Origin: Bacillota bacterium
GTDB taxonomy: Bacteria > Bacillota > Dehalobacteriia > UBA4068 > UBA4997
Length of the DNA: 64,000 nt
Direction of reading: 5' to 3'
Assembly (NCBI GenBank): GCA_021771915.1
Contig: JAETNY010000011.1
Location: 1 to 64,000 of the forward strand
Numbering within the stretch: the stretch's first letter is position 1; the number at the start of each line of letters is the position of its first letter. This document shows, in pieces, positions 1 to 64,000 of this stretch. A model generated the notes under the pieces. That model saw only the letters and a program-made list of their open reading frames with translations. It made no database searches and had not been told where the DNA came from. The position numbers and the translations under genes are program-made.

Positions 1-112
1 GCAGAACCGCATTGGGCTTGGTGGCTTTCAGGCGGCGGAAAAACAGACCGCCAACAGTGGTTTTGCCAGCTCCGGCCAGACCGGTGAAAAAGTAAACCGT
101 TCCTTTATCCAT
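1..112 (-). CDS. cysC: adenylylsulfate kinase (APS kinase), N-terminal part
   Basis: Only the first 37 codons lie in the window. The translation starts MDKGTVYFFTGLAGAGKTT, which has the P-loop GLAGAGKTT typical of APS kinases, the enzymes that phosphorylate adenylylsulfate to the sulfate donor PAPS. The ATG at 110-112 has an AGGAGG ribosome binding site just upstream. It sits 18 bases downstream of the sulfotransferase gene on the same strand, so the two are probably one operon: one makes the donor, the other uses it. Other small P-loop kinases share the motif, so the family call rests on the motif plus this context. Confidence 0.7.
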   Translation of the reverse strand, partial: MDKGTVYFFTGLAGAGKTTVGGLFFRRLKATKPNAVL

Positions 113-130
113 TTAACAATCCTCCCCGAT

Positions 131-2158
131 TTATCTATATAATGGCTGTTCCAGCAGAGCCGGGTCCAATTCCAATTTTTTCATCATATGCAGCGGTTGG
201 CCATTTTTGTTGACAAAACGCAAACCGCCCATCAATATTTCCGCCGCTTTCAGACGGTTTTCTTCAATCTGTTTCATATAGTCATCAATAAGCAATTTTG
301 TAACATCTTGCTGCATTTCAGGCAATTTATCTGGCAAAATTTTTTCATCTAGTCGTTGCTGTTTCATATCGTTTTTAACTTGAACCAAAAGAACATTTGG
401 CAAAGTCATTCTCATAAAATAATTGATTTTATCAAAGTTCTTTATCCATGCCATAACCTGGATTTTATCCACAGGCTGCCCCTGATAATAATGGAAATCA
501 TAGCCATAGTATTCATAAACATCACGCATAAAATATTCAATAAAGGCGCGCTCCGCGTCATTAGTATAATCATCATAGGTTCGGTAAACAGCTGCTGTGC
601 TGAAACCGATATCATTACCCTCCAAGGATTCCGGGTCACGTTCACCAAACAAAGAACAATATGTCATGCTTTCGGTGTATGGCAAATCCAGAAAAGCCGC
701 CAAAGCAGTAAATGTGGCTTTAGGGTTAAGCTTGCCATCCTCAAAGCGCACCAGAACACTATCCTTGAAAAGCCTGTTCTGCCAATCTATCATAAAACTG
801 CGGTTTAAAACTCTGGTAATTACAGCGTCGTTCATATAGTATTTATGTTCAATATCCCTAGTTAACATAAATTTAACTGTTGCTCCATAGCTGGTGGTTA
901 TTCGACGCATAGGAGTAAATGTTTTAATATATTTAAAATCTGAAAGAAAGGATGATTTACATAGGTTTTCGTATTGTTCTGAAATTAGCTTGGCAACACC
1001 GGGTTTAAAATTATAAATATCATATAATATATTGTAAAAATGTGGCTGAAAGAAGATTACTGGCACAATACGTGAAGTTTTATCTATATTTGGTGATGTT
1101 CTTTGTATGTTAATACAATAAAGCGCAACCAAAATATCTTTTAATGTACGATTAGAAAGATTATATAACTCTTCTAATATTTGCGAATCTGCCCAGCCAA
1201 GGTTTTTTTTAGCCTGTTGAAAATTTTTTGCTTCTTTTAATTTTCTTTCGTAATTATTAAAATTCTCAACCAATTCTTCAAAAATATCAGACGGCCATGC
1301 TAAAATATTGGGGTGTGCATCAAGAATTTCATTAAAGAAATCGCCGCCATTATGCGCCGAAAGTTGCGTATGCCAAATCAAACGCTTATATTCCCGAATA
1401 CCCGGCATACGTACCGGATACTGGCTGTAATCTATACCATAACGCTCCTTAAAATCAATGGGATACTGCTCTATTTCATCTTCAATAAGATAGACAATTT
1501 TGCGCTCCTTTAATATATCCGCCAAATCCCAAACCACCAGATATGAGCAGAAAATCTGCCAATCCGTGTAATGCAGATAAATATGGTTCTCCCGACCAAT
1601 ATGCTCGCTTCTGCGCACATTATCATTCAAATATTCCAATTCATACTGTGAAAAAACATCCGCCGCTAAAATCGGCTTCTCCAAATCGGCAAAAAAATTG
1701 TGGCTGATTACCTGATGCTGCGGCGCAAAAAAATCACCAAATCCCTGTTCACGAACATCATAAGGCACATATTTATTATCATCAAAAGGGTAAAATTTAA
1801 CCGGCAAATCTTCAAAATCCGGAAAATCCCGGCGGAAAATATATGGGTATTTCTTCAGCAAACGGCAATTCTTTTCATAACGTTTTTTCTGCATTTTACT
1901 GTTTGGCAAATAAAAAGCCAGCGTCATAATATCTTTAGTTTCCGATTGCATAAAACCGCGTTTATGCAAATCCACAAAAGTGCTAAAAGAAACTTTATAA
2001 TCCTTGCCACTGCCAAACTGCAAAATATATAAGGCGCACTCCATTTCCGCCATTTCGTCAACGCCCTGACACTCATTCAGCGCCAGCTTGAAAGCCTTAA
2101 CAGCTTCTGCCTTTTCATCAAGAGCAGCCATTTTTCTGGCTATTTCTAATGCATGCAT
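131..2158 (-). CDS. sulfotransferase-domain protein, probably modifying surface or flagellin glycan
   Basis: The 675-residue protein has a helical, TPR-like N-terminal stretch (about residues 1-100) and a sulfotransferase-like core. Around residue 269 HTQLSAHNGGDFFNEIL resembles the PAPS-binding loop. Around residue 473 VRFEDGKLNPKATF, followed by AAFLDLPY, matches the usual C-terminal sulfotransferase pattern (YEDL...P...L..FLGLP). The start ATG at 2158 has AAAAGGAG nine bases upstream. It is followed by an APS kinase gene, and upstream lie a YjfB-like motility gene and flagellin. A role in sulfating flagellar or surface glycan is inference from this neighbourhood; the acceptor is unknown. 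Confidence 0.6.
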   Translation of the reverse strand: MHALEIARKMAALDEKAEAVKAFKLALNECQGVDEMAEMECALYILQFGSGKDYKVSFSTFVDLHKRGFMQSETKDIMTLAFYLPNSKMQKKRYEKNCRLLKKYPYIFRRDFPDFEDLPVKFYPFDDNKYVPYDVREQGFGDFFAPQHQVISHNFFADLEKPILAADVFSQYELEYLNDNVRRSEHIGRENHIYLHYTDWQIFCSYLVVWDLADILKERKIVYLIEDEIEQYPIDFKERYGIDYSQYPVRMPGIREYKRLIWHTQLSAHNGGDFFNEILDAHPNILAWPSDIFEELVENFNNYERKLKEAKNFQQAKKNLGWADSQILEELYNLSNRTLKDILVALYCINIQRTSPNIDKTSRIVPVIFFQPHFYNILYDIYNFKPGVAKLISEQYENLCKSSFLSDFKYIKTFTPMRRITTSYGATVKFMLTRDIEHKYYMNDAVITRVLNRSFMIDWQNRLFKDSVLVRFEDGKLNPKATFTALAAFLDLPYTESMTYCSLFGERDPESLEGNDIGFSTAAVYRTYDDYTNDAERAFIEYFMRDVYEYYGYDFHYYQGQPVDKIQVMAWIKNFDKINYFMRMTLPNVLLVQVKNDMKQQRLDEKILPDKLPEMQQDVTKLLIDDYMKQIEENRLKAAEILMGGLRFVNKNGQPLHMMKKLELDPALLEQPLYR

Positions 2159-2214
2159 TTAAGCGAACTCCTTTTCATATTTGCTTACAAATCCATTTTC
2201 AGCTTCTTTAAGAG

Positions 2215-2242
2215 AAAGGGCGAGCAAATTGCTCGCCCTTTT
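2215..2242 (-). terminator. rho-independent terminator-like hairpin
   Basis: GGGCGAGCAA and TTGCTCGCCC form a perfect ten-pair inverted repeat around one base, flanked by AAA and TTT, so it could act on either strand. It lies between the YjfB-like gene and the sulfotransferase gene and would separate their transcripts. Confidence 0.7.
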
Positions 2243-2244
2243 AT

Positions 2245-2418
2245 TTATGCTCTTACGTCCAACGTATATGGGCTTGGTGGGAGCATTTCCTGCAATTCCT
2301 GCAAGGCCAGCTCCTCAACGTCCATCGCTTTCTTCTGCATGGAAATTGAATACTGCTGCTCAAGCTTGGCAGCGCTCATGCTCATGGCTGTGGACGCAAT
2401 GCTGTTCATCATATCCAT
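2245..2418 (-). CDS. YjfB-like putative motility protein (57 aa)
   Basis: This short ORF reads from ATG at 2418 to TAA at 2245-2247, with AGGTAGG upstream. The protein begins MDMMNSIASTAMSMSAAKLE and continues with an amphipathic helix rich in Gln and Met, the pattern of the YjfB family of small putative motility proteins. It stands directly downstream of flagellin in the ancestral order. Since the insertion it follows only the last codons of flagellin and lies beyond the recombinase end of the ICE. Its function is not established. Confidence 0.65.
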   Translation of the reverse strand: MDMMNSIASTAMSMSAAKLEQQYSISMQKKAMDVEELALQELQEMLPPSPYTLDVRA

Positions 2419-2479
2419 TTTATAACCTACCTTTCTTTATAACCCTTATGCCGTCCTCTGACGAGGACTTTTAAGAGTG

Positions 2480-2569
2480 GTGCAAATGCGAGAAGTCAGG
2501 CTGCGAGATGAGGAGTCGTACTAAAGTACGTCGACGAAATCAAGCAGAATGACGACGAAGCAGGTGCGC
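2480..2569. repeat. long imperfect palindrome downstream of flagellin
   Basis: A roughly 90-base imperfect inverted repeat centres on CGTAC-TAAA-GTACG (2517-2530). The outer arms (GTGCAAATGC... and ...GCAGGTGCGC) pair with mismatches and G-U pairs. It lies between the flagellin stop codon and the YjfB-like gene. It has the look of a dispersed intergenic repeat and may also fold as a 3' UTR structure or processing site. There is no T-tract, so a simple terminator is less likely. Confidence 0.5.
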
Positions 2570-2586
2570 CGCTATTGAAAGTTCGA

Positions 2587-2670
2587 TTATTGTAACAACT
2601 GCAGAACGCCCTGCGGCACCTGATTAGCCTGCGCCAACATAGCCTGTGCGGACTGTACCAAAATGTTGTT
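2587..2670 (-). pseudogene. fliC: flagellin 3' fragment, severed by the ICE
   Basis: Read on the minus strand, 2670 to 2587 encodes NNILVQSAQAMLAQANQVPQ and then GVLQLLQ and a stop. This is the highly conserved C-terminal D0 helix of flagellins. It has no start codon or promoter of its own. It begins exactly at the 11-bp repeat AACAACATTTT that also ends the 5' flagellin part at 56990-57000. Joining the two at that repeat gives an uninterrupted frame (...TKNNILVQSAQ...) of about 774 residues. Confidence 0.93.
2660..2670. repeat. left attachment repeat (11-bp direct repeat)
   Basis: AAAATGTTGTT at this junction is identical to 56990-57000. On the flagellin sense strand it reads AACAACATTTT and encodes Asn-Asn-Ile plus part of the next codon. 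It is the likely crossover core of the serine recombinases. The exact breakpoint cannot be placed within the 11 bases. Confidence 0.85.
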
Positions 2671-2681
2671 GAACATTCATC

Positions 2682-2695
2682 ATTTGCGGAAAGAA
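2682..2695. repeat. left terminal inverted repeat of the ICE
   Basis: ATTTGCGGAAAGAA starts 12 bases inside the left junction. Its exact reverse complement lies at 56974-56987, three bases inside the right junction repeat. Symmetric arms around a short core are typical recombinase binding sites. Confidence 0.75.
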
Positions 2696-2736
2696 ACGCT
2701 TGATAAAAAAAGGAGTTTTCACTCACCCAAACACTG

Positions 2737-4308
2737 CTATTCAACCAAACCAACAAACCGATAAACCACCTTAATATCCTGCACCAGCTTCCCGTCTATA
2801 CGGCGGCGCTCGCCAACCTCAATATGGTCTATCAACTCATCAATTACGGCTCGGTCAAGTTCCTGCAAATCCAAATATTTCTTTATGCCGGCAGTCCAAT
2901 TCCGCACGCCAACCGCCGCTTGCTCCATTGCCGCCAAATCAACTTGCAGCTTTTTCTGTTGCTCCGTTTGGCTGACTCGCTCCTGCTCATTCCGCCGCAT
3001 AAGCAGAATAAAAGCGCTTTTGTCAATAGAACCGCTGACCTTATCTTCATAAAGTTTAGCGCTTTGCTCCATTAACTCTAGCAAGCGATTTTCGATGTGC
3101 TGAATTTCCTGCCTTAATCCCTCCAATCTTTCAATATCATAATCAGCAAGCTGGGCAACAACCTTTTCTTCATCAAATTGCAGCCTTGCAGCCTGCCCTT
3201 GTATTTCCGCTGTAACCAACGCCTTTAATCGGTTTTCATCAATCGTATGACAAGAGCAAACGCTATGCCCGTAACGCACAAAATTGCCGCAGCTATAAAA
3301 CACTGTCCGCCGCTCCTCGCCAGATTTTGTATGCCTAACCTTACTGTCAGCCGTCAGCTTTGCGCCACAGTCAGCACAAACCAGCTTGCCTGAGAACAAA
3401 CCTTTTTCCGGCTTTTTCTTAGGCGAATAAATCTCCTTAGCCTGCCGGTTTATCAGCTGCACCATTTCCCAAGTTTCTTTTGAAATAAGCGGCTCATGAG
3501 TGTTATCCAATCTGATCCATTCTTCCGGCGGCTTGCGTATTTTGCTCTTATCCTTATAAGTACGATTGCCGGTATAGTTCATAATCAGATTACCGATATA
3601 AACCTCATTATTAAGTATCTTACGAATAATTGCATACTGCCATAAACCGCCTTTAGCCGAAGGTATATGTTCATTATTCAGCAAAGCGGCAATCTTGGCA
3701 TAGGCCATACCCGCCGCCCTTAATTCAAATATCCGTTGCACCACCAAGGAGGTTTGTTCATCTGGCACAAGCTTGTGGCTATCCAAGCCGCATTTGCGGT
3801 AACCATAGGGCGGATTGCTGGAAATATACTGCCCACTGCGTTTTCTGGCGTTAAGCACCGATTGCATTTTTCGGCTCAAATCTTTCAAATGATAATCGTT
3901 AAGAATACTGCGAAAATGCAGCATTGTGGTATCGTCCTCACTATCCAGAGAATCGACCACCGAAACGAAGCGACAACCCAAAGCCGGAAATATTTCCTCA
4001 GTGTAACGGCCAACCTCCACATAATCCCGGCCTAATCTGGATAAATCCTTAACCAGAATAAGATTGATTATCCCGGCTTTAGCGTCCTCCAGCATTTGCC
4101 GAAATGCCGGCCGGTGAAAATTACCGCCGCTCCAACCGTCGTCGCAATACACTTTTGTTTCCAGCCAACCGTGCATTGCAATGAATTTGCGCAAAAGCTC
4201 CTTTTGGTTTTCAATACTTACCGACGCGTTAAACTCGTTTATGCCCTTGGCGGTGAAATCGTCCATACTCAGGCGGCAATATGCGCCAACTTTATATAGC
4301 TGCTGCAT
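2737..4308 (-). CDS. large serine recombinase (second of a tandem pair)
   Basis: The 523-residue protein has the resolvase catalytic domain: nucleophile Ser14 in CRLSMDD, then VKDLSRLGRDY with conserved arginines. A recombinase domain follows (about residues 165-280), then a zinc ribbon (CADCG...C...CSC, about residues 310-355), a coiled coil, and a C-terminal IDELIDHIEVGER segment. This is the TnpX/TndX type that excises and integrates conjugative transposons. The start at 4308 overlaps the previous recombinase gene by 17 bases, which suggests translational coupling. The stop lies only about 65 bases from the element end. Confidence 0.93.
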   Translation of the reverse strand: MQQLYKVGAYCRLSMDDFTAKGINEFNASVSIENQKELLRKFIAMHGWLETKVYCDDGWSGGNFHRPAFRQMLEDAKAGIINLILVKDLSRLGRDYVEVGRYTEEIFPALGCRFVSVVDSLDSEDDTTMLHFRSILNDYHLKDLSRKMQSVLNARKRSGQYISSNPPYGYRKCGLDSHKLVPDEQTSLVVQRIFELRAAGMAYAKIAALLNNEHIPSAKGGLWQYAIIRKILNNEVYIGNLIMNYTGNRTYKDKSKIRKPPEEWIRLDNTHEPLISKETWEMVQLINRQAKEIYSPKKKPEKGLFSGKLVCADCGAKLTADSKVRHTKSGEERRTVFYSCGNFVRYGHSVCSCHTIDENRLKALVTAEIQGQAARLQFDEEKVVAQLADYDIERLEGLRQEIQHIENRLLELMEQSAKLYEDKVSGSIDKSAFILLMRRNEQERVSQTEQQKKLQVDLAAMEQAAVGVRNWTAGIKKYLDLQELDRAVIDELIDHIEVGERRRIDGKLVQDIKVVYRFVGLVE

Positions 4309-5956
4309 AATTCACACCCTCGTCCGCCGTCAGGCAATCGTCAACATTGCCTACATAGCGATACACTATCTTAATATCACGCATCGGCCCAAGCGGAGTT
4401 TGCGCCAACTCGCCAACCTCAATACGGTCAACCAGTTCAAACAAAATACTTTCGTCCAGCTTTTGCAGCTCCGTATACTGCCGGATTAAGGCCAGCCAGT
4501 GATTAACATCCTGACGAACGCCCTGCTTAACCTTAACTTTCTCCTGTAAATCTGGCAGCAAAGCGGCTTTTGCCGCCCGCTCCGTTTCATACTTCTGCAT
4601 TAGCATTTGGAAAACGCCCGGCGTAATATCTCCATTATATTTATCCTCATAGAGATTTTGCATAAGCTTTTCCAATTCAGCCAATCTTTTGTTTACAGCT
4701 TTCAATTCCTGCTCCGCCGAGGCGATAAAACCCCGCTGCTCGCTCTCCTTGAGGTAAACCAGACGCTCCAGCAGGCCGTCATAATCATACTCAGCATACT
4801 GAGCTTTCTCCCGAATATCCGCCAATACTAATTCATAAAGAATTTCCTCGCCAATGCGATGACTTGTGCAGCCGCTTTTGCCGGTACGATAATATGAGCC
4901 GCAGAACAGATATTTCAGCGTTTTTTTCGTTCCGTCATTATATTTTTGATTGACGGTTTTATAAACCATTTTAAAACCGCAATCAGCGCAATATACCAAA
5001 CCACAAAATAAATTATTATTGGTTTTGGCGTTAGATGTTTTACGCACTTTTTTCTGGCTAACCGCTTTTACCGTATGCCAAAGTTCTTGGCTGATAATCG
5101 GCTGATGGGTTCCCTCAACTCTAATCCATTCGTCCTCCGGCTTGTCCACCTGCTTACGGATTTTATAGGATATACTTCCATGCTGTCCTTGCACCATATT
5201 GCCGATATAAGCCTCGTTCTCCAAAATGCACTTGATAGTATTATTAACCCAAAGACGATTGACCTTGCGATTATCCGTCTTACCTTTACGCTGATAATAC
5301 AGCGCGCCCGGCGGCAGAATACCGTCCGCATTAAGCGCCGCCGCAATACCGCAGTAGCTTTGCCCGGCAGCCCTAAGCGCAAATATCCGGCGCACCACTG
5401 GAGCAGTTTCTTCATCAATTACAAAATGGTGCTTATCCTCCGGGTCGCGCAGATAGCCATAGGGCGGAAAAGTTCCCATAAACATACCGTTTTCGGCGCA
5501 GGCTTTTTTCACCGCCTTAACCTTTTTACTGGTATCCCGGCAATAAAATTCATTAAACAAGTTCAAAAAGCACATCACATCGTTGCTGCTGTCCTTGTTT
5601 AGCGTGTCAATGCCGTTGTTAAGGGCAATAAAGCGACAGCCGATACTTGGAAAAAGATAGTCGGTATACTGGCCGAACTCAATATAGTTGCGGCCAAAAC
5701 GACTTAAATCCTTAACCAGAATTACATTGATTTTCTTGGCCTTGGCGTCCTCGATTAAACGCTTAACGCCCGGCCGGTTAAAGTTCGTGCCGGAATAGCC
5801 ATCGTCGATATATACGTCAATTTCATTCCAGCCCCGCTCCCGAACATATTGCTGCAAAAGCAGCTTTTGATTTTCGATACTAACAGACTCGCCGTCCCGT
5901 TCATCATCATTGCTCAGACGGCAGTAGATGCCGACATTGTATGTTTCGTTAGTCAT
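4292..5956 (-). CDS. large serine recombinase (first of a tandem pair)
   Basis: The 554-residue protein has Ser15 in CRLSNDD, VKDLSRFGRNY, a recombinase domain, a zinc ribbon (CADCG near residue 325), a coiled coil and the C-terminal segment FELVDRIEVGEL. It is related to, but clearly different from, the following recombinase, so the pair is not a recent duplication. GGAGGT stands seven bases before the ATG. A promoter with a palindromic operator lies just upstream. Which of the two performs integration and which excision cannot be told from sequence. Confidence 0.93.
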   Translation of the reverse strand: MTNETYNVGIYCRLSNDDERDGESVSIENQKLLLQQYVRERGWNEIDVYIDDGYSGTNFNRPGVKRLIEDAKAKKINVILVKDLSRFGRNYIEFGQYTDYLFPSIGCRFIALNNGIDTLNKDSSNDVMCFLNLFNEFYCRDTSKKVKAVKKACAENGMFMGTFPPYGYLRDPEDKHHFVIDEETAPVVRRIFALRAAGQSYCGIAAALNADGILPPGALYYQRKGKTDNRKVNRLWVNNTIKCILENEAYIGNMVQGQHGSISYKIRKQVDKPEDEWIRVEGTHQPIISQELWHTVKAVSQKKVRKTSNAKTNNNLFCGLVYCADCGFKMVYKTVNQKYNDGTKKTLKYLFCGSYYRTGKSGCTSHRIGEEILYELVLADIREKAQYAEYDYDGLLERLVYLKESEQRGFIASAEQELKAVNKRLAELEKLMQNLYEDKYNGDITPGVFQMLMQKYETERAAKAALLPDLQEKVKVKQGVRQDVNHWLALIRQYTELQKLDESILFELVDRIEVGELAQTPLGPMRDIKIVYRYVGNVDDCLTADEGVNYAAAI

Positions 5957-6004
5957 TATTTTACCTCCCGACTATATCCATACGCTGTGCGGCAAAGTGG
6001 CTCT

Positions 6005-6059
6005 CATTCAAATATTGTTTGAATGATTTAATTATAGCCCATCACTAACCGCAACGCAA
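6005..6059 (-). promoter_or_regulatory. recombinase promoter with palindromic operator
   Basis: On the minus strand TTGCGT (6054-6059) and TATAAT (6031-6036) are spaced by 17 bases, a fair vegetative promoter. Immediately downstream is the palindrome CATTCAAA-N5-TTTGAATG (6005-6025), where a repressor would block transcription start. Sixteen bases of it recur at 56855-56870, upstream of the parB-led operon. Confidence 0.55.
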
Positions 6060-6098
6060 ACTTGTCATCGCCTATTCCGCAATTTTTTTAAAACTTTT

Positions 6099-6263
6099 TT
6101 AAGAAACATTTTCTCCGGCAGCAGCCGCAGCCATAACCTTACGAACGGCCAGCTGTTCCAAAGTTTCCGCTAAATTTTTTTCACCCGTGAAAACGCTGGT
6201 AACCCTATACAGCGTTCCACCAATTTTGACTTCTTTGTAGGAAGTCTGCTGTTTGTTTTCCAT
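6099..6263 (-). CDS. TnpW-like small transposon protein (54 aa)
   Basis: The ORF begins MENKQQTSYKEVKIGGTLYR and reads from ATG at 6263 to TAA at 6099-6101. The pattern KIGGTLYRVTSVF...ETLEQ resembles TnpW-family proteins of Firmicutes conjugative transposons, which sit beside serine recombinases as here. GAGTG lies upstream of the start. The molecular role of the family is unknown. Confidence 0.6.
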   Translation of the reverse strand: MENKQQTSYKEVKIGGTLYRVTSVFTGEKNLAETLEQLAVRKVMAAAAAGENVS

Positions 6264-6703
6264 TGTTATCACTCCAATATATCATTAAATCATAAAAAAG
6301 TATCACCCTTATACGAGGTTTGAATTACAGGCCGCCCTTGGCAGGGCTGTCATAACTCCAAACTGCCGCTATATCACGAACAGCCCAGAGTTCCACCGCA
6401 AGTCTGTGGGTGGGCGTGAGCAAGTATCATTATCATTCGACCACATAATGTAATCCTTTGAACATTACACCGTCTTGGCGGTCAATTTGCCAAATTGATT
6501 TTCATAGTTTACGCTTATCGCTCGTTCATATATAAGGAAGTCTTGGCGGCGCATCCAGCGACTGGACTCCCTCCGGTCGCTATGTTTCGCTCGGGTGTAA
6601 CTTTTGTGCCTGCAATACAAAAATATTAAATTATCAAAGAACCGTTATAGAAAATTCCTCAAATTATACTCAAGAAATTTATCTCTCTATTAAATGCATC
6701 GTT
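6264..6703. other. 440-base intergenic region with palindromic unit and tiny ORF
   Basis: No long gene is seen. A palindromic unit AGCGAC...GGTCGCT lies at about 6558-6581. Its core CTGGACTCCCTCCGGTCGC (6562-6580) recurs with one mismatch at 38059-38077 inside the SLH gene. On the minus strand a 29-codon ORF (6554 to 6465, MRRQDFLIYERAISVNYENQ...) follows a GGAGGGAG sequence. It may be a leader peptide or chance. Confidence 0.35.
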
Positions 6704-7189
6704 TTAAGGCATTTTGTTAAGTAGTTTAGAAAAATTTTTTATAATTTTTTTCTTTGCTGCCGAAATAGAATAATATATACTCACCCTTGATGTGCCGTCT
6801 AAATCTGCAATCTTACTTAAAGATAATCCCTCCACATAATACAACCACAAACGCCGGAACTGCTTTTCAGTCAAGCAAGCCTTAATCTTGGCTACAAATG
6901 CTTGCTGTTCCACATCATTCAAACCTTTTAACAAAACCTGTTCGGCAGATCTGGCATATTCCTCACCTAAAGACTGCTCCTGCATTTTCTTCTGCAAGCG
7001 TTTATAGCTTTGCCCAGCGTTGTATTCCTGACGATACTCATCGTCAGACCACTCTTTCCAATGCAAAAATTCTTCCTCGCTGGCAAACTCATCTTTAGTA
7101 AGGCGGACAATCTCACCAGCCGCATTCTGGCAAACAATAGCCTCTTTATTGTTTTTATTCAAAGCATAGTCGCTCTTTTTGTTAAACAT
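6704..7189 (-). CDS. sigma-70 region 4-like regulator of the ICE
   Basis: The 161-residue protein carries a region 4 helix-turn-helix near its C-terminus (LTEKQFRRLWLYYVEGLSLS, then KIADLDGTSRVSIYYSISAAKKKI, about residues 108-152). There is no region 2, so it is not a complete sigma factor. Such proteins are common in Tn1549-like elements, next to the recombinase module and divergent to an XRE regulator, as here. It probably controls excision or transfer genes; its target is not visible. Confidence 0.7.
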   Translation of the reverse strand: MFNKKSDYALNKNNKEAIVCQNAAGEIVRLTKDEFASEEEFLHWKEWSDDEYRQEYNAGQSYKRLQKKMQEQSLGEEYARSAEQVLLKGLNDVEQQAFVAKIKACLTEKQFRRLWLYYVEGLSLSKIADLDGTSRVSIYYSISAAKKKIIKNFSKLLNKMP

Positions 7190-7500
7190 AAAAAATCTCC
7201 TTTATTTTCAAAATCTCTTTTCTCAGAAACCTTGAAAACAAGGAGGAGAACGACAATTTATATTTTGTACTGTCTTTATGAATTGCAGTACACTATTATA
7301 GCTACAACGTTTCGTTGTACTGCACTGAAATTCACTATTGTAATTCTAATATTTTGCCACGGCTTTTCTTGCATAATTCATCTCCATTAAACATTGATAT
7401 GAACCAGAATAGATAATAAAAGCGCATTACAAAGAATTTAATTAAACTACAATATGTTGTAAAATATATCTATTGTAGAATATATTTGGGGTGAATTAAA
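7190..7500. promoter_or_regulatory. divergent control region with palindromic operators
   Basis: The region separates the minus-strand sigma-like gene from the plus-strand XRE gene. TACAA-TATG-TTGTA (7448-7461) is a palindrome, and CTACAATA (7447-7454) with TATTGTAG (7471-7478) forms a wider inverted repeat just ahead of the XRE gene. These are probable autoregulatory operator sites. GGGGTGA (about 7488-7494) is the ribosome binding site for the XRE gene. Confidence 0.5.
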
Positions 7501-7860
7501 ATGCTGAATTATACCAAATCATTAGGTGAGGCTATAAAAAAAGCACGTCAAGAGCAAGGACTGACTCAAGCCCAATTAGCGGTAAAAGCCAATATTGATG
7601 TGCGTACAGTAATAAATATTGAAAAATTTAGAGGTAACCCCAAAATGGAAGTTTTATATCCTTTAGTTAAAGCGCTAAAAATAGATGCCAGAGAAATTTT
7701 TAATCCAGAAATGCAGAGAGAAACACCTGCGATTCAAAGACTGCGCTTTTTAATTGAAGATTGTAATGAGGAGGAGGCTATTGCTTTAGCTTCTATCATT
7801 CAATCTGTTTTAAATGTAATAAGACAAAAACAAGCAAAAAATAAGCAAAATCCCTTATAA
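7501..7860 (+). CDS. XRE-family helix-turn-helix regulator
   Basis: The 119-residue protein has a Cro/CI-type HTH at residues 9-64 (LGEAIKKARQEQGLTQAQLA then VRTVINIE) and a short helical tail. It is one of the few plus-strand genes of the element and is transcribed away from the sigma-like regulator. That divergent layout, with palindromes at its own promoter, is the usual one for an ICE maintenance repressor. The function is inferred from family and position. Confidence 0.85.
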   Translation: MLNYTKSLGEAIKKARQEQGLTQAQLAVKANIDVRTVINIEKFRGNPKMEVLYPLVKALKIDAREIFNPEMQRETPAIQRLRFLIEDCNEEEAIALASIIQSVLNVIRQKQAKNKQNPL

Positions 7861-7868
7861 AACAAAAA

Positions 7869-7902
7869 AAGTCTGAACCCAAAATCAACTGGATTCAGAC
7901 TT
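7869..7902 (-). terminator. convergent terminator between XRE and KTR genes
   Basis: AAGTCTGAA (7869-7877) pairs with TTCAGACTT (7894-7902). On the minus strand it is followed by seven T residues, so it is a good terminator for the KTR gene, whose stop codon lies in the loop. It can also serve the plus-strand XRE gene. Confidence 0.75.
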
Positions 7903-8091
7903 ATTACTTCGTACCATTTTGAACTGTACCACATCAACTAATGTCTCTGTTTTACATTTACTGCAATAAAGAGGAAAATTGAGCATAACTGTATCAAAAT
8001 ATACGCCAACTTTAGTTTTAGCGCCACAGTTTGGGCAATAAGCCCAACGAAAATCATCTTTATCAGGGTTTTTCCCAGCCTTAATATTCAT
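7885..8091 (-). CDS. cysteine-rich KTR-type small protein
   Basis: The 68-residue protein has two CxxC pairs (YCPNCGAKTK and LYCSKCKTET) that would bind one zinc. Spacing and flanks match the Cys_rich_KTR family found on many conjugative transposons (CPxCGxKT...NFPLYCPKCKxE). It is a stand-alone gene downstream of the lanthipeptide cluster. The family has no known function. Confidence 0.85.
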   Translation of the reverse strand: MNIKAGKNPDKDDFRWAYCPNCGAKTKVGVYFDTVMLNFPLYCSKCKTETLVDVVQFKMVRSNKSESS

Positions 8092-8179
8092 AAAAATAAC
8101 ACCTTTCCAACGATATTATTAACTCTGCGTCTTGCGTCCGGTTTTTCATAATATCGCATTTTTCAGATATTCAGATACC

Positions 8180-9955
8180 TTATTTAACCAATTTATTTAA
8201 ATAAGACTGTGGATTAGCCCTTAATTCAGCATAGCTGCCCTGCTCAGCAACCTGCCCCTTATCCAAAACAATAATCTCATTAGCCATATTGCTTATCTGC
8301 TGTATTTTGTGGGAAATCATCAGGCAAATTTTATCATGTGCCAACTCGGTATAAATTTTGACAATGTCATTCTGCGCGTTTATATCCAAAGCGGCGTCAG
8401 GCTCGTCAAAGATATAAAAATCACCGTTTTTCATTATCGTTCTGGCAATAGCAATCTTTTGCCATTCGCCCATTGAAAGCTGCTTGCCGTCATCGAACCA
8501 ATAGCCCAGCTGTGTTTCCAGCTTTTTCTCATCAAGCAGCCTGAAAGGGAAATTAACCGTAGTAAGAGCCTGCATTATCTTTTCATCGTTATCTAGGCTA
8601 GCAATATCCCCATAGGCCACGTTTTCTCTGACCGTGCTTTCGTATTTGGTAAAATCCTGAAACAATACGCTGGTTAAGCCATAAAAGGAATTTCGCTCAA
8701 TATCTCGCAGCTCAATACCGTTAAACAAAATTTCTCCCTCATAATTATCATAGAATCCTAACAGCAGCTTAATCAAAGTGGATTTGCCAGAGCCGTTATT
8801 ACCCAAAATGGCCATTATACTGCCTTTGCACAGCTTAAAATTAACATTTTGCAGTGAATAATTAGAACTGTTGGGATATTTATAGAATAAATTCCGCACT
8901 TCAATTTCATCAATGGAATCCAGAATCTGTCCGCCGTTCTGGTCCTGTTCAGCCACCGGCAAATCCATAAAGTCAAAATACATTCCGGCAAACAACGCGT
9001 TTTTAGCTATTGTTGAAAAAACGCTAAATATAGACTTGATTTTGGCCCGCACGTTAAAAACGCTTCGGGTATAAGTTATAACATCACCCACCAGAATAAG
9101 CTGCAAAACGCCTCTGGAGATAATATACAGCAAAATAAAGCCGGAAATAACATAATCTAAAAAATCTAACAGAAAATATGTAACCGTCGTCCGCTTCACT
9201 ATCTGTATATCCTGCCGGATAAATCCCAGGTTCAGCTGCTTAAACCTGTTCAGCATAAAGTCTTTCAAACGAAAAATCTTAAATTCCTTTATGCCAACCC
9301 CTTGAGTAATCAGATAAGATATATACCACGATTTGCGTTCTTTAGTGGTTCTGGCCTTTTGGATATTATATTGCACCCGGCTAATATGCACTGAATAGGC
9401 ATATTGAAGAACAGGCACAAAAATCACCGGCAGCACAATCCAGATATTAAAGGCGGCCAAAACAACCAGCAGCGAGCCAATTGAAAGCAGCGCCTGCGCT
9501 GTGCTGACAATGGAGCTAAAAAAAGTTATTATCTGGCTGTTACCCTGGTTTACCGCTCGATTAATCATATTAAATGTTTCAGTGTTCTCAAAATCCTCCA
9601 TTTTCAAGGACAGCGCTTTGTCCAAAACGCTTAAAGTCAATTTCATATTCAAATCATAAGTTATCTTACTGGTATAAAAGCTATATATGGCGGATATCAA
9701 AGTGCTGAAAATATCAATAGAAACATAGATTATAAGCATAATAATTATTCTTTTCATATCGTTTAAATTCAGCTGTATCTGATTCAATATATCCTGCAAA
9801 ACAACCAACGACACAGCCGGCAAAATACCCAGCAGAATATTTACCACAACTGTCAGCAGCATATATGCTTTGCTATATGAATAAATCAACTTTAGACATT
9901 TGAAAAAAACTGCTAATACCCCATTAATATTTTTCTTTTCTTCCACTTGTTTCAT
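8180..9955 (-). CDS. ABC exporter of the lanthipeptide cluster (LanT-like, no peptidase)
   Basis: The 591-residue protein fuses a six-helix exporter domain (residues ~25-330) to an ATPase with Walker A GNNGSGKST (~388), signature LSMGEWQ (~493) and Walker B FDEPDAALD (~518). It lacks the C39 peptidase domain found in class II LanT proteins, as expected for class I systems where a separate protease removes the leader. It is the last gene of the lan operon, 15 bases after lanC. It most likely exports the modified precursor across the inner membrane. Confidence 0.88.
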   Translation of the reverse strand: MKQVEEKKNINGVLAVFFKCLKLIYSYSKAYMLLTVVVNILLGILPAVSLVVLQDILNQIQLNLNDMKRIIIMLIIYVSIDIFSTLISAIYSFYTSKITYDLNMKLTLSVLDKALSLKMEDFENTETFNMINRAVNQGNSQIITFFSSIVSTAQALLSIGSLLVVLAAFNIWIVLPVIFVPVLQYAYSVHISRVQYNIQKARTTKERKSWYISYLITQGVGIKEFKIFRLKDFMLNRFKQLNLGFIRQDIQIVKRTTVTYFLLDFLDYVISGFILLYIISRGVLQLILVGDVITYTRSVFNVRAKIKSIFSVFSTIAKNALFAGMYFDFMDLPVAEQDQNGGQILDSIDEIEVRNLFYKYPNSSNYSLQNVNFKLCKGSIMAILGNNGSGKSTLIKLLLGFYDNYEGEILFNGIELRDIERNSFYGLTSVLFQDFTKYESTVRENVAYGDIASLDNDEKIMQALTTVNFPFRLLDEKKLETQLGYWFDDGKQLSMGEWQKIAIARTIMKNGDFYIFDEPDAALDINAQNDIVKIYTELAHDKICLMISHKIQQISNMANEIIVLDKGQVAEQGSYAELRANPQSYLNKLVK

Positions 9956-9970
9956 AACAAGACACCAAAA

Positions 9971-11320
9971 TCAGCTTATCAGCAAATGCTTTTCGTGCAT
10001 TGAACCTGGATTAAATAAAGATAGCAAGGCTAATATAACGCCAGTAGTTCCATTCAAATAACTATCGTCGTCTTCCTCTGGCAAATCTTTCGGCCCATAA
10101 TCAATGTTTTTGAAGCCATACTTAAAATCCGGATTATACAGGTTCAAAATCTCATCTAAACACATATATAAGCCAGGCAACAGTTCTTTAAACGATGTTT
10201 CTCTATATATCTGATTAAAAATAGCCATAGTGCCGGCAAAACCGTGACAAATAATAGGTGATAATAAATTGTAAAATCGCAAAGGCGTTTTTGAAATTAT
10301 CTCCATATTACGTAAATATTCGCTGCCGTCTTTGCCTAGACATTTATACGCCTGATACAGCACACAGGAAATGCCTATTGAACCATAACACCAACTCATA
10401 CGCGTATCAGTTGCTGCCACATTTTGCTTTTTGTATAATTCTGCTGGCAAAATCATCGGCCAGTACATAATATCGTTTTTTACTGTTTTATGTTCATCCA
10501 TAACACTGATTAACTTTTCTATTGCCAGCTGCTGACTGTCAACAGAAATATTTCGTGCCGCAGAATAAGCCATAAGGGCTAACGGCCCAGCAATGCCATG
10601 CGCCACGCCAAAATCCAAAGTCCCATGTAAATATTGCGTTCTGCGCTCCACCGGCCAGAGATTTTCATTCGTTACATAAAAACCGATAATTTCTTTATCT
10701 TCAACGGTAATATTTGCCGATTTTTTTACCAGATAGCGCAGGATTTGCACCAAAGCCTTTTTTTCAGTTGTACAATCCTGTATATACCCCAAGCTTTCTA
10801 TATACATAAGCAAGTATCTGCCCACGCCAGTCATACCGATAATTATATCATAGTGCTGCACCAGTGTGTTTTCATTCTCTATTTTGGTTAACTTTGTCAT
10901 TGTTAAATCACAAACAATTTTATTTAATGATTTAAGAAATTTACTAAATTCACCTGATTTAATCGTTACACCCAAAAGAGCAAAAGCCATATCTGTTAAA
11001 CCATGAAAAAGGGCTAAACTATCATAATGCTCTATATTTTTCTTAAAATAAACTAATATATTATATACATTGTTTAGCCAGCGTTTTTTTTCAAGCAAGA
11101 AATCATAGCCATCGCCAATCGCCAACAAGTACGAAGCCAATAAATGACCGTCTATACAATCTCTGTCCTGTTTCCACATATTCTGTTCATTAGCTGCTAA
11201 GTCCTGCAAAACGCCGTCAATTCGGTTATAATAGGCTTCTAATATATCTATGATTTTTTGTTTCTGCTGCTCATCTAAAGGAGCCATATTTTGATTAAAA
11301 AGTTCTTTATTTAACATCAT
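9971..11320 (-). CDS. lanC: lanthipeptide cyclase LanC
   Basis: The 449-residue protein shows the LanC zinc-site and catalytic motifs: VAHGIAGP (His near 240), SWCYGSIG (Cys near 309) and ICHGFAGT (Cys-His near 357). LanC adds precursor cysteines to dehydroalanine and dehydrobutyrine to close thioether rings. The start at 11320 overlaps the lanB stop by 14 bases and has AAGGAG nine bases upstream, so translation is coupled to lanB. All key residues are present, so the enzyme is probably active. Confidence 0.92.
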   Translation of the reverse strand: MMLNKELFNQNMAPLDEQQKQKIIDILEAYYNRIDGVLQDLAANEQNMWKQDRDCIDGHLLASYLLAIGDGYDFLLEKKRWLNNVYNILVYFKKNIEHYDSLALFHGLTDMAFALLGVTIKSGEFSKFLKSLNKIVCDLTMTKLTKIENENTLVQHYDIIIGMTGVGRYLLMYIESLGYIQDCTTEKKALVQILRYLVKKSANITVEDKEIIGFYVTNENLWPVERRTQYLHGTLDFGVAHGIAGPLALMAYSAARNISVDSQQLAIEKLISVMDEHKTVKNDIMYWPMILPAELYKKQNVAATDTRMSWCYGSIGISCVLYQAYKCLGKDGSEYLRNMEIISKTPLRFYNLLSPIICHGFAGTMAIFNQIYRETSFKELLPGLYMCLDEILNLYNPDFKYGFKNIDYGPKDLPEEDDDSYLNGTTGVILALLSLFNPGSMHEKHLLIS

Positions 11321-14300
11321 TAAACTGCGCTCCTTTTTTTACATTGCTCGCGTCATGCAGCAACATATTACTTTTGGTAAAAATAGCATGTCTAGTTAAA
11401 AATGACACCTTATGTTCCCACTCACGATTACCGTCATATCTATTGCAGAACATATGGATTAAGGTTAGCAAAATATTGTCTATACTGTTAGCGAGCTGCC
11501 CAGTTGCCTCTACCTGTTTAATCTGCCGCGCATATTGTTGAATAACCGCTGTTCTCTCCTCAGCAATGCGCTGAACTTTGGCTGAAAAATTTTTAATATA
11601 GTTATCTTCTATCGCATTTAGATAGTCCTTTTTCTGTTTGCGGAATACCTCTTTATATTTAATATTATCCATATATTTAACAAAAAAATCATTAGTTGCC
11701 TGTATACCATCATAAAAACAGCCAACCAAATTTTGCATAACCCAAATACCAATTTTCTCCCGCTGAATTTCACCTGCATTCTTACTTATTTCTTGTAGCA
11801 AGGCAATAACGAATCGACTATCATAGCAAAAATAATTTTCAGCATATCTGATTAGATTTGAACCACCATATCTCTCAATTTCTCTTTCATATTGAGAAAT
11901 AATATATTCATAGCTAATCAGATTTTCCTGCAACAAATTAAACCATTCTCTAAATTTCTGCATAATCTCGCCCAACTTATCTGGCTTTGTAATTTGCAAC
12001 CGCAGGCGAATATGATATTTAGGATCAGCATACTTTATGAAAAAAAATTTTTTTATAATCGACTGATAAAACATATCATCAATAAACGGTTCCAGATATT
12101 TTGCCAAAAAGGTAGAAGCCTGCATTTTATTTACATATATTTTAAAATATATCCACCCCTCGTCTCCTGGATATAGCACTCGATCAGGCGTATAAAAACT
12201 AGACAATACATTTCTTACTGCATAAAAGGAACCAGAAGTATTCTCATTTGCACTAGAAATATGCTCCTGCAAATCAACCCTGAAAAATGGAACGCTGAAT
12301 TCCGCAGCATAAAATCTATGCTTCTCGTCCTTAACTAAAGAAGTCGAAATATTTTCATATTCCATTCTCTCTAAAACGACTTCCTTTCTTTGCTTAACCA
12401 ATGCTCTATATAGCAATTTAAAAGTAAACTCATTTTCCAAATCCAACACTAACCGATTATCCATATGAGCATAATACACATACTTAGGTAACTTCCAAAT
12501 TTGCAGGTATTCTTTTAGCTCCGTTGCAAACTGGTCCAATAATTTGCCTGTGAACTGTTCAGGATCCAAGCGCCATTTTTCATTAGACAGAACAATATTG
12601 CCAAATTTAATTTTAGGGCAGTAAGCATATTTCATACTTTGCAACATAAATAAATTTTGAATCGGCGACACCTCATAAGTAGCAGAAATACTGCGTAAAA
12701 AACGAATAACCGGATTGCTGGAAAAAACATTATACATACTGTTTGTTATAAACTTCACTCTTTTTTGCAAGGACTTAGACCAAATAAACATCTGATTTTT
12801 TTTGGGATCATGCCCCAAGTACAAATCATTCAGATTTAACGAAGTGTTATGCTCAAACTCAGTGATACCTAGATACAAATTATGATCATACTGACGCTTA
12901 TAGCTGTACAAATTGGTATTTCTCAAATAATGAGAGACTTCATAAACATCTGCAATAACATAATCTTCACTATGATGTAGCTTTTCTCGTCTATATATTT
13001 CGTCCATTTCCTGCGAGAAATCAGTATTCAGGGCACTGTCAAAGCGACTGATACCATTACCAGCTTGAGCAGAGCCTACATTTGGCCCAATGTATATTTC
13101 ATAACCGGTATCTGCATTGGTAACAAATACGTTTAAGCTGTATGAACTAGCATAATTCAATTTAGCCATTTCCTCACTATCTATGGCCTTTATGGTTTCA
13201 ATATCTGCATCTGTTATTTCCACAACAGATCGTCCTTGCCGAAGCGCAGTCATTATTTTATTTTCTAGCATTCCTTTTATAACATTTAATTTTCTATATG
13301 CGTGCCGAGAATTTCCACCTTCTGCTGCTTCAGCCATATACCCATTATATGGTAATCCCAAACCAATATCTGTGTCAATCACCTCGGTTAGAGGGATTAA
13401 TGCGTCAGAACCATACTTTACCATAAAAATATTCTTAAAGGCTTGCAACTTCTCGTCTTCATTATATGGCGTAGCTAGACTCATCATAAAGTCTGAGAAT
13501 TCTTCCAATTCATTTTTAATTTTAATATCCAACTTGTTATTTTCTGAATCCAATTTCAAAATTGTATAAATATAATTCTTGGCCTTAACCACCTGTTCCA
13601 TAAGCCCGGTTAGGCTTGCCAAAATTTCTTCTCCCTTACCAAACTGCGCCTTAGCATATTCCTCACGCAACTTGTCTATCTCAACCAATTTATCTATAAG
13701 AGCCTGTTCCTCCGCCAGCAAATCTATAAACTTATTGTTTTGCAGCAGGCTGTGCAGCGGATCATCTTCCTTTGATAATACACAGATATTTGTATATATG
13801 TATTCATTTTGCAACAACTCTTTTAAGAATTTGTCAATAATTTTCTGCGGCACATTGGGGTTTTTGGCAAATAAAAAGTTGCGCAAATCCTTAAAAGGCA
13901 CAAAATCGGCGGCAAACTCCCGTACATAATCCACCTGTTTGGTATATTTGATACTTAAATCCTCGGCATGTTCAACATTTTCCTTGCGCAAGTTAGAGCA
14001 ATAACAGTTTTTCAAACGAGATTTTGCCTTATAGCAATGCTTATTAAAAATTACCTGCAAATTCAGCAACAAGCCCGGCATTTCCTCAATTTTCTTTACC
14101 AGCTTAAAATACCACTCGTTATCGACCCGGCAAATTTTATGGTATTGCTCTTGCCCAGCCAAGCAAATATCCGTACCCTCACTACTGAACTCCGCCGTAG
14201 CCACACCAGCAAAAAGGCCATATGGCGTTGGTCTAGCAGTCATTCTACCATAATATTTTTTAACCGACTCAATCATTCTATCTGTGGTTTTAGTTGAGCT

Positions 14301-14477
14301 ATCTGCATACATTTTATATAAATCCTGCGAGGCAATAGCCACTGCCTCGGCAAATAGTTCATCTTGCCGGCAGAAAGCCATAACCTCATCATCTGCCAGT
14401 TTTGCAAAATCATAAAATTCATTCAAACTTCTGGCAGGACAACGCATCAATACATGGTTTGCCGCTTGATACTGCAT
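11307..14477 (-). CDS. lanB: class I lanthipeptide dehydratase LanB
   Basis: The 1056-residue protein is a full-length LanB. It has a large N-terminal tRNA-dependent glutamylation domain and, from about residue 770, the elimination domain (GWIYFKIYVNK..., then FFFIKYADPKYHIRLRLQI). It glutamylates Ser and Thr of the precursor with Glu-tRNA and eliminates glutamate to give dehydro amino acids. I prefer the ATG at 14477, which has GAGGTG six bases upstream, over the GTG three codons earlier, which overlaps that site. The gene overlaps lanC. Confidence 0.93.
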   Translation of the reverse strand: MQYQAANHVLMRCPARSLNEFYDFAKLADDEVMAFCRQDELFAEAVAIASQDLYKMYADSSTKTTDRMIESVKKYYGRMTARPTPYGLFAGVATAEFSSEGTDICLAGQEQYHKICRVDNEWYFKLVKKIEEMPGLLLNLQVIFNKHCYKAKSRLKNCYCSNLRKENVEHAEDLSIKYTKQVDYVREFAADFVPFKDLRNFLFAKNPNVPQKIIDKFLKELLQNEYIYTNICVLSKEDDPLHSLLQNNKFIDLLAEEQALIDKLVEIDKLREEYAKAQFGKGEEILASLTGLMEQVVKAKNYIYTILKLDSENNKLDIKIKNELEEFSDFMMSLATPYNEDEKLQAFKNIFMVKYGSDALIPLTEVIDTDIGLGLPYNGYMAEAAEGGNSRHAYRKLNVIKGMLENKIMTALRQGRSVVEITDADIETIKAIDSEEMAKLNYASSYSLNVFVTNADTGYEIYIGPNVGSAQAGNGISRFDSALNTDFSQEMDEIYRREKLHHSEDYVIADVYEVSHYLRNTNLYSYKRQYDHNLYLGITEFEHNTSLNLNDLYLGHDPKKNQMFIWSKSLQKRVKFITNSMYNVFSSNPVIRFLRSISATYEVSPIQNLFMLQSMKYAYCPKIKFGNIVLSNEKWRLDPEQFTGKLLDQFATELKEYLQIWKLPKYVYYAHMDNRLVLDLENEFTFKLLYRALVKQRKEVVLERMEYENISTSLVKDEKHRFYAAEFSVPFFRVDLQEHISSANENTSGSFYAVRNVLSSFYTPDRVLYPGDEGWIYFKIYVNKMQASTFLAKYLEPFIDDMFYQSIIKKFFFIKYADPKYHIRLRLQITKPDKLGEIMQKFREWFNLLQENLISYEYIISQYEREIERYGGSNLIRYAENYFCYDSRFVIALLQEISKNAGEIQREKIGIWVMQNLVGCFYDGIQATNDFFVKYMDNIKYKEVFRKQKKDYLNAIEDNYIKNFSAKVQRIAEERTAVIQQYARQIKQVEATGQLANSIDNILLTLIHMFCNRYDGNREWEHKVSFLTRHAIFTKSNMLLHDASNVKKGAQFNDVK

Positions 14478-14499
14478 AATAATCACCTCGTTAATTTAG

Positions 14500-15681
14500 T
14501 TAATCATATCTTAAAGCGTCTATCGGCTCTAAACGGGCGGCTCTGTTAGCTGGCAAAAAGCCGAAAACAACGCCCAAACCAACCGAAACGCCAAAGGATA
14601 ACAAAATCGAATCCACCGCCAGCATAAAGGGTAAATTCATAACCTGACAGGCAACGAAACCGACCGCTGTGCCGGCAGCAATCCCTAGCAGGCCGCCCAC
14701 GGCGCTGGTGCTGGCAGCTTCGATAATGAATTGCAGGCGAATATCACTGCGCCTTGCCCCGAAAGACTTGCGCACGCCAATCTCTTTAGTGCGCTCCTGC
14801 ACAGAAACCGACATAATATTCATAATGCCCACGCCGCCCACCAGCAGCGCAATACCAGCAATTGCTTTCAGCACCGAAAGCATACCGCTCTGCATAGATA
14901 ACATCATTTCCATACGCTCCTTTTGGCTGGTTACGTTAAAATAATCATCTTTTTCGTAACATTCCAGCAGGCTCTTTTCAATCGCCGCCACCGCCTGCTC
15001 CGAGCAGTCCCGGCTCACTGAATTAAGATTGAAGCTGCTCACAAAAGGCGTTTCGCCTAGCTTCAGCACGTTAGTGTAAGGAATATAAACCACATCATCA
15101 GCGCTGCCTGCGCCAGTTTCCAATTCGCCAAAGCTATTAAGCACGCCAACAACCGTATAATTTCTGCCCCGTATTTTCAACGTACCGCCCAATGCCGCAC
15201 CGTTCATAATCTCCTCGGCCACAAAACGCCCCACCACGCAGACGCTGGCGCGGCGTTCAATATCCATATACTGCAAAAAATCACCCTCGGCCACTTCCAT
15301 AAGCTGGGTTTGAGGATAGGCCTCGCTGACCCCGGAAATAACCGTCTGCATATAACGCTTATTTCCGTATTTAACGCCGCCGCCCAAGCCCACAATCGGA
15401 CTTAAATCACAGAGCAGGGTAGGATTATTGCTCACCAACTCATACATATCCGAAACCGTAATCCGTCTTGTAGAATCCCTGTTATAGATATTAACGCTAA
15501 TCATATTTGCGCCCATATTGTCAAACTGCGCCTCCACCTGCGCCAACGTGCCCCGGCCAATGGTCATAATCACAATAACCGCCGCCACGCCTACAATAAT
15601 ACCCAGCATAGTCAGCAAAGAGCGCATTTTGCGTGCCAACAGGCTTTTCAGAGCCATTACAAAGGCTTGCCGAATATCCAT
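14500..15681 (-). CDS. MacB/FtsX-type ABC transporter permease
   Basis: The 393-residue protein has the MacB layout: a first membrane helix (residues ~20-43, LTMLGIIVGVAAVIVIM), a long extracytoplasmic MacB_PCD domain, and three C-terminal helices. The FtsX signature VGGVGIMNIMSVSVQERTKEIG lies at about 280-302. The start overlaps the ATPase stop by one base (15681). Together with the second permease (17923-19149), the ATPase and the adaptor it forms a MacAB-like complex. In this operon it is a candidate for peptide export or self-protection. Confidence 0.88.
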   Translation of the reverse strand: MDIRQAFVMALKSLLARKMRSLLTMLGIIVGVAAVIVIMTIGRGTLAQVEAQFDNMGANMISVNIYNRDSTRRITVSDMYELVSNNPTLLCDLSPIVGLGGGVKYGNKRYMQTVISGVSEAYPQTQLMEVAEGDFLQYMDIERRASVCVVGRFVAEEIMNGAALGGTLKIRGRNYTVVGVLNSFGELETGAGSADDVVYIPYTNVLKLGETPFVSSFNLNSVSRDCSEQAVAAIEKSLLECYEKDDYFNVTSQKERMEMMLSMQSGMLSVLKAIAGIALLVGGVGIMNIMSVSVQERTKEIGVRKSFGARRSDIRLQFIIEAASTSAVGGLLGIAAGTAVGFVACQVMNLPFMLAVDSILLSFGVSVGLGVVFGFLPANRAARLEPIDALRYD

Positions 15682-16409
15682 TATTCCGCCGCCACAACCG
15701 CCTCCGGCGCGTCTGCCGTTCCGTCATAAACAATTTTGCCGTCCTCAAGCCGAATAATTCGCTGTGCCTGCCGGGCAATGGCGTTATCGTGAGTAATCAG
15801 CACCACCGTACGCCCCTCAATATTCAGCTGCTTCAAATAAGCCAAAATCTCCCGACCAGTTTGGCTGTCCAATGCACCGGTGGGCTCGTCCGCCAAAATC
15901 ACCGCCGGCTCGCCAGCCAAGGCTCTGGCAATCGCCACCCGCTGCTGCTGACCGCCGGAAAGCTGATTCGGCACATTCTGCGCTTTATCCGCCAGCCCCA
16001 CCTGCTCCAACAGTTTCAGCGAGCGTTTGTGCCGCTCTCCTGCGGGCATACCGGCGTATAGCATTGCCAGTTCCACATTCTCGCAAAGGTTCAGCTTGGG
16101 TATTAAATTATACTGCTGGAAAATAAAGCCCAGCGTTTTGTTACGCAGTTTGGCCTTGGCATTATCGTCCATACTTAAAACATCTGCCCCGGCCAGATGA
16201 TAACTGCCGGAGGTGGGCTTATCCAAACAGCCGATGATATTCATACAAGTGGATTTGCCGCTGCCGGAGGCCCCCACAATCGCCGCAAACTCGCCTCGGC
16301 GTATTTCCAAGCTTACGCCGTCCAAAGCGTGAACCGACGTTTCCCCAGTTTGATAAATTTTATATACATCTTGCAATTTGATGAGAACATCGTTATTTTG
16401 TTCATTCAT
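15681..16409 (-). CDS. MacB/LolD-type ABC transporter ATPase
   Basis: The 242-residue ATPase has Walker A GASGSGKST (~42), signature LSGGQQQR (~145), Walker B and D-loop DEPTGALD (~168) and a switch His in ITHD. It belongs to the MacB/LolD/FtsE class that pairs with FtsX-type permeases. It is the only such ATPase for the two permeases around it, which suggests that they form a heterodimer over an ATPase dimer. Confidence 0.92.
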   Translation of the reverse strand: MNEQNNDVLIKLQDVYKIYQTGETSVHALDGVSLEIRRGEFAAIVGASGSGKSTCMNIIGCLDKPTSGSYHLAGADVLSMDDNAKAKLRNKTLGFIFQQYNLIPKLNLCENVELAMLYAGMPAGERHKRSLKLLEQVGLADKAQNVPNQLSGGQQQRVAIARALAGEPAVILADEPTGALDSQTGREILAYLKQLNIEGRTVVLITHDNAIARQAQRIIRLEDGKIVYDGTADAPEAVVAAE

Positions 16410-16427
16410 TAACTGTATACTCCTTGA

Positions 16428-17909
16428 TTAGTTTTCGGCTGTGCCGACTGCTCCTGTCGGAATGACTATTTTCTCGCCCTCCTGCACGCCGGAAACAATT
16501 TCTACATAATAATCATCATTCATACCCAACTCTACCTGCCGCCAAGTATAGCCCGGCAAATCGCTTGGCTGTCCCTCCGAACCCTCGACCAGCAGCATAT
16601 TGCCCCGGCTTACGGCGTTCATCGGCACAACCAGCACATCTTCTGCCTGCTGCAAAACCACCTCGGCGTTGACGTTCATACCCGGCAACAGTGCGCCGAA
16701 CTCGTCCAGCGTTACAGTAATGGGGTAAGTGGTAACGCCGTTGCTGCTGTTGCCTTTAATGCTGATTTTGCTGACATAGCCTGCAAACTCTTGCCCCTGC
16801 AAAGCATCAGCCACCACCTGCACCGGCTGGCCAACTTTAATCAGGCCGATGTCCAGTTCGTCAACGTTCATCACAAATTCCAGTTTGCTCATATCGTAGA
16901 TAACTGCCATTTCGCTGGCGTTATTATTACTGTCGATTGTGTCGCCCTGCTCGAATTTCTTTTCAATCACCGTCCCAGCAATCGGCGAAGTGATTGTGTA
17001 ATACGCCAGCGCCGCCTGTGCGTTATCCTGCTCAATTCTGGCTCGGCGCAGGTCATTTTCCAAACTATCGTCAGATAAACGAATAAGCGTCTGGCCTTTC
17101 TGCACACGCTCGCCCTCGCTCACCAGAATTTCCGCAACATCGCCGCTAGCTTTGGCTAAAATCTGCTCACTATAATTATATTCCAGCAGACCACTGCGCA
17201 CACTGGTAAAACCGCCAGCATCGGCCGCCGCCCAATCCCCCTCCTGCAAACTGCCGGGATTTTCAACAGCAATAGTTAATTTATGGGTCAGCACGCCGCC
17301 GGAGCTTACCTGTTCCACACTGGAAATTGCCTTAATCGTGCCGCTGATACGCTGACCGTCGTTTTCCAAAATAACCTCTGCGGCCTGCCCAACTTGCAGC
17401 TGCTCGGCTTCGTCAGTTTTGAAAGGCGCGTCCAGCAGCATAATATCCCGGTCGCGCAGATACAAAAGCTGACTGCCCACATTCACGCTGTCGCCAGTCT
17501 CGCAATGGACTGTTACGACCTGACCAGTCTCCGGCGCAGTTACATTCAATTCCGCAATCTCTGTTTCGGCTTCTTGCAAGTTAAGTCGAGCCAGATTATA
17601 GCTGTTTTGCGCCCGGCCTGCGTCTATCTGATATAGCAGCTGCCCGGCTTCAATCATATCCCCCTCGCTAAAGGGTGCGCTTAAAACATCGCCGGTAACC
17701 AGCGCCTTAACGGTATAGGAGTTCACCGGCTGCACAGAGCCTACGCCCTCCATAATTGAGATAATAGAGCTGCGTTCCACTAATTGATAGCGATACGCCG
17801 GACTTTCCGCATTTTGCGCTCTATCCTGCCGGCCAACAAACCACCAAATTGCAATTCCCGCTATTATTAGCAACAAGATAGCAATTACAATTTTTTTCCT
17901 TTTTAACAT
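16428..17909 (-). CDS. HlyD/MacA-like periplasmic adaptor
   Basis: The 493-residue protein has one N-terminal membrane anchor (residues ~7-24), lipoyl/barrel-sandwich segments (VLSAPFSEGDMIEAGQLLY, then AEILVSEGERVQKGQTLIRL), a helical hairpin, and a C-terminal beta domain (DVLVVPMNAVSR). Such adaptors bridge an inner-membrane pump to an outer-membrane channel or cell-wall space. No TolC-like gene is present nearby. It lies 13 bases after the permease at 17923 and 18 bases before the ATPase. Confidence 0.88.
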   Translation of the reverse strand: MLKRKKIVIAILLLIIAGIAIWWFVGRQDRAQNAESPAYRYQLVERSSIISIMEGVGSVQPVNSYTVKALVTGDVLSAPFSEGDMIEAGQLLYQIDAGRAQNSYNLARLNLQEAETEIAELNVTAPETGQVVTVHCETGDSVNVGSQLLYLRDRDIMLLDAPFKTDEAEQLQVGQAAEVILENDGQRISGTIKAISSVEQVSSGGVLTHKLTIAVENPGSLQEGDWAAADAGGFTSVRSGLLEYNYSEQILAKASGDVAEILVSEGERVQKGQTLIRLSDDSLENDLRRARIEQDNAQAALAYYTITSPIAGTVIEKKFEQGDTIDSNNNASEMAVIYDMSKLEFVMNVDELDIGLIKVGQPVQVVADALQGQEFAGYVSKISIKGNSSNGVTTYPITVTLDEFGALLPGMNVNAEVVLQQAEDVLVVPMNAVSRGNMLLVEGSEGQPSDLPGYTWRQVELGMNDDYYVEIVSGVQEGEKIVIPTGAVGTAEN

Positions 17910-17922
17910 TTTTATAAATTCC

Positions 17923-19149
17923 TTAATCGCTGTTTATAGCGTCTACAATTTCCATTTTCGCCGCTTGTTTTGCCGGATATGTACCAAAAGCCCAACCAAT
18001 CAATATAGTAATAACAACTGCCACTAATACAGGCCAAATAGCAGCATACAAATAACTGAAAGAAGATTGTGTCCACAGTATAAGAAATAAAACTACAAAA
18101 AAACCTGATAAGACACCTAATAAACCGCCTATCAAACCAGTAATAACCGCCTCCAGTGCAAATTGTTGCTGAATATTGCGATTAGTTGCGCCAAAAGCCT
18201 TGCGAATACCAATTTCTTTAGTTCGAGCCTGCACACCAGCTAGCATAACATTCATAATGCCTACGCCGCCGACAAGCAACACAATACCTGAAAAAAAACT
18301 CCAATGAATAGCATCACCAAGAATATAACCGCGTACCATTTCCGAGGTATCTCCAATGCTATAAACCTGCAATATCCAACCATTATTTTCTTCTCTTCTA
18401 GTGCGCTCACAAAGCATTTCTTTTATTAAGACCTGGGTTTTATACATATTTTCTTTACCATTGGCACAGACAAAATATTTATCATTATAATTACCATAGG
18501 AACTTATTGATTCACCATTAATCTTTCTAGCATTAGTGTAAGGAATATAAACCTCATTATTTCTGATAGGTATAATATCATTTTGCACATCAGCAAACAC
18601 ACCAATTACAGTGTAATTTTCACCCCAAATTTTCAAAGTTTGTCCTAATGCATTGCCTTCCATCAAGTCATTAGCAATACTGTGGCCAATCACACAAACA
18701 TTACGCTCTCTGGAAATATCCATATATTCCAGAAAACGTCCCTCATGCAAACGCAACACCGGCACCATATCAAGATAGCTGCTGTTCACACCATAAACTC
18801 GCGCATCATCTTTCGTTCTTTCACCATATCTCACGCCTCCAGGCAAGTCAAATTCAACATATGGTGATATACCACTGATAATCTCTGGATTGTCCTGCGC
18901 TAGTTGTTCCATATCGCTTGGCATGACTTTCATTGGCAAATCCACACTCACATAAGTCCAGGTTTGCATAAGCGTTGGAGCATATTCATCTTGCTGTATC
19001 TGAAGATCCATCAATGAAATATTATTGGCAGTCCAAGCAAAAACAAATCCAGCTATACCGATAACCATACCTAGAATAGCTTGCAAACAACGCCCTTTAT
19101 TAACAAATAAACTTCTGACAGAATTTTGCAATGTTTGTCTAATATTCAT
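17923..19149 (-). CDS. second MacB/FtsX-type permease
   Basis: The 408-residue permease has the same architecture as the one at 14500-15681, including LVGGVGIMNVMLAGVQARTK and a C-terminal GTYPAKQAAKMEIVDAINSD. I start it at ATG 19149 (MNIRQTLQNSV), which has AAAGGA seven bases upstream and matches the MDIRQAF start of its partner. The longest ORF begins at 19212 without such a site. It follows the precursor gene by 78 bases and is probably cotranscribed with it. Confidence 0.85.
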   Translation of the reverse strand: MNIRQTLQNSVRSLFVNKGRCLQAILGMVIGIAGFVFAWTANNISLMDLQIQQDEYAPTLMQTWTYVSVDLPMKVMPSDMEQLAQDNPEIISGISPYVEFDLPGGVRYGERTKDDARVYGVNSSYLDMVPVLRLHEGRFLEYMDISRERNVCVIGHSIANDLMEGNALGQTLKIWGENYTVIGVFADVQNDIIPIRNNEVYIPYTNARKINGESISSYGNYNDKYFVCANGKENMYKTQVLIKEMLCERTRREENNGWILQVYSIGDTSEMVRGYILGDAIHWSFFSGIVLLVGGVGIMNVMLAGVQARTKEIGIRKAFGATNRNIQQQFALEAVITGLIGGLLGVLSGFFVVLFLILWTQSSFSYLYAAIWPVLVAVVITILIGWAFGTYPAKQAAKMEIVDAINSD

Positions 19150-19192
19150 TCTATATTCCTTTGGCATAATGTTCTGATAAAATATATACAAA

Positions 19193-19207
19193 TGTGGGCT
19201 ATAAAAT
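19193..19207 (+). repeat. inverted repeat bracketing lanA, downstream copy
   Basis: TGTGGGCTATAAAAT on the plus strand. Its exact reverse complement lies at 19565-19579 on the other side of lanA. The similarity extends with few mismatches to ATACA on the outer side. Confidence 0.6.
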
Positions 19208-19227
19208 TTCAAAATTTATTTAAGTAA

Positions 19228-19410
19228 TTATCTGTCGCAAGGCATAGTAGACACACCACCGCAGGACATGCTACAATCACCACAAGTATCACAATTGGAA
19301 AGACAATCATTGCATGTACCACAGCCAGTTCTGAAAGTGATTGCCTTAGTGCTATCATCAACATTTGTTCCAACAGTTACATCCAGATCAAAATCTTCGT
19401 ACATTGCCAT
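19228..19410 (-). CDS. lanA: lanthipeptide precursor peptide (class I, FxLD-like leader, 8 Cys)
   Basis: The 60-residue peptide starts MAMYEDFDLDVTVG. FDLD at residues 7-10 is the LanB-binding box of class I leaders. The C-terminal half is packed with Cys (30, 33, 36, 40, 43, 46, 50, 58) and Ser/Thr (25, 28, 32, 38, 42, 47, 49, 54, 55), so up to eight thioether rings are possible. AGGAGGTG precedes the ATG. It heads the operon with two permeases, adaptor, ATPase, lanB, lanC and lanT. The layout resembles actinobacterial FxLD lanthipeptides more than nisin: there is no ITS start of core and no GxxPR cleavage site. The leader/core border is not evident. Confidence 0.9.
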   Translation of the reverse strand: MAMYEDFDLDVTVGTNVDDSTKAITFRTGCGTCNDCLSNCDTCGDCSMSCGGVSTMPCDR

Positions 19411-19443
19411 TATTTTTCACCTCCTCCTGCTTGCTGACCAAGT

Positions 19444-19620
19444 TTACACAAATGCGTCCTCGCATCGGCCAACACAAACCTTTGCAACAATTATTTGCCG
19501 CAGATGATAGCTAAAATTTGCTATCATCTGCAACATCGTTTTATAATGACTGGCCTTGGTAAGTATTTTATAGCCCACAAATGTATCAAATTTAATAGAT
19601 TGATAAAAATTACTTTTCAT
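19444..19620 (-). CDS. possible 58-codon leader ORF upstream of lanA
   Basis: An uninterrupted frame from ATG 19620 (MKSNFYQSIKFDTFVGYKIL...) to TAA 19444-19446 fills most of the transcript leader between the ECF-type promoter and lanA. It ends 33 bases before the lanA start. I see no convincing ribosome binding site and no known family. It contains the hairpin at 19500-19531. It could be a regulatory leader peptide, a second small product, or a chance ORF in AT-rich DNA. Confidence 0.25.
   Translation of the reverse strand: MKSNFYQSIKFDTFVGYKILTKASHYKTMLQMIANFSYHLRQIIVAKVCVGRCEDAFV
19500..19531 (-). promoter_or_regulatory. perfect 12-bp stem-loop in the lanA leader
   Basis: GCAGATGATAGC and GCTATCATCTGC form a perfect 12-pair stem around an eight-base loop, 90 bases ahead of lanA. 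No T-tract follows in the sense direction, so it looks like an mRNA structure (stability, processing or attenuation) more than a terminator. Confidence 0.6.
19565..19579 (-). repeat. inverted repeat bracketing lanA, upstream copy
   Basis: ATTTTATAGCCCACA on the plus strand, the exact reverse complement of 19193-19207. It lies in the transcribed leader, so both copies could pair in the RNA and enclose lanA. Confidence 0.6.
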
Positions 19621-19662
19621 AATAATCTTGTTTGATAATTTATTTAGTAATTTTTACCTTTC

Positions 19663-19702
19663 TATTATATAAGCAGCACGAGAAGGGCAAAATGTAACGC
19701 TA
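19663..19702 (-). promoter_or_regulatory. ECF-type promoter of lanA
   Basis: On the minus strand TAGCGTTACATTTTGC is followed by TGCTGCTTATATAATA. The same two blocks at identical spacing occur at 21150-21189 in front of the anti-sigma gene. This is the classic sign of a shared sigma factor, most simply the ECF factor at 21218-21805. Transcription would start about 245 bases before lanA, which gives a long leader. Confidence 0.75.
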
Positions 19703-19756
19703 AATTTTAAAATATTTTCGCAAACCTAACTTTTAGCTTCATTTTGCCATTTAAGC

Positions 19757-19799
19757 AAAAAAAAATTGCACATCACAGAAGCAAATCTGCAATGTGCAA
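19757..19799 (-). terminator. rho-independent terminator of the sigma/anti-sigma operon
   Basis: TTGCACAT (19766-19773) pairs with ATGTGCAA (19792-19799), with an inner CAGA/TCTG stem. On the minus strand the hairpin is followed by nine T residues (19757-19765). It ends transcription after the secreted protein gene, so lanA needs its own promoter. Confidence 0.88.
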
Positions 19800-19826
19800 C
19801 AAATAAAATTATCAAATTATAATTTA

Positions 19827-20255
19827 TTATACCGCAGCCGTGATAAATTCTCTGGAATCATATCCGCCTTTTTCAGCATAAAAATATACCTTGGCTCGAT
19901 ATTGGTAACCTGATTTAGCGCCATAATAATACACATTTGATGCATGTCGTCTGGTATTATAGGCCAACATATTAGAATTATCATTACTGGACATTGTAGC
20001 CACCGCTGTCCAACTGCTCGAACCCAGCGCTTTCTCCTGAATAACGATCGTTTTAGCTCCGATTACATCCATTGTGCCAGTACCGCTTATATTAAAAGTT
20101 ACTGTTATTGTATTTCCAGAAGAACGAGCTGCCTGTGCCACGCAATCTGTAATATATTCACTGGAATAAATTGTAGCATTAGCAACAGATGTAATACAAA
20201 AAAATGCAACCAAAATTAATGATATTAAAGAAATTCTTTTATACATTATTTTCAC
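19827..20255 (-). CDS. secreted small beta-rich protein of the ECF operon
   Basis: The 142-residue protein has a clear signal peptide (KRISLISLILVAFFCITSVANA) and a mature part of alternating polar beta strands (NTITVTFNISGTGTMDVIGA...YRAKVYFYAEKG). It resembles DUF6147-like secreted proteins of Firmicutes, but I am not sure of the family. The start overlaps the anti-sigma stop by four bases (ATGA), so the two are translationally coupled. It may sense or protect against the peptide; that is inference. Confidence 0.6.
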   Translation of the reverse strand: MKIMYKRISLISLILVAFFCITSVANATIYSSEYITDCVAQAARSSGNTITVTFNISGTGTMDVIGAKTIVIQEKALGSSSWTAVATMSSNDNSNMLAYNTRRHASNVYYYGAKSGYQYRAKVYFYAEKGGYDSREFITAAV

Positions 20256-21133
20256 TCTCCATAAATTGAATTTATTATATTTTCAGCATCTTCTAAAGAG
20301 AAATGACCTTTAATAGAACCTGCATAATCTTCATTCCGCCATACTATTGCTCTAATACCTAAATTATCCATAATATAATACTTGGTACCATACATTTCAT
20401 ATTCAGTAACTTCCGAAGTATCTTTTTCATATAATGGAGTATTATTATCGTTTATGGGAAACATATAATCTATATACAATTCATCAATGCTGTTATTTTT
20501 TTCTCTGACAAAATCGGCACAAATACTATTTAATGCACCATCTTTGAATAAATCTACTTTATCAAATACATAACCCTCCGGCAGCCATTCAGGCACTAAT
20601 TGAAGTCCCCCAGCATAATCCGCTACAACATCAGCTAACTCGGTAGTTACGGTAACCGGTTCAAACCAAAACTGATCGTCATTCCATCTGCCGATAACGC
20701 CAAGAGGGTTATAACCCAAAGCATATGCCGTAGCGGTCCCAATAGATAGAAACAACACCAGAACTGCTACCGCGCTAGAAAATTTACGCCAGCTTTTTTT
20801 GACAAAAGATAAAACCTTACCTTGAGAATTTTCCTGCGGAATATTATTGCTTACCTCTTTGTCCGTCTCATCATCAAAGGTATATAACCCTTCTTCCTTT
20901 TGAGCCATAGGATAATAATATTCAAAAAATTCATTCAATGAAGTTTCAACATCTTTATGCTCAACATTACGGCGTTCCGCTATCAGATTGGCAATATATA
21001 AGGCCTCCTCCGCATCAATCTGTTCAGCTTCTGGGGCGTCAAAATCAGCTCGCAGAATCGCCTCTAAAACAGATGTATCTAGCAAGTCGAATTTCTTATA
21101 ATTTGGACACCCTTTTGCTTCGACTTTCGACAT
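20252..21133 (-). CDS. membrane anti-sigma factor with DUF4367-like C-terminus
   Basis: The 293-residue protein has a cytoplasmic N-terminal region (about 1-110), a single membrane helix (AVAVLVLFLSIGTATAYALG, ~117-136) and an extracytoplasmic domain that includes LVPEWLPEGYVFDKVDLF and the C-terminal MYGTKYYIMDNLGIRAIVW, then ENIINSIYGE, as in DUF4367 proteins. It is encoded right after an ECF sigma factor, the normal place for its anti-sigma factor. GGAGG precedes the ATG. Its own ECF-type promoter overlaps the ribosome binding site region, which gives negative feedback. Confidence 0.8.
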   Translation of the reverse strand: MSKVEAKGCPNYKKFDLLDTSVLEAILRADFDAPEAEQIDAEEALYIANLIAERRNVEHKDVETSLNEFFEYYYPMAQKEEGLYTFDDETDKEVSNNIPQENSQGKVLSFVKKSWRKFSSAVAVLVLFLSIGTATAYALGYNPLGVIGRWNDDQFWFEPVTVTTELADVVADYAGGLQLVPEWLPEGYVFDKVDLFKDGALNSICADFVREKNNSIDELYIDYMFPINDNNTPLYEKDTSEVTEYEMYGTKYYIMDNLGIRAIVWRNEDYAGSIKGHFSLEDAENIINSIYGE

Positions 21134-21149
21134 AACAAAACCCCCCTCC

Positions 21150-21189
21150 TATAATATAAGCAGCATAACAAGTGCAAAATATAACGCTA
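21150..21189 (-). promoter_or_regulatory. ECF-type promoter of the anti-sigma gene
   Basis: On the minus strand TAGCGTTATATTTTGC and TGCTGCTTATATTATA match the lanA promoter blocks at the same spacing. The start of transcription would fall about ten bases before the ATG, so the mRNA leader is very short. Confidence 0.72.
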
Positions 21190-21217
21190 CAATTTATGTT
21201 TTTTTATAAAAATTTCA

Positions 21218-21805
21218 CTATTTTTTATTGCCAAATAATTTGCGTATTTTTATTCTTGCCCGATATAAACGCTGCTCAATTACTCTAATGCTCACGCCAT
21301 ACTTATCTGCAAGATCTTTTAAGGATTTATCCTCGACAGTAAATTCTTTTATCAGCTGGAACTCCTTATGTACAGCTAAATCAGAATATAAGAAATCTAC
21401 ATCTTCATCCATAGGCTTGTTATCAACAAAATCTTCCATACCCATCTCAACACCAAATTCTATATCCGCCTGTTGAGGTAAATATACCATTAATTGTGCA
21501 AGCTGCTGTTTTTTTCTTATAATCTGCGATATAGATAACTTTAAAGATTTATAAAGCCATTTTACAGGATCATCATATTGCATAACTTTCTCTATCTTAT
21601 ACTTACCATCATCATCTTTCTTATCTTTCCTGCAAAGATCTAAAAAAACATTTTGCACTGCCTCTTCCGCATTACTTTTTTCCAAACGACCTATTGCATA
21701 ATTAAAAAGCGACTCCTGATTAGTTCTATATAATTTTTCTATAAATTCTCGTTCTTCCTTAGTTAATTCACATCGCTCCTGTCGTCGCTTGTCCATAATT
21801 CCCAT
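21218..21805 (-). CDS. ECF-type RNA polymerase sigma factor
   Basis: The 195-residue protein has sigma region 2 (SLFNYAIGRLEKSNAEEAVQ, then NVFLDLCR and WLYKSLKLSISQIIRKK) and region 4 (VEDKSLKDLADKYGVSIRVI, then EQRLYRARIKIRKLFG). It has no region 1 or 3, so it is an ECF factor. It is followed by its membrane anti-sigma gene. The start could be 21805 or the in-frame ATG at 21796, which has better spacing from GAGGTGG. It is the likely activator of both promoters described above, and so of the lanthipeptide operon. Confidence 0.85.
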   Translation of the reverse strand: MGIMDKRRQERCELTKEEREFIEKLYRTNQESLFNYAIGRLEKSNAEEAVQNVFLDLCRKDKKDDDGKYKIEKVMQYDDPVKWLYKSLKLSISQIIRKKQQLAQLMVYLPQQADIEFGVEMGMEDFVDNKPMDEDVDFLYSDLAVHKEFQLIKEFTVEDKSLKDLADKYGVSIRVIEQRLYRARIKIRKLFGNKK

Positions 21806-21825
21806 TCCACCTCACAAAAAATATA

Positions 21826-22191
21826 TCACATATTTATTATATCACTTTCCCTGGAATTTTCCAGAGCTTTAACCAAAGTTCTCATAACATCTTCCACTAT
21901 CTCCAAATCTTTTTCGTTTTTACCTTTTAATAGAGCTATAATGTTATTCATTGTAACATTGTCATCTTCCTCAGCAAATAAACTATCCATACTTATTCCA
22001 AGAATTTCCGTTATTTTAACCAACGTGTTAACAGTCATTTCCCTTGACCCATTTTCGATTTTGTTATAAAGAGGTTGTGTTATACCAATATTGTGAGCCA
22101 TAAAATCTTGTGTAAGATTCATTTTCTCACGGTAAAAAAGTATATTTTTTATAAGCCTTTGTTTTACCTCAGAATCTAATTTATATTTCAT
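21826..22191 (-). CDS. XRE-family regulator upstream of the ECF operon
   Basis: The protein has an HTH at about residues 10-65 (NILFYREKMNLTQDFMAHNI, then GITQPLYNKIENGSREMTVN) and a helical tail. I choose ATG 22191, seven bases after AAGGAG; the TTG at 22197 is too close to that site. Only about 20 bases separate it from the ECF gene, so it may be cotranscribed with it and set the basal level of the sigma factor. Confidence 0.78.
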   Translation of the reverse strand: MKYKLDSEVKQRLIKNILFYREKMNLTQDFMAHNIGITQPLYNKIENGSREMTVNTLVKITEILGISMDSLFAEEDDNVTMNNIIALLKGKNEKDLEIVEDVMRTLVKALENSRESDIINM

Positions 22192-22466
22192 TACCAATCT
22201 CCTTAAGCATAATATGTTATATATAGTATAACTTAATCTTTTTGTTTACATAATGCACTAACTGGCATATTATTTATGACATAATATAAGGACATTATAT
22301 TTTACAGAAAACAAACCAACCTAGAATAATTTTTTTAGTTAATTGCTATTGACACACTGGCTATTTTTTCAAACGTATGTTAAAATGCTTAATAACCAGC
22401 TGCACAAAAAAGATTCTGGACTTTAAACTCGCTATGTGCTAAACTATTTATAAAGGAGGATATCTA

Positions 22467-23438
22467 ATGGAACAAGAAACAGCTATCAATCCACAAAAAA
22501 ATCAATATGACGCAATGTGCAAAAACCTCCTAGCCAAGAAGTATACTTTGGCAAGAATTATGCAAAGTTGTATGAGAGAATATCGGAATTACAGCTTGAA
22601 TGATATTGCCGAAAACTTCATTGAAGGGCAACCTGAAATTGGCAAGACAAAAGTCTTTCCAGATGAAACAGCAATGATTGACGGTATTGCCAATGAAGAT
22701 ACATCGGTTGAAGAAGGTACGGTAGTTTACGATATTCGCTTTAAGGCTATCCTTCCTAAAAACGATGGCTATATAAACCTAATTATCAATGTAGAGGCTC
22801 AGGCGAATTTTAACCCCGGTTATCCGCTGATAATGCGCGGCATATATTATTGCAGCCGTATGCTTTCCACTCAGTACAACCGGGAATTTACTAAATCGCA
22901 TTACGAAAAGCTAAAAAAGGTAGTGTCAATATGGGTTTGCACCGAGCCTACAAAACAGCGTTTTTGCACTCTGAACGAATACAATATAGCAGAGAATAAT
23001 ATTATTGGCAGTACGAAAGAAGATTCAGCTAACTATGATTTAATGTCAGTATTTATGATATGTTTAGGCAACCCTGATACTGAAGATTATAATGGTATTC
23101 TTAAATATTTGGACGTTCTTTTATCAAAAAAATATTCCAAACAGGAAAAGAAACAAATACTAGAGAAAGAATTTGATTATCATTTTAACGCTGAAACAGA
23201 AATGGAGGTCGATGAAATGTGTAATTTAGCTCAAGCGATAGAAGATAAGGGCAGAGAATTAGGCAGAATTGAAGGTATGCAAAAGGGCATTGAAAAGGGC
23301 AAGCTTGAAACCACACTTGCCAACATTCAAAGCTTGATGTACAAAGTTAGTTGGACTGCTGAACAGGCAATGGACGCACTCAATATTCCACAGGAGGAGC
23401 GCAGCCAATACCTGCCCAAACTTAAACACCTTAACTAA
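22467..23438 (+). CDS. Rpn-family PD-(D/E)XK nuclease (recombination-promoting nuclease-like)
   Basis: The 323-residue protein shows the PD-(D/E)XK core VVYDIRFKAI...LIINVEAQ (about residues 88-112) found in Rpn/YhgA-type proteins, and a charged C-terminal helix rich in Gly, Lys and Glu (GRIEGMQKGIEKGKLE). Rpn proteins are DNA endonucleases that promote RecA-independent recombination and spread on mobile DNA. AAAGGAGG precedes the ATG. It is transcribed opposite to the surrounding genes and is probably a separate acquisition. Confidence 0.85.
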   Translation: MEQETAINPQKNQYDAMCKNLLAKKYTLARIMQSCMREYRNYSLNDIAENFIEGQPEIGKTKVFPDETAMIDGIANEDTSVEEGTVVYDIRFKAILPKNDGYINLIINVEAQANFNPGYPLIMRGIYYCSRMLSTQYNREFTKSHYEKLKKVVSIWVCTEPTKQRFCTLNEYNIAENNIIGSTKEDSANYDLMSVFMICLGNPDTEDYNGILKYLDVLLSKKYSKQEKKQILEKEFDYHFNAETEMEVDEMCNLAQAIEDKGRELGRIEGMQKGIEKGKLETTLANIQSLMYKVSWTAEQAMDALNIPQEERSQYLPKLKHLN

Positions 23439-23499
23439 TTTTATCCACTAGTAGAATAATTTTATCTTAAACTAAAATTATACCTTAATACTTGATTTT

Positions 23500-23752
23500 A
23501 ACAAACTCACCCTCTGCCCGGCTTTGCAGGGCAAGGGTTGAGTTTGTTGCAGCAAGCGATGTGTCTGGGTACCCAAACACAAAAATAGCCTATTCGGTGT
23601 TACCCGAATAGGCTGTTTTGCTTGTTGGGGGCAAATCCCCCAATCCCCCTCTTGAACGCTCAAACAAGTTTCTCTATGCACAAATGCATAGAGATTAGTT
23701 CTCACTAAATTCTGCCTGCTGCTCCGCATTGGCAATCATTAAGTGTTCACTT
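23500..23752. other. hairpin-rich noncoding region beside the relaxase gene (candidate oriT)
   Basis: Four inverted repeats follow each other: AACAAACTCA...TGAGTTTGTT (23500-23548), AGCCTATTCGG...CCGAATAGGCT (23587-23614), TTGGGGG-N5-CCCCCAA (23625-23643) and AAGTG-TT-CACTT (23741-23752). The gap between mobC and the gene before it is only three bases, so oriT cannot lie in its usual place there. This is the largest noncoding space near the mobilisation genes. The assignment is inference. Confidence 0.35.
23587..23614 (+). terminator. terminator-like hairpin downstream of the Rpn gene
   Basis: An 11-pair perfect stem, AGCCTATTCGG with CCGAATAGGCT, is followed by GTTTTG on the plus strand. 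It would end the convergent Rpn transcript and could also act on the minus strand. Confidence 0.55.
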
Positions 23753-23795
23753 ATGAGCGGCGGCGCATTTCTCCCGTTGGTCGAAACGCTTATGT

Positions 23796-25202
23796 TCAGC
23801 GATTCGTTTCCACTTCACGCTGAACATTTTTCTCTTTGCTGTCGCTAACCTCCAGCAAATTATCTACATTGGCCTTAACAGTTAAAAGCTGCTTCATTTC
23901 CTCTCTGGCCTGCCGGTAGTCGCCATAAGCCGCTTTCTTCTCATTCAGCAGTTGCGCATATTCCGTCTGCAAGCTTTTAACCGTTGGCAGCTTTTTCAAA
24001 CCTAAATCGTCAAAGGCTTTCTTTGCCGCCCTATGTAACAGCAAAGCGCTTTCGTGTTCCGCAGCAAACTTTTTAGAATAGCCAGACTTCTTGTATGCTG
24101 CAAAAATTTCCCTCGTCTTATGGTAGTTTATGATGTGCGTTTTCAGCACAGCAATTTCAGCCATACGGCTTTCTGCTGCCTTAATTGTGCAGGATAACTC
24201 ATCATATTTCTGCGTTGCTGTCGCAGTTCTAGCCACCAATTCATCATAACTCAGCAGGTTATTTTCATTAAGATAGTTATAAGTTTTCGCCAACTGTTTA
24301 AGATTGAAAACTGTTGCCCATTTAGCGTAGCCGCCGCCCTTACCCTCGGCTAACTTCTGCTGAATATCTACCAACAGATTTATTTTATCCTGCGATTGGG
24401 GCATTTTCTTGCTGGCTATAACCGCTCTCAATTCAGCTTCAGAATATCCATCACCTAATCTATCTAACCGGGCAAACTGTTTCCAGCCTGCGGCTTTTAA
24501 GCGCCAGTTTTTCCCTCGCTTGCTAACCTCAATACCCACCTGCTCCAGCAGTTTTAACAACTCATCAAAATCTGCCGGTTGCTGTGTTAGCGCCTTATCT
24601 ATGGCCTGCCGCAGCACATCTTTTTGCGTTGGTGTTTGGACAATGCCCTGCTGCTCCTGCCACTTGTTATAGCTTAACCCCCAGCGGTTTTTCGGCTCAT
24701 CAATTACTGAATAACCATTCTCGATACAGATTGTGTCGCTCAAGCGGCGTATCGCTTTTGTACTGCCCCAAAAGTTACAGAACTTGCGATTATATTCCAA
24801 ATTTACAGAATTGAAGATGATATGGTTATGCAGATGTTGGCGGTCAATATGGGTACAGACGATAAAGGAGTGTTGGCCTTTAGTAAATCTCATTGCTAAC
24901 TCATAGCCCAGCCGATTTGCCTCCTCCGGGGTAATCTCCCCAGGCTTAAAAGACTGCCTTATCTGGTAGGCTATGACATCATTTTTCTTTGGTTCTCTGC
25001 CGCTTTTGGTCTGATAAATTCTATGCGCAAGGGCAAATTCTGCGTCGGCTATTCGGCTATCACACTCATAGCGGCTGATGAGCCTGCCGTCATCCGTCTT
25101 GGCCGGATTTTCCATATAGTCGATTATCCGAGCGATTGTCGAGCTAACCTTGCGGCCTTGGCTGTTATGCAATGGTATCAATCTTGTTGTTGCGATAAAC
25201 AT
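23796..25202 (-). CDS. relaxase (MobA/VirD2-type mobilization nuclease)
   Basis: The N-terminal relaxase domain carries the metal-binding histidine triad HIDRQHLHNHIIFN (about residue 118). N-terminal TTRLIPLHN and SRYECDS with early tyrosines supply the nicking residue. A coiled-coil C-terminal part follows (~300-465). The enzyme nicks oriT and pilots the transferred strand. I prefer ATG 25202 (MFIATTR) over the GTG codons just upstream, which lack a separate ribosome binding site. It follows mobC by nine bases in one transcript. Confidence 0.92.
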   Translation of the reverse strand: MFIATTRLIPLHNSQGRKVSSTIARIIDYMENPAKTDDGRLISRYECDSRIADAEFALAHRIYQTKSGREPKKNDVIAYQIRQSFKPGEITPEEANRLGYELAMRFTKGQHSFIVCTHIDRQHLHNHIIFNSVNLEYNRKFCNFWGSTKAIRRLSDTICIENGYSVIDEPKNRWGLSYNKWQEQQGIVQTPTQKDVLRQAIDKALTQQPADFDELLKLLEQVGIEVSKRGKNWRLKAAGWKQFARLDRLGDGYSEAELRAVIASKKMPQSQDKINLLVDIQQKLAEGKGGGYAKWATVFNLKQLAKTYNYLNENNLLSYDELVARTATATQKYDELSCTIKAAESRMAEIAVLKTHIINYHKTREIFAAYKKSGYSKKFAAEHESALLLHRAAKKAFDDLGLKKLPTVKSLQTEYAQLLNEKKAAYGDYRQAREEMKQLLTVKANVDNLLEVSDSKEKNVQREVETNR

Positions 25203-25211
25203 CACCACGCT

Positions 25212-25559
25212 TTATTTGATTTTATCCAGCCCACGCAAAATATCGTTAGCTGAGTTTTCCAAATGAGCAAAGCTCTGCCTTATATCCTCTAAATCCTCAG
25301 CATAAATCCGCCCTGTCGTATTAACCCTCTTTGTCAGCTGATTAAGGTTATTAGAGGAACGCCGGAGCAATGAGATTAAATCCTTCAACTCCGGCATTTC
25401 TAAATTGATTATATAACCGTCAATAGCCATTTTGCGCAGATAAGCCGCCATATTGGAAGTCCCAAGTAAAGCCATTTTCTGCTCTATAAGCCCTCGCTCC
25501 TCCGGCGTAACCCTAAACTTTAACTGCACCTCTCGCTGCCTTTTTTCCGTTTGTGCCAT
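25212..25559 (-). CDS. mobC: MobC-like relaxosome accessory protein
   Basis: The 115-residue protein has a ribbon-helix-helix start (REVQLKFRVTPEERGLIEQK...TSNMAAYLRKMAIDG) and the MobC C-terminal pattern (LKDLISLLRRSSNNLNQLTK, then RVNTTGRIYAEDLEDI). It binds oriT DNA and helps the relaxase. It lies three bases from the upstream gene and nine bases before the relaxase gene. Confidence 0.9.
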   Translation of the reverse strand: MAQTEKRQREVQLKFRVTPEERGLIEQKMALLGTSNMAAYLRKMAIDGYIINLEMPELKDLISLLRRSSNNLNQLTKRVNTTGRIYAEDLEDIRQSFAHLENSANDILRGLDKIK

Positions 25560-25562
25560 AGA

Positions 25563-26417
25563 TTAACGCTCCGGCTCTTTAGGCTTTTTCTTGGGTGTTG
25601 GCGTTTTGGGCTGTTGGGTCTTTTGCTGCAATTTAGCCAAAACTGACGGTCTGGCTTTTTGCTGTTCCTGCTCAAACTCTCTAACGCCGCTGGCAAACAT
25701 ATCCAGCAAGCCGGGGTGAGTGCTTAAAGCAATATAATCCTGGCTATGCCGCTCCACTGCTGGGGCAGGAACGGTTTTTGCCCACTCCTTATTTTGAGCG
25801 GATATTCTGCCGTCCCAGTCCAGATACCGCACCTGATTCGCCAGCACAAATTTTATTCGTTCCATACCAAACCGAGGAAGAAGCTCCTCTATTGCCCTAA
25901 CGCTATCCAGCGAATAGCCGAAATAATTATTATGTATAGCTTCCTCAATAGCCTGGCCGCAAGCCACATTGGCCTGATGAGATTTCCTAAACAAGTCAAT
26001 ATCCCCACAATCCGCCGCACATTCATAGGTCTGGTTATATAAAGGCACATTGGCAAACTGCATAAATTCCTCCTGCTCCTGCTGCAAAAAGATGTTAGCC
26101 CGCTCCGCGATTGTATCCAGAATATCTTGCATATAATCTGTTTCTTTCTTTGTCCAATCCTTATAAATATCTTCCAGCGGGCTGGAGGATTGTAGCAGCG
26201 CTCTGGCCTGCGCCGTAGGCAGCGGATTATCGTCCAAAGCCATTAAAATATCCTCTTTGGTAACATATTCATAGGTATGATGCAAAATCTCGGATACCGT
26301 CTGACTTTCCAGCCACGCCCGAAATTTATCCTGTTCCGCCCGCATTTTATCATATAAGGCATTATTCAATTCCTCGTTATTCATTTCATTGATTTTTTTC
26401 AAATTTTTTTCGTCCAT
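25563..26417 (-). CDS. DUF3848/DUF3849-type ICE protein
   Basis: The 284-residue protein has an N-terminal helical region (NNELNNALYDKMRAEQDKFR..., about 8-110) and a second domain (VPLYNQTYECAADCGDIDLF, then RKSHQANVACGQAIEEAI) as in DUF3849 proteins of Tn1549-like elements. The C-terminal tail is Lys/Pro-rich. The start is ATG 26417, which has TAGGAGGA upstream; the longest frame (26462) lacks such a site. The function is unknown; it always travels with MobC and the relaxase. Confidence 0.8.
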   Translation of the reverse strand: MDEKNLKKINEMNNEELNNALYDKMRAEQDKFRAWLESQTVSEILHHTYEYVTKEDILMALDDNPLPTAQARALLQSSSPLEDIYKDWTKKETDYMQDILDTIAERANIFLQQEQEEFMQFANVPLYNQTYECAADCGDIDLFRKSHQANVACGQAIEEAIHNNYFGYSLDSVRAIEELLPRFGMERIKFVLANQVRYLDWDGRISAQNKEWAKTVPAPAVERHSQDYIALSTHPGLLDMFASGVREFEQEQQKARPSVLAKLQQKTQQPKTPTPKKKPKEPER

Positions 26418-26513
26418 ATATTTAATTCCTCCTAACATAATCTCAAAAAAATATTTTATCAAAATTTATTCTATGGTATAATTTTAAACAAATATATTGT
26501 AAAAGGTGATTTT

Positions 26514-26756
26514 ATGGCAAACAGTGAACAGCTTTGGCAAGAGGCCAAAAAGAAATGCCGTTTAAACAATGAAGATATTGCTTTAGCCAAACGGCTAGGT
26601 TTAAATCCTCGCAGCCTTATCAAAAACATACCCAGCAAAAGCGAGCCTTGGAAAGCGCCGGTAAAAGACTGGCTGCACGAAATTGATGAAAAACGGCAGA
26701 AAAAGACTGCACAAAAACAAATGCGCAAAGAAAAGGCGCAGGGAAATAATAATTAA
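26514..26756 (+). CDS. conserved small ICE protein (80 aa)
   Basis: The protein reads MANSEQLWQEAKKKCRLNNE, with a conserved-looking core LAKRLGLNPRSLIKNIPSKS and a WKAPVKDWLHEI motif that recurs in small proteins of Firmicutes conjugative elements. AAAGGTGA precedes the ATG. It is on the strand opposite to its neighbours and ends convergently, with a four-base overlap with the giant helicase gene. The function is unknown. Confidence 0.75.
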   Translation: MANSEQLWQEAKKKCRLNNEDIALAKRLGLNPRSLIKNIPSKSEPWKAPVKDWLHEIDEKRQKKTAQKQMRKEKAQGNNN

Positions 26757-29700
26757 AGCTCCACTCCATAATGCCGGGGCTTAATAGCCGCAGCTGCAAC
26801 CTCCGGCCTTGGCGGTAAAGGCTGGCGAAGGCGCTCCAACACCGAGGCTCTCGCCCGCTCGGCCAATTCCGGCTTAATAGCTTTTTCTTCGGCCTGCACT
26901 GGTTCATTTGCCGCTGGCGCTGGCCCCGCCGTCATATTATCCATATTAAGTTCCATATCCAATTCAATCAGCCGGGCGTTTTTTTGCGCCAACTCCGCCT
27001 CAAATTCAAACGGCTTATTCTGCTCAAGTTCAGCCGCCTGCACTTGGCTTTGCAGGTTAATCAACTTATCCTCCCGCCTTTGGATTTTCTTATCTATATG
27101 CGCCAAAGCATTATCCAACCGAATAATGTTGCCGTGAACGTCTTTGCCTAAATCCGTGCAATGGTCTAGCAGCCCCTTTAAGGTCATTTCCAAGGTCTGC
27201 CCAAATCCGTGCCGGCTCAAATACAGCCCAAAACCCCGGTAACTGCCAATCTTCTTCGGAGCCGTGCCGGTATATTTCTCACATTTTTGCAACAGAGCCG
27301 CCCCAGCCTTATCCTTTTCGTGGTAAGTAACCCCGTCAATCTCCATACCAATAAAACCGGCTGACGGGTGCTGATGAGCCAGCGCCGTTGCTTTATCCGC
27401 TTGCAGCGCCGCCAACTCCTCCTGCGTTTCTTTTATCTGCCTTGGGAAATGCTTGGTCAGATTATCTTGCAGTCTGAACTGCTGACTTTGGTGGTTTGCT
27501 TTCATCGTCTTTAATTTGCTAACTTCCACATCTAATTCCATACGCTCCTTAATGCGAGGGTCGCCGGCGCATAAAGCTTTAATCTCCGCATAGGAGAGCG
27601 CCGCCTCGTCCACATCCTCACAGGTACGCACCGGGGATTTAGAGGTCATAATTTGAGAAATAAACCGCTGTTTAGTTTCTACCGTCTGCCATAAATAGCT
27701 GTCAAACGTGGCCTCGGTAACATAACGGCAGACGTGGACTTTTTTATTCATATTGCCCTGCCGCCTGATGCGCCCCTCGCGCTGAATTAAATCCCTAGGC
27801 CGCCACGGGCAGTCCAAATCGTGGGAAGCTATAAGCCGGTCTTGCACGTTCGTCCCGGCGCCCATTTTGGCAGTGCTGCCAATTAAAACTCTGACCTGCC
27901 CGGAGCGCACCTTAACGAATAACTCTTTCTTCTTCACATCCGTATCCGCCTCGTGGATAAAAGCAACCTGCTCCGGCCGCATACCCCCGGCAATCAACTT
28001 CTTTTTAATATCCGAGTAAATATCCGTAAAGCCCGGCTCACCGTCAAAAGTTTTCTGAGGCGTGGAAATATCGCAGAACACCAGCTGGGTCAGGCGGTCT
28101 TTCTCTCCCTCGCGCCAGTATTTCAAAACATTTTCCACGCACAAGTTCACCTTTGTTCCCGGCTCATCCGGCAAATCTGGGTTAATTATCCTTTGGTCTA
28201 AGCCCAGCTTGCGCCCGTCCGAGGTAATTTTCAGCATATTATCTATACGCGAATCAACCATTTTTTTATGGATTGTCTCCGCCCTTTCAGATAATTCCTT
28301 GACCATAACTTTTTGATGTTCCGTGGGTTTGGCGGCGAAGGTGAGATAGTCCACCTCCGGCGTAGGCAGATTTAGCTGGTCAGCCGTCTTAATATCCGCC
28401 GTTTCCTTAAACAGGTTCATCAACTCCGGTACATTAAAAAACTTGGCAAAGCGCGTTCTTGCCCGGTATCCCGTACCCTCTGGAGCTAATTCCAGCGCCG
28501 TGGCAGTTTCCCCGAAGCGGCTCGCCCAGCTGTCAAAATGCCCCATACCCATCTCTTGCAGCTTATCGTACTGCAAATACCGCTGAATGGTATACATTTC
28601 AGTTATCGAATTGCTGATTGGCGTGCCGGTGGCGAAGATAACGCCCTTGCCGCCGGTTATCTCGTCCAGATAACGGCACTTGGCGAACATATCCGAAGAT
28701 TTCTGGGCGTTGGTGGTGGATAGCCCGGCCACATTGCGCATTTTGGTGTAGATAAAGAGATTTTTATAAAAGTCGCTCTCATCTACAAACATTCTATCAA
28801 CGCCCAATTCCTCAAAACAGATAACATCGTCCTTGCGTTTATTTCCCTGAGCGTACAGCTTGTTTAATTTCTCCATAAGATTTTTCTTGCCCAGCTCCAT
28901 TTGTTTAATGCTGAAATGCTCGCCCCGATTTTCTTTCAACTCGGCAATACCGGCGGTCAACTCCTTAATCTGCGCCAAAAGCAAGCGCTCCTGCCGCTCC
29001 GGGCTGATAGGTATTTTCTCAAATTGCGACTGGCCGATAATTATCGCGTCATAATTGCCGGTGGCAATCCGGGAGCAAAACTTCTTGCGGTTTTCCTTGG
29101 CAAAATCCCGTTTATTAGTTACCAGCACATTGGCCGCCGGATAAAGGCGTAGGATTTCTGAAGCCCACTGTTCTACCAAATGATTAGGCACCACGAACAG
29201 GCTTTTATGACACAAACCCAGCCGTTTACTCTCCATCGCTGCCGCAGCCATTTCAAAGGTTTTGCCAGCGCCCACCTCGTGCGCCAGCAGGGTATTGCCG
29301 CCGTAAAGAACTCTGGCAATGGCGTTTATCTGATGTTCCCGCAAAGTAATTTCCGGGTTCATTCCCACAAAGTTAATATGACTGCCGTCATATTCTCTGG
29401 GGCGGATACAGTTCATCTCCTCGTTGTATTTATTAACCAGAGTTTCCCGGCGCTCCGGGTCGTGCCAAATCCAATCCTTAAAAGCGTCTTTTAGAGCCTG
29501 CTGCTTCTGCTGGGCGAGGGTAGTTTCTTTGGCGTTCAGCACCCGCTTTTCACCGCCCTCCGGCATTTGTACGGTATCGTAAATCCGCACGTCTCGCATA
29601 TTAAGGCTGTCCTCCAAAATTTTATAGGCGTTGGCCCGCTCCGTGCCATAGGTGTTATACGCCGCCACATCGTCGAATGGAATTGCGCTTTTGCGCTCAA

Positions 29701-32700
29701 TACGCCACTCGTTAGCATAACTGCTGTACACCAATTCCACAGTGTTGCGCAGGTGCCGTGGGGTTTGCAGAACCTCCCACATAAACTGCTTAAAATACGC
29801 TGGCGGTATCCAAGTTGTACCCAGCCGCACCTCAATTTCCTGCGCCTCTAAATCTCTGGGCTGCACCTTTTGTAGCGCCTCCACATTGATAGCCAGAGCC
29901 GGATTGTCTGCTGCCATCGCTTCAGCGATTTTTAATTTCCATCGCACATTGCCGGAAAGATACTCGTCCGCCGGCTGCCACTGCTTCCAAACAGGGTCAA
30001 AGAAAATTATTCCCTGCAATTCGGCAGTTAGTTCCTCCTCGGTTTTGCCGGTTAATTTCATCATATAGGGCAGGTCAATTCTGGCCTTTTCGGAAATAGA
30101 TATGGCGTAAGCTTCAATAGCGGTATCCGCTTTTTCCGGGGCTTTATGGGGCATAATAGTGCGCTTGCTGAACATATCCGCCTTTTGTTTTAAGCGCCCT
30201 TTGTCGTCCAGAATTTCCAAAGCGCAGAGCAGATAATAGGAACTATCCTGCGAGAACGCCAGCCGGTTAGCCCGGTCGTTTATCAGGCCAAACTCAGCGG
30301 TAAAGCTATCGTAGAGGCGGTTTAATTCGTACTGCTGCTTTTTTATCTCATAATCGCCGGTATCTTCGTTCATTTGCAGAGCAATAAGTTTCCGGGTGCA
30401 GTCCCGCAAATCAATTAAGCCCTTGACCCGGCGTTTGGCCGCAGCGCCTAAATTCTGCTTTTCGTTCTGGTTATCTATCCGATAATAAATATCACCGTTT
30501 ATAACGCCGAAAGAGTAATTTGCAATCTCCACCCCGGAAACATCAATCACTTCTTCTGACAAAGGCTCAATATCCAAATCAGGCATAACTGGAAGATATT
30601 TGCCTTGAATATTGCTAATCGCTCCTTGCAGCTGTTCGGCCAAATCCGCGCCGGGGATTGGTATAACCGTATAATCCTGCGCGGCATATTGGGTGCTAAC
30701 GGCGCTGGCCTTGCCCAAAACCTGCTCCGGCCTGTCCAGAAAGTATTGGTTAATCTTAAAACCATCGGCGTTTTCGCCCACATTCACCCAATCCGGCCTA
30801 TCCTCGCTTAAATCTCTTAATTTCTCTCGCTTTTGCAGAAAGATAATATCCGATACGACCTCAGTTCCGGCGTTATTCTTAAAGGTGTTGTTAGGCAGAC
30901 GGATAGCGCCCAACAAATCCGCCCTCTCCGCCAAATATTCCCGCACCTTGCTGTCTTTAGCGTCCATAGTGTAGCGGCTGGTAACAAAGGCCAGCACGCC
31001 GCCGGGGTGGATTTTAGCCAGCGCTTTAGCGAAGAAATAGTTATGAATGGAAAAATTATACCTGTTATATGCCGGGTCAAAAACGCTGTAATTGCCGAAA
31101 GGCACATTACCAACCGCTATATCGAAGCTGTTATCCTGAAAATTAGTTTCTTCAAAACCTTTAATCTGGATATTGGCCTTGGGGTAAAGCTGTTTGGCAA
31201 TGCGCCCGGTAAGGCTGTCCAGCTCTACACCGTAAAGCTGACTGTTTCTCATTTCCTCCGGCAGCAGCCCCAAGAAATTACCCACACCGCAGGAGGGCTC
31301 TAAAATCTTGCCGCCTGCAAAACCCAGTTTACTTAAACCCTCATAGATAGCTTTAATAACCGTGGGACTGGTGTAATGAGCGTTCAAAACGCTTTCTCTG
31401 GCCGCGGTATATTCCTCGCCGATCAGCAGTTCTTTTAATTCGGCGTATTCCGCCTGCCAGTTTTCTTTGCTGCTGTCAAAAACCTCCGGCAACGCGCCCC
31501 AGCCCACATATTTAGCCAATATTTCCTGCTCCTCTGGCGTGGTTTGACGATTTTCCGTCTCAATTTGTTTTAAGGTACGGATTGCCGCAACATTCATTGC
31601 ATATTTGGCTTTCTGTCCGCCTGCGCCCAAATCATCGTCTGTGATATGGTAATTTTCAACCGGCACAGCCTCGACAATCTCAACTTCTGGCTCGACAATC
31701 TCAACTTCCGAAATAAATTCATTTTTCGGTGTTTCGTCAATAATATCTTCTGGCTTAATATCAAATATTGCTGTCGTTTCTTCCCTGTTAAAAAGAAAAT
31801 CATTGCGCTTGTCCTGCCGCAGCAGCCACGCAAAGTTTTCTTTATTTTCCACCCGGCCAATGGGATAAACCAAAGTTGGGTCAAGCAGGTGTATATGATA
31901 CTGGTCTATTTCCTCAATGCGAAAAGGCTTGTTATCCAGATACACCGTATCGCCAACCGTATATTTAGGCTCATTCGGTAAAACCTCAACTTCCGCCGTT
32001 TCTTCCGCAAGAACTTCCGGCTCGTCAATCTCAACATTTGAATTCGGCGTTGGCTCAATAATACTTTCAGTTTCTGCACTCACAACCGGCAGGGTGTAAA
32101 TTTCCTTGCCAGTTTCCACAACCGTTATGCTTTGTGTTTTCTGCAAACGTGTTTCCGCCTGCTCCGCCCATTCCGCTAATTCTTCCGGCGTAACATAACG
32201 TCCCTGCTCAATGATTTTATCTATGCGTTTAGCCGTCATATTCCAATTAAGCCGCACATCTGGGCAATGCTTTTTATTAAAAGTAATACCCCGGCTATCG
32301 TGATTTTCGCCAAACTCCAACCAGCCCGACCGCACAGGTATACTGCCGCCCGTGCCATATTCGTTTTTGAGAAAATCCGCCTTTTCCTTGGCCGTGTGGC
32401 TCTCTTGAAAGAAGTTATATATCCGCTGTTTGCCGCCGGAAACATTGCCGCCCTCGCCAAGCGCCGCATTTATCTCATCTTCGGTAATAAACTGCGAAAT
32501 CTCATTAACCTCGACTATCTGGCTTTTATATTCCAGCCTTGGCAGCGGCAAATCCTGAAGCAGGCTTTGCACCTCATCAACATACCAATAGTTAAAGCGC
32601 ATAACAGCGTGGTCTGCCTTATACGCCGCCAAGAACTCGGCATATTCCCGGATTATTCTATCCCGGCTCTCCGGCTCGCTTAAAAGCTGAGCGCATTTTT

Positions 32701-34423
32701 CCGCTTCAGCCGGGAAACCGCCGCCTTTAACCTTATTGACCTCCGCTTGAAGATAAGCAAACAAACCCTTTTCCTTGCCCTCATCGCTTAAATCTCTGGC
32801 AATATACCAAAGCCGCTCAGCAATCTGACGACGCTCATAGCCCAAAGCCTCGGCTACTTCCAACTCGCTTGCAAACTCACCAGCGTTAAGCAACTCGTCT
32901 ATCCGCTCCGCCGCCTGCTCCCAGCTAACAACCTGCACATTTTTCCCATATCTGGCGCTGTCGCCGCGGCCAAGGCGAATACCCTCGTCCGCATACCACG
33001 CCGCAACATTGCCCTCATCACGCAGGAAACCGTTGCCGCCGTTAAACAGCCTGCTCAAATAGGCCGCTTTATCTGACAACGGCTTTTGTTTAGAAAATTC
33101 TGCGGCAATCTGCATACGGTTATTTTTAGCATTGCCGCCAAACCGCAGTACATTGTCTATAACCTCTTGACTAAATGCTGGCGTAGGTATAAACGCAAAA
33201 GGAGCGGCCTTTTCAATGTCCGCCCTCTGCTGCTGTTCGCTTGGAATAGCTATATCAAAAAAGCTTAATTGTTCTGAACTTTCTGTTAGATCAGAACTAT
33301 CTCCGCCAAGACTATTTCCTCCGCCTGCTGGCGCAGGCTGTTCATCAACCCCACCCACTTCAGGGGATTTTGCGCTTTCAACTCCTCTGTCAGCCCGGCT
33401 TTCACTGACATTTCGCTCATCAACTGTTCCAGCCTGCGGTTGGCCTCCGCCTCCACTTCCAGCAGGTGTTTGTTCAGCTGACCGTTCACGGAAAGGCTTG
33501 TCCACAGGACTGGCCTCTGCTCCCGCAGATACTTCCGCCGCAGCAGGCCGTATTTGCCCAGCGTTTGCATTTCCAACCCGTCCATACTCAACTCCGGCAA
33601 TAGATAATCGCCCCTCTGCCGGTATGTCAGCTCGTTCATTTCCCGCACTTCGTTCATTTTGCTCAATCCTTTCTTGTTTATGTTCCCGCTCATAAGTTTT
33701 CACCACAATTTCAATCTGGCGTAAAACCTGCTCACTGCAATCGCTTACCGCCGCGCCCAACACCGCCACAGTTGCCGGTGTTGTAAAGTCAAAGATACTC
33801 AAAAATTCCTCATTCTCAAAATACAACTCTGGCGCGAGTCCGCAGCGAGAAAGCAGGGTATAGGCGATACTCACTCTTGCCGCGTCCACATATTCAGCGG
33901 CAATATCTTCCTCCGGCAATCTGGATAAAGCGCTGCCAATGACCTCGCCTAAAATATCCTGTCGGTTTTGCTCCCAATATTCCGCCGCCATACCCTCGGC
34001 AATTTCTTTCAGCTGACCGGCCAAACCTAAGCTTTCCGAAACGCCGTACTCCTGTTCTAAGGCTGCACCTACCGTCTCGCTGTGCCGCTGCTCATCATAC
34101 TTCCACAAATAAGGCTTTCGTTTGCCGCCGGTATCCGCCACGTCAAACACATATTTAAGCCTTGGCTGGCCGCTGTTTTGGTCAATAAGGGCAATACCTT
34201 TAGAGCCGCGCCGCACATAGCGCTGCATACGCTTATTCCAAAAATCGTATTCGGCGCAAGCCTCGGCCTCCGGGCGCTGGGCATAGATTAACAACTGCTC
34301 GGCAAAGGGATATTTATACAGCCTGCCGGACAACCGTAGAAAATTCGTCCATTCCTCCCGGCTGGCCGTTATCTGCCTTGCCGTATCCCCGGATAAAATT
34401 GTATAGCTTAATACCTTGTCCAT
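26753..34423 (-). CDS. giant DNA methylase/SNF2-type helicase of the ICE (2556 aa)
   Basis: Domains in order: an ArdC-like N-terminal part (ILSGDTARQITASREEWTNF, ~8-90), a low-complexity linker (~255-390), DUF segments, a methylase domain with EPSCGVGNFLG (~1046) and NVPFGNY in the catalytic position (~1107), and a helicase with AHEVGAGKT (~1714), DESDFYKN (~1883) and QREGRIRRQGN (~2219). This is the hallmark long ORF of Tn1549-like elements. It may protect or process transferred DNA; no defined role is known. NVPF instead of NPPF is usual in this family. The linker region also encodes TnpV in another frame. Confidence 0.92.
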   Translation of the reverse strand: MDKVLSYTILSGDTARQITASREEWTNFLRLSGRLYKYPFAEQLLIYAQRPEAEACAEYDFWNKRMQRYVRRGSKGIALIDQNSGQPRLKYVFDVADTGGKRKPYLWKYDEQRHSETVGAALEQEYGVSESLGLAGQLKEIAEGMAAEYWEQNRQDILGEVIGSALSRLPEEDIAAEYVDAARVSIAYTLLSRCGLAPELYFENEEFLSIFDFTTPATVAVLGAAVSDCSEQVLRQIEIVVKTYEREHKQERIEQNERSAGNERADIPAEGRLSIAGVEYGRVGNANAGQIRPAAAEVSAGAEASPVDKPFRERSAEQTPAGSGGGGQPQAGTVDERNVSESRADRGVESAKSPEVGGVDEQPAPAGGGNSLGGDSSDLTESSEQLSFFDIAIPSEQQQRADIEKAAPFAFIPTPAFSQEVIDNVLRFGGNAKNNRMQIAAEFSKQKPLSDKAAYLSRLFNGGNGFLRDEGNVAAWYADEGIRLGRGDSARYGKNVQVVSWEQAAERIDELLNAGEFASELEVAEALGYERRQIAERLWYIARDLSDEGKEKGLFAYLQAEVNKVKGGGFPAEAEKCAQLLSEPESRDRIIREYAEFLAAYKADHAVMRFNYWYVDEVQSLLQDLPLPRLEYKSQIVEVNEISQFITEDEINAALGEGGNVSGGKQRIYNFFQESHTAKEKADFLKNEYGTGGSIPVRSGWLEFGENHDSRGITFNKKHCPDVRLNWNMTAKRIDKIIEQGRYVTPEELAEWAEQAETRLQKTQSITVVETGKEIYTLPVVSAETESIIEPTPNSNVEIDEPEVLAEETAEVEVLPNEPKYTVGDTVYLDNKPFRIEEIDQYHIHLLDPTLVYPIGRVENKENFAWLLRQDKRNDFLFNREETTAIFDIKPEDIIDETPKNEFISEVEIVEPEVEIVEAVPVENYHITDDDLGAGGQKAKYAMNVAAIRTLKQIETENRQTTPEEQEILAKYVGWGALPEVFDSSKENWQAEYAELKELLIGEEYTAARESVLNAHYTSPTVIKAIYEGLSKLGFAGGKILEPSCGVGNFLGLLPEEMRNSQLYGVELDSLTGRIAKQLYPKANIQIKGFEETNFQDNSFDIAVGNVPFGNYSVFDPAYNRYNFSIHNYFFAKALAKIHPGGVLAFVTSRYTMDAKDSKVREYLAERADLLGAIRLPNNTFKNNAGTEVVSDIIFLQKREKLRDLSEDRPDWVNVGENADGFKINQYFLDRPEQVLGKASAVSTQYAAQDYTVIPIPGADLAEQLQGAISNIQGKYLPVMPDLDIEPLSEEVIDVSGVEIANYSFGVINGDIYYRIDNQNEKQNLGAAAKRRVKGLIDLRDCTRKLIALQMNEDTGDYEIKKQQYELNRLYDSFTAEFGLINDRANRLAFSQDSSYYLLCALEILDDKGRLKQKADMFSKRTIMPHKAPEKADTAIEAYAISISEKARIDLPYMMKLTGKTEEELTAELQGIIFFDPVWKQWQPADEYLSGNVRWKLKIAEAMAADNPALAINVEALQKVQPRDLEAQEIEVRLGTTWIPPAYFKQFMWEVLQTPRHLRNTVELVYSSYANEWRIERKSAIPFDDVAAYNTYGTERANAYKILEDSLNMRDVRIYDTVQMPEGGEKRVLNAKETTLAQQKQQALKDAFKDWIWHDPERRETLVNKYNEEMNCIRPREYDGSHINFVGMNPEITLREHQINAIARVLYGGNTLLAHEVGAGKTFEMAAAAMESKRLGLCHKSLFVVPNHLVEQWASEILRLYPAANVLVTNKRDFAKENRKKFCSRIATGNYDAIIIGQSQFEKIPISPERQERLLLAQIKELTAGIAELKENRGEHFSIKQMELGKKNLMEKLNKLYAQGNKRKDDVICFEELGVDRMFVDESDFYKNLFIYTKMRNVAGLSTTNAQKSSDMFAKCRYLDEITGGKGVIFATGTPISNSITEMYTIQRYLQYDKLQEMGMGHFDSWASRFGETATALELAPEGTGYRARTRFAKFFNVPELMNLFKETADIKTADQLNLPTPEVDYLTFAAKPTEHQKVMVKELSERAETIHKKMVDSRIDNMLKITSDGRKLGLDQRIINPDLPDEPGTKVNLCVENVLKYWREGEKDRLTQLVFCDISTPQKTFDGEPGFTDIYSDIKKKLIAGGMRPEQVAFIHEADTDVKKKELFVKVRSGQVRVLIGSTAKMGAGTNVQDRLIASHDLDCPWRPRDLIQREGRIRRQGNMNKKVHVCRYVTEATFDSYLWQTVETKQRFISQIMTSKSPVRTCEDVDEAALSYAEIKALCAGDPRIKERMELDVEVSKLKTMKANHQSQQFRLQDNLTKHFPRQIKETQEELAALQADKATALAHQHPSAGFIGMEIDGVTYHEKDKAGAALLQKCEKYTGTAPKKIGSYRGFGLYLSRHGFGQTLEMTLKGLLDHCTDLGKDVHGNIIRLDNALAHIDKKIQRREDKLINLQSQVQAAELEQNKPFEFEAELAQKNARLIELDMELNMDNMTAGPAPAANEPVQAEEKAIKPELAERARASVLERLRQPLPPRPEVAAAAIKPRHYGVEL
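33286..33657 (-). CDS. tnpV: TnpV-family protein nested within the helicase gene
   Basis: This 123-residue frame lies on the same strand as the helicase but in another frame. It has the TnpV pattern: MNELTYRQRGDYLLPEL near the start, GKYGLLRRKYLREQRPVLW, and a C-terminal LKWVGLMNSLRQQAEEIVLAE. The ATG at 33657 has AAAGG nine bases upstream. The helicase in the overlapping stretch is a Gly/Ala/Pro/Ser-rich linker with no fold of its own, as if it arose by overprinting. TnpV occurs on many Firmicutes transposons; its function is unknown. Confidence 0.78.
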   Translation of the reverse strand: MNEVREMNELTYRQRGDYLLPELSMDGLEMQTLGKYGLLRRKYLREQRPVLWTSLSVNGQLNKHLLEVEAEANRRLEQLMSEMSVKAGLTEELKAQNPLKWVGLMNSLRQQAEEIVLAEIVLI

Positions 34424-34566
34424 AATAAATTATTTCAACCCCCCAATCAAGTTTGTCATCGCTAAAATGAGCTTTTTAAGGCTCGTTTTATGCTTTTAGG
34501 ATAAACCATACGCGCAACCCTAAAACCGCTCTCCCAAACCCTTGCTGCATAAGGCTTTTATTATCG

Positions 34567-34929
34567 CTAAAAGCTCATTTTTACACTTTGTTTTTTCCGC
34601 CGCCGCTCATATTCTGCCTGCCTTTTCCGCCGCATAGCAATCGCACATCCAGAACAATATTTTGCCCGGCCAGATTTAATCTGCAAGGATTTGCCGCAAA
34701 CTACACAACGCCGTACATTGTCCGCTTTAGATATATCTGCACACAAAGCCGCACACTCCCGGTCAGGCAGAACCGCCTCCTTGAAATAATTACACAGCAG
34801 CGTATACGAAGCGCTTTGCGGGCAAGGGCTATCCAGTATTAAACAGCGCCCCTTATCCCAATTAGCGCAAAGGGCGGCAATATGCGCTCTTGCCTGCCGC
34901 AGCTGCTTATCCGTCATAACTTCAGCCAT
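34567..34929 (-). CDS. cysteine-rich VLP-type ICE protein
   Basis: The 120-residue protein has an N-terminal Cys-containing part (LCANWDKGRCLILDSPCPQS), the motif YFKEAVLPDREC, and a C-terminal zinc ribbon (RCVVCGKSLQIKSGRAKYCS, then GCAIAMRRKRQAEYERRRKK). This matches Cys_rich_VLP proteins of conjugative transposons. The start overlaps the topoisomerase stop by eight bases. The function is unknown. Confidence 0.85.
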   Translation of the reverse strand: MAEVMTDKQLRQARAHIAALCANWDKGRCLILDSPCPQSASYTLLCNYFKEAVLPDRECAALCADISKADNVRRCVVCGKSLQIKSGRAKYCSGCAIAMRRKRQAEYERRRKKQSVKMSF

Positions 34930-36715
34930 TAGCAGACCTCCGCTGGACAGGCGGAAACAGCACTTCTACACCCTGAACGGCCTTGCTGTTCGCAACCAAA
35001 CCGCCCACCATATCCGCAATCAACTGCATAAATTCGTCCTCTGGCAAATTGCCGCGCTCAACCTCCAACAGCTTTTGCTCCCATTCAGCGGTCAAAAGCG
35101 GCGATTGCAATTCCTCCGGCAGAACGGTGATGAGCGCCTTGCCCAGCTGGGTCGGCAGCAGATTGGCCGCTTTTTTACCCTTTTTACGCTCCAGCAGCCC
35201 CACATTCACCAGCTTTTCAATAATCCCAGCTCTAGTTGCCGGTGTACCTATACCTTTTCTCGCCGTCCCAATAGGAATATCTTTTGCCCCGACTCTCTCC
35301 ATTGCCGCTAACAGCGTATCCTCGGTGTAATGGGCTTTAGGCTCGGTTTTCCCCTGCTTAACTGCTACATTTTCAACCTGACGCGTTTGCCCCGCGACAA
35401 CTTCACCGCTGAATTGCTCCAAAACCTTATCTTTCGGGCAATATTGCTGCCAACCATAGTCCAGCATTTCTTTAACGCTGGCTGTAAATACAGCGCCGCC
35501 GCACTCCGCCGTAATTTTAATCTGGGCATAGCGGCAGGGAGCGGCAACCGCCCGGAGCAGGCCGAAACAAACCAGCCCCAAGACTGCCGCCTCCCCCTTG
35601 GGCAATTCAGCAACTTTATCTGGCGTTAAACTCTTGGTCGGAACAAGAGCGTGGTGATCGCTCACCTTGGCCGAATTGCAAACTTGGGCTGACAAAATTT
35701 CACCCGGCGCTTTCAAACCGCAGACCACTGAAGCAATCTCCGCTAAATCTGGCACAACGCTTGCCATATCCCCGGTCAGATAGCGGCTGTCCGTTCTCGG
35801 ATAGCTTACCAGCTTTTTCTCATAGAGGGCTTGCAGATAATCCAGCGTTTGCTTGGCGGTATAGCCCAAACGCCGGTTAGCCTCCCTTTGCAGCGCGGTC
35901 AAGTCATAGAGCATCGGCGGCTTGTCCTCTTTCTTCTGCCGCTCCGCAGATTTTATGGTTATGTTTTCTTGACGGCAAGCTGCTGCCAATGCCTCGGCTG
36001 CTTTTTTATCCGCCATTCTTTCACTTGTCAATTTCAAATTTTTAGCTTCAACCTCAACTGTATAGAATTTTTCTGGCTGAAAGGCGGCAATTTCCGCCTC
36101 CCTCGCCACAGTCAGAGCCAGAGTTGGCGACATCACCCGGCCAACGTGCAAAGTGCGGCCATAAAGCAGAGAAAACAGCCTAGTGCCGTTAATCCCCACC
36201 AGCCAATCCGCTTTTGCCCGGCAAAGCGCCGCCCTATAAAGCCCCTCGTATTCCTCGCCGGGTTTGAGGTTGGCAAACCCCACCCGGATAGCGCTTTCCT
36301 CCATACTGTTTATCCAAAGGCGCTTAACCGGCTTGCTGCAACCAGCCAGACAATAGACGCTGCGAAAGATGAGTTCACCCTCGCGCCCGGCGTCGCAGGC
36401 ATTTATGACTTCGTCCACCTCATCTCGCCGCATAAGTTCCTGCAAGATTGCAAACTGCTTTTTGGTGCTGGCCGCAATCGTCATTCGCCAGCTGTTGCCT
36501 GGCAAAATGGGCAAATCCTCTCTGCGCCATTTGGCATAATTTTTGTTGTAAACCTCTGGTGCAGCCAGCCCGGCCAAATGCCCCACGCACCAGCTAACCA
36601 AATAACCGCCGCCCTCCATATAGCTCTCTTTGCGGGATTTTGCCCCCAGAACTTTCGCCAAACTCATCGCCACGCTGGGTTTTTCTGCAATAACTAATTT
36701 CATTTTTTCTTTCAA
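34922..36715 (-). CDS. topB: DNA topoisomerase III
   Basis: The 597-residue protein begins with a Toprim domain (KLVIAEKPSVAMSLAKVLGA) with acidic residues in NACDAGREGELIF. The catalytic Tyr is in LVSYPRTDSRYL (~307). Type IA enzymes of this kind resolve single-strand tangles during ICE processing. The start is probably the TTG at 36715, eight bases after AGGAGG; the ATG four codons later is too far away. Confidence 0.93.
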   Translation of the reverse strand: MKEKMKLVIAEKPSVAMSLAKVLGAKSRKESYMEGGGYLVSWCVGHLAGLAAPEVYNKNYAKWRREDLPILPGNSWRMTIAASTKKQFAILQELMRRDEVDEVINACDAGREGELIFRSVYCLAGCSKPVKRLWINSMEESAIRVGFANLKPGEEYEGLYRAALCRAKADWLVGINGTRLFSLLYGRTLHVGRVMSPTLALTVAREAEIAAFQPEKFYTVEVEAKNLKLTSERMADKKAAEALAAACRQENITIKSAERQKKEDKPPMLYDLTALQREANRRLGYTAKQTLDYLQALYEKKLVSYPRTDSRYLTGDMASVVPDLAEIASVVCGLKAPGEILSAQVCNSAKVSDHHALVPTKSLTPDKVAELPKGEAAVLGLVCFGLLRAVAAPCRYAQIKITAECGGAVFTASVKEMLDYGWQQYCPKDKVLEQFSGEVVAGQTRQVENVAVKQGKTEPKAHYTEDTLLAAMERVGAKDIPIGTARKGIGTPATRAGIIEKLVNVGLLERKKGKKAANLLPTQLGKALITVLPEELQSPLLTAEWEQKLLEVERGNLPEDEFMQLIADMVGGLVANSKAVQGVEVLFPPVQRRSANG

Positions 36716-36747
36716 AATATCAACCTCCTAATTTGTGCAGATAGACA

Positions 36748-36785
36748 AAGAACTGCCCTGCGAAATATCTCACAGGGCAGTTCTT
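36748..36785 (-). terminator. terminator-like hairpin after the SLH gene
   Basis: AAGAACTGCCCTG pairs perfectly with CAGGGCAGTTCTT (13 pairs). On the minus strand it is followed by TGTCT, a weak T-tract. It separates the SLH protein gene from topB. Confidence 0.6.
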
Positions 36786-36796
36786 ATCATCTAAAA

Positions 36797-39700
36797 CTAT
36801 CTATTCCAACTTTCAGCGGTTTTATCTTTATTATCATAAACCGCCGTATGGCTGTTAGCCGCCTCCAGAATAGCGGCATATGCCCAGTGCTGGGTGTAAA
36901 CATCGCTAAACAGATTGAGCCTGCGGCCGCTCTTGGCAATATATTCGCTGTCCGCCACTCGCCCCAGCAGATTATTTATAAGCGTTACCGCCTCAGCACG
37001 GGTAATCTTGGCTTCAGCCTTAAAGCTGCCGTTGCCGCCTGTGCCCGCATGGGTATATCCCTGTACCCAACCGTAAAGCGCCGCCTCCTGAATGTAGTCC
37101 GCCGCCCAATAGCTGCCGGATACATCGTTGAAATTGTTTGCAGCAGCATTTTTAGCGTTGGTTACGTTTTGTTTTTCACCAACTACTTCAAAATAGCGCA
37201 CTGCCATAGCCGTCAGTTCCGCCCGGCTAATATCTTCATTCGGCCTAAAGGCGCTCTTATCGCCAACAATAACGCCGTAGCCCACCAGATAATTTACATA
37301 ATCGGCATACCAAGCGTTGACGGTGGTATCCGCAAAGGGCGCATATTTGGCCGGGGAGATATTTTCATTTTTAGCCGCAGCCAGCAGCCGGGCAAAAATC
37401 GCCGAAGCCTCAGCGCGCGTCATTTGCGCTTCCGGCCTAAATGTACCGTCGGTATAGCCCACAATGTAGGCGCTGTGTTTTTCCGTTTTCGGTGCGCTTT
37501 CCGGGAGCAGCAGCTGGCCGTCCTTATCCGTTTCGCCCATGCCTTTCTGGTTTAAATCCCCCTTAACCGTTACCGGTACATCAGGTTTGGCCTGCTGTTT
37601 CTGGTCGGTAATATCCACCAAAATCTGGTTTTTCTCGTCCATATCCACACCCTCTGGCAGCTGAATATTCACATCACCCTTTTTGGAAGTGTTTACTTCA
37701 GCGTTTTTAATCGGGCGGTTAGTGTCGCCCTTGCTGACCTTAACCGTCAAAGTCTGCTTAACGCCGTCGTCTGTCCGGCCAATAGTAACCACGCCGTCGC
37801 CATTGGTGTTGCCGGAAGTAGCCGGGACAATAAGCTGGCCGGTGTTGTCCGTTTTACCGGCAGAATAATTCTTATTCACATCGGTTACAGATACAGGCAT
37901 AGAAGATACCGCTTTTAGATCCTCCTTGGTTTGCACTTTAACCGTTGTCTGTTCGGCATAGTCCAGCAGCCTATTGCTGGGCAGATTTACGGAAATTGTA
38001 TCGTCATTATTAAGGCTGACAACCGCTCCCGCTATCCGACTCGCCCCTCCGGGACTCGCTGGACTCCCTGCGGTCGCAGGATTTTTGCTATCTGTATCAG
38101 TTACGGTAACAAGATATTTGCCCACAACAGCTTCGCCCTTGCCGTCGGTTACCGACTGGTTATACACTCTTTCAATAGCTGCCGTTTCCACAACTGCGCC
38201 GCACTTGGTGCAAGCCTTATGTTTGCTACCCTCGGCGGTCAATGTGGGCTGCTTATCTACAATCCATTCTCCGGCGGTATGCCCAGTAGGGTCGGTATAA
38301 TCTGCGGTGTAACTGTCGCTGCAATATTTGCAGGTAAAAGTAGTATATCCCATTGCCGTACAAGTAGCGGCTGTCGCCTTGCTCACATAATCGTGGCCGG
38401 TTGCCGGCTGCAAAATAGCGTTACATACGGTACAAATTTGCGGCTCGGTGCAGGTTGCGCTCGCTCCCGGCTTATGACCCAATGGAGATTCCGCCTCCAA
38501 TCTATGCAGGCCGCAGCTTTCACAGCGGTATTCTGTCATTCCCTCGCCATTGCAAACAGAGTTAATAACCTTGGTGCCTGCGTCCCACTTATGACCGGCA
38601 GGCTCGGTGTAGTCGGCCACATAACTATCCTCGCAGTATTCGCAGGTATAGGTGGTGTAGCCTTTTTCCAAACAGGTAGGCTCGCATACTTCCGGCAGAT
38701 AGTTATGACCGGTAGGTTTGGTATATTCCGTTTTATAGCTGAAACCGCAGTTTTCACAGGTGAAAGTAGTATAACCCATATCCAAGCAGCTGGCCGCTGT
38801 TATTTCTTCCTTAAAGGTATGCCCCAAAGCCTGCTGGAGGATTGCCCCACAGGTGGTGCAAACCTGCGGTTCATTACAGTTAGCCGCTTCGCCCGGCGTA
38901 TGCCCTAAAGCGGATTCCGCCTCCAGCCGCACCTCGTTACAGTTCTCACAACGGTATTCCGTCATACCATCGCTATTGCAGGCAGAGCCGACAACAGTTT
39001 TGCCGCCGTCCCATTTATGGCCGGTGGCCTCAGTGTAATCGCTGACATAGCTGTCGCCGCAGCGGTCGCAGGTGAAAGTAGTGTATCCGCCCTCGGTGCA
39101 GGTAGCCGAAGTAACCTCCGGCAGATAATTATGCCCCAAGGGTTTGGTATATTCCGACTTATAGGCGTAACCGCAGCCCTCGCATACATAATCGGTATAG
39201 CCCATATCCAAACAAGTGGCCGGGGTTACTTTTTCCACAAACTTATGCCCCAAAGCCTGCTGGAGGATAGCGCCGCAGTCGGTACAAATCTGCGCTTCAG
39301 TGCAGGTTGCCGCTTTGCCCGGCGTATGGCCTGCCGCCGCTTCATTTTCCAACCTTACCGCCTCGCAGTTTGCACAACGGTATTCGGTCATTCCCTCGCC
39401 GCCGCAGGTGGGACTAACCACCTTATGGCCGCCGTCCCATTTATGACCAGTGGCTTCAGTATAATCGCTGACATAGCTATCTCCGCACTTGGTGCAGGTA
39501 TAGGTGGTATACCCCTCCGCCAAACAAGTGGGAGCGGTAACATCTTTAGCGTAATTATGCCCCAGATGGTCGGTATAATCGGTTTTATAGGCAAGGCCGC
39601 AGTCTTTGCAGGTTACGGTAGTATAGCCAATGTTAGTGCAGGTGGGCGCAGTAACATTCTGCTCCAGCCTATGCCCTTTGGCGTTCTGCAAAACCGCTCC

Positions 39701-42037
39701 GCACTTGGTGCAAAGCTGTGCTTCTGTGCAGGTAGCAGCCACGCCCGGCGTATGCCCGGAGGCGCTGGCCGTTTCTAACCGCACCGCATCGCATTTTTTG
39801 CAGTGGTATTCGGTAATGCCAGCCCCGTTACAGGTGGCGTTTACTTTTTCCGTACCGCTGTCCCAAATATGGTCGGTCATTTCCCGGAAGTTCCCAACAT
39901 AACTATCGCCGCATTTCCGGCAGGTGTATGTGGTATAGCCCTGCTGGGTGCAGCTGGGAGCGGTTACCTGCTCGGAATAGTTATGCCCCAGTGCGTTTAC
40001 ATAATCGCTCTTATAACTCTGGTTACAGTTAATGCAGGTGTATTTGGTATAGCCCATTTCAGTGCAGTTGGGCTGGCAAGACTCCTGCCAGTATCGGTGT
40101 CCCGTGGCTTCCGCCAAGACTGCGCCGCAGACTACACAGGTTTGCGGGCTGACGCAGGTCGCCGCTGCTCCGGCCACGTGGCCGCTGCCGGCTTTCGTTC
40201 CCGTGGAGGAATAGGCGGTATTTGCAGCAGAGCTAAGAACCGTATTTGCCGAATTGAACACCTGATTTTGTACCGGCGCTTTCAGCAAAGATGTATTCAA
40301 AGCGGTATTCAATGCTGTTTTATGGGCGTTATTCCAAAAATCCTCGCAGGAACTATGCAGGCCGCTGGCCACAGTTTCCCGTTTAGTAGCGCCGCAGCGA
40401 GTGCAGGTATATTCCATAATGCCGTCCTCAGCGCAGGTCGGCTCAACGATATATTCCCCCTCGTTCCAAGCGTGGCCTAAAGGTTCAGTATGATCGCCGA
40501 TGAAAGTGCTGCCGCAGCCCTCGCAGATATATGTTGTCTGGCCGCCGGTGGTACAGGTGGGCAGAACTGTATGCGCCGCATAATCGTGAGGCAGAGCGTT
40601 AGTCATTGCCGTAATGTGTCTGTCGCCGCAGACGGAACATTCCTTGACCGTATAGCCGGGACTGGTACAGGTTGGAGCTACATTAAAAGTACCATACTTA
40701 TGCTCGCCCTTGGGTGTGTATTCCACTTCGGACAAGCCGCAGCGGGAGCAGATATTCAGCACTTTACCGTCCACCTCGCAGGTGGCCTCCCGAATTAAAA
40801 TCTGCTGCATAGCGTGTCCCAGAGAATCCACATAATCCCGCTTTTCAATCTTGCCGCAGTTTATGCAAAGATAGCGGTCGTAACCCAGCGCCAAACAGGT
40901 AGGCTTAATGCTCTCAATAAGGCTGAATTTATGGTTTTCGCCGCAGGTGTTTTTGCAGCAGTTACCGCCGCAGTTAGGTTTTTGACAATCGCAGTTCGGA
41001 TCACCACAACCGCAGGCGCAGCCGCCGTCCGGCTCTCTTTCTTCGTGCAGCCACACATAAGCTACGCCGCTTTCCACCATTTCGGTGCTATCGTCATACT
41101 TATACGTAACCTCATAATAGACTGTATACTGACCGGCTTCGGTAAAGTTTGGCGCAGAAGTTAATGTGCAGTTATTGGCGCTGGTGCCATAGCGAATAGA
41201 AGCCCGAACTCCGGCCTCCGACAAATCGCTGATAGTGATAGTGTGGGGCTGGCCGTCCACCACGCCGTAGTAATCCGCCACAACCACCTTTGCCGCCACA
41301 TAATCGTACTTGATATAATCGCAGTCGGTACAGTGCGATACAATAGCAAACCTCTGATTAGCCAGCTGAGGCAACACCTCTTTGGTCATATTGTGGGGTA
41401 CTAAACGGCTGCTTTTATTATGCAGCGTGCCATAACAAAAGGCGCAGTATTTACCGCCCTCCCGCGTTTCCTTGTGGTACTGGCTGTCCACATATTCAAA
41501 GCTGACCTGCTCGTCCAAATTCTGCATAAACTCGGCGGCGCAGTCATAAAGCCAGTAAATATTCTTCTTGAAACAATACTCGTCATAATCCATTTGGGTA
41601 TTGAAGTTGCCGCACTGGGAGCAGACAGCTTTCGTCCAATGGTGCTGAGCATAGTAAGCGTTTACGCCCGGCTTACCGCTGTTGACATTACCTTTAGTAA
41701 CGCCGTCCACCATTGTGCCGTCGGAATACTTCACATTCCGGGTCAAATCGCTGTTGCCGTCCCTAGTATATTCCGGGGCTCGCCAAACATCAAATTGGGT
41801 TGCCCTGCCGCACACAGCGCACAAAAATGTTTCCGTTGTAACAACCGCATTGGCGTCCAGCTCGTTTGTCCTGTTACCAGAGGTCGTCCAATGTTCGGCA
41901 GGGTCGTGATAGCTGTTCTGTTGCGCCGCATAAACTGCTTGCAGCGGCATAAACGGCATAAACTGTCCAACCAGCACCGCAAACATAAGCACCAAGGCCA
42001 GCAAACGTCTATAATTCTTACTGATTTTCGTTTCCAT
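36797..42037 (-). CDS. SLH-domain surface protein with Cys-rich tandem repeats (1746 aa)
   Basis: A signal peptide ends near residue 38 (LQAVYAAQQ). A Cys-rich region follows, then a Cys-dense stretch (CACGCGDPNCDCQKPNCGGN, ~340-360). From about 370 to 1290 there are repeats of ~36 residues with CxxCG pairs, ordered in 142-residue superunits. A linker with GxTDxxGQLxxP repeats comes next, then three SLH domains in the last ~230 residues (YIVGYTDGTFRPEAQMTRAE and similar). SLH domains anchor proteins to cell-wall polymer. It may be a mating-pair adhesin, but that is inference from its place in the transfer region. Confidence 0.85.
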   Translation of the reverse strand: METKISKNYRRLLALVLMFAVLVGQFMPFMPLQAVYAAQQNSYHDPAEHWTTSGNRTNELDANAVVTTETFLCAVCGRATQFDVWRAPEYTRDGNSDLTRNVKYSDGTMVDGVTKGNVNSGKPGVNAYYAQHHWTKAVCSQCGNFNTQMDYDEYCFKKNIYWLYDCAAEFMQNLDEQVSFEYVDSQYHKETREGGKYCAFCYGTLHNKSSRLVPHNMTKEVLPQLANQRFAIVSHCTDCDYIKYDYVAAKVVVADYYGVVDGQPHTITISDLSEAGVRASIRYGTSANNCTLTSAPNFTEAGQYTVYYEVTYKYDDSTEMVESGVAYVWLHEEREPDGGCACGCGDPNCDCQKPNCGGNCCKNTCGENHKFSLIESIKPTCLALGYDRYLCINCGKIEKRDYVDSLGHAMQQILIREATCEVDGKVLNICSRCGLSEVEYTPKGEHKYGTFNVAPTCTSPGYTVKECSVCGDRHITAMTNALPHDYAAHTVLPTCTTGGQTTYICEGCGSTFIGDHTEPLGHAWNEGEYIVEPTCAEDGIMEYTCTRCGATKRETVASGLHSSCEDFWNNAHKTALNTALNTSLLKAPVQNQVFNSANTVLSSAANTAYSSTGTKAGSGHVAGAAATCVSPQTCVVCGAVLAEATGHRYWQESCQPNCTEMGYTKYTCINCNQSYKSDYVNALGHNYSEQVTAPSCTQQGYTTYTCRKCGDSYVGNFREMTDHIWDSGTEKVNATCNGAGITEYHCKKCDAVRLETASASGHTPGVAATCTEAQLCTKCGAVLQNAKGHRLEQNVTAPTCTNIGYTTVTCKDCGLAYKTDYTDHLGHNYAKDVTAPTCLAEGYTTYTCTKCGDSYVSDYTEATGHKWDGGHKVVSPTCGGEGMTEYRCANCEAVRLENEAAAGHTPGKAATCTEAQICTDCGAILQQALGHKFVEKVTPATCLDMGYTDYVCEGCGYAYKSEYTKPLGHNYLPEVTSATCTEGGYTTFTCDRCGDSYVSDYTEATGHKWDGGKTVVGSACNSDGMTEYRCENCNEVRLEAESALGHTPGEAANCNEPQVCTTCGAILQQALGHTFKEEITAASCLDMGYTTFTCENCGFSYKTEYTKPTGHNYLPEVCEPTCLEKGYTTYTCEYCEDSYVADYTEPAGHKWDAGTKVINSVCNGEGMTEYRCESCGLHRLEAESPLGHKPGASATCTEPQICTVCNAILQPATGHDYVSKATAATCTAMGYTTFTCKYCSDSYTADYTDPTGHTAGEWIVDKQPTLTAEGSKHKACTKCGAVVETAAIERVYNQSVTDGKGEAVVGKYLVTVTDTDSKNPATAGSPASPGGASRIAGAVVSLNNDDTISVNLPSNRLLDYAEQTTVKVQTKEDLKAVSSMPVSVTDVNKNYSAGKTDNTGQLIVPATSGNTNGDGVVTIGRTDDGVKQTLTVKVSKGDTNRPIKNAEVNTSKKGDVNIQLPEGVDMDEKNQILVDITDQKQQAKPDVPVTVKGDLNQKGMGETDKDGQLLLPESAPKTEKHSAYIVGYTDGTFRPEAQMTRAEASAIFARLLAAAKNENISPAKYAPFADTTVNAWYADYVNYLVGYGVIVGDKSAFRPNEDISRAELTAMAVRYFEVVGEKQNVTNAKNAAANNFNDVSGSYWAADYIQEAALYGWVQGYTHAGTGGNGSFKAEAKITRAEAVTLINNLLGRVADSEYIAKSGRRLNLFSDVYTQHWAYAAILEAANSHTAVYDNKDKTAESWNR
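38300..40180. repeat. 426-bp tandem coding repeats in the SLH gene
   Basis: The GHTPG-AAT-type superunit start recurs at about 38468, 38894, 39320, 39746 and, more diverged, 40170. The CCCGGC/CCCGG landmark of the first four copies is spaced by exactly 426 bases (142 codons). Copies are similar but not identical, so the array can expand or shrink in frame. Confidence 0.8.
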
Positions 42038-42107
42038 ATAAATAAATCACCTCTCTATTTTCTTTCTTCTATAAATATAATTAGTTACATATCCAACAAG
42101 CGTTTAG

Positions 42108-42869
42108 TTAATTTTCTGACACCACCTCGTCTTTCTCGTTATCTTCCGTTTCTTCTGTTTCTTCCGCCTCCTCATCATCTAAATAATCTTCTTCGTCCGC
42201 ATCTTCATCGTCAAAATCTGGCGTTTGCCGCTTGTCCGCCTGTTTGGCAATAAAGCTTTTATACAGATAAAAACCGCCTGCGCCAAACATTACCAATAAC
42301 GCCAGCAGAGCAGCCACGGCCAAAGCCGGATTTTGGGCTTTTTCCTCCTCCGGCTTGCTGACTTGCTGCTCATTGCCCAAGCAAGACTGCATATCCACAG
42401 CGCAAACCTCGCAGGCCGTATTCACAGAGCCGACAAAGCATTTATCCCGCCCCTTGCAGGTGCAAACCGGCGTTTTCTGGGTAGGCTCGTCCTCCAGCAA
42501 AGCCAGCAAATCCGCCTCGTCCACCTGATTTAAGAAATGCACCGTCTGCTTTCCCTTGCTGTCCCGCTCAATGATGATGTAAAAGTAATTGCCGCTTTTG
42601 GTTTGTACGGTCAAAAACTCCTTATCTGAAGAACTGAAAGTCTGCACATCGTCTACCAGAGTCAGATTGCCCTCCGGGGTCAGCGCATTTGCGCTGCCCC
42701 AATCCTGCAAATCATCAAGCTGCGTTTGTCCCGAACTTTCTTTGTTCTCCGACTGTTCCGGCGTATCCAGCACAAAAGCGTAAACCGGGGCGCTGCAACT
42801 GCTTAAACAAAAGGCGATAAGCAGCAGCATTGCCAGCAGCCTCTGCGCCCTAACCATTCCAAACCTCAC
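42108..42869 (-). CDS. DUF4366-type ICE membrane protein
   Basis: The 253-residue protein has a signal peptide ([17 protein letters not shown]), an extracytoplasmic domain ([20 protein letters not shown], then [19 protein letters not shown]), a Cys-rich segment (CTCKGRDKC...[11 protein letters not shown]), a membrane helix (~190-212) and a very acidic cytoplasmic tail. This is the DUF4366 layout of Tn1549-like transfer regions. It overlaps the DUF4315 gene by 20 bases. It is a probable transfer-complex accessory protein. Confidence 0.85.
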
Positions 42870-43191
42870 CGTCGCTCAAGTTTTCTGTTGCGTAGTCCTC
42901 CGTGGCTACCGCATAGGCCGCTGCAACCTCGTTGTTTAATTCCGCCGCCGTATCCGCCGGATTTTCTTCCACAGCAGGCGCAGCTTTTGGCTTGTCCTCG
43001 CCGTTAATCAGTTCGGCCAATTCCTCAAAACTCATACCAAGACCGCGCACCATTCCTACAATCTCCAGATTTTCCAGCGCCGTACACTGTTTTTCAATTT
43101 CCTGCTGCCGCTCCATAAGAGCGGCCATCTTCTTGTCGTTCTTGGCGTATTCCGCCTGCAATTTCTCAAGCTTTTTCAAATTTGCGTTCAT
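42850..43191 (-). CDS. DUF4315-type ICE protein
   Basis: The 113-residue protein starts with a coiled coil ([20 protein letters not shown]) and continues [20 protein letters not shown], the DUF4315 signature, with an acidic tail. GGAGA lies upstream of the ATG. It stands between the NlpC/P60 gene and the DUF4366 gene, the usual order in this ICE family. The function is unknown. Confidence 0.85.
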
Positions 43192-43208
43192 ACATTCTCC
43201 TCTCTTTT

Positions 43209-44474
43209 TTAGTTTCTATCCAGCCTGCCAAACCCCAGCAGGTGATTTTGCCAATAGCGGTCGGTAATATCAGCGTAGGATATAGGCGAGCCGCAATGTA
43301 TCATCATTCCGTTGCCTACATAAATTCCCACGTGGCTTGCTCCCTTGGGCGCATTGGCGTAAGTATCTTTGAAGAACACCAAATCCCCCGGCCGGGCGTT
43401 ATTCGGCGATACCGCCACAGTTAAATTCCGCAAACCATTGGCCGTAGTTCTGCCCACGTTAGGCAACCCCTCGGTATGGTTAATTACCCAGCAGACAAAG
43501 CCGCTGCAATCGAAACTGGTGTTAGGATTAGAGCCGCCCCAGACATAAGGATAGCCCAGATACTTTTCAGCCTCGGTAATCATCGCCGCAAATATCTCGT
43601 CCGCCATAACCTCCGGCGGTATTTCGTAAACCAGCGGCGGCTCAATAACCGAAGCGTTGGGATATTCCGCCTTATCGAACAAATCCGGCCTGTTGCCCAA
43701 CGTCCTCATATACAGAGCATAAATTTCTAATTTATCCCCGGTTAAAATCGCCGTTTGCTGTGCCAAATCCCGGTTGTACAGTTCCACATAGCAGACATAC
43801 CAAGGATAGTTGTTTCCCTCATCATCGGAGCGCACTTCCATTTCTACCCGCTCAACCAGCAGATACTGCCTGTCGAATAAATCCTCAATGAGTTCTTCCA
43901 CCCCGGCAAATTTCCACTCGCCACCCATATAGGCGGTAAGCAGGGAAATTAGTACATAAGGGTCGTGGCCAATTTCGTCCAACTCAAAGTGATACTCATC
44001 ATAGTTGTGCGTATTTTCATAATCGGCCAAATAGCTTTTTAGTTCGTCCTCACCGGCGGCATATGCAGCCTCGGCCTTTAGCATATCCTCATCTTGGCTG
44101 GGATAGGTAGAGCCGCCCAAAGCAGAAAGTCCGCCTTGCAGCAGCATTGAACAGCCGTTCACACAGTTTAGACAAAATCCAGCCAACAGCAAAACGATTA
44201 GCGCTATTACCAGACTGCGTTGGCTTTTCTGCCGCCAAACAGCCGTCCTTTGAGTTTGGCTTACTATTATTCGTCTGCTTGCCGCCGCTTTTTTCTGCCG
44301 CACCTGAGTGGCGTATTTCTTCTTTATACCTCGCTTTTGGGCTTGGCGTTTAGTCTGTTTTTTCTTCCTGCGCCGCAGATAGTTGGATATATCCGCTCCC
44401 GTATCAAATGCTTGGAGTTCGCTGTTTTCCCCGCGTTCCTCATCGTCAAAGCGCAGTTTAGATAGTTTAGTCAA
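43209..44474 (-). CDS. NlpC/P60 cell-wall hydrolase of the transfer apparatus
   Basis: A basic N-terminus and one membrane helix (SLVIALIVLLLAGFCLNC) precede a middle domain and a C-terminal NlpC/P60 domain with the catalytic Cys in FDCSGFVCW (~321) and His in GASHVGIYVG (~380). It cuts peptidoglycan to let the transfer channel pass, the VirB1-like role. I prefer the TTG at 44474, ten bases after GGAG and overlapping the small gene before it. The longest frame starts at ATG 44525 without a ribosome binding site. Confidence 0.88.
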   Translation of the reverse strand: MTKLSKLRFDDEERGENSELQAFDTGADISNYLRRRKKKQTKRQAQKRGIKKKYATQVRQKKAAASRRIIVSQTQRTAVWRQKSQRSLVIALIVLLLAGFCLNCVNGCSMLLQGGLSALGGSTYPSQDEDMLKAEAAYAAGEDELKSYLADYENTHNYDEYHFELDEIGHDPYVLISLLTAYMGGEWKFAGVEELIEDLFDRQYLLVERVEMEVRSDDEGNNYPWYVCYVELYNRDLAQQTAILTGDKLEIYALYMRTLGNRPDLFDKAEYPNASVIEPPLVYEIPPEVMADEIFAAMITEAEKYLGYPYVWGGSNPNTSFDCSGFVCWVINHTEGLPNVGRTTANGLRNLTVAVSPNNARPGDLVFFKDTYANAPKGASHVGIYVGNGMMIHCGSPISYADITDRYWQNHLLGFGRLDRN

Positions 44475-44616
44475 AGCTGTTATTCTCCGGCGGCTCACAA
44501 TCTTCGGTATATTCCGGCAGTTCATCGGCCAACTGGCTGCAAACCTCCACCAGCCCTTCAGTTATTTCCGTCAGTTTTGCCGCCAAAAGCAGCAGGTATT
44601 TAAGCTGTTTTTCCAT
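44467..44616 (-). CDS. small ICE protein between virB4 and the hydrolase (49 aa)
   Basis: The ORF reads MEKQLKYLLLLAAKLTEITE and ends NNSFD. TTGGAGGAT lies nine bases before the ATG, one of the better ribosome binding sites nearby. It fits snugly between virB4 and the hydrolase gene, overlapping the latter's likely start. I do not recognise a family. An amphipathic helix and an acidic tail are visible. Confidence 0.55.
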   Translation of the reverse strand: MEKQLKYLLLLAAKLTEITEGLVEVCSQLADELPEYTEDCEPPENNSFD

Positions 44617-44640
44617 ATCTTTTTATCCTCCAAATTATAT

Positions 44641-47016
44641 TTATTTGACCACTTGTTCACCGGGGCGAGTGGTCATAATTTTATATAGACTGCTGTCCGT
44701 CGGAAAACGGTCAACGAAAGGCAAGATGACATTGCCGTAAAAAAGCAGCCCCTCGCCAGCCCCAGAGTGGGTAACATAAGATAGCTGATGCGGCGAAATA
44801 TTCAACTGTTTAGCCAAAATCTCCCTGTCCCCTCTGGCTTGGTTGAGCATATATAGAAAGTCGCTGTTTTCCAGAATATTAGCAATCTCCGGGCTGGCTA
44901 AAAGGTCTTTGCTGTTCTGGGTGATACCCGTAGGAATACCGCCCCATTTGCGAAAGCGTTTCCAAATCTCCACGCTCCAAGCGGCCAACTCACCTTTCAG
45001 CAGCAGGTGAAATTCGTCCACATAGTAGCGGGTGGATTTTCCTGCCGCCCTGTTTACCGTAACCCTGTTCCAAACCTGATCTTGAATAACCAGCATACCA
45101 AGCTGCTTTAGCTGCTTGCCCAACTCCTTAATGTCATAGCAGACAATACGCTTGTCAATATCCACATTAGTACGGTGATTAAATACATTCAAACTGCCCG
45201 ATACATACAACTCCAAAGCCGCCGCTATCCTTTTAGCCTCCGGCTCAGGCTGTTGCAAAAGTTCATTATACAAATCCTCTAAAACCGGCATTTTCTCCGG
45301 CACTGGCTCGGCTAGAAAATCCCGATAAATCAGCCGGACGCAGCGGTCGATAACCGTCTTTTCTACCGGCTGCAAGCCCTCTTTACCGCCGATAACAATA
45401 TCGCAGAAAGACAAAATAAAATCCACTTTCAAAGAGAGTGGATTTTCATCATCACTGTAATTCAAATTTAAGTCCAGCGGATTGACATACTGCTTGCTTA
45501 CCGGCGAAATCTGCACCACCTGACCGCCCAGCCGCTCAACTAGCGAAAAATACTCGGCCTCCGGGTCGCAGATAAGAATATCGTCTGGGGTAGATAGAAA
45601 CACATTGAGTATTTCTCTTTTGGCTGAGAAGCTTTTACCACTGCCCGGCGTACCCAGAATAAGGCCGTTGGGATTTTTCAGCTGCTTGCGGTCTACCATA
45701 ATCAGGTTATTACTTAAAGCGTTTAAGCCGTAATACAAAGCCTCGCCGCCATTCTGGAACAACTCCTGCGTGGTAAACGGCACAAAAATCGCTGTGCTGC
45801 TGCTAGTCAAGCCCCGCTCAATCTCAATCTGGTTGTAACCCAAGGGCAAGCTGCTCATAAAGCCCTGTTCCTGCTGCCAATCCAGCCGCACCAGCTTGCA
45901 GTTATGCTTTTGGGCAATGCTCGCCGCTTGAAACACATTATTTTCCAGCTGCCGCTTTGCCGCCGCCGTATTAACAATAATGAAAGTTACCAGAAACATA
46001 CGCTCGTTGCGGCTTTGCAAATCCTCCAGCAGCTTTTTCGCTTCTGTGCCGTAAGCCGCCAAATCCGAGGGAATTATGTCCATATCGTAGCCTGCGCGTA
46101 CCGCCCGCTTTTGTTCCTCAATTTTCTGACGGTCGAGGTCAGTTATTTTATGCTTAACCTGCTTAATTGCCGCCGTCTGGTCGATAGGCTGAATATGCAG
46201 GCTCACAATCTGCGAACTATCCATATCCAAAAAGTCAGCCAGCATACGGTCGTTTAACTCCGGCGCTAAAATCTGCACAAACGAGGCCGCACCAAAGCTT
46301 TCGCCAACTCGAAAACTGCGGCTGTTGCCAAACTCAAAAGAAGACGGCGCAATAAAGTCCTTGGTAGATAAGCCACTTGGCGCAAGCCAACGCCAGTCAA
46401 AGGGCATTTTCTGTGTGTCCAAATGCAAAATGTTATGCAGAAGTTCCAGCCATTCTTGACCGTCTAAGGGCTTGGCAGCAACCCCTAAGCGCTTAAAGTT
46501 ATTCAAAATATCCAACTCCAGCCGCTCCAAGCGAGGTTTGGCCTCCCGCAGGCTGGCCGCCTCAATGCCAAACGTGAGATATTTCGTTTTAGCCAGGCCG
46601 TTATTGCCTTTAGCCAACTGCCGCTGCAATATGCCGGAATATTCCTCACGAGTATCGTCAAAGCCGTCGCCTTGCAAGGGGATAGAAATACTCTGCACAG
46701 CGCCGCCGTCGCTCACCGCCAAATCCACAAAGGTCAGCTGCAAATGCACTGAGGAATCAAAGTAGTTCAGAAAATCGCACCAGCCCTCAAATATGGCCTC
46801 CTTATCCTCCTTTTGCGCCAGCTGATAATTTACGTCTTGAAACTGCATTGTTTTAGTGTAAGTATTGCCATTCACCCGGCAAACGCCCTCCGGCCAAATC
46901 CGCTCATAAGGAATAGACTGTTGAGCAGAAATCTTTTTGCCGTCCTCTCCTTTAGCCCTGCGAATAGCAGATTCAATCTGCCGCCTATCTGCACTTGACA
47001 GTTTTTTGCTTGACAT
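44641..47016 (-). CDS. virB4: VirB4-like conjugative transfer ATPase
   Basis: The protein has the Walker A motif LGTPGSGKSFSAKRE (~459) and Walker B YYVDEFHLLL (~667). Its N-terminal domain is typical of TraE/CagE/VirB4 ATPases, which power type IV secretion assembly and transport. I start it at ATG 47016 (MSSKKLSSADRR). The frame is open to 47187 but that would overlap the PrgI gene by 200 bases; from 47016 the overlap is 32 bases. Confidence 0.92.
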   Translation of the reverse strand: MSSKKLSSADRRQIESAIRRAKGEDGKKISAQQSIPYERIWPEGVCRVNGNTYTKTMQFQDVNYQLAQKEDKEAIFEGWCDFLNYFDSSVHLQLTFVDLAVSDGGAVQSISIPLQGDGFDDTREEYSGILQRQLAKGNNGLAKTKYLTFGIEAASLREAKPRLERLELDILNNFKRLGVAAKPLDGQEWLELLHNILHLDTQKMPFDWRWLAPSGLSTKDFIAPSSFEFGNSRSFRVGESFGAASFVQILAPELNDRMLADFLDMDSSQIVSLHIQPIDQTAAIKQVKHKITDLDRQKIEEQKRAVRAGYDMDIIPSDLAAYGTEAKKLLEDLQSRNERMFLVTFIIVNTAAAKRQLENNVFQAASIAQKHNCKLVRLDWQQEQGFMSSLPLGYNQIEIERGLTSSSTAIFVPFTTQELFQNGGEALYYGLNALSNNLIMVDRKQLKNPNGLILGTPGSGKSFSAKREILNVFLSTPDDILICDPEAEYFSLVERLGGQVVQISPVSKQYVNPLDLNLNYSDDENPLSLKVDFILSFCDIVIGGKEGLQPVEKTVIDRCVRLIYRDFLAEPVPEKMPVLEDLYNELLQQPEPEAKRIAAALELYVSGSLNVFNHRTNVDIDKRIVCYDIKELGKQLKQLGMLVIQDQVWNRVTVNRAAGKSTRYYVDEFHLLLKGELAAWSVEIWKRFRKWGGIPTGITQNSKDLLASPEIANILENSDFLYMLNQARGDREILAKQLNISPHQLSYVTHSGAGEGLLFYGNVILPFVDRFPTDSSLYKIMTTRPGEQVVK

Positions 47017-47497
47017 TTGGTTTGGCTTTTTTGCGCCGCTTTTTACCGTCCTTGTCGCCAACTCCGCATTGTCTGGCCTGCCTGCCGTCCCAAATAGGCG
47101 GCAAAAGCAGCTCCTGATTTTTCCGGCTGTTTGCCACAATATGCGCCACCTCCCTTTCCAAAGTATTCTGCCTGCCCAGCAAAGCATAGAAATTCTCTAT
47201 CTTATATGGCCGCTGTTTAGGGCGTTTGAAGATAACATTTAGAATGTTCGCCAATACTTTTTCCAGCGGCTGGCCGTTTTTCTCATAGATAGCCAGCAGA
47301 AAAAAGGGCAGCATCGTCATTACCATTGCCATAGCTGACAGGCTTGAGTTGCAGCCAATACCGGCTTTCAGCCCAAAATACAGCGGCAGGCCAACCGCCG
47401 CTCCACTGCCGAAACAAACCAACTGCCGCGTTGTCAGCCCAAACATCACCTTGCTCCGCACTCTGCCCAAATCCGCAGGCACGCTTACATATGCCAA
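46985..47497 (-). CDS. PrgI-family transfer protein
   Basis: The 170-residue protein begins AYVSVPADLGRVRSKVMFGL and has two membrane helices (residues ~25-75), then NGQPLEKVLANILNVIF and a basic tail. This is the PrgI/TcpE-like pattern directly upstream of VirB4 in Gram-positive ICEs. Its C-terminus overlaps the virB4 start, which suggests coupled translation. Confidence 0.9.
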   Translation of the reverse strand: MAYVSVPADLGRVRSKVMFGLTTRQLVCFGSGAAVGLPLYFGLKAGIGCNSSLSAMAMVMTMLPFFLLAIYEKNGQPLEKVLANILNVIFKRPKQRPYKIENFYALLGRQNTLEREVAHIVANSRKNQELLLPPIWDGRQARQCGVGDKDGKKRRKKAKPNVKQKTVKCR

Positions 47498-47516
47498 TCT
47501 ATCACCAACCTTTCTT

Positions 47517-48410
47517 TTATTTTTTTAAGCTTGACTTGTAGTCGGCAAAGCTATCCACCACATTAAAAATCCGCCTGTTGTTGACCCAGCGTTGCAGCTG
47601 ACGAGTAACAGGCGGAGCCTCCGGCTTATTATATATCATCACATAAGGAGCATAACCCAAGGCTTTCAGCGTTTCAATGCGGTACAAATCTTCATTGAAT
47701 GTACTATTGTAATTGCAAAGCACATATACGGATAGCCGCTGCTTGGCCTTAATCCGGCTTAACTTCATAAACCTCTCAAAATGCCCGGTCAAATCTTCTT
47801 TAGGATTATCCCAAGCAAAATGCAGCATTTTACTTTTAACCCTGTTAAGCAAAGAAATATTATCCGGCGTAGTCAGGCGAATATCCAAACCCTGTGTAAA
47901 ATCCACCCAAGCGCCGCTCTCCGCCAACTGCTCCAACAGCTTCTCGTGTTCCGAACAGGCCAGCAAATTGGCGTCCAAGAGTTTTATTTCTTTCTGACCT
48001 CGCCAGAACTCCGCTAAATCTGCCACCCTGCGGCTTTGCCGTCCCTCCTTTTGGCTTACAATGCAAAATCCGCAGCCTCTTGGACAGCCTCTGGTTAGAA
48101 AACCATAGGCCACGCCCTCAAACTGCGGATACAAGCCGTAATCCGGGTAGATATGCTCAACCTCCTCAATAAGCCGGTTTTGCAGCCCATAGCCAGTGCC
48201 GCCGCAAATAACCTTGCCGGCATTGTTTACCGCTATGTTATCCCTGGAGTACATATCTGTAAAAACTCGGCTCTTATACACCACATCATAATGACCGTCC
48301 TCCTGCCACCAACTGACTTCATCACCTCTGGCCTTGTGCCAAGCAGATATTTTCATCAAACACAGATTAGGCCAGTTATGACCGTCTACATCACATAAGC
48401 CTACTCGCAA
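47517..48410 (-). CDS. radical SAM protein in the transfer operon
   Basis: The 297-residue protein has the radical SAM cluster motif CPRGCGFC (~110-117, CxxxCxxC) in GFLTRGCPRGCGFC. Its N-terminus MRVGLCDVDGHNWPN resembles a B12-binding-like fold. The start appears to be TTG at 48410 with GGAGG upstream. Similar proteins occur in Firmicutes phages and ICEs; their reaction is unknown. It lies among genes for membrane transfer parts, so it is probably cargo. Confidence 0.8.
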   Translation of the reverse strand: MRVGLCDVDGHNWPNLCLMKISAWHKARGDEVSWWQEDGHYDVVYKSRVFTDMYSRDNIAVNNAGKVICGGTGYGLQNRLIEEVEHIYPDYGLYPQFEGVAYGFLTRGCPRGCGFCIVSQKEGRQSRRVADLAEFWRGQKEIKLLDANLLACSEHEKLLEQLAESGAWVDFTQGLDIRLTTPDNISLLNRVKSKMLHFAWDNPKEDLTGHFERFMKLSRIKAKQRLSVYVLCNYNSTFNEDLYRIETLKALGYAPYVMIYNKPEAPPVTRQLQRWVNNRRIFNVVDSFADYKSSLKK

Positions 48411-48462
48411 ATTCTTCTCTCAATCCTCCAATCTACTACATTTAATGATTTAGGGCATAAAA

Positions 48463-48495
48463 AACCGTCATAAGGATTAATCCAGAATGACGGTT
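48463..48495 (-). terminator. terminator after the toxin-antitoxin genes
   Basis: AACCGTCAT pairs with ATGACGGTT (nine pairs). On the minus strand the stem runs into TTTTTTAT. It would end the toxin-antitoxin transcript, so the radical SAM and later genes need read-through or their own promoter. Confidence 0.75.
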
Positions 48496-48502
48496 TGAAA
48501 AT

Positions 48503-48784
48503 CTATCTATTAAATAAATCACTGTGCGTTCCTGTACGAGATAAAGTCAACACCAAAACATCGTCGTCAATACGATAAACCAATAGCCAATCGGGTTGAA
48601 TATGGCATTCCCGATGCCCTACCCAATCGCCAGATAACGAATGATCTTTGTTTTTCTCAGGTAATATTTCGCCTCTTGACAATGCACGAATAATATTATC
48701 CAGCAGCTCAATATCCATATTACGCTTAAGCGCAAGTTTGTAGTCTTTCTTAAATTGAGTTGTCCAAACAATATCCCGTTTCAT
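48503..48784 (-). CDS. yafQ: YafQ/RelE-family toxin
   Basis: The 93-residue protein matches the YafQ type: IVWTTQFKKDYKLALKRNMD, then HSLSGDWVGHRECHIQPDWL and LVYRIDDDVLVLTLSRTGTH. His and Asp/Tyr residues of the mRNA-cutting site are present. YafQ cleaves ribosome-bound mRNA. The start overlaps the antitoxin stop by four bases, the usual coupling. Confidence 0.93.
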   Translation of the reverse strand: MKRDIVWTTQFKKDYKLALKRNMDIELLDNIIRALSRGEILPEKNKDHSLSGDWVGHRECHIQPDWLLVYRIDDDVLVLTLSRTGTHSDLFNR

Positions 48785-49056
48785 TTCTTCAACTCCCGAA
48801 GCGCGTCTTCAACGTCGGAATAGCGCTTAACATCTGGGTCGTGAGCAATCCGTTCTGCCTCGAGCATAGCGGCAAGCGTTTCTTTATTAGGCTTATCCAG
48901 CTTAACCTCAAAAGGAAAGCCGCCTACTCGCAGCGATTGACGCAGAAAAACATTGATTGCTGTAGTAAGATTCATACCCAATTCCCCATAAAGTGTTTCG
49001 CATTGCTTTTTTATATCGCTGTCCATTCGGACGCTGAAATTAGTAGTGTTTGCCAT
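48781..49056 (-). CDS. dinJ: DinJ/RelB-family antitoxin
   Basis: The 91-residue protein has a ribbon-helix-helix start (TTNFSVRMDSDIKKQCETLY) and LTTAINVFLRQSLRVGGFPF, the RelB/DinJ signature. The frame opens at 49143, but the ATG at 49056 follows a GGGGGGGG-type ribosome binding site and gives the normal family start MANTTNFSVR. It neutralises the toxin encoded next and probably represses its own promoter. The pair would stabilise the ICE in its host. Confidence 0.92.
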   Translation of the reverse strand: MANTTNFSVRMDSDIKKQCETLYGELGMNLTTAINVFLRQSLRVGGFPFEVKLDKPNKETLAAMLEAERIAHDPDVKRYSDVEDALRELKK

Positions 49057-49129
49057 ATCATTGCCCCCCCTTTTGCATTTCATCACACCTCTATTATATA
49101 CTATTTGCAATGCAAAATCAACTTCTTTT

Positions 49130-49999
49130 TTAATGCGCTCCAAATATCGCTTTACTCAAACTTCCCGTCTTAAACAGCGTGAAACATAAAAGCACCGTAT
49201 ATCCCATACAAGTCCAAATGGCCGTAGAGATGTTATCGTCCAAAACAATATGCTGCACCAACACCGCATAAATGGCCACGCAGACCATTATGAGAAACGC
49301 TTGAAAACCCAGCGCAAACAATGAACGCAGATAATTCTGACCCATTCCGCCAAACTCCCGTCCCAGCATTGCCGCCATTGGCACAGAAGCCATTGAAGCC
49401 ATTAAATATATTTCAATCATTCGGCCATAGACAATAATAAATATACAAATCACCAGCGCCCACATTGTCAACCCCACAAACAGACTTTGAAACCACAACC
49501 CTATCAGCAAACCTAAATCCATTTCTGTAAGCCTTTCTTCCAAATCCGTCATTACTTCGGTTATGTCAATCGCCGTATTGCCGATTATTACTCCCGCCGC
49601 CTGATTAACCACCTGCTGGGTTAAATCAAAAACGCCCATTACAATATCCCAAGTATGCGATACGATGAGAATTGCACAGGCTGTTTTGAATATCCACTTA
49701 AATATAACTGCACTTTCAATTTCGTGATAATTGTTTTTATCCAGCAATAGCTGCACCAACTCTAATGTCATCACAAAAGCAAGTATAACCCCTGCCACCG
49801 GCAGTATGACTGTTTCAGAAAGACTATGCACCATATTGAATATGCCGCTGTTCCACGCCTGCGGAGTTGTACCGACTTGTCCGGCAATATCGCTGACTTT
49901 ATCGTTCATTGTATCGAACAGGCCGGAAAGATTACTCATTATACCGCTGACTAAAACCTCTTTCAGCCAGCCGGTTATCGACTCCCACAAGAAGTCCAT
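49130..49999 (-). CDS. VirB6/TrbL-like channel protein
   Basis: The 289-residue protein has six or more membrane helices and the motif FLWESITGWLKEVLVSGIMS at the start, as in VirB6-like proteins of Tn1549-type ICEs (CD1112-like). It probably forms part of the inner-membrane channel. It lies just downstream of the Maff2 gene and upstream of the toxin-antitoxin pair. Confidence 0.85.
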   Translation of the reverse strand: MDFLWESITGWLKEVLVSGIMSNLSGLFDTMNDKVSDIAGQVGTTPQAWNSGIFNMVHSLSETVILPVAGVILAFVMTLELVQLLLDKNNYHEIESAVIFKWIFKTACAILIVSHTWDIVMGVFDLTQQVVNQAAGVIIGNTAIDITEVMTDLEERLTEMDLGLLIGLWFQSLFVGLTMWALVICIFIIVYGRMIEIYLMASMASVPMAAMLGREFGGMGQNYLRSLFALGFQAFLIMVCVAIYAVLVQHIVLDDNISTAIWTCMGYTVLLCFTLFKTGSLSKAIFGAH

Positions 50000-50036
50000 A
50001 TCTTAAATCACTCCCCATTCACCCCAATCCCAAGCT

Positions 50037-50252
50037 TTAACCAAACAGCCCGGAGAGCAGGGGAACTAACGTCATACCAATAAGGGCAACGCCACCGCCT
50101 GCCATCAACTGCTTCATGCCCTGCGATTTGCTGCCCGGATTATCCTGCCCATAGCCCTCCAACAAATTAACCAAGCCCCAAACGCCTAAACCAGCGCCCA
50201 AGGCCACCACCAATGTCTGCAAAAGTTCAATACTCGCCTCGAAAAACTCCAT
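50037..50252 (-). CDS. Maff2-family protein (VirB2-like candidate)
   Basis: The 71-residue protein has two membrane helices (LQTLVVALGAGLGVWGLVNL and GGGVALIGMTLVPLLSGLFG) separated by a polar loop NPGSKSQGMKQLMA, the Maff2 family pattern. Position and size suggest a VirB2-like pilin or channel lining. TGGGAGGT precedes the ATG. Confidence 0.88.
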   Translation of the reverse strand: MEFFEASIELLQTLVVALGAGLGVWGLVNLLEGYGQDNPGSKSQGMKQLMAGGGVALIGMTLVPLLSGLFG

Positions 50253-50308
50253 ATAATACCTCCCATTTTTTTAAGTTTTTGTTGTTTCTGTGTTTTCGGT
50301 CATATCAA

Positions 50309-50449
50309 CACTATACACATCGAGCCCTCCTTTCTGTTTTCTAATTGTCATAATTGCACGATGGTATGTGTTCGCACTACGAATCGGCCTGCGCCTATGG
50401 CTTGGCCTCCTCGATGCTCACACTATACACATCGAACACCTCCTTTGTT
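50309..50449. repeat. duplicated virD4 3' end
   Basis: CACTATACACATCGA occurs at 50309-50323 (one flanking base less certain) and again at 50419-50433, each followed by a CCTCCTTT-like stretch. The first encodes the last residues of VirD4 (DVYSVSI). The second could encode DVYSVDM and then TENTETTKT before a stop. A short duplication or frame change seems to have replaced the original end of VirD4. Confidence 0.5.
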
Positions 50450-52179
50450 TTAAGTTTTAATTGAGTTGAAAGAAAACGCCCTATGTTCAGAGCATTTTTC
50501 TTATCGCTATCCGCTAAAAATTTGTAATTCGGGTGCTGGGTTATATCGTATTTATCCGATAAAAACGGCCTAACGCCCCTTAACTGCAAAATACATTTGC
50601 TGCCGTCCAAAACGGCCAGCTCGTCTTGGCTCATCAACTCCTTTCCCAATTTCTGATAATTCAAAGAATGGCTTGTTTCCTTGCCCCGGCTTTCGCCAGT
50701 GTTAAAGCTGTCTATCGTTTCCTTGCCCAGCGCCGCCGCCAACTCTTTGAGCGTTCCCGGCTCTTTGCCGCCAAGAAAAATGCTGCTGTCCATATTGCCA
50801 ATAATGGTATCGGCATTATCCTTGTAGATTGCCTTTAACTGGCTTTGACTTTGCAGGATAACCACCGCCGAAATTTCCCGACTGCGGATTGTTGCAATCA
50901 GCTTTTCAAAGTTCGGTATCTGGCCGATATTGGCAAACTCATCAATCAGGCAGCGCACATGGCAAGGCAGCCTCCCTCCGTATACATCGTCTGCCTTTTC
51001 ACAAAGCAAATTAAACAGTTGGCTGTAAATCATTGAGATTAAAAAGTTAAATGTGCTGTCCGTATCTGACATAATCAGGAAAAGCGCCGTTCTCTTATCC
51101 CCGATAGTATCCAAATCCAACTCGTCATAGGCGGTAATCTCTCGCAGTTCCGCAATATCAAATGGCGCTAACCTTGCGCCGCAGCTCACAAGAATAGATT
51201 TAGCTGTTTTGCCAGCGGCCAATTTATATTTAGCATATTGACGCACAGCGAAGTGATCCGGCTGTTTTTTTGCCAATTCCTCAAACATTAAATCCACCTG
51301 ATTTTGAAAACTCTCGTCCTCCTCTCTAACTTCCATTGTATTTATCATCTCAATCAGGGTTGGAAAATTCCGCTCCTCAAGCGGCGCTTCATAATACAGA
51401 TAACCAATAAGGGCGCAATAGAGCAGCGTTTCCGCCTTCGTCCAGAATTCGTCGCCTCCTTTCTGCTCACCCTTGGTATTGGTTATTAGCACGTTTACCA
51501 GCTTCAAAATATCCTTTTCACTGTGAATGTAGGCAAGCGGGTTGTAATGCAGGCTTTTTTGGAAGTTTATGGTGTTAAACACCTTCAGCCGGTATCCCTT
51601 ATGCAGCAGCATTTTGCCGCACTCAATAACCAAGCTGCCTTTCGGGTCGGTTACTACAAATGAGCAAGGATATTTTCCTGAATCGCACTGCATTAAGTTT
51701 GGCTTAACCCAAAACCGCGTTTTGCCGCTGCCAGAGCCGCCCACAATAAGCACATTCTTATTCCTTGCCGTTTTCGGCTCTTTGGGGCGGCTGTTCATCG
51801 TGAGCCGCTCAGTTTGCGTTAAGATGATATTGTCCTCAAATTTCGGTGCAATGTAGGGCTTAATGTCTACCGTCGTTCCCCAACGAGCCGAGCCATATTC
51901 AACTCCTTTCCTAAATTTCTTAGAGTTCTGGCTATGAATTGCCACAGCCAGCCTTAAAAACAAGGCGCAGACAAGGCCAACCAATAAATCTGCTAGGTAA
52001 AAGCTGGGCAAGAACGACTGAAAAGCCGCCCCAAACCCCTCGGCCAAGTGCAGCAGCTTAACGCTGGCGTTATCCCCAGCAGCCAGCCGCCACGCCTGAC
52101 CGATTTTGCCAGCATAAAGCCCAATGAACAGATAAGGCAGGTTAAGCAACAGCAGCTTTTTGATGTTTATATCTCTCAT
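50395..52179 (-). CDS. virD4: VirD4/TraG-type coupling protein
   Basis: The 594-residue ATPase has two N-terminal membrane helices, Walker A GGSGSGKT (~150), KGSLVIECGKMLLHKGYRLK, and the later motif CLIDEFANIGQIPNFEKLIA of T4SS coupling proteins. It carries the relaxosome to the channel. The last residues coincide with the first copy of a local duplication, so the C-terminus may differ from close relatives. Confidence 0.93.
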   Translation of the reverse strand: MRDINIKKLLLLNLPYLFIGLYAGKIGQAWRLAAGDNASVKLLHLAEGFGAAFQSFLPSFYLADLLVGLVCALFLRLAVAIHSQNSKKFRKGVEYGSARWGTTVDIKPYIAPKFEDNIILTQTERLTMNSRPKEPKTARNKNVLIVGGSGSGKTRFWVKPNLMQCDSGKYPCSFVVTDPKGSLVIECGKMLLHKGYRLKVFNTINFQKSLHYNPLAYIHSEKDILKLVNVLITNTKGEQKGGDEFWTKAETLLYCALIGYLYYEAPLEERNFPTLIEMINTMEVREEDESFQNQVDLMFEELAKKQPDHFAVRQYAKYKLAAGKTAKSILVSCGARLAPFDIAELREITAYDELDLDTIGDKRTALFLIMSDTDSTFNFLISMIYSQLFNLLCEKADDVYGGRLPCHVRCLIDEFANIGQIPNFEKLIATIRSREISAVVILQSQSQLKAIYKDNADTIIGNMDSSIFLGGKEPGTLKELAAALGKETIDSFNTGESRGKETSHSLNYQKLGKELMSQDELAVLDGSKCILQLRGVRPFLSDKYDITQHPNYKFLADSDKKNALNIGRFLSTQLKLKTKEVFDVYSVSIEEAKP

Positions 52180-52185
52180 CGCCTA

Positions 52186-52680
52186 TCATCGCTCCCTTTC
52201 CTTGCGTTTTTCCTTATCCATAACCGGCTTTTTAACCAGCTCCTTAAAAGCGGCCAGCTTGGCCAGCACCGAGGGGCGCTCCCGCTGCTCCTTTTTGTTA
52301 ATTTGCTTTTGCGTATATTCCTTAAAAGCCGCCGTCAACGCGTCTGCGTCCCTTGCCTTAAAGAAGATAAGATATTTGGGCGGCTCAACGCCTTTCTCTC
52401 GCTTAACGGCGTAATCCACGCCATATTTTCGGGCAATCCGCTCAAACTCCCGGCTGGACTTATCGTTCAACTCAATATTGCTAACGCCCTGTCCCTGCTC
52501 AACCAACTGCTTAACCGTCTGTTTGCCCCGATGATTTACAGGACTGCCTCTGGCCTTATCCAGCTTGATTGACCGGCGGTGAGCCAGATATTTGCCTATC
52601 GCCTCCTTGAGCGTCCTACCAGTGAATTTGCTGCTACTGACAATAAGGGTCAGCGTTCTGCTCTCAACTTCTTCCTGCAT
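52186..52680 (-). CDS. PcfB-family protein
   Basis: The 164-residue protein begins EEVESRTLTLIVSSSKFTGR and has the PcfB core (REFERIARKYGVDYAVKREK, then KYLIFFKARDADALTAAFKE), with a basic tail. PcfB-type proteins assist relaxase or coupling protein in Gram-positive conjugation. It lies six bases upstream of virD4. Confidence 0.88.
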   Translation of the reverse strand: MQEEVESRTLTLIVSSSKFTGRTLKEAIGKYLAHRRSIKLDKARGSPVNHRGKQTVKQLVEQGQGVSNIELNDKSSREFERIARKYGVDYAVKREKGVEPPKYLIFFKARDADALTAAFKEYTQKQINKKEQRERPSVLAKLAAFKELVKKPVMDKEKRKERER

Positions 52681-52681
52681 A

Positions 52682-53440
52682 TTAGTTCCTCAAAAACAGG
52701 TTTACAAAGTATTCCTGCCCCAGGCCGGTTACCTTGGGAGTTTTCATTACTTTGCTTAAACCGCCGTTATGAATAACCACCGTTTCCTTAACCTCCATAA
52801 TGCCCATTTCCATTGATTTTTGGGTAGGCATATTATAGCTTTCACCTTTGCGCCGGCAAAGAAACCCATGTTCACGCAGCCATTCAAACAGCCGGTGCTG
52901 GCCGATGTTCACACCGTTTTGGCAAAGGATTTTTGCCAAATCGCCAATAAGGATACTATCTGGCGAGGTTACAATAGCCTCGGCCAGCTGCACTTTTGGC
53001 GCATTGTCAACAGCCTGCCGTTCCAATTCCTGCCGCATATTTCTTTCTGCCTTGAGTTCCAAGGCCAGCTTGATTATGGTATCCGGGTTAAGGATTGCTG
53101 CCTCCAGAGTCTCGTCCGTCAGATACATTCCGTGCTTGCGGATAGTGGGCAAAATCTCACAGACTACCCAATCCGTAAATTTTTCCGCTGCCGGCAGTTT
53201 AGAACTAAAAATGAGCCGATATAAATCCGGCTCAGGGATAAAAAGCATTTCCTGTTCACCGCTGTTTGTAGGGATACGCCGTTTCAGCGTACCCCTAGAA
53301 TGTCTTGCAATAGCTTCATTTGGCCTCGCATATCCCAGCGCCTTTGCTACATCACTGCCACAAAACAAAATTTCGCCGTTTTCAACCAGCGTTCTGACAC
53401 GCCCAAATTCCGGGCTTTCAAACATCTGCATTTCCTGCAT
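52682..53440 (-). CDS. phage antirepressor-like protein (BRO-N plus KilA-C type)
   Basis: The N-terminal BRO domain (ENGEILFCGSDVAKALGYAR...LIFSSKLPAAEKFTDWVVCE, then ILPTIRKHG) is followed by an ANT/KilAC-like C-terminal part (IGDLAKILCQNGVNIGQHRL, then FEWLREHGFLCRRKG). It probably counteracts a repressor or binds DNA. Such genes are regular members of this ICE family's first transfer operon genes. Confidence 0.9.
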   Translation of the reverse strand: MQEMQMFESPEFGRVRTLVENGEILFCGSDVAKALGYARPNEAIARHSRGTLKRRIPTNSGEQEMLFIPEPDLYRLIFSSKLPAAEKFTDWVVCEILPTIRKHGMYLTDETLEAAILNPDTIIKLALELKAERNMRQELERQAVDNAPKVQLAEAIVTSPDSILIGDLAKILCQNGVNIGQHRLFEWLREHGFLCRRKGESYNMPTQKSMEMGIMEVKETVVIHNGGLSKVMKTPKVTGLGQEYFVNLFLRN

Positions 53441-53446
53441 AATAAT

Positions 53447-54352
53447 CTACCTCCCGTCTATCGCCAAATCGTGATTGACCTGCATTGTGTAGTGGTTATC
53501 CAGCGTGGAGGGCGCGTTAAAGAGAGCGGCCAGCAGATAAGCCTTGGTATTTTTGACATGTGTGGTGTTTTCTTCAATCCCAGCCAGCACTTTCTCGATG
53601 TGTGCCTGCCCAATTTTGCCGAAACGCTCCTGCACATAGGCCGCTGGGTATTCCATATCCCGGCCTAGCTTAATAACCGGGCTTTTCGCCAAAGCAACCT
53701 CCAGCATAAGTTCCACCAGTTCGTCCAACTGCTGCCGGTTAGCCGCATTGCCAAGATAGGCATAACCAATTTGATTTTTAATACCCTCTCTGAGAGTTTT
53801 AATATCCGTCAGTCCGTCCGTCTTAGCAGCTTTGTCTTTTTCGTCCTGCTGTTCTGTACTTTCGACAGAATGACGGAATGAATGAGTATTTCCTCCTTGG
53901 GTATTTACTCGATTAGTATTTTCTCTCTGGATAATTTCTTCTTGCGTATTTAATTCTGCGGCTGTTTTCGAAACTGGCTCAACCATATCGGGAAAATCCA
54001 TATTTGGCTTATTAAGATTAGAAACTTCCACATCTGACGGATTATCCTGCACAGCTTTATACGGCTGCTCATAAATGGTGTACTCGGTATCGCTAATCCG
54101 TCCGTTAGCGCCCCGCAGCTGCCGCCGGATTATGTAGCCTGCCTTTTCCAACTCCCTAACCGCACTGCCGATAGCGTCCACTCCCTCCTTACTGATAGCG
54201 GCCAGCCCCCGCAGAGTATAGTTCCATTCGTCCGGCAGGGACAAAATCATAGACAACAAGCCTTTGGCCTTAAGGCTCAACCCTCGGTCTTTCAGATGAT
54301 GATTGCTCATCACTGTATAATCTCTAGTGCGTTCCACACGATAGATAGCCAT
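53447..54352 (-). CDS. replication-initiator-like helix-turn-helix protein
   Basis: The 301-residue protein has a winged-helix start (YTVMSNHHLKDRGLSLKAKG, then LLSMILSLPDEWNYTLRGLA) like RepA-N-type/DnaD-like initiators, a variable linker, and a C-terminal domain (IKNQIGYAYLGNAANRQQLD) as in DUF6017. It may start replication of the excised circle. That is family knowledge; no origin was recognised nearby. Confidence 0.8.
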   Translation of the reverse strand: MAIYRVERTRDYTVMSNHHLKDRGLSLKAKGLLSMILSLPDEWNYTLRGLAAISKEGVDAIGSAVRELEKAGYIIRRQLRGANGRISDTEYTIYEQPYKAVQDNPSDVEVSNLNKPNMDFPDMVEPVSKTAAELNTQEEIIQRENTNRVNTQGGNTHSFRHSVESTEQQDEKDKAAKTDGLTDIKTLREGIKNQIGYAYLGNAANRQQLDELVELMLEVALAKSPVIKLGRDMEYPAAYVQERFGKIGQAHIEKVLAGIEENTTHVKNTKAYLLAALFNAPSTLDNHYTMQVNHDLAIDGR

Positions 54353-54374
54353 TGTTTTTCACTCTCCCAAATAT

Positions 54375-55175
54375 TCAGTGGCATTTACGCCTTACATATT
54401 TTTCTCCTCGCTCCTCAGCAGCAAAACGCTCCTCCAGCTCCGCCACGCTCCAATTCTGCTTAAACTGGCCTAAAGGATTAGAGCCGAACTGTTCTCTGGC
54501 TCGTTTATCCATTGCCAGCAGCCTTGCCCAAAGCTGAGGGTGATGCAATCTTAATTGCCGCAACTCGCCAATCCTCTGAAAAGGGCAACAAAAACAGGAG
54601 GCTCGATGATAAATCTCATACAAACCTCCAAAATCAAAACCACGGTCATAGCATATCTGCAACGCCTGCGCCTCGGTAACACCCCAATCGACCAGCGGAT
54701 AATATTTGTTTTGCTCACCCTTGCAGCGCCAACTCTCGTCGGCGGCAATACCAATATATTGCCTAATTTCCCGGCCTGCCGCAAAGCGCTTTAATTCATT
54801 TTCCACAAGATGGGCTTTCAAATAACCAGTACACCAGCGAACTCGAATACCCGGCCAGCCGTTGCCACAAAGCGGCAAGCCCAAACTTTGCCGTTTCTCA
54901 ATGCTTTTTGCTGCAACCTTGGGTTGCTCAAACATCAAATATTCAAAGCTTTTTGAACTATGCAGCGTTGTGATGTGCAGCCCTCGCTCCCGATGCAGAT
55001 ATTCGTCCACCTTCTGCAAATGCTCATACATCTCAGGAAACTCCATTCCCGTATCCGCTGTCATAACATAGTCTACGGGCATACCCTTTTCAATCATCAG
55101 GATAAGCAGGGCTGTGCTGTCCTTGCCGCCTGATAGCGACACAACATTCAAATCGTTATTTTCTATATTATCCAA
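54375..55175 (-). CDS. PAPS-reductase-like PP-loop protein
   Basis: The 266-residue protein has the PP-loop SLSGGKDSTALLILM (~13-27) and the C-terminal Cys-rich segment ASCFCCPFQRIGELR. It is of the phosphoadenosine phosphosulfate reductase family in the broad sense, which includes DNA- and tRNA-sulfur enzymes. In mobile elements its role is not established. It overlaps the next upstream gene by eight bases. Confidence 0.85.
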   Translation of the reverse strand: MDNIENNDLNVVSLSGGKDSTALLILMIEKGMPVDYVMTADTGMEFPEMYEHLQKVDEYLHRERGLHITTLHSSKSFEYLMFEQPKVAAKSIEKRQSLGLPLCGNGWPGIRVRWCTGYLKAHLVENELKRFAAGREIRQYIGIAADESWRCKGEQNKYYPLVDWGVTEAQALQICYDRGFDFGGLYEIYHRASCFCCPFQRIGELRQLRLHHPQLWARLLAMDKRAREQFGSNPLGQFKQNWSVAELEERFAAEERGEKYVRRKCH

Positions 55176-55791
55176 CCTCCCTTTTTACAGTTTTTTCTCT
55201 AATATCCAGAGCTGCCAATCCATACCGATAGATAAGCAAGGCATTGACGATAAGACAAAACTCGCTCAACCCCACCGCCGATATATCCTCCAGCCTTTGC
55301 AGCAACCTGCCGATATTATCTACCGCAATACTTCTGGCCGCTGCAAACAGTGTGTAATCTCCGTCTGACATCTCGGCGATATTCGCCCAAGTCAGGTCAA
55401 TACTTTGCCGCTCTATGCAGTTTATGGTCAGGCGGTTTAATTCCCGGCTGGCCGCAAACAGATACATCACCGCATAATATTTGGCTGTATCCTTTCTCCT
55501 TTTGCTGTACCTAAAACGAGCCATAAGGTAATCCCAGCGCTGTTTATGCTGCTTGTCCAACCACAAAGAGCCGAAAAACAGCTGCACTGCCATATGCAGT
55601 CTAGCCGCCAACCGTTTGTTTTCTGGAAAACTCTCCAGCAAAGCCTCGGCGTAACCAACAACGCCGGCCTCAATTCTTTCAGCCAGCCAAGGACAGCCGC
55701 CGCGCATTGTGCAACCCCTCGGTTTTCGATATTCAGTACACAGACGGCAATCTACCATTGTCGGCGTGTACTTAAATGTGTTTAGAAACAA
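55168..55791 (-). CDS. conserved hypothetical ICE protein with Cys cluster
   Basis: The 207-residue protein has an N-terminal Cys cluster (DCRLCTEYRKPRGCTMRGGC, then PWLAERIEAGVVGYAE) that could bind a metal, followed by an all-helical domain. I do not recognise a named family, though proteins of this kind often precede PP-loop genes in Tn1549-like elements. It is coupled to the PP-loop gene by an overlap of eight bases. Confidence 0.65.
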   Translation of the reverse strand: MFLNTFKYTPTMVDCRLCTEYRKPRGCTMRGGCPWLAERIEAGVVGYAEALLESFPENKRLAARLHMAVQLFFGSLWLDKQHKQRWDYLMARFRYSKRRKDTAKYYAVMYLFAASRELNRLTINCIERQSIDLTWANIAEMSDGDYTLFAAARSIAVDNIGRLLQRLEDISAVGLSEFCLIVNALLIYRYGLAALDIREKTVKREVG

Positions 55792-55818
55792 CCTCCCACC
55801 TCCGTTTGGGCAACAAAA

Positions 55819-55850
55819 AAGGGACAGAAAAATAAAACTTTCTATCCCTT
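55819..55850 (-). terminator. rho-independent terminator after parB
   Basis: AAGGGACAGAAA pairs with TTTCTATCCCTT (one mismatch). On the minus strand it runs into six T residues. It lies 22 bases after the parB stop, so parB may form a separate short transcript with partial read-through into the transfer operon. Confidence 0.8.
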
Positions 55851-55871
55851 ATTTAGCTATATTCAATTTTT

Positions 55872-56783
55872 TTACCGCTCCTGCGCCCGCTGGCGTTTTT
55901 TCTGCCAAGCCTCCAATAGCCGGATTATGGTGTTTTCCATTTGCAGCGGCGTATAGGAACGAGGGAAATATTTACGCAGCTTTTCCGTCGAAAAACTAAC
56001 GCTTTCTTTATCCGGCGTAACTTCTTCTTTGCGGTTTTGCTCCGGCTTTTTTTCTTCCTGCATAATTTCCAGTATTTTATCGCCGCTCAACTCTCCAGCT
56101 TGGCTCATTTTTTTCATTCGCTGTGCCTGTGAGAGCGAGGGCGTGGCCTGCTCGCTGTCGATAGCTTCAAGCAGCTGCTTTTGTTCCTCCGGCTGCAAGT
56201 AGGATAACTCCACCGCCGGTGTAAAGCCGATTTTTTTATCATCAACCAACTGCTGCAACTCCGGCTCCAATTCTGTCAGACGGATATACCGTTGAATTTG
56301 TCTGCCGCTTTCGCCGGTAGTTTCACCAACAATATCTGAACTTTCCAACTTCCCGACAACTTGTCGGGAAGTTAAATCCGTCCGCGCACCTTGCCGCTTA
56401 ATGGCCTCCAGTTTCATTTTATACGCCTTGGCCTTTTCGCTGGGCAGGATATTTTCACGCTGCAAATTGCTGTCCACCATCATAATAACAGCGGTATCAG
56501 CGTCCATATCCTTAACAATAACCGGCATTTTATCCAGTCCGGCCAATTCGCAGGCGCGTTTCCGCCGATGGCCGGAAATTATCTCATAGCCGCCGCCCTC
56601 TCGTGGTCTAGCAATGGCCGGAGTTAAAACGCCATACTCCTTAATGCTAGCCGCCGTTTCCTGCATACTCTCATCATCACGCACAGTAAAGGGCTGCTCA
56701 GGAAAAGGATAGAGTTCTGCAAGTGCGATGTTTACCACCTCCGCAACATTGTTTGTCTTTTTCTTCCTCGTTGTTTCTGCCAT
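55872..56783 (-). CDS. parB: ParB/Spo0J-family protein
   Basis: The 303-residue protein has a ParB N-terminal nuclease-like domain (REGGGYEIISGHRRKRACEL...DSNLQRENILPSEKAKAYKM) and a central HTH region. The start is ATG 56783 (MAETTRKKKTN), which has AAAGGAG nine bases upstream; the longest frame begins at 56819. It is the first element gene at the right end. No ParA partner is seen. It could act in partition or in regulation of the circular form. Confidence 0.9.
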   Translation of the reverse strand: MAETTRKKKTNNVAEVVNIALAELYPFPEQPFTVRDDESMQETAASIKEYGVLTPAIARPREGGGYEIISGHRRKRACELAGLDKMPVIVKDMDADTAVIMMVDSNLQRENILPSEKAKAYKMKLEAIKRQGARTDLTSRQVVGKLESSDIVGETTGESGRQIQRYIRLTELEPELQQLVDDKKIGFTPAVELSYLQPEEQKQLLEAIDSEQATPSLSQAQRMKKMSQAGELSGDKILEIMQEEKKPEQNRKEEVTPDKESVSFSTEKLRKYFPRSYTPLQMENTIIRLLEAWQKKRQRAQER

Positions 56784-56818
56784 ATATATCACTCCTTTAT
56801 GCTTTGCAGGATACAACA

Positions 56819-56870
56819 AGAGGGAATGTGTTATCTGTTTTTACATTCCCTCTAAAACAATATTTGAATG
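56819..56870 (-). promoter_or_regulatory. right-end stem-loop and operator-like motif before parB
   Basis: AGAGGGAATGT (56819-56829) and ACATTCCCTCT (56843-56853) form an 11-pair stem in the parB leader. Next to it AAACAATATTTGAATG (56855-56870) is the exact reverse complement of 6005-6020 in the recombinase operator. A common regulator may bind both sites. Confidence 0.5.
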
Positions 56871-56973
56871 GTAAAATCACCTATTATGCTGCTAAACATT
56901 CTTCACAGCCGAGAGCCACCTCACCGCAAAGCCGCATAAATACAGGCTTTTTAACTCTTTGATTTATTTTATC

Positions 56974-56987
56974 TTCTTTCCGCAAAT
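56974..56987. repeat. right terminal inverted repeat of the ICE
   Basis: TTCTTTCCGCAAAT, the reverse complement of 2682-2695. It lies within the element-encoded tail that now extends the truncated flagellin. Confidence 0.75.
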
Positions 56988-56989
56988 TG

Positions 56990-57000
56990 AAAATGTTGTT
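56990..57000. repeat. right attachment repeat (11-bp direct repeat)
   Basis: AAAATGTTGTT, the second copy of the junction repeat at 2660-2670. Flagellin sequence continues on its right side, element sequence on its left side. Confidence 0.85.
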
Positions 57001-59241
57001 CTTGGTATAGCTCATCATTTCCTCTGCAACGTCAGTATCACGGATAGAAGATTCAGCGTCCTGAATGTTCTCGCGCATTACAGACAGGTTGTTGCTGGTA
57101 TGGTCCAGACGGTTGCTCAAAGCGCCCAATGTACCACGAACAGAGGATACACTGTTGATAGCGTCTTTGATTACGTTAATCGCAGCCTTTGCGCCCTCGG
57201 CAGTGCCAATATTAATACCGTCAATGCCCAAAGAAGCAGTGTGCATATCCTTAACGGAAACAGCCAGCTGGTTGAAATCATCAGATGTATCGCCAATCTG
57301 TAATGTCAAGGCACGACCCTCATAGCTATTGCTGGAAAGCTCAACCTTAGCGCCAATACGCTGTTCCTCAACATCAGTACCACTAATATCCTTGGATGTC
57401 AGGGTCATCTTGTTCCCATCGATTGTAACATTATACTTGGTAGCAGAACCACCAAAGGCCAAGTTTTTATTAATAGCATTCTTCAATTCTATCAGAACAT
57501 CATTAGTATTATATTCCGGAACTGTGCCGCCATTAGCCAAACCGAGTTTGGAAAGGTTAACAACAATATTTTGCTTCCCACCGGTTGCATTATCACCGTC
57601 AGTAAATTCAAAGGTTACACCATCAATAGTGATAGTATCGCCCTCTTTAATTTTAGTAACGTCCAGTTCAAATGATACGCTGGCGGCTGCTTCTTTACTT
57701 GTACCAAAGAACTGCTTCATAACGCCGGCCTCTGTGCGCATATCGCAAACTGTACCCGTAGTACCGCCACCAATATAGGCTGGATGATTTGCCGCAGAAT
57801 TTGTATCACCATCATATGTGGAAAGAGATTGGAAAGTCAAAGTACCTTTACCGCCACTTACGCCGCCGTTACCAACAGACCAGGTATTATTTTTATTGGT
57901 TTCATTAGTAGCGTTTTGATTTACAACGGAACCCATTTCGCCAACAATTTTAACCATAGCCGCAGCTTGTTTATCTGCATCTAATAAATCAGCTTCGGTC
58001 TTGAAAATGTCTGTTAAATCAATAGTCTTCTTGCCACTGGTGCCATCATTAGCTGCCGTATTCAAACTGTCCAGTTTGAAATCATATTTCATATCGCCAA
58101 CGTTCAGCGTATCGCCGTCTTTCAGCTTACTGAAATCAAGGTCAACGCTAACCTGCGCCTGATGTGTAGCGCCAATACCAATACCCGTCTTCGTATTTTG
58201 AACTTTCCAGTTCAAAGTACCGGTATCATCAGTGTTCTTAGCTTTCATTTCCACATCAAAATCCGGGTGAATTGTGGTTCCTGCATCCTTACCCATCCAG
58301 TCAACCTGAGTAAAGGTTACAGTATTTCCAGCAGCAGACATTGCATAATAATGACCATCAATTTTTACATAATTACTAGCAGGACTACCAGAGCCAGCCG
58401 CTAATCCGGCTTCCCAGTCAGCAGCCGTGCCTGCATCTGTTGTCATATCGGCTTTATTATCGGACTGATGCTTAATTGCATTAGCAGTTGTCTGCTTCAT
58501 ACCTGACTTAGCCAACTGCGCAGCAATATCACTTGCCGTCATAGCCTTGCCGGCAGAAGCAGCTTTAACCTCAAGCGTGGCGTCGCCGATTTTTACTTCC
58601 AAAGTTGCAGTAGTAGCCGCAGATTTTGGCTGAACAGCGGTTTTATCATCAAAAGTAATTTTGAACTGAGCATTTTGCTGTTTAGTTGCAGCTTCCGGGC
58701 GATTGGTTATATAAGTAGCTTCAAAAGCATCGCTCGGGCGGTCTTCAGCCATATAATCAGTTGTGATAACATTCTGGATTGCACTGCCCGCACTGATGTT
58801 AGCGGTACTTTCAGCGTCCAGAGAGCCGTCCAACAGCTTAATGCCGTTGAAGTTGGCGCTGTCAGCGATACGGTTAATTTCATCGCGCAGCTGGTCAACT
58901 TCAGCCTGCAAATTCTTGCGGTCAACCTCGTTGTCGAAAGTGCCGTTGGCAGATTCAGTTGCCAGATAAACCATACGGTTCATCATGTCCTGAATTTCCT
59001 GCATAGCGCCCTCGGCAGTGTTTACCAGAGAGATGCCGTCCTTAACGTTCTTCTGGGCAGCTTCCAAACCGGTAATCTGAGCGCGCATTTTTTCGGAGAT
59101 AGCCAGACCGGCAGCGTCATCGCCAGCGCGGTTAATCTTGTAACCAGATGACAATTTCTCCAGGTTTTTGCTCAAAGCAGAAGTGTTCTTGTTGTAGTTA
59201 CGATAGGCGTTCATCGCCATAATGTTGTGTTGAATACGCAT

Positions 59242-59531
59242 AAAAAAATTTCCTCCTTAAAATACTTCAGGGACATCCGTTTCCCCTGCTTATAAAATTT
59301 TTGCAAACAAGCATCATGCTTGCGCATATGTTTCCGCCGAGCGAACCTGCATCATGCAGGCTTTATGCAATCGCCAGGCAAAAACTTCAAAGGCACCCGG
59401 GCGTCCAAGCCCTGACACTCTGAATCCCCACGCCGGCTTGCGCGCCGAGCCAGCGTTTGAGTTAAGGCGCCGACATAAAATTCGGCATCAACAGTCGGCC
59501 AAGTCTTATCGCTCAACTGCCCTCAATTATT
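59242..59531 (-). other. flagellin mRNA leader with two small hairpins
   Basis: About 290 bases without a gene. Two short palindromes with the same core occur: CAAGCAT-C-ATGCTTG (59308-59322) and CCTGCAT-C-ATGCAGG (59346-59360). They lie between the predicted sigma-28 promoter and the flagellin start and may affect mRNA stability or translation. Nothing else is seen. Confidence 0.5.
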
Positions 59532-59558
59532 ATATCGGCAACTTCTTAAAAAAAGTAA
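59532..59558 (-). promoter_or_regulatory. sigma-28-type flagellin promoter
   Basis: On the minus strand GCCGATAT (59532-59539) matches the sigma-28 -10 consensus GCCGATAA in seven of eight positions. Fifteen bases upstream TTAC (59555-59558) is a weak match to TAAA. Transcription would give a leader of about 285 bases. Confidence 0.55.
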
Positions 59559-59730
59559 GCGCCAATCAGGAATTTTTTGAAAAAATTTTTTTAAGAAAAA
59601 ATCTTGCAGATAACCCTTGCTATTTTCCGGCAAAACAGCTAAAATTAAATAGAGTATGTTCTTTTATGGGTGGTTATGCCGAAAAAAAAACCGCCTGAAC
59701 TAAAAAATTCCCTTTTGGAGGTAAACAAAT

Positions 59731-61338
59731 ATGCCGACAAAGTTCGTGTTTGTAACCGGCGGCGTGGTTTCCGGCCTTGGCAAAGGAATAACCGCGGCTT
59801 CGCTGGGGCGCCTGTTAAAAGCCAGAGGCGTCAAAGTCACCATGCAAAAGCTGGACCCTTACCTGAATATTGACCCCGGCACCATGAGCCCATACCAGCA
59901 TGGTGAAGTTTTTGTCACCGATGACGGAGCCGAAACCGATTTGGATTTAGGCCATTATGAACGCTTTATTGATGAAAGCCTGAATAAATACTCCAACGTG
60001 ACCTCTGGACGCGTTTTTGACAGCGTCTTAAAGGAGGAACGCAGCGGCAGCTATGAGGGCGGCACGGTGCAGATGATTCCGCACATCACCAACAAAATAA
60101 AGGAAAATATCCGCCTGAATGTGGAAACCGCCAATGCTGATGTCGCGATAATTGAAGTCGGCGGTACCGTTGGTGATATTGAGTCCCTGCCCTTTGTTGA
60201 GGCTATCCGTCAGTTCGGAAGCGACGTTGGTCGGGAAAACTGCGTATATGTACATGTGGCGCTGGTGCCATATCTGGCTAAATCCTGCGAGATAAAAACC
60301 AAACCTACCCAGCACAGTATTCGCGAGTTGTTAAGTCAGGGAATACAGGCCGATATCATCGTCTGTCGCACAGAGGTTGAACTTCCCTACTCCGCCAAAC
60401 GCAAAATTTCCCAACTTTGCAATGTGCCGGTAGAAATGGTCATCGAAAACCGCGATTTGGACAGCCTATATGCCATTCCGCTGGCGCTGGAACAGGAAAA
60501 TTTGTGCCGTATTGTAGCCGAAAAGCTACGTTTGAATTGCCAGCCAGAACCGGATTTGGCCGATTGGCAGCACATGGTTGAAACAAGCCGCAACCTGCAA
60601 CACACGGCACGCATTGCACTGGTTGGCAAATATGTCGCCCTGCACGACGCCTACTTAAGCGTAGTAGAAGCGCTGAAACACGGCGGTTTTGCCAACAATG
60701 CCGATATTGACATTAAATGGGTGCAATCTGAAGATATCACCCCAGAAACTGTGGAACAGCTTTTGGGCGATGTTGACGGCATTTTAGTGCCAGGCGGTTT
60801 TGGCGAGCGCGGCGTGGAGGGCAAAATTCTGGCCGCCAAATATGCGCGTGAAACCGGCAAACCTTATTTTGGTATCTGTCTTGGCATGCAGATTGCCATG
60901 ATTGAATTTGCGCGTCATGTTTTGGGCTGGCCAAATGCCAACTCCACCGAGTTTGATGAAAATACTCCCTACCCAGTTATTGATTTTCTGCCCGGCCAAC
61001 GTGAGGAACAAAATCTGGGCGGAACATTGCGTCTGGGTCTATACCCCTGTGCTTTACAGCCAGGCAGTAAAGCGCAGGCAATTTATGGTCAGGAGCAAAT
61101 TAATGAACGCCACCGTCATCGTTATGAAGTAAATAACGCTTATCTGGACGATTATCAGACACATGGTCTGGTGCTGTGTGGACAGGCTCCGGATAAAAGT
61201 GTGGTGGAAATGCTGGAACTGCCCCAGGATATACACCCCTGGTACATCGGTTGCCAATTCCACCCGGAATTTCGCAGCCGACCCAACAAACCGCATCCCC
61301 TCTTTGCTTCATTCATTGCAGCCAGCCTGCATAAATAA
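59731..61338 (+). CDS. pyrG: CTP synthase
   Basis: The 535-residue enzyme makes CTP from UTP, ATP and glutamine. The synthetase domain starts [20 protein letters not shown], and the class I glutaminase domain has the catalytic Cys in FGICLGMQ (~383) and His-Glu in FHPEFRSRP near the end. GGAGGT lies nine bases before the ATG. It is full length and followed by guaA after 28 bases, so the two amidotransferases are probably cotranscribed. Confidence 0.97.
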
Positions 61339-61366
61339 CATATAATTAAGGAAGGAATTTTTTACC

Positions 61367-62908
61367 ATGACACATCAGTTTGTGCTAATTTTAGATTTTG
61401 GTGGTCAGTATAATCAGCTTATCGCGCGCCGCGTCCGCGAACATAATGTTTATTGTGAGGTTAAATCTTATAAAACGCCTATTGAGGAAATTAAAGCGCT
61501 CAAACCAATCGGCATTATCTTCACTGGCGGCCCAAACAGTGTTTATGACCCTGCCTCTCCCCAATGTGACCCGGAAATTTTTCAGCTTGGCGTACCAGTG
61601 TTAGGCATTTGCTATGGCTGCCAACTTATGGCGTTAACATTAGGCGGCAAGGTTATCGCCGCACAGGAAGATACAGCTCGCGAGTTTGGCAAAGCCACCA
61701 CATATTATGATACAACCTGCCCCCTGTTCAAGGGATTGCCTGCTGAGGGAATATCCTGGATGAGCCACAACGATTATATGGCCGAGGTTCCGGCCGGCTT
61801 TACCTTGCCCGCGCATACTGCCATGTGTTCTAATGCCGCCATTGCTGATGTGCAACGCGGCTTTTATGGCGTACAATTCCACCCGGAAGTAAATCACACC
61901 AAAAACGGTTCCGCCATGCTACGCAACTTCCTGTATGAAATCTGCCATGCACATGGTGATTGGACAATGGAAGATTTTAAAAACTCATCTATTCAATCCA
62001 TTCGCGATAAAGTTGGCAATGGTCAGGTTTTGCTGGCGCTTTCCGGCGGCGTAGACAGTTCCGTGGCCGCCGCCCTGCTGGCCGAAGCCGTAGGCAAACA
62101 GCTAACCTGCGTTTTCGTTGACCATGGTCTGATGCGCAAAGACGAGGGCGATGAGGTTGAAGCCGCCTTTGCGCGCTGGGATATTAACTTTGTCCGCGTT
62201 GATGCGTCCGCTCGCTTTTTACAGCGCCTGGCCGGTGTAAGCGACCCGGAAACTAAACGCAAAATCATCGGCGAGGAATTTATCCGGGTTTTTGAAGCCG
62301 AGGGCAAAAAAATCGGTCAGGTAGATTATCTGGTACAGGGTACAATTTATCCCGATGTAATTGAGTCCGGTTTGGGCGACGCCGCTGTTATCAAGAGTCA
62401 TCACAACGTAGGCGGCCTGCCGGATTATGTTGATTTCAAAGAAATTATTGAACCGCTTCGTCAGTTATTCAAAGACGAGGTTCGCCAGCTTGGCCGCGAG
62501 TTAGCCCTGCCCGATTATCTGGTAAAACGCCAGCCATTCCCCGGCCCAGGTCTGGCTATCCGCATTATTGGCGATATTACTGAAGAAAAGTTGGCCATTT
62601 TACGCGATGCTGACTTCATTTTCCGTGATGAAATTGCAAAAGCCCAGCTTGAGGACAGCATGAACCAGTATTTTGCTGTTCTGACCAATATGCGTTCCGT
62701 TGGCGTACAGGGCGATGGCCGCACCTATGATTACACTCTTGCCCTGCGTTCCGTCACCACCACCGACTTCATGACCGCCGATTGGGCGCGTATCCCCTAT
62801 GAAGTGCTGGATAAAGTTTCCGTCCGCATTGTCAACGAAGTTGAACATGTCAACCGTATCGTTTACGATATTACCTCCAAGCCCCCGGCCACGATTGAGT
62901 GGGAATGA
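61367..62908 (+). CDS. guaA: GMP synthase (glutamine-hydrolysing)
   Basis: The 513-residue enzyme converts XMP to GMP. The N-terminal glutaminase has LGICYGCQ (~83) and FHPEVNHT. The ATP pyrophosphatase has [11 protein letters not shown] (~225), and the C-terminal dimerisation domain ends with the universal [16 protein letters not shown] precedes the ATG. The gene is intact although its last bases are a known type of integration site. Confidence 0.97.
62897..62908. other. guaA 3'-end attachment site candidate
   Basis: GAGTGGGAATGA, the last codons of guaA, is the core used by guaA-specific tyrosine recombinases of genomic islands. A repressor and an excisionase-like gene follow directly, so this is probably one end of a second element. 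Confidence 0.5.
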
Positions 62909-63074
62909 GGAAAAAGTGGATATGGGCAGCTTAAAAGGCGCATAAACACTGGGTTTCTGAATTTCCAAAAGGCTGATTGATAGCAAAATGATAGCAGCTG
63001 CTTAAACGGAATTGTTTTATTTTGTTCCGAGTAGCCGACGGCTTGCAGGTCAAGGCTAAATATCCAAATCTAAT

Positions 63075-63130
63075 AAAAGGCTCTGTCAACTTTCTGTATC
63101 AAAAGGTACAGTTGGTTGGCAGAGCCTTTT
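63075..63130 (+). terminator. bidirectional terminator between guaA and the repressor gene
   Basis: AAAAGGCTCTG-T-CAAC pairs with GTTG-G-CAGAGCCTTTT, with an inner CTGTA/TACAG stem. T-runs flank both sides, so it can end guaA and the convergent repressor transcript. Confidence 0.85.
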
Positions 63131-63146
63131 TGTATTATCTATAACT

Positions 63147-63674
63147 CTATTTATCGGATTTATCTTTCCAATCGGCAAACAACATATCGCTTAATGTTGC
63201 AGAGGGAACTTTAGCCCACTGTCTGCTGGTATCATTTTCCGGATAGTGATAACGCCAATGATTATATTCTTCTTTAGATATATCTCCTGCTTTCAATTTA
63301 GCAAACTGTTCTTGCCATTTGCAAAGCATTTCGTGAAGTTCGGCAGCCTCTTTACCATTCCGCACATCAACACGCAGACAGATTTCACCGTCCAATTCGG
63401 CAATCTGCAAACCGTATCTATCTTCCAAAGTAAAAAAAGTGTGCATCAGTCCCACTTGCGAATCAATATCCGGCACAGCCAAGGCTTGCGGCGAAACATC
63501 AAGAGCCTGCGCCAAAGCAATGGTTAAATCCGCCTTGGGCGAGCGAGTTCCGGTTTCATACTGCGCAAGACGCACATCAGCTGATTTTTCTGGAAAGCCC
63601 AAAAGCTGACCGAGATATTTTTGCGTCATTCCTCGCAGAGTACGAAAAAAATGTATCCTTTCACCAATAGCCAT
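63147..63674 (-). CDS. XRE-family repressor of a probable second element
   Basis: The protein has an HTH at residues ~5-62 (IGERIHFFRTLRGMTQKYLG, then PEKSADVRLAQYETGTRSPK) and a C-terminal domain (LADWKDKSDK-type end) seen in regulators beside excisionase genes of Firmicutes ICEs. I start it at ATG 63674, nine bases after GGAG; the GTG at 63680 is too close. It is divergent from the excisionase-like gene and probably binds the repeats between them. Confidence 0.82.
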   Translation of the reverse strand: MAIGERIHFFRTLRGMTQKYLGQLLGFPEKSADVRLAQYETGTRSPKADLTIALAQALDVSPQALAVPDIDSQVGLMHTFFTLEDRYGLQIAELDGEICLRVDVRNGKEAAELHEMLCKWQEQFAKLKAGDISKEEYNHWRYHYPENDTSRQWAKVPSATLSDMLFADWKDKSDK

Positions 63675-63745
63675 AAACACTTACTCCATTCGTTAAATAA
63701 TGATATAAGAAGTATAACAGAAAAGCTTAGGATAGTCAATACAAA

Positions 63746-63837
63746 CTAAACAAAAAAAGTTAGTAAAAGCCTCGAAAAACACTTGACATAAACTTAAATG
63801 CTTAGTATAATAAATATATGCTAAACAAATAAGTTTA
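63746..63837 (+). promoter_or_regulatory. strong promoter with three operator-like repeats
   Basis: TTGACA (63783-63788) and TATAAT (63806-63811) are perfect consensus boxes with 17-base spacing. Three related inverted repeats surround them: CTAAAC-N7-GTTAG (63746-63763), the reverse of CTAAGC-N6-GTTTA (63789-63805, filling the spacer), and CTAAAC-N6-GTTTA (63821-63837). The divergent repressor most likely binds here. Confidence 0.75.
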
Positions 63838-63872
63838 ATATAATATAAAAATTAAACAGAAAGGAGAATATT

Positions 63873-64000
63873 ATGACCGCTACAAGCAAACAAATTTTTA
63901 TGCGTGTTGATGAGGTGGCAGAAGAGCTGGGAGTTTCCAAACCCTATGCCTATAAACTCATCAAAAAACTGAATGAAGAATTAGCCAAAACCGGCTGCAT
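63873..64000 (+). CDS. excisionase-like DNA-binding protein, N-terminal part
   Basis: The 42 visible codons read MTATSKQIFMRVDEVAEELG, then VSKPYAYKLIKKLNEELAKT. This is the winged-helix start of small Xis/MerR-like excisionase proteins of Firmicutes ICEs (RVDEVAEELGVSKSYAYK...). GAAAGGAGA precedes the ATG. The gene runs out of the window. It is driven by the strong promoter upstream. Confidence 0.75.
   Translation, partial: MTATSKQIFMRVDEVAEELGVSKPYAYKLIKKLNEELAKTGC

Follow-up and report, generated by a model that had tools for sequence, protein, structure and literature searches.

Predicted ECF sigma control of a lanthipeptide precursor gene through cassette-specific promoters in uncultured Peptococcaceae

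In actinomycetes, PspX/PspW form the ECF sigma/anti-sigma pair of planosporicin, and in Firmicutes (clostridia) alternative sigma factors of the UviA/TcdR type control bacteriocin and toxin genes; to our knowledge, the latter systems include no DUF4367 anti-sigma cassette and use a different promoter. RseB is an anti-sigma partner that senses envelope stress. Class I lanthipeptide clusters of low-GC Gram-positive bacteria have lanA under two-component control, as with NisRK and SpaRK. For microbisporicin, a lantibiotic, control by the ECF/anti-sigma pair MibX/MibW has been shown in actinomycetes, where MibX recognises GAACC-N15-GCTAC upstream of mibJ, Q, R, X and E, the mibA promoter is without this ECF motif and depends on MibR, and mibXW are co-transcribed in a positive loop (PMC4973701). 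In the open-access literature, we found no report of an ECF-controlled lanthipeptide in Firmicutes, nor of a sigma factor with a direct effect on lanA there, and no paper naming DUF4367.

Here we describe a lanthipeptide cluster in the window, that is, the whole 64,000-nucleotide stretch of DNA that was analysed, for which the first-pass annotation had proposed ECF control of lanA with negative feedback through a membrane anti-sigma factor, in place of a LanRK system. Like MibX/MibW, this locus combines a pathway-specific ECF sigma factor and a membrane anti-sigma factor with a motif shared within a class I cluster, and has no LanRK; unlike MibX/MibW, the putative ECF motif stands directly before lanA, whereas the sigma gene, upstream of which the motif was looked for and was absent, shows no sign of positive autoregulation, and the motif itself reads GTNAC...TATATA as against GAACC-N15-GCTAC. 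Inspection of the window's list of open reading frames revealed no MibR-like or LuxR-type regulator. The locus also resembles RseA/RseB and MucA/MucB in its membrane anti-sigma factor, its RseB-like predicted extracytoplasmic fold and an operon that would be under its own sigma, but differs from them in carrying the RseB-like domain within the anti-sigma protein itself (11-15% sequence identity over the aligned part), in belonging to a different phylum and in having a peptide cluster as its target. ECF/anti-sigma control of lantibiotics is known; what appears new is a sigma factor predicted to act on lanA itself and to leave the gene that encodes it uncontrolled.

The cluster, its twin and the regulatory cassette

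The host genus comprises uncultured Peptococcaceae, relatives of Candidatus Avidehalobacter (named record, Candidatus Avidehalobacter gallistercoris). Read along the minus strand of the window, the genes follow in this order:

21826-22197 (-), XRE-type regulator, upstream of the sigma gene (HTH_3, E 4.4e-13)
21218-21805 (-), ECF sigma factor, 195 aa (TIGR02937, family profile, PDB matches)
20252-21133 (-), putative membrane anti-sigma factor, DUF4367 (PF14285, 33.1 bits, cut-off 22.1)
19827-20255 (-), small secreted protein with signal peptide and beta domain, third cassette member (alignment A3)
19228-19410 (-), LanA precursor, 60 aa, with FDLDV box and Cys-rich core (sequence)
17923-19149 (-), MacB/FtsX-type ABC permease 1 (family scan)
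16428-17909 (-), HlyD/MacA-type adaptor (by inspection; homologue 82% identical in the second cluster)
15681-16409 (-), MacB-type ABC ATPase (by inspection; homologue 86% identical in the second cluster)
14500-15681 (-), MacB-type ABC permease 2 (by inspection; homologue 79% identical in the second cluster)
11307-14486 (-), LanB dehydratase (PF04738, E 1.5e-116; PF14028, E 3e-49)
9971-11320 (-), LanC cyclase (PF05147, E 2.8e-42)
8180-9955 (-), LanT-type ABC exporter (PF00005, E 6.1e-30)

LanB and LanC, together with a LanA that carries an FxLD box (FDLDV, by inspection), assign the cluster to class I as judged from sequence; no peptidase domain was among the Pfam matches of the LanT-type exporter. 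As the first-pass annotation had supposed, a LanRK-type system was absent: unlike clusters under NisRK or SpaRK, the window's contig (C18) contained neither a response regulator nor a histidine kinase, and the genome-wide matches to response-regulator domains (30) and HATPase domains (20) all lay elsewhere. The host genome (G000) has two LanB genes, and elsewhere in the order the only copy was found in genome G007. The second lan cluster of the host (G000:C3), whose LanB is 70% identical to that of the window, has an equivalent cassette and nearly the same gene order with one extra permease, and the LanA leader and 5' end are homologous between the two. Each LanB cluster thus carries the cassette with its own promoter pair, and the pair of the second cluster is a different variant (AATGTCACAAAATGC...AAGACATATATATTATAG before lanA), which suggests that the sigma-to-lanA link was kept while the code changed. 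Three further class I LanB loci, from a sample of 398 genomes across the phylum, had no homologue of the ECF sigma factor or of DUF4367 in the 12.8-19 kb retrieved around them.

By itself, the window sigma protein scored just under the TIGR02937 cut-off (E 1.8e-10; 40.7 bits, cut-off 42.9 bits) and slightly under the Pfam cut-offs too; its family profile reads clearly as ECF, with Sigma70_r4_2 in 13 of 13 members, Sigma70_r2 in 10 of 13 and PDB matches to SigL, SigH and SigW (E 3.5e-9 or better). The family alignment shows Sigma-70 regions 2 and 4 only, in proteins of the ECF length of about 160-200 aa, and a candidate sigma-specific promoter lies in the same cassette. A gene resembling Rpn-family recombination-promoting nucleases/transposases (22467-23438, weak match) adjoins the cassette.

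The DUF4367 protein, encoded next to the ECF gene, has the layout of a membrane anti-sigma factor according to hydropathy and its model, namely a cytoplasmic helical N-terminus, one transmembrane helix (about residues 118-139) and an extracellular DUF4367 domain. The predicted fold of this domain came closest to that of the RseB C-terminal domain (93 residues, rmsd 2.8, Z 9.4), a likeness that by itself shows no function; the anti-sigma profile had no significant sequence relative in the PDB, and a search of public plasmids found no relatives of the anti-sigma protein. From gene order, topology, predicted fold and knowledge of the family, we infer that the protein inhibits the sigma factor. 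With its role drawn from such features, and with no Hx3Cx2C motif evident in the anti-sigma alignment, it might instead be a membrane-bound co-activator or presenter of the sigma factor in a positive loop, which we consider improbable, since the adjacent ECF gene, the helical N-terminus, the single membrane helix and the RseB-like fold all fit a membrane anti-sigma factor and the zinc motif is missing from many anti-sigma factors (PMC7406223). For an inhibitor of this kind, one membrane helix and an extracellular domain of RseB-like predicted fold make it plausible that the signal is sensed outside the cell.

The start of the third gene overlaps the anti-sigma stop, and its product, the small secreted protein, is kept in 11 cassettes at 38-62% identity (alignment A3). 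Its structure model had a pLDDT of 86, and its Pfam matches were scattered and weak, none of them convincing; a fold search returned generic beta-sandwich matches only (TM about 0.4), so we assign the protein no function.

A promoter motif matched within each cassette

The candidate promoters of the window are as follows:

19663-19702 (-), putative ECF-type promoter 5' of lanA (pattern match, genome-model E 6.9e-6)
19698-19694 (-), -35-like GTTAC, and 19674-19667 (-), -10-like GCTTATAT, within the lanA promoter
21150-21189 (-), putative ECF-type promoter of the anti-sigma/secreted-protein operon (pattern match, E 1.6e-5)
21185-21181 (-), -35-like GTTAT, and 21161-21154 (-), -10-like GCTTATAT, within the anti-sigma promoter
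21836-21863 (-), sigmaA-like promoter of the sigma gene, TGGAAA-N16-TATAAT with TG extension (promoter scan)

The paired blocks that had been reported before lanA and before the anti-sigma gene were present on the minus strand, where the lanA site (19702 to 19663) reads TAGCGTTACATTTTGCCCTTCTCGTGCTGCTTATATAATA and the anti-sigma site (21189 to 21150), which abuts the ribosome-binding site, reads TAGCGTTATATTTTGCACTTGTTATGCTGCTTATATTATA. Their spacing was identical at both sites, as claimed; the accompanying figure of 32 bases was wrong, the block starts lying 24 bases apart with an 8-base gap in a unit of 40. The two sites agreed at 34 of 40 bases (PWM register), compared to 35 of 100 in the upstream and 33 of 100 in the downstream flanks, which is background for such AT-rich DNA, so that the remaining sequence of the two regions is indeed unlike. 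An IUPAC pattern of the motif, searched at up to 3 mismatches, matched the window exactly twice (0.00 expected from 100 dinucleotide shuffles), and these two were also the only matches in the 2.3-Mb genome, where the reversed control pattern had none. A host-genome search for further members, which the first-pass annotation had suggested, did add cassette-linked sites elsewhere once a model was used: a sequence-only covariance model (22 sites), with 150 of 1,618 candidates scored so that weak motif members may be missed, gave at least 14 sites at E<1e-4, 13 of them in ECF cassettes and the remaining one before a MacB-type permease operon (C16). Orphan motif copies of the form TGTAAC...ACGTATATAG were seen before a MacB-type permease operon at G000:C16:85334 (L097) and G007:C23:8839 (L128); this operon is related to the transporter of the lan cluster and has no sigma cassette adjoining.

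Searches with the sigma and anti-sigma proteins identified about 15 distinct cassettes in the host genus, with 7 matches to the anti-sigma family in G000 and 6 in G007. Going by gene content, the combination of an ECF sigma factor, a DUF4367 membrane anti-sigma factor and a small secreted protein is a conserved unit. The gap between the sigma and anti-sigma genes carried a version of the motif in every full cassette, directly 5' of the anti-sigma ribosome-binding site (GTTAC, GTAAC, GTCAC or GAAAC, followed after about 20 bases by a TATATA-type block), and so did the distant homologues that belong to other families within the order (L073, L074, L075). The spacing from GTNAC to the TATA block was fixed across copies, and the expected transcription start falls just 5' of the ribosome-binding site, as in ECF promoters. 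A matrix derived from the anti-sigma promoters alone detected extra copies downstream of the secreted-protein gene, before the next gene; a second, third or fourth copy was found in the 12 tested cassettes, and the second copy, present in most full cassettes, preceded both lanA genes, genes for signal-peptide proteins, a collagen-like repeat protein and others. Among the individual sites, those at L032 11814 (G000:C16:71813) and L033 6174 stand 5' of a cupin-like gene in G000 and of a collagen-like GXT-repeat protein in both genomes. At L142 14959 (G007:C37), a serine-recombinase-like gene seems to replace the sigma/anti-sigma part, and the secreted-protein gene and target promoter are retained.

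Across 12 cassettes, target promoters agreed with their own anti-sigma promoter at 32.4 of 40 bases compared to 23.1 of 40 for those of other cassettes, the own-cassette promoter was the best match in 11 of the 12, and none of 200,000 permutations reached the observed value. Matches fell on the -35, where they covered GTNAC plus four following bases, and on positions immediately preceding and within the -10, the middle spacer not being common, and differences between cassettes concentrated at the -35 and -10. Cassettes with more similar sigma proteins also had more similar promoters (Mantel r 0.61, p 5e-5). Such a cassette-specific pattern would be expected if each sigma factor reads its own promoters, and neither chance nor a plain sigmaA promoter nor a common operator would readily produce it; descent of the cassettes as units may account for part of the co-variation, and copies matched within a cassette and diverged between cassettes would still call for a shared reader. 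Motif recurrence, cassette-matched second copies, co-variation with the sigma factors and the second lan cluster all argue for the ECF control of lanA and the anti-sigma gene that had been proposed, and the motif is very probably the promoter that the ECF sigma factor of the same cassette reads, driving lanA and the anti-sigma operon. Insulation between the paralogous sigma factors is predicted.

The lanA copy can also be read as TTTTGC-17-TATAAT, that is, as an ordinary sigmaA promoter resembling the other site by recent duplication or chance. This is very improbable, because the putative -35 TTTTGC is AAATGG or AAACGC elsewhere while within-cassette matching persists, the strong genome copies are almost all cassette-linked, the flanks stand at background identity, and a separate promoter of more typical form, TTGgnA-TGnTAnAAT, precedes most sigma genes. 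The AT-rich -10 of the motif could be read by sigmaA too. Despite the AT-rich -10-like element and an XRE gene that neighbours the sigma gene in the window as in about eight further cassettes (not all), we give hardly any weight to an operator of the XRE regulator (21826-22197) with sigmaA transcribing, and rejected it because the motif is kept equally in cassettes without a detected XRE gene (L029, L031, L032, L034, L042), of which L031, L032 and L042 have the second copy too, while the fixed -35/-10-like spacing, the end at the expected start and the lack of a dimer-operator palindrome also speak against it.

The proposed circuit

The candidate promoter of the window sigma gene is the sigmaA-like TGGAAA-N16-TGATATAAT, equalled by 1 of 200 shuffles. 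In the cassettes, extended -10 elements of sigmaA type occur within 150 bases upstream of the sigma gene; in 5 of 14 the element is not clearly above shuffles. In the divergent cassette L044, a site resembling the motif lies where the sigma gene begins. Since the window sigma gene has this sigmaA-like promoter and no ECF motif, the predicted loop would consist of anti-sigma feedback only, a cleaner form of the negative feedback than that first proposed.

In this circuit, the sigma factor would be made steadily from its housekeeping-type promoter, and the DUF4367 anti-sigma factor, going by what is known of the family, would hold it silent at the membrane. A signal acting on the extracellular domain, and perhaps also on the co-encoded secreted protein, would free the sigma factor, which would then drive a burst from lanA, probably through the whole lanA-to-lanT operon, together with the anti-sigma/secreted-protein operon, whose fresh anti-sigma factor would end the response. 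The mature peptide itself, wall damage or something else may serve as the signal. Binding of the sigma factor to these promoters, its inhibition by the DUF4367 protein, the part played by a signal and the timing of the response are all inferred.

Transcript folds and transfer of the cluster

Folding and an inverted-repeat scan of the lanA region gave the following predicted elements:

19602-19658 (-), 5'-terminal hairpin of the predicted lanA transcript (folding; equivalent fold in the second cluster)
19565-19586 (-), 5' arm of a leader-trailer stem around the lanA ORF (folding, inverted-repeat scan)
19186-19207 (-), 3' arm of the leader-trailer stem, just after lanA (folding, inverted-repeat scan)

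Both predicted lanA transcripts, with z of -4.4 and -3.8, had a hairpin at their extreme 5' end and a leader-trailer stem. This stem counts 20 pairs in the window; its counterpart in the second cluster counts 19 and has A-U in place of one G-C pair, a compensatory double change, and the window arms pair perfectly over 15 bp, or over 20 bp including a 2x2 loop; the inverted repeats at lanA, of 15 and 14 bases, compare with a maximum of 12 in 500 shuffles. Two independent sequences are suggestive here, and the pairing is likely an RNA stem that closes the lanA segment and possibly serves mRNA stability, with a DNA-level inverted repeat as the alternative. A 12-bp inverted repeat in the lanA leader (GCAGATGATAGC, 19500-19531) forms a strong hairpin, the sequence of which is not kept in the second cluster. 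Predicted second-promoter transcripts start alike with AGGGGTAAAAATTACCAA (19602-19658 and the L030, L031, L037 and L042 leaders), and surface-protein targets have an additional conserved leader of about 150 nt, GCTGAAAAC...TTTATAGC, without an Rfam match. At gathering thresholds, Rfam detected no known cis-regulatory RNA in the target leaders of ten loci.

Positions 12722-27793 of the window were 99.96% identical to G007:C46 over 15,072 bases, a region that holds the cluster, the cassette and part of a relaxase/helicase region, whereas other cassette loci were 91-95% identical between G000 and G007 over their main alignments. This difference in identity points to a recent transfer of the cluster unit together with its regulator. 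Beside it are encoded a relaxase-like protein, at 23796-25208, and a helicase-like protein of 2,556 aa, and this lan cluster probably sits on a conjugative element.

Taking the parts together, we lean slightly towards a picture in which mutually insulated cassettes occur throughout the genus (seven here), with codes that diverged along with their sigma factors, and switch exported products, in both lan clusters among other places; one of these clusters would lie on a probable conjugative element recently moved between species, with the sigma factor driving lanA directly and the lanA transcript closed by a leader-trailer stem. An ECF factor would then act directly on lanA in a bacterium that is no actinomycete, with feedback through the anti-sigma factor only, and the small genome of one gut bacterium would supply a natural collection of paralogous sigma/promoter pairs, testable for insulation. 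This picture predicts which sigma factor to express for activating two uncharacterised lanthipeptide clusters, and the promoter signature may lead to further exported products in uncultured Peptococcaceae. What this gut bacterium appears to use for turning on its antibiotic-like peptide is a small mobile switch of sigma factor, membrane inhibitor and secreted protein.

Follow-up and report, generated by a model that had tools for sequence, protein, structure and literature searches.

A surface-protein gene in a Tn1549-like transfer region

The window, a stretch of 64,000 nucleotides from a Bacillota bacterium (contig JAETNY010000011.1), contains at 36797-42037 on the minus strand an ATG-initiated open reading frame of 1746 amino acids. 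Sequence and domain searches point to a product that is a predicted SLH-anchored surface protein with C,C,C,H modules. The gene parts, the hairpin and the two neighbouring genes described below lie on the same strand. The gene is preceded by a DUF4366/CD1107-like gene (42108-42869; ORF list and gene order) and followed by topB (34922-36715; ORF list and NCBIfam). Its position between these two genes, already assigned by a sequence-only reading of the window, is confirmed and falls within the transfer region of a CD1110-type (Tn1549-like) ICE. The NCBIfam matches of topB were slightly below the curated cut-off. The DUF4366/CD1107-like gene had no NCBIfam match of its own; it owes its name to the sequence-only reading, to its place after CD1108 and DUF4315-like genes and to the gene order of pMG2200. 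Assignment of the host element as a CD1110-type (Tn1549-like) ICE is based on its gene content. The VirB4 protein is of the CD1110 type (1095.7 bits, cut-off 325), the CD1108 protein scored 174.5 (cut-off 100), and a relaxase, MobC/NikA, TrbL and an integrase were recognized by Pfam, with one of the two recombinase ORFs scanned. A broader CD1108 search was left out; it gave matches in 110 of 199 genomes, which among those listed covered mostly the C-terminal part and allow a general NlpC/P60-type reading. At 9971-14486, the element also carries lantibiotic dehydratase and LanC-like genes near ABC-transporter-like ORFs (assigned by eye), and this gene set recurs in the copy on C3.

Further copies of the gene are present on C21, C13 and C15 of the same genome, with a remnant on C3. 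The order VirB4-CD1108-DUF4315-DUF4366-gene-topB is repeated in C21 and C13 as well as in G5C40 and G7C53. G7C53 belongs to another genome and is 99.8% identical to the window along a match of 12791 bp; a single-base gap, which may be a sequencing error, disrupts the frame of its copy of the gene. As the pyrG-guaA region of the two genomes shares 94% identity over the 2.8 kb matched, compared with 99.8% for the element, the element probably moved recently between them. The slot between the DUF4366 gene and topB is empty in pMG2200 and Vescimonas, where 4-bp overlaps are found instead. Thus, the gene is not a general requirement of the transfer machinery.

Between the gene and topB, comparison and folding revealed a conserved hairpin (36748-36785). 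It is kept in five of five type-A copies, 4 of its 17 base pairs have changed in both strands of the stem, and the stretches folded gave free energies of -28.6 to -35.8 kcal/mol. A clear T run is missing, and the hairpin may serve as a processing or partial termination signal. A scan for promoters and terminators returned about as many candidates as shuffled sequences.

The predicted protein begins with a putative signal peptide (about residues 1-38; 41924-42037), recognized by eye from the sequence. It is followed by a conserved N-terminal domain (residues 39-340; 41018-41923) with four CxxC pairs and an Ig-like end part, defined by comparison and by the model of a relative. A dense Cys cluster (residues 341-366; 40940-41017), five C,C,C,H modules (residues 381-561; 40355-40897) and a CxxC-free linker (residues 562-622; 40172-40354), all read from the sequence, lead to the repeat array. 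Repeat spacing and superunit comparison delimit superunits 1 (residues 623-764; 39746-40171), 2 (residues 765-906; 39320-39745), 3 (residues 907-1048; 38894-39319) and 4 (residues 1049-1190; 38468-38893), the second and third of which were also modelled. The sequence continues with an incomplete fifth superunit and a final, degenerate module (residues 1191-1290; 38168-38467). An Ig-like region (about residues 1291-1515; 37493-38167) comes next, known from weak Pfam matches in 24 relatives (Big_1 in 23 and CarboxypepD_reg in 19 of them). Three SLH domains (about residues 1520-1697; 36947-37480), supported by Pfam, by relatives and by a relative's model, and a C-terminal tail found conserved by comparison (36797-36946, including the stop codon) complete the protein. 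The first part of the N-terminal domain, corresponding to about residues 60-240 of the model of the relative L070, was hardly covered by any match in the structure search.

The SLH domains proposed from the sequence were verified by PF00395, which matched three C-terminal stretches with an E value of 5.9e-21, and SLH was present in 24 of 24 relatives scanned. The trimer fold was judged on the L070 model (mean pLDDT 73.3) rather than on the window's own SLH part; there, the SLH part aligned with Sap of B. anthracis (6bt4) with a Z score of 15.9 and an rmsd of 3.1 over 148 residues. Direct reading of the C-terminus, where the conserved tail follows the SLH domains, revealed no LPxTG sorting signal. 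The host genome encodes a csaB candidate (TIGR03609, 268 bits, cut-off 213), although the same search exceeds the cut-off in 4 of 14 controls, among them E. coli. From these features we infer that the protein is exported and anchored to the wall through its SLH domains.

Cys/His modules as putative zinc clamps

The window protein contains 94 Cys residues and 28 CxxC pairs, 19 of which are CxxCG. Recurrence of Cys-rich units at 426-bp steps, as first proposed, stood up to closer analysis. The best self-match of the protein occurs at an offset of 142 amino acids, equivalent to 426 bp (40.5% of positions, residues 351-1290), and the short modules that open the superunits start at residues 628, 770, 912, 1054 and 1196, i.e. 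with an exact spacing of 142. Within residues 623-1290, 305 of 526 positions match at this offset, far above the values from 2000 shuffles (mean 37.4, maximum 58). Tandem Repeats Finder reported just 1.8 copies of the 426-bp unit, a low figure explained by the 55-71% identity of the superunits at the DNA level.

Each full superunit consists of four modules. A pattern count yielded 23 C,C,C,H sets for the 24 CxxC pairs after residue 330. Nearly all modules in 34 family proteins follow the spacing C-x9-CxxC-x12/13-H or C-x5-CxxC-x9-H. Across 28 aligned pairs of superunits, 16 of 16 ligand columns were invariant in the first superunit and 10 of 16 in the second. The only solved sequence kin of the modules that we found is the IgA protease of T. 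ramosa (9qa6). Its residues 936-975 match the last module (E value 5.5e-6) and its residues 862-975 match the family profile A3 (E value 1.4e-9), while PDB sequence searches with the repeat region alone or with profile A4 returned no zinc-domain kin. The zinc-binding domains of the protease are modelled as zinc sites without disulfides in the published structure work (PMC12237041).

Whether the modules bind metal or form disulfides had been left undecided by the sequence-only reading. As a C,C,C,H set is retained in every module and the kin domains have been modelled free of disulfides, the metal half of this proposal is favoured, and zinc clamps are the likelier state of the modules. A disulfide-linked stalk is disfavoured by the same C,C,C,H conservation and by the kinship to the IgA protease. 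The best reading of the array would be a stalk of zinc-clamped modules. A predicted model of two window superunits (mean pLDDT 89.1, pTM 0.37) mostly has three strands per full-length module, a pattern that fits the IgA-protease-type module. Foldseek found no match to this model at an E value of 0.001 or better. The best Z score in the VIA comparison was 2.8 over 36 residues among tied rows, which is uninformative, and neither comparison listed 9qa6.

Element linkage and history of the family

Scanning genome contigs with an N-terminal profile yielded 39 loci, 36 of which had an ORF carrying the domain. Hosts were mostly Oscillospiraceae and other Clostridia, and mostly gut bacteria. Profile A2 was found in 5 of 9 genomes of the genus and in 6 of 398 genomes of the phylum sample, two of the latter matches being weak. 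Family members share the N-terminal domain, 6-23 Cys/Cys/Cys/His modules, the Ig-like region and the SLH trimer. A search by title and abstract found no paper describing this family; with its incomplete journal coverage it does not prove the family to be unpublished.

The gene, denoted X, occurs in five settings: DUF4366-X-topB; ParB or RepA-X-PcfB-VirD4-Maff2-TrbL-VirB4; ParA-ParB-X-SNF2; DinG-Toprim-X-SSB-ParB-ParM; and a relaxase operon-X-VirD4. After two duplicates had been dropped (L065 of L041 and L088 of L047, reducing 45 rows to 43) and with L094-L096, which have no N-domain ORF, omitted, any panel gene was found nearby at 40 of 43 unique loci. Since the accessory panel genes came from these same loci, only the count of core transfer genes with window-derived queries is a fair measure; this count includes topB and SNF2-type helicase genes. 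It was positive at 26 of 43 loci, the remaining 17 having none within the available flanking DNA. Outside the window's genus, 19 of 33 loci had a core transfer gene nearby compared with 1 of 20 in a control set of loci surrounding SLH-only proteins from relatives (Fisher p 1e-4). The proposed tie between this SLH-anchored Cys-rich protein and conjugative elements therefore extends well beyond the window.

Two other origins were rejected. The 20 SLH-only control loci rule out a generic chromosomal SLH protein, and the N-terminal domain had no match in phages, with three matches in viral_contigs. A distant relative on a Monoglobus plasmid (L097, 11914-17711) is flanked by a relaxase operon on one side and by a VirD4 gene on the other. 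It is annotated as two ORFs with a 4-bp overlap within the repeat array, reflecting a frameshift or a sequencing error.

Among the 34 family proteins, module number ranges from 6 to 23, and 18 of them have seven. L083, with 20 modules, also has 142-aa superunits, whereas L079 and L077 repeat at 65 amino acids in two-module units. Thus, arrays have grown in different units. Window superunits share 49-68% protein identity among themselves and 77-88% with the same-numbered superunits of other type-A copies. In a superunit tree, with some branches weakly supported, same-numbered superunits group across copies and not by array. All five type-A copies have four superunits and both C15-type copies have three. 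Type-A superunits 3 and 4 fall into a single group with the C15-type superunit 3 (support 87/90), and the C15 type has only three superunits. A single in-frame duplication that followed the split of the two types therefore probably gave rise to superunit 4. Signs of superunit homogenisation were absent. The dN/dS values, rough because of high dS, were 0.056-0.071 for the N-terminal domain and 0.070-0.084 for the superunits where estimable; both head and superunits are under strong purifying selection.

The suggestion that length varies by recombination holds to the extent that module number differs between lineages. Present-day length change is not supported: superunits cluster by position across copies, and the type-A copies uniformly keep four. 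Recent expansion or contraction in type-A copies is rejected by the superunit tree. The pattern would instead fit rare, old in-frame duplication.

Several copies of the gene are cut near the 5' end. C3 and G7C93 carry two different types of the gene that break off at one and the same point, after CATTGGA in the HDPAEHW codons, and continue into related elements that are about 83% identical over 6 kb. These elements have a serine-recombinase-like ORF followed by MobC- and relaxase-like ORFs (by eye), and the latter two of C3 also show DNA similarity to the window's genes. G5C35 has only the right part of the gene, starting at the TGGA of the same codon and preceded by TTACAAACACCCTT. This is the exact reverse complement of AAGGGTGTTTGTAA, which lies just inside the left junction of C3. 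Inverted arms of 14 bases are thus seen at left and right junctions that stem from different genomes. L096 is joined to other DNA at about the same place, and L094 is cut about 25 bp further on. The junctions are located at about position 557 in L159, 5870 in L161, 3880 in L042, 10057 in L096 and 10090 in L094; the window counterpart is at about 41885-41895. The junction flanks look like the two arms of a serine-integrase attachment site, and other mobile elements would then seem to use the 5' end of this ICE gene for attachment. Integration can only be deduced because no locus has both ends of one insertion and the gene's right part is missing from the C3 stretch examined. As the cut copies also show, a copy of the element can lose the gene.

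Possible role and relation to known systems

Most likely, this protein would act as a contact factor in mating or in colonisation. That it may be an adhesin for mating-pair formation, as the sequence-only reading suggested, is plausible. In the mechanism we propose, the gene is part of the conjugative element, and its product would be exported to the cell surface, where the SLH trimer would hold it non-covalently to a pyruvylated cell-wall polymer. The approximately 23 small beta modules, each Cys/Cys/Cys/His set most likely clamping one zinc ion, would form a long, stiff stalk that carries the conserved N-terminal domain away from the wall. Applying 110 angstrom per 129 residues to the window array of about 925 residues extrapolates to a span of about 80 nm. 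As with the zinc, we infer the rigidity and length of this stalk. The head would bind an external target, most likely a neighbouring cell's surface, and thereby aid transfer of the element. Such a contact protein would agree with the linkage to elements, the conserved and presumably exposed head, the putative long stalk and the wall anchor. Wall-anchored adhesins are described as frequent means of mating-pair formation in Gram-positive systems (PMC12857230). That the protein is an element-encoded, SLH-anchored stalk presenting a conserved head as a contact factor for transfer is the reading we prefer, tentatively and at slightly less than an even chance. Points against it are the empty slot in pMG2200 and Vescimonas, the 17 of 43 loci without a core gene, the cut copies and the pTM of 0.37.

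That a Tn1549-type slot can be empty would suit an adhesin that serves the host cell in gut attachment or biofilm formation and merely travels on the element. This is possible, at a clearly lower probability. The hosts found are mostly gut bacteria, and the stalk-like Cna-B proteins encoded on C. difficile elements, whose ligands are given as unknown, have been discussed as host-interaction factors (PMC3158075). Against such a passenger, the gene lies close to core genes or to genes for partition or replication in several types of element, not in a cargo module, and the window's own cargo, the lantibiotic genes, lies elsewhere. An exposed protein that belongs to an element might also block redundant entry of related elements, or of phages. 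Such exclusion or shielding is unlikely: the coexistence of several related copies in the window's genome speaks against strong exclusion among these, and no known exclusion family was matched in Pfam or NCBIfam. Zinc storage or capture, suggested by the wealth of Cys/His sets in the window protein (94 Cys, 23 C,C,C,H sets), is highly improbable given that 18 of 34 family proteins have only seven modules, that the N-terminal domain is under selection at least as strong as the array and that metal exchange at structural zinc sites is usually slow.

Little is known of the way in which donor and recipient are brought together by mobile elements of gut anaerobes, and a conserved head-on-stalk family occurring across several element backbones provides a concrete gene for testing. 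The protein might represent a separate class of conjugation contact factors on mobile elements of anaerobic Clostridia, anchored by SLH domains and not by sortase, with a zinc-clamped stalk whose number of modules sets the reach and with one conserved head that moves between unrelated backbones; we regard this broader proposal as doubtful but possible. The Gram-positive conjugation examples described in PMC12857230 use LPxTG adhesins. Moreover, the modules offer a test bed for extracellular zinc modules, which in anaerobes may take the part that disulfides play elsewhere.

Several known systems resemble the protein in part. Zinc-binding domains ZBD1 and ZBD2 of the Thomasclavelia ramosa IgA protease (PDB 9qa6) resemble it through the sequence match to the last module and the family profile. 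In the published models they are elongated, disulfide-free and composed of three-stranded Cys/His modules (PMC12237041), features that the window modules may share. In contrast, the domains as described there form two short stretches of an enzyme with a sortase signal, and most of their sites have two His and two Cys. The family described here has up to 23 C,C,C,H modules, an SLH anchor and no enzyme domain that we found, and the window protein is encoded on an ICE. The SLH proteins Sap (6bt4, 3pyw) and SpaA share the SLH trimer (Z scores of 14-16 for the relative's model). Unlike them, the window protein is encoded on a mobile element, and we do not attribute an S-layer role to it. PrgB and other LPxTG conjugation adhesins are likewise wall-anchored proteins encoded together with transfer genes, as described in PMC12857230, whereas the window protein has an SLH anchor. 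Pfam detected no polymer adhesin domain in the window protein (E values up to 1) or in 24 relatives (E values up to 0.01); the unmatched head could hide a distant one. A further likeness is to CD0386 and other Cna-B proteins of the C. difficile CTn elements, which are stalk-like surface proteins on a conjugative element. By the account in PMC3158075, these combine an LPXTG anchor with Cna-B repeats, while the window protein combines SLH domains with Cys/His modules.
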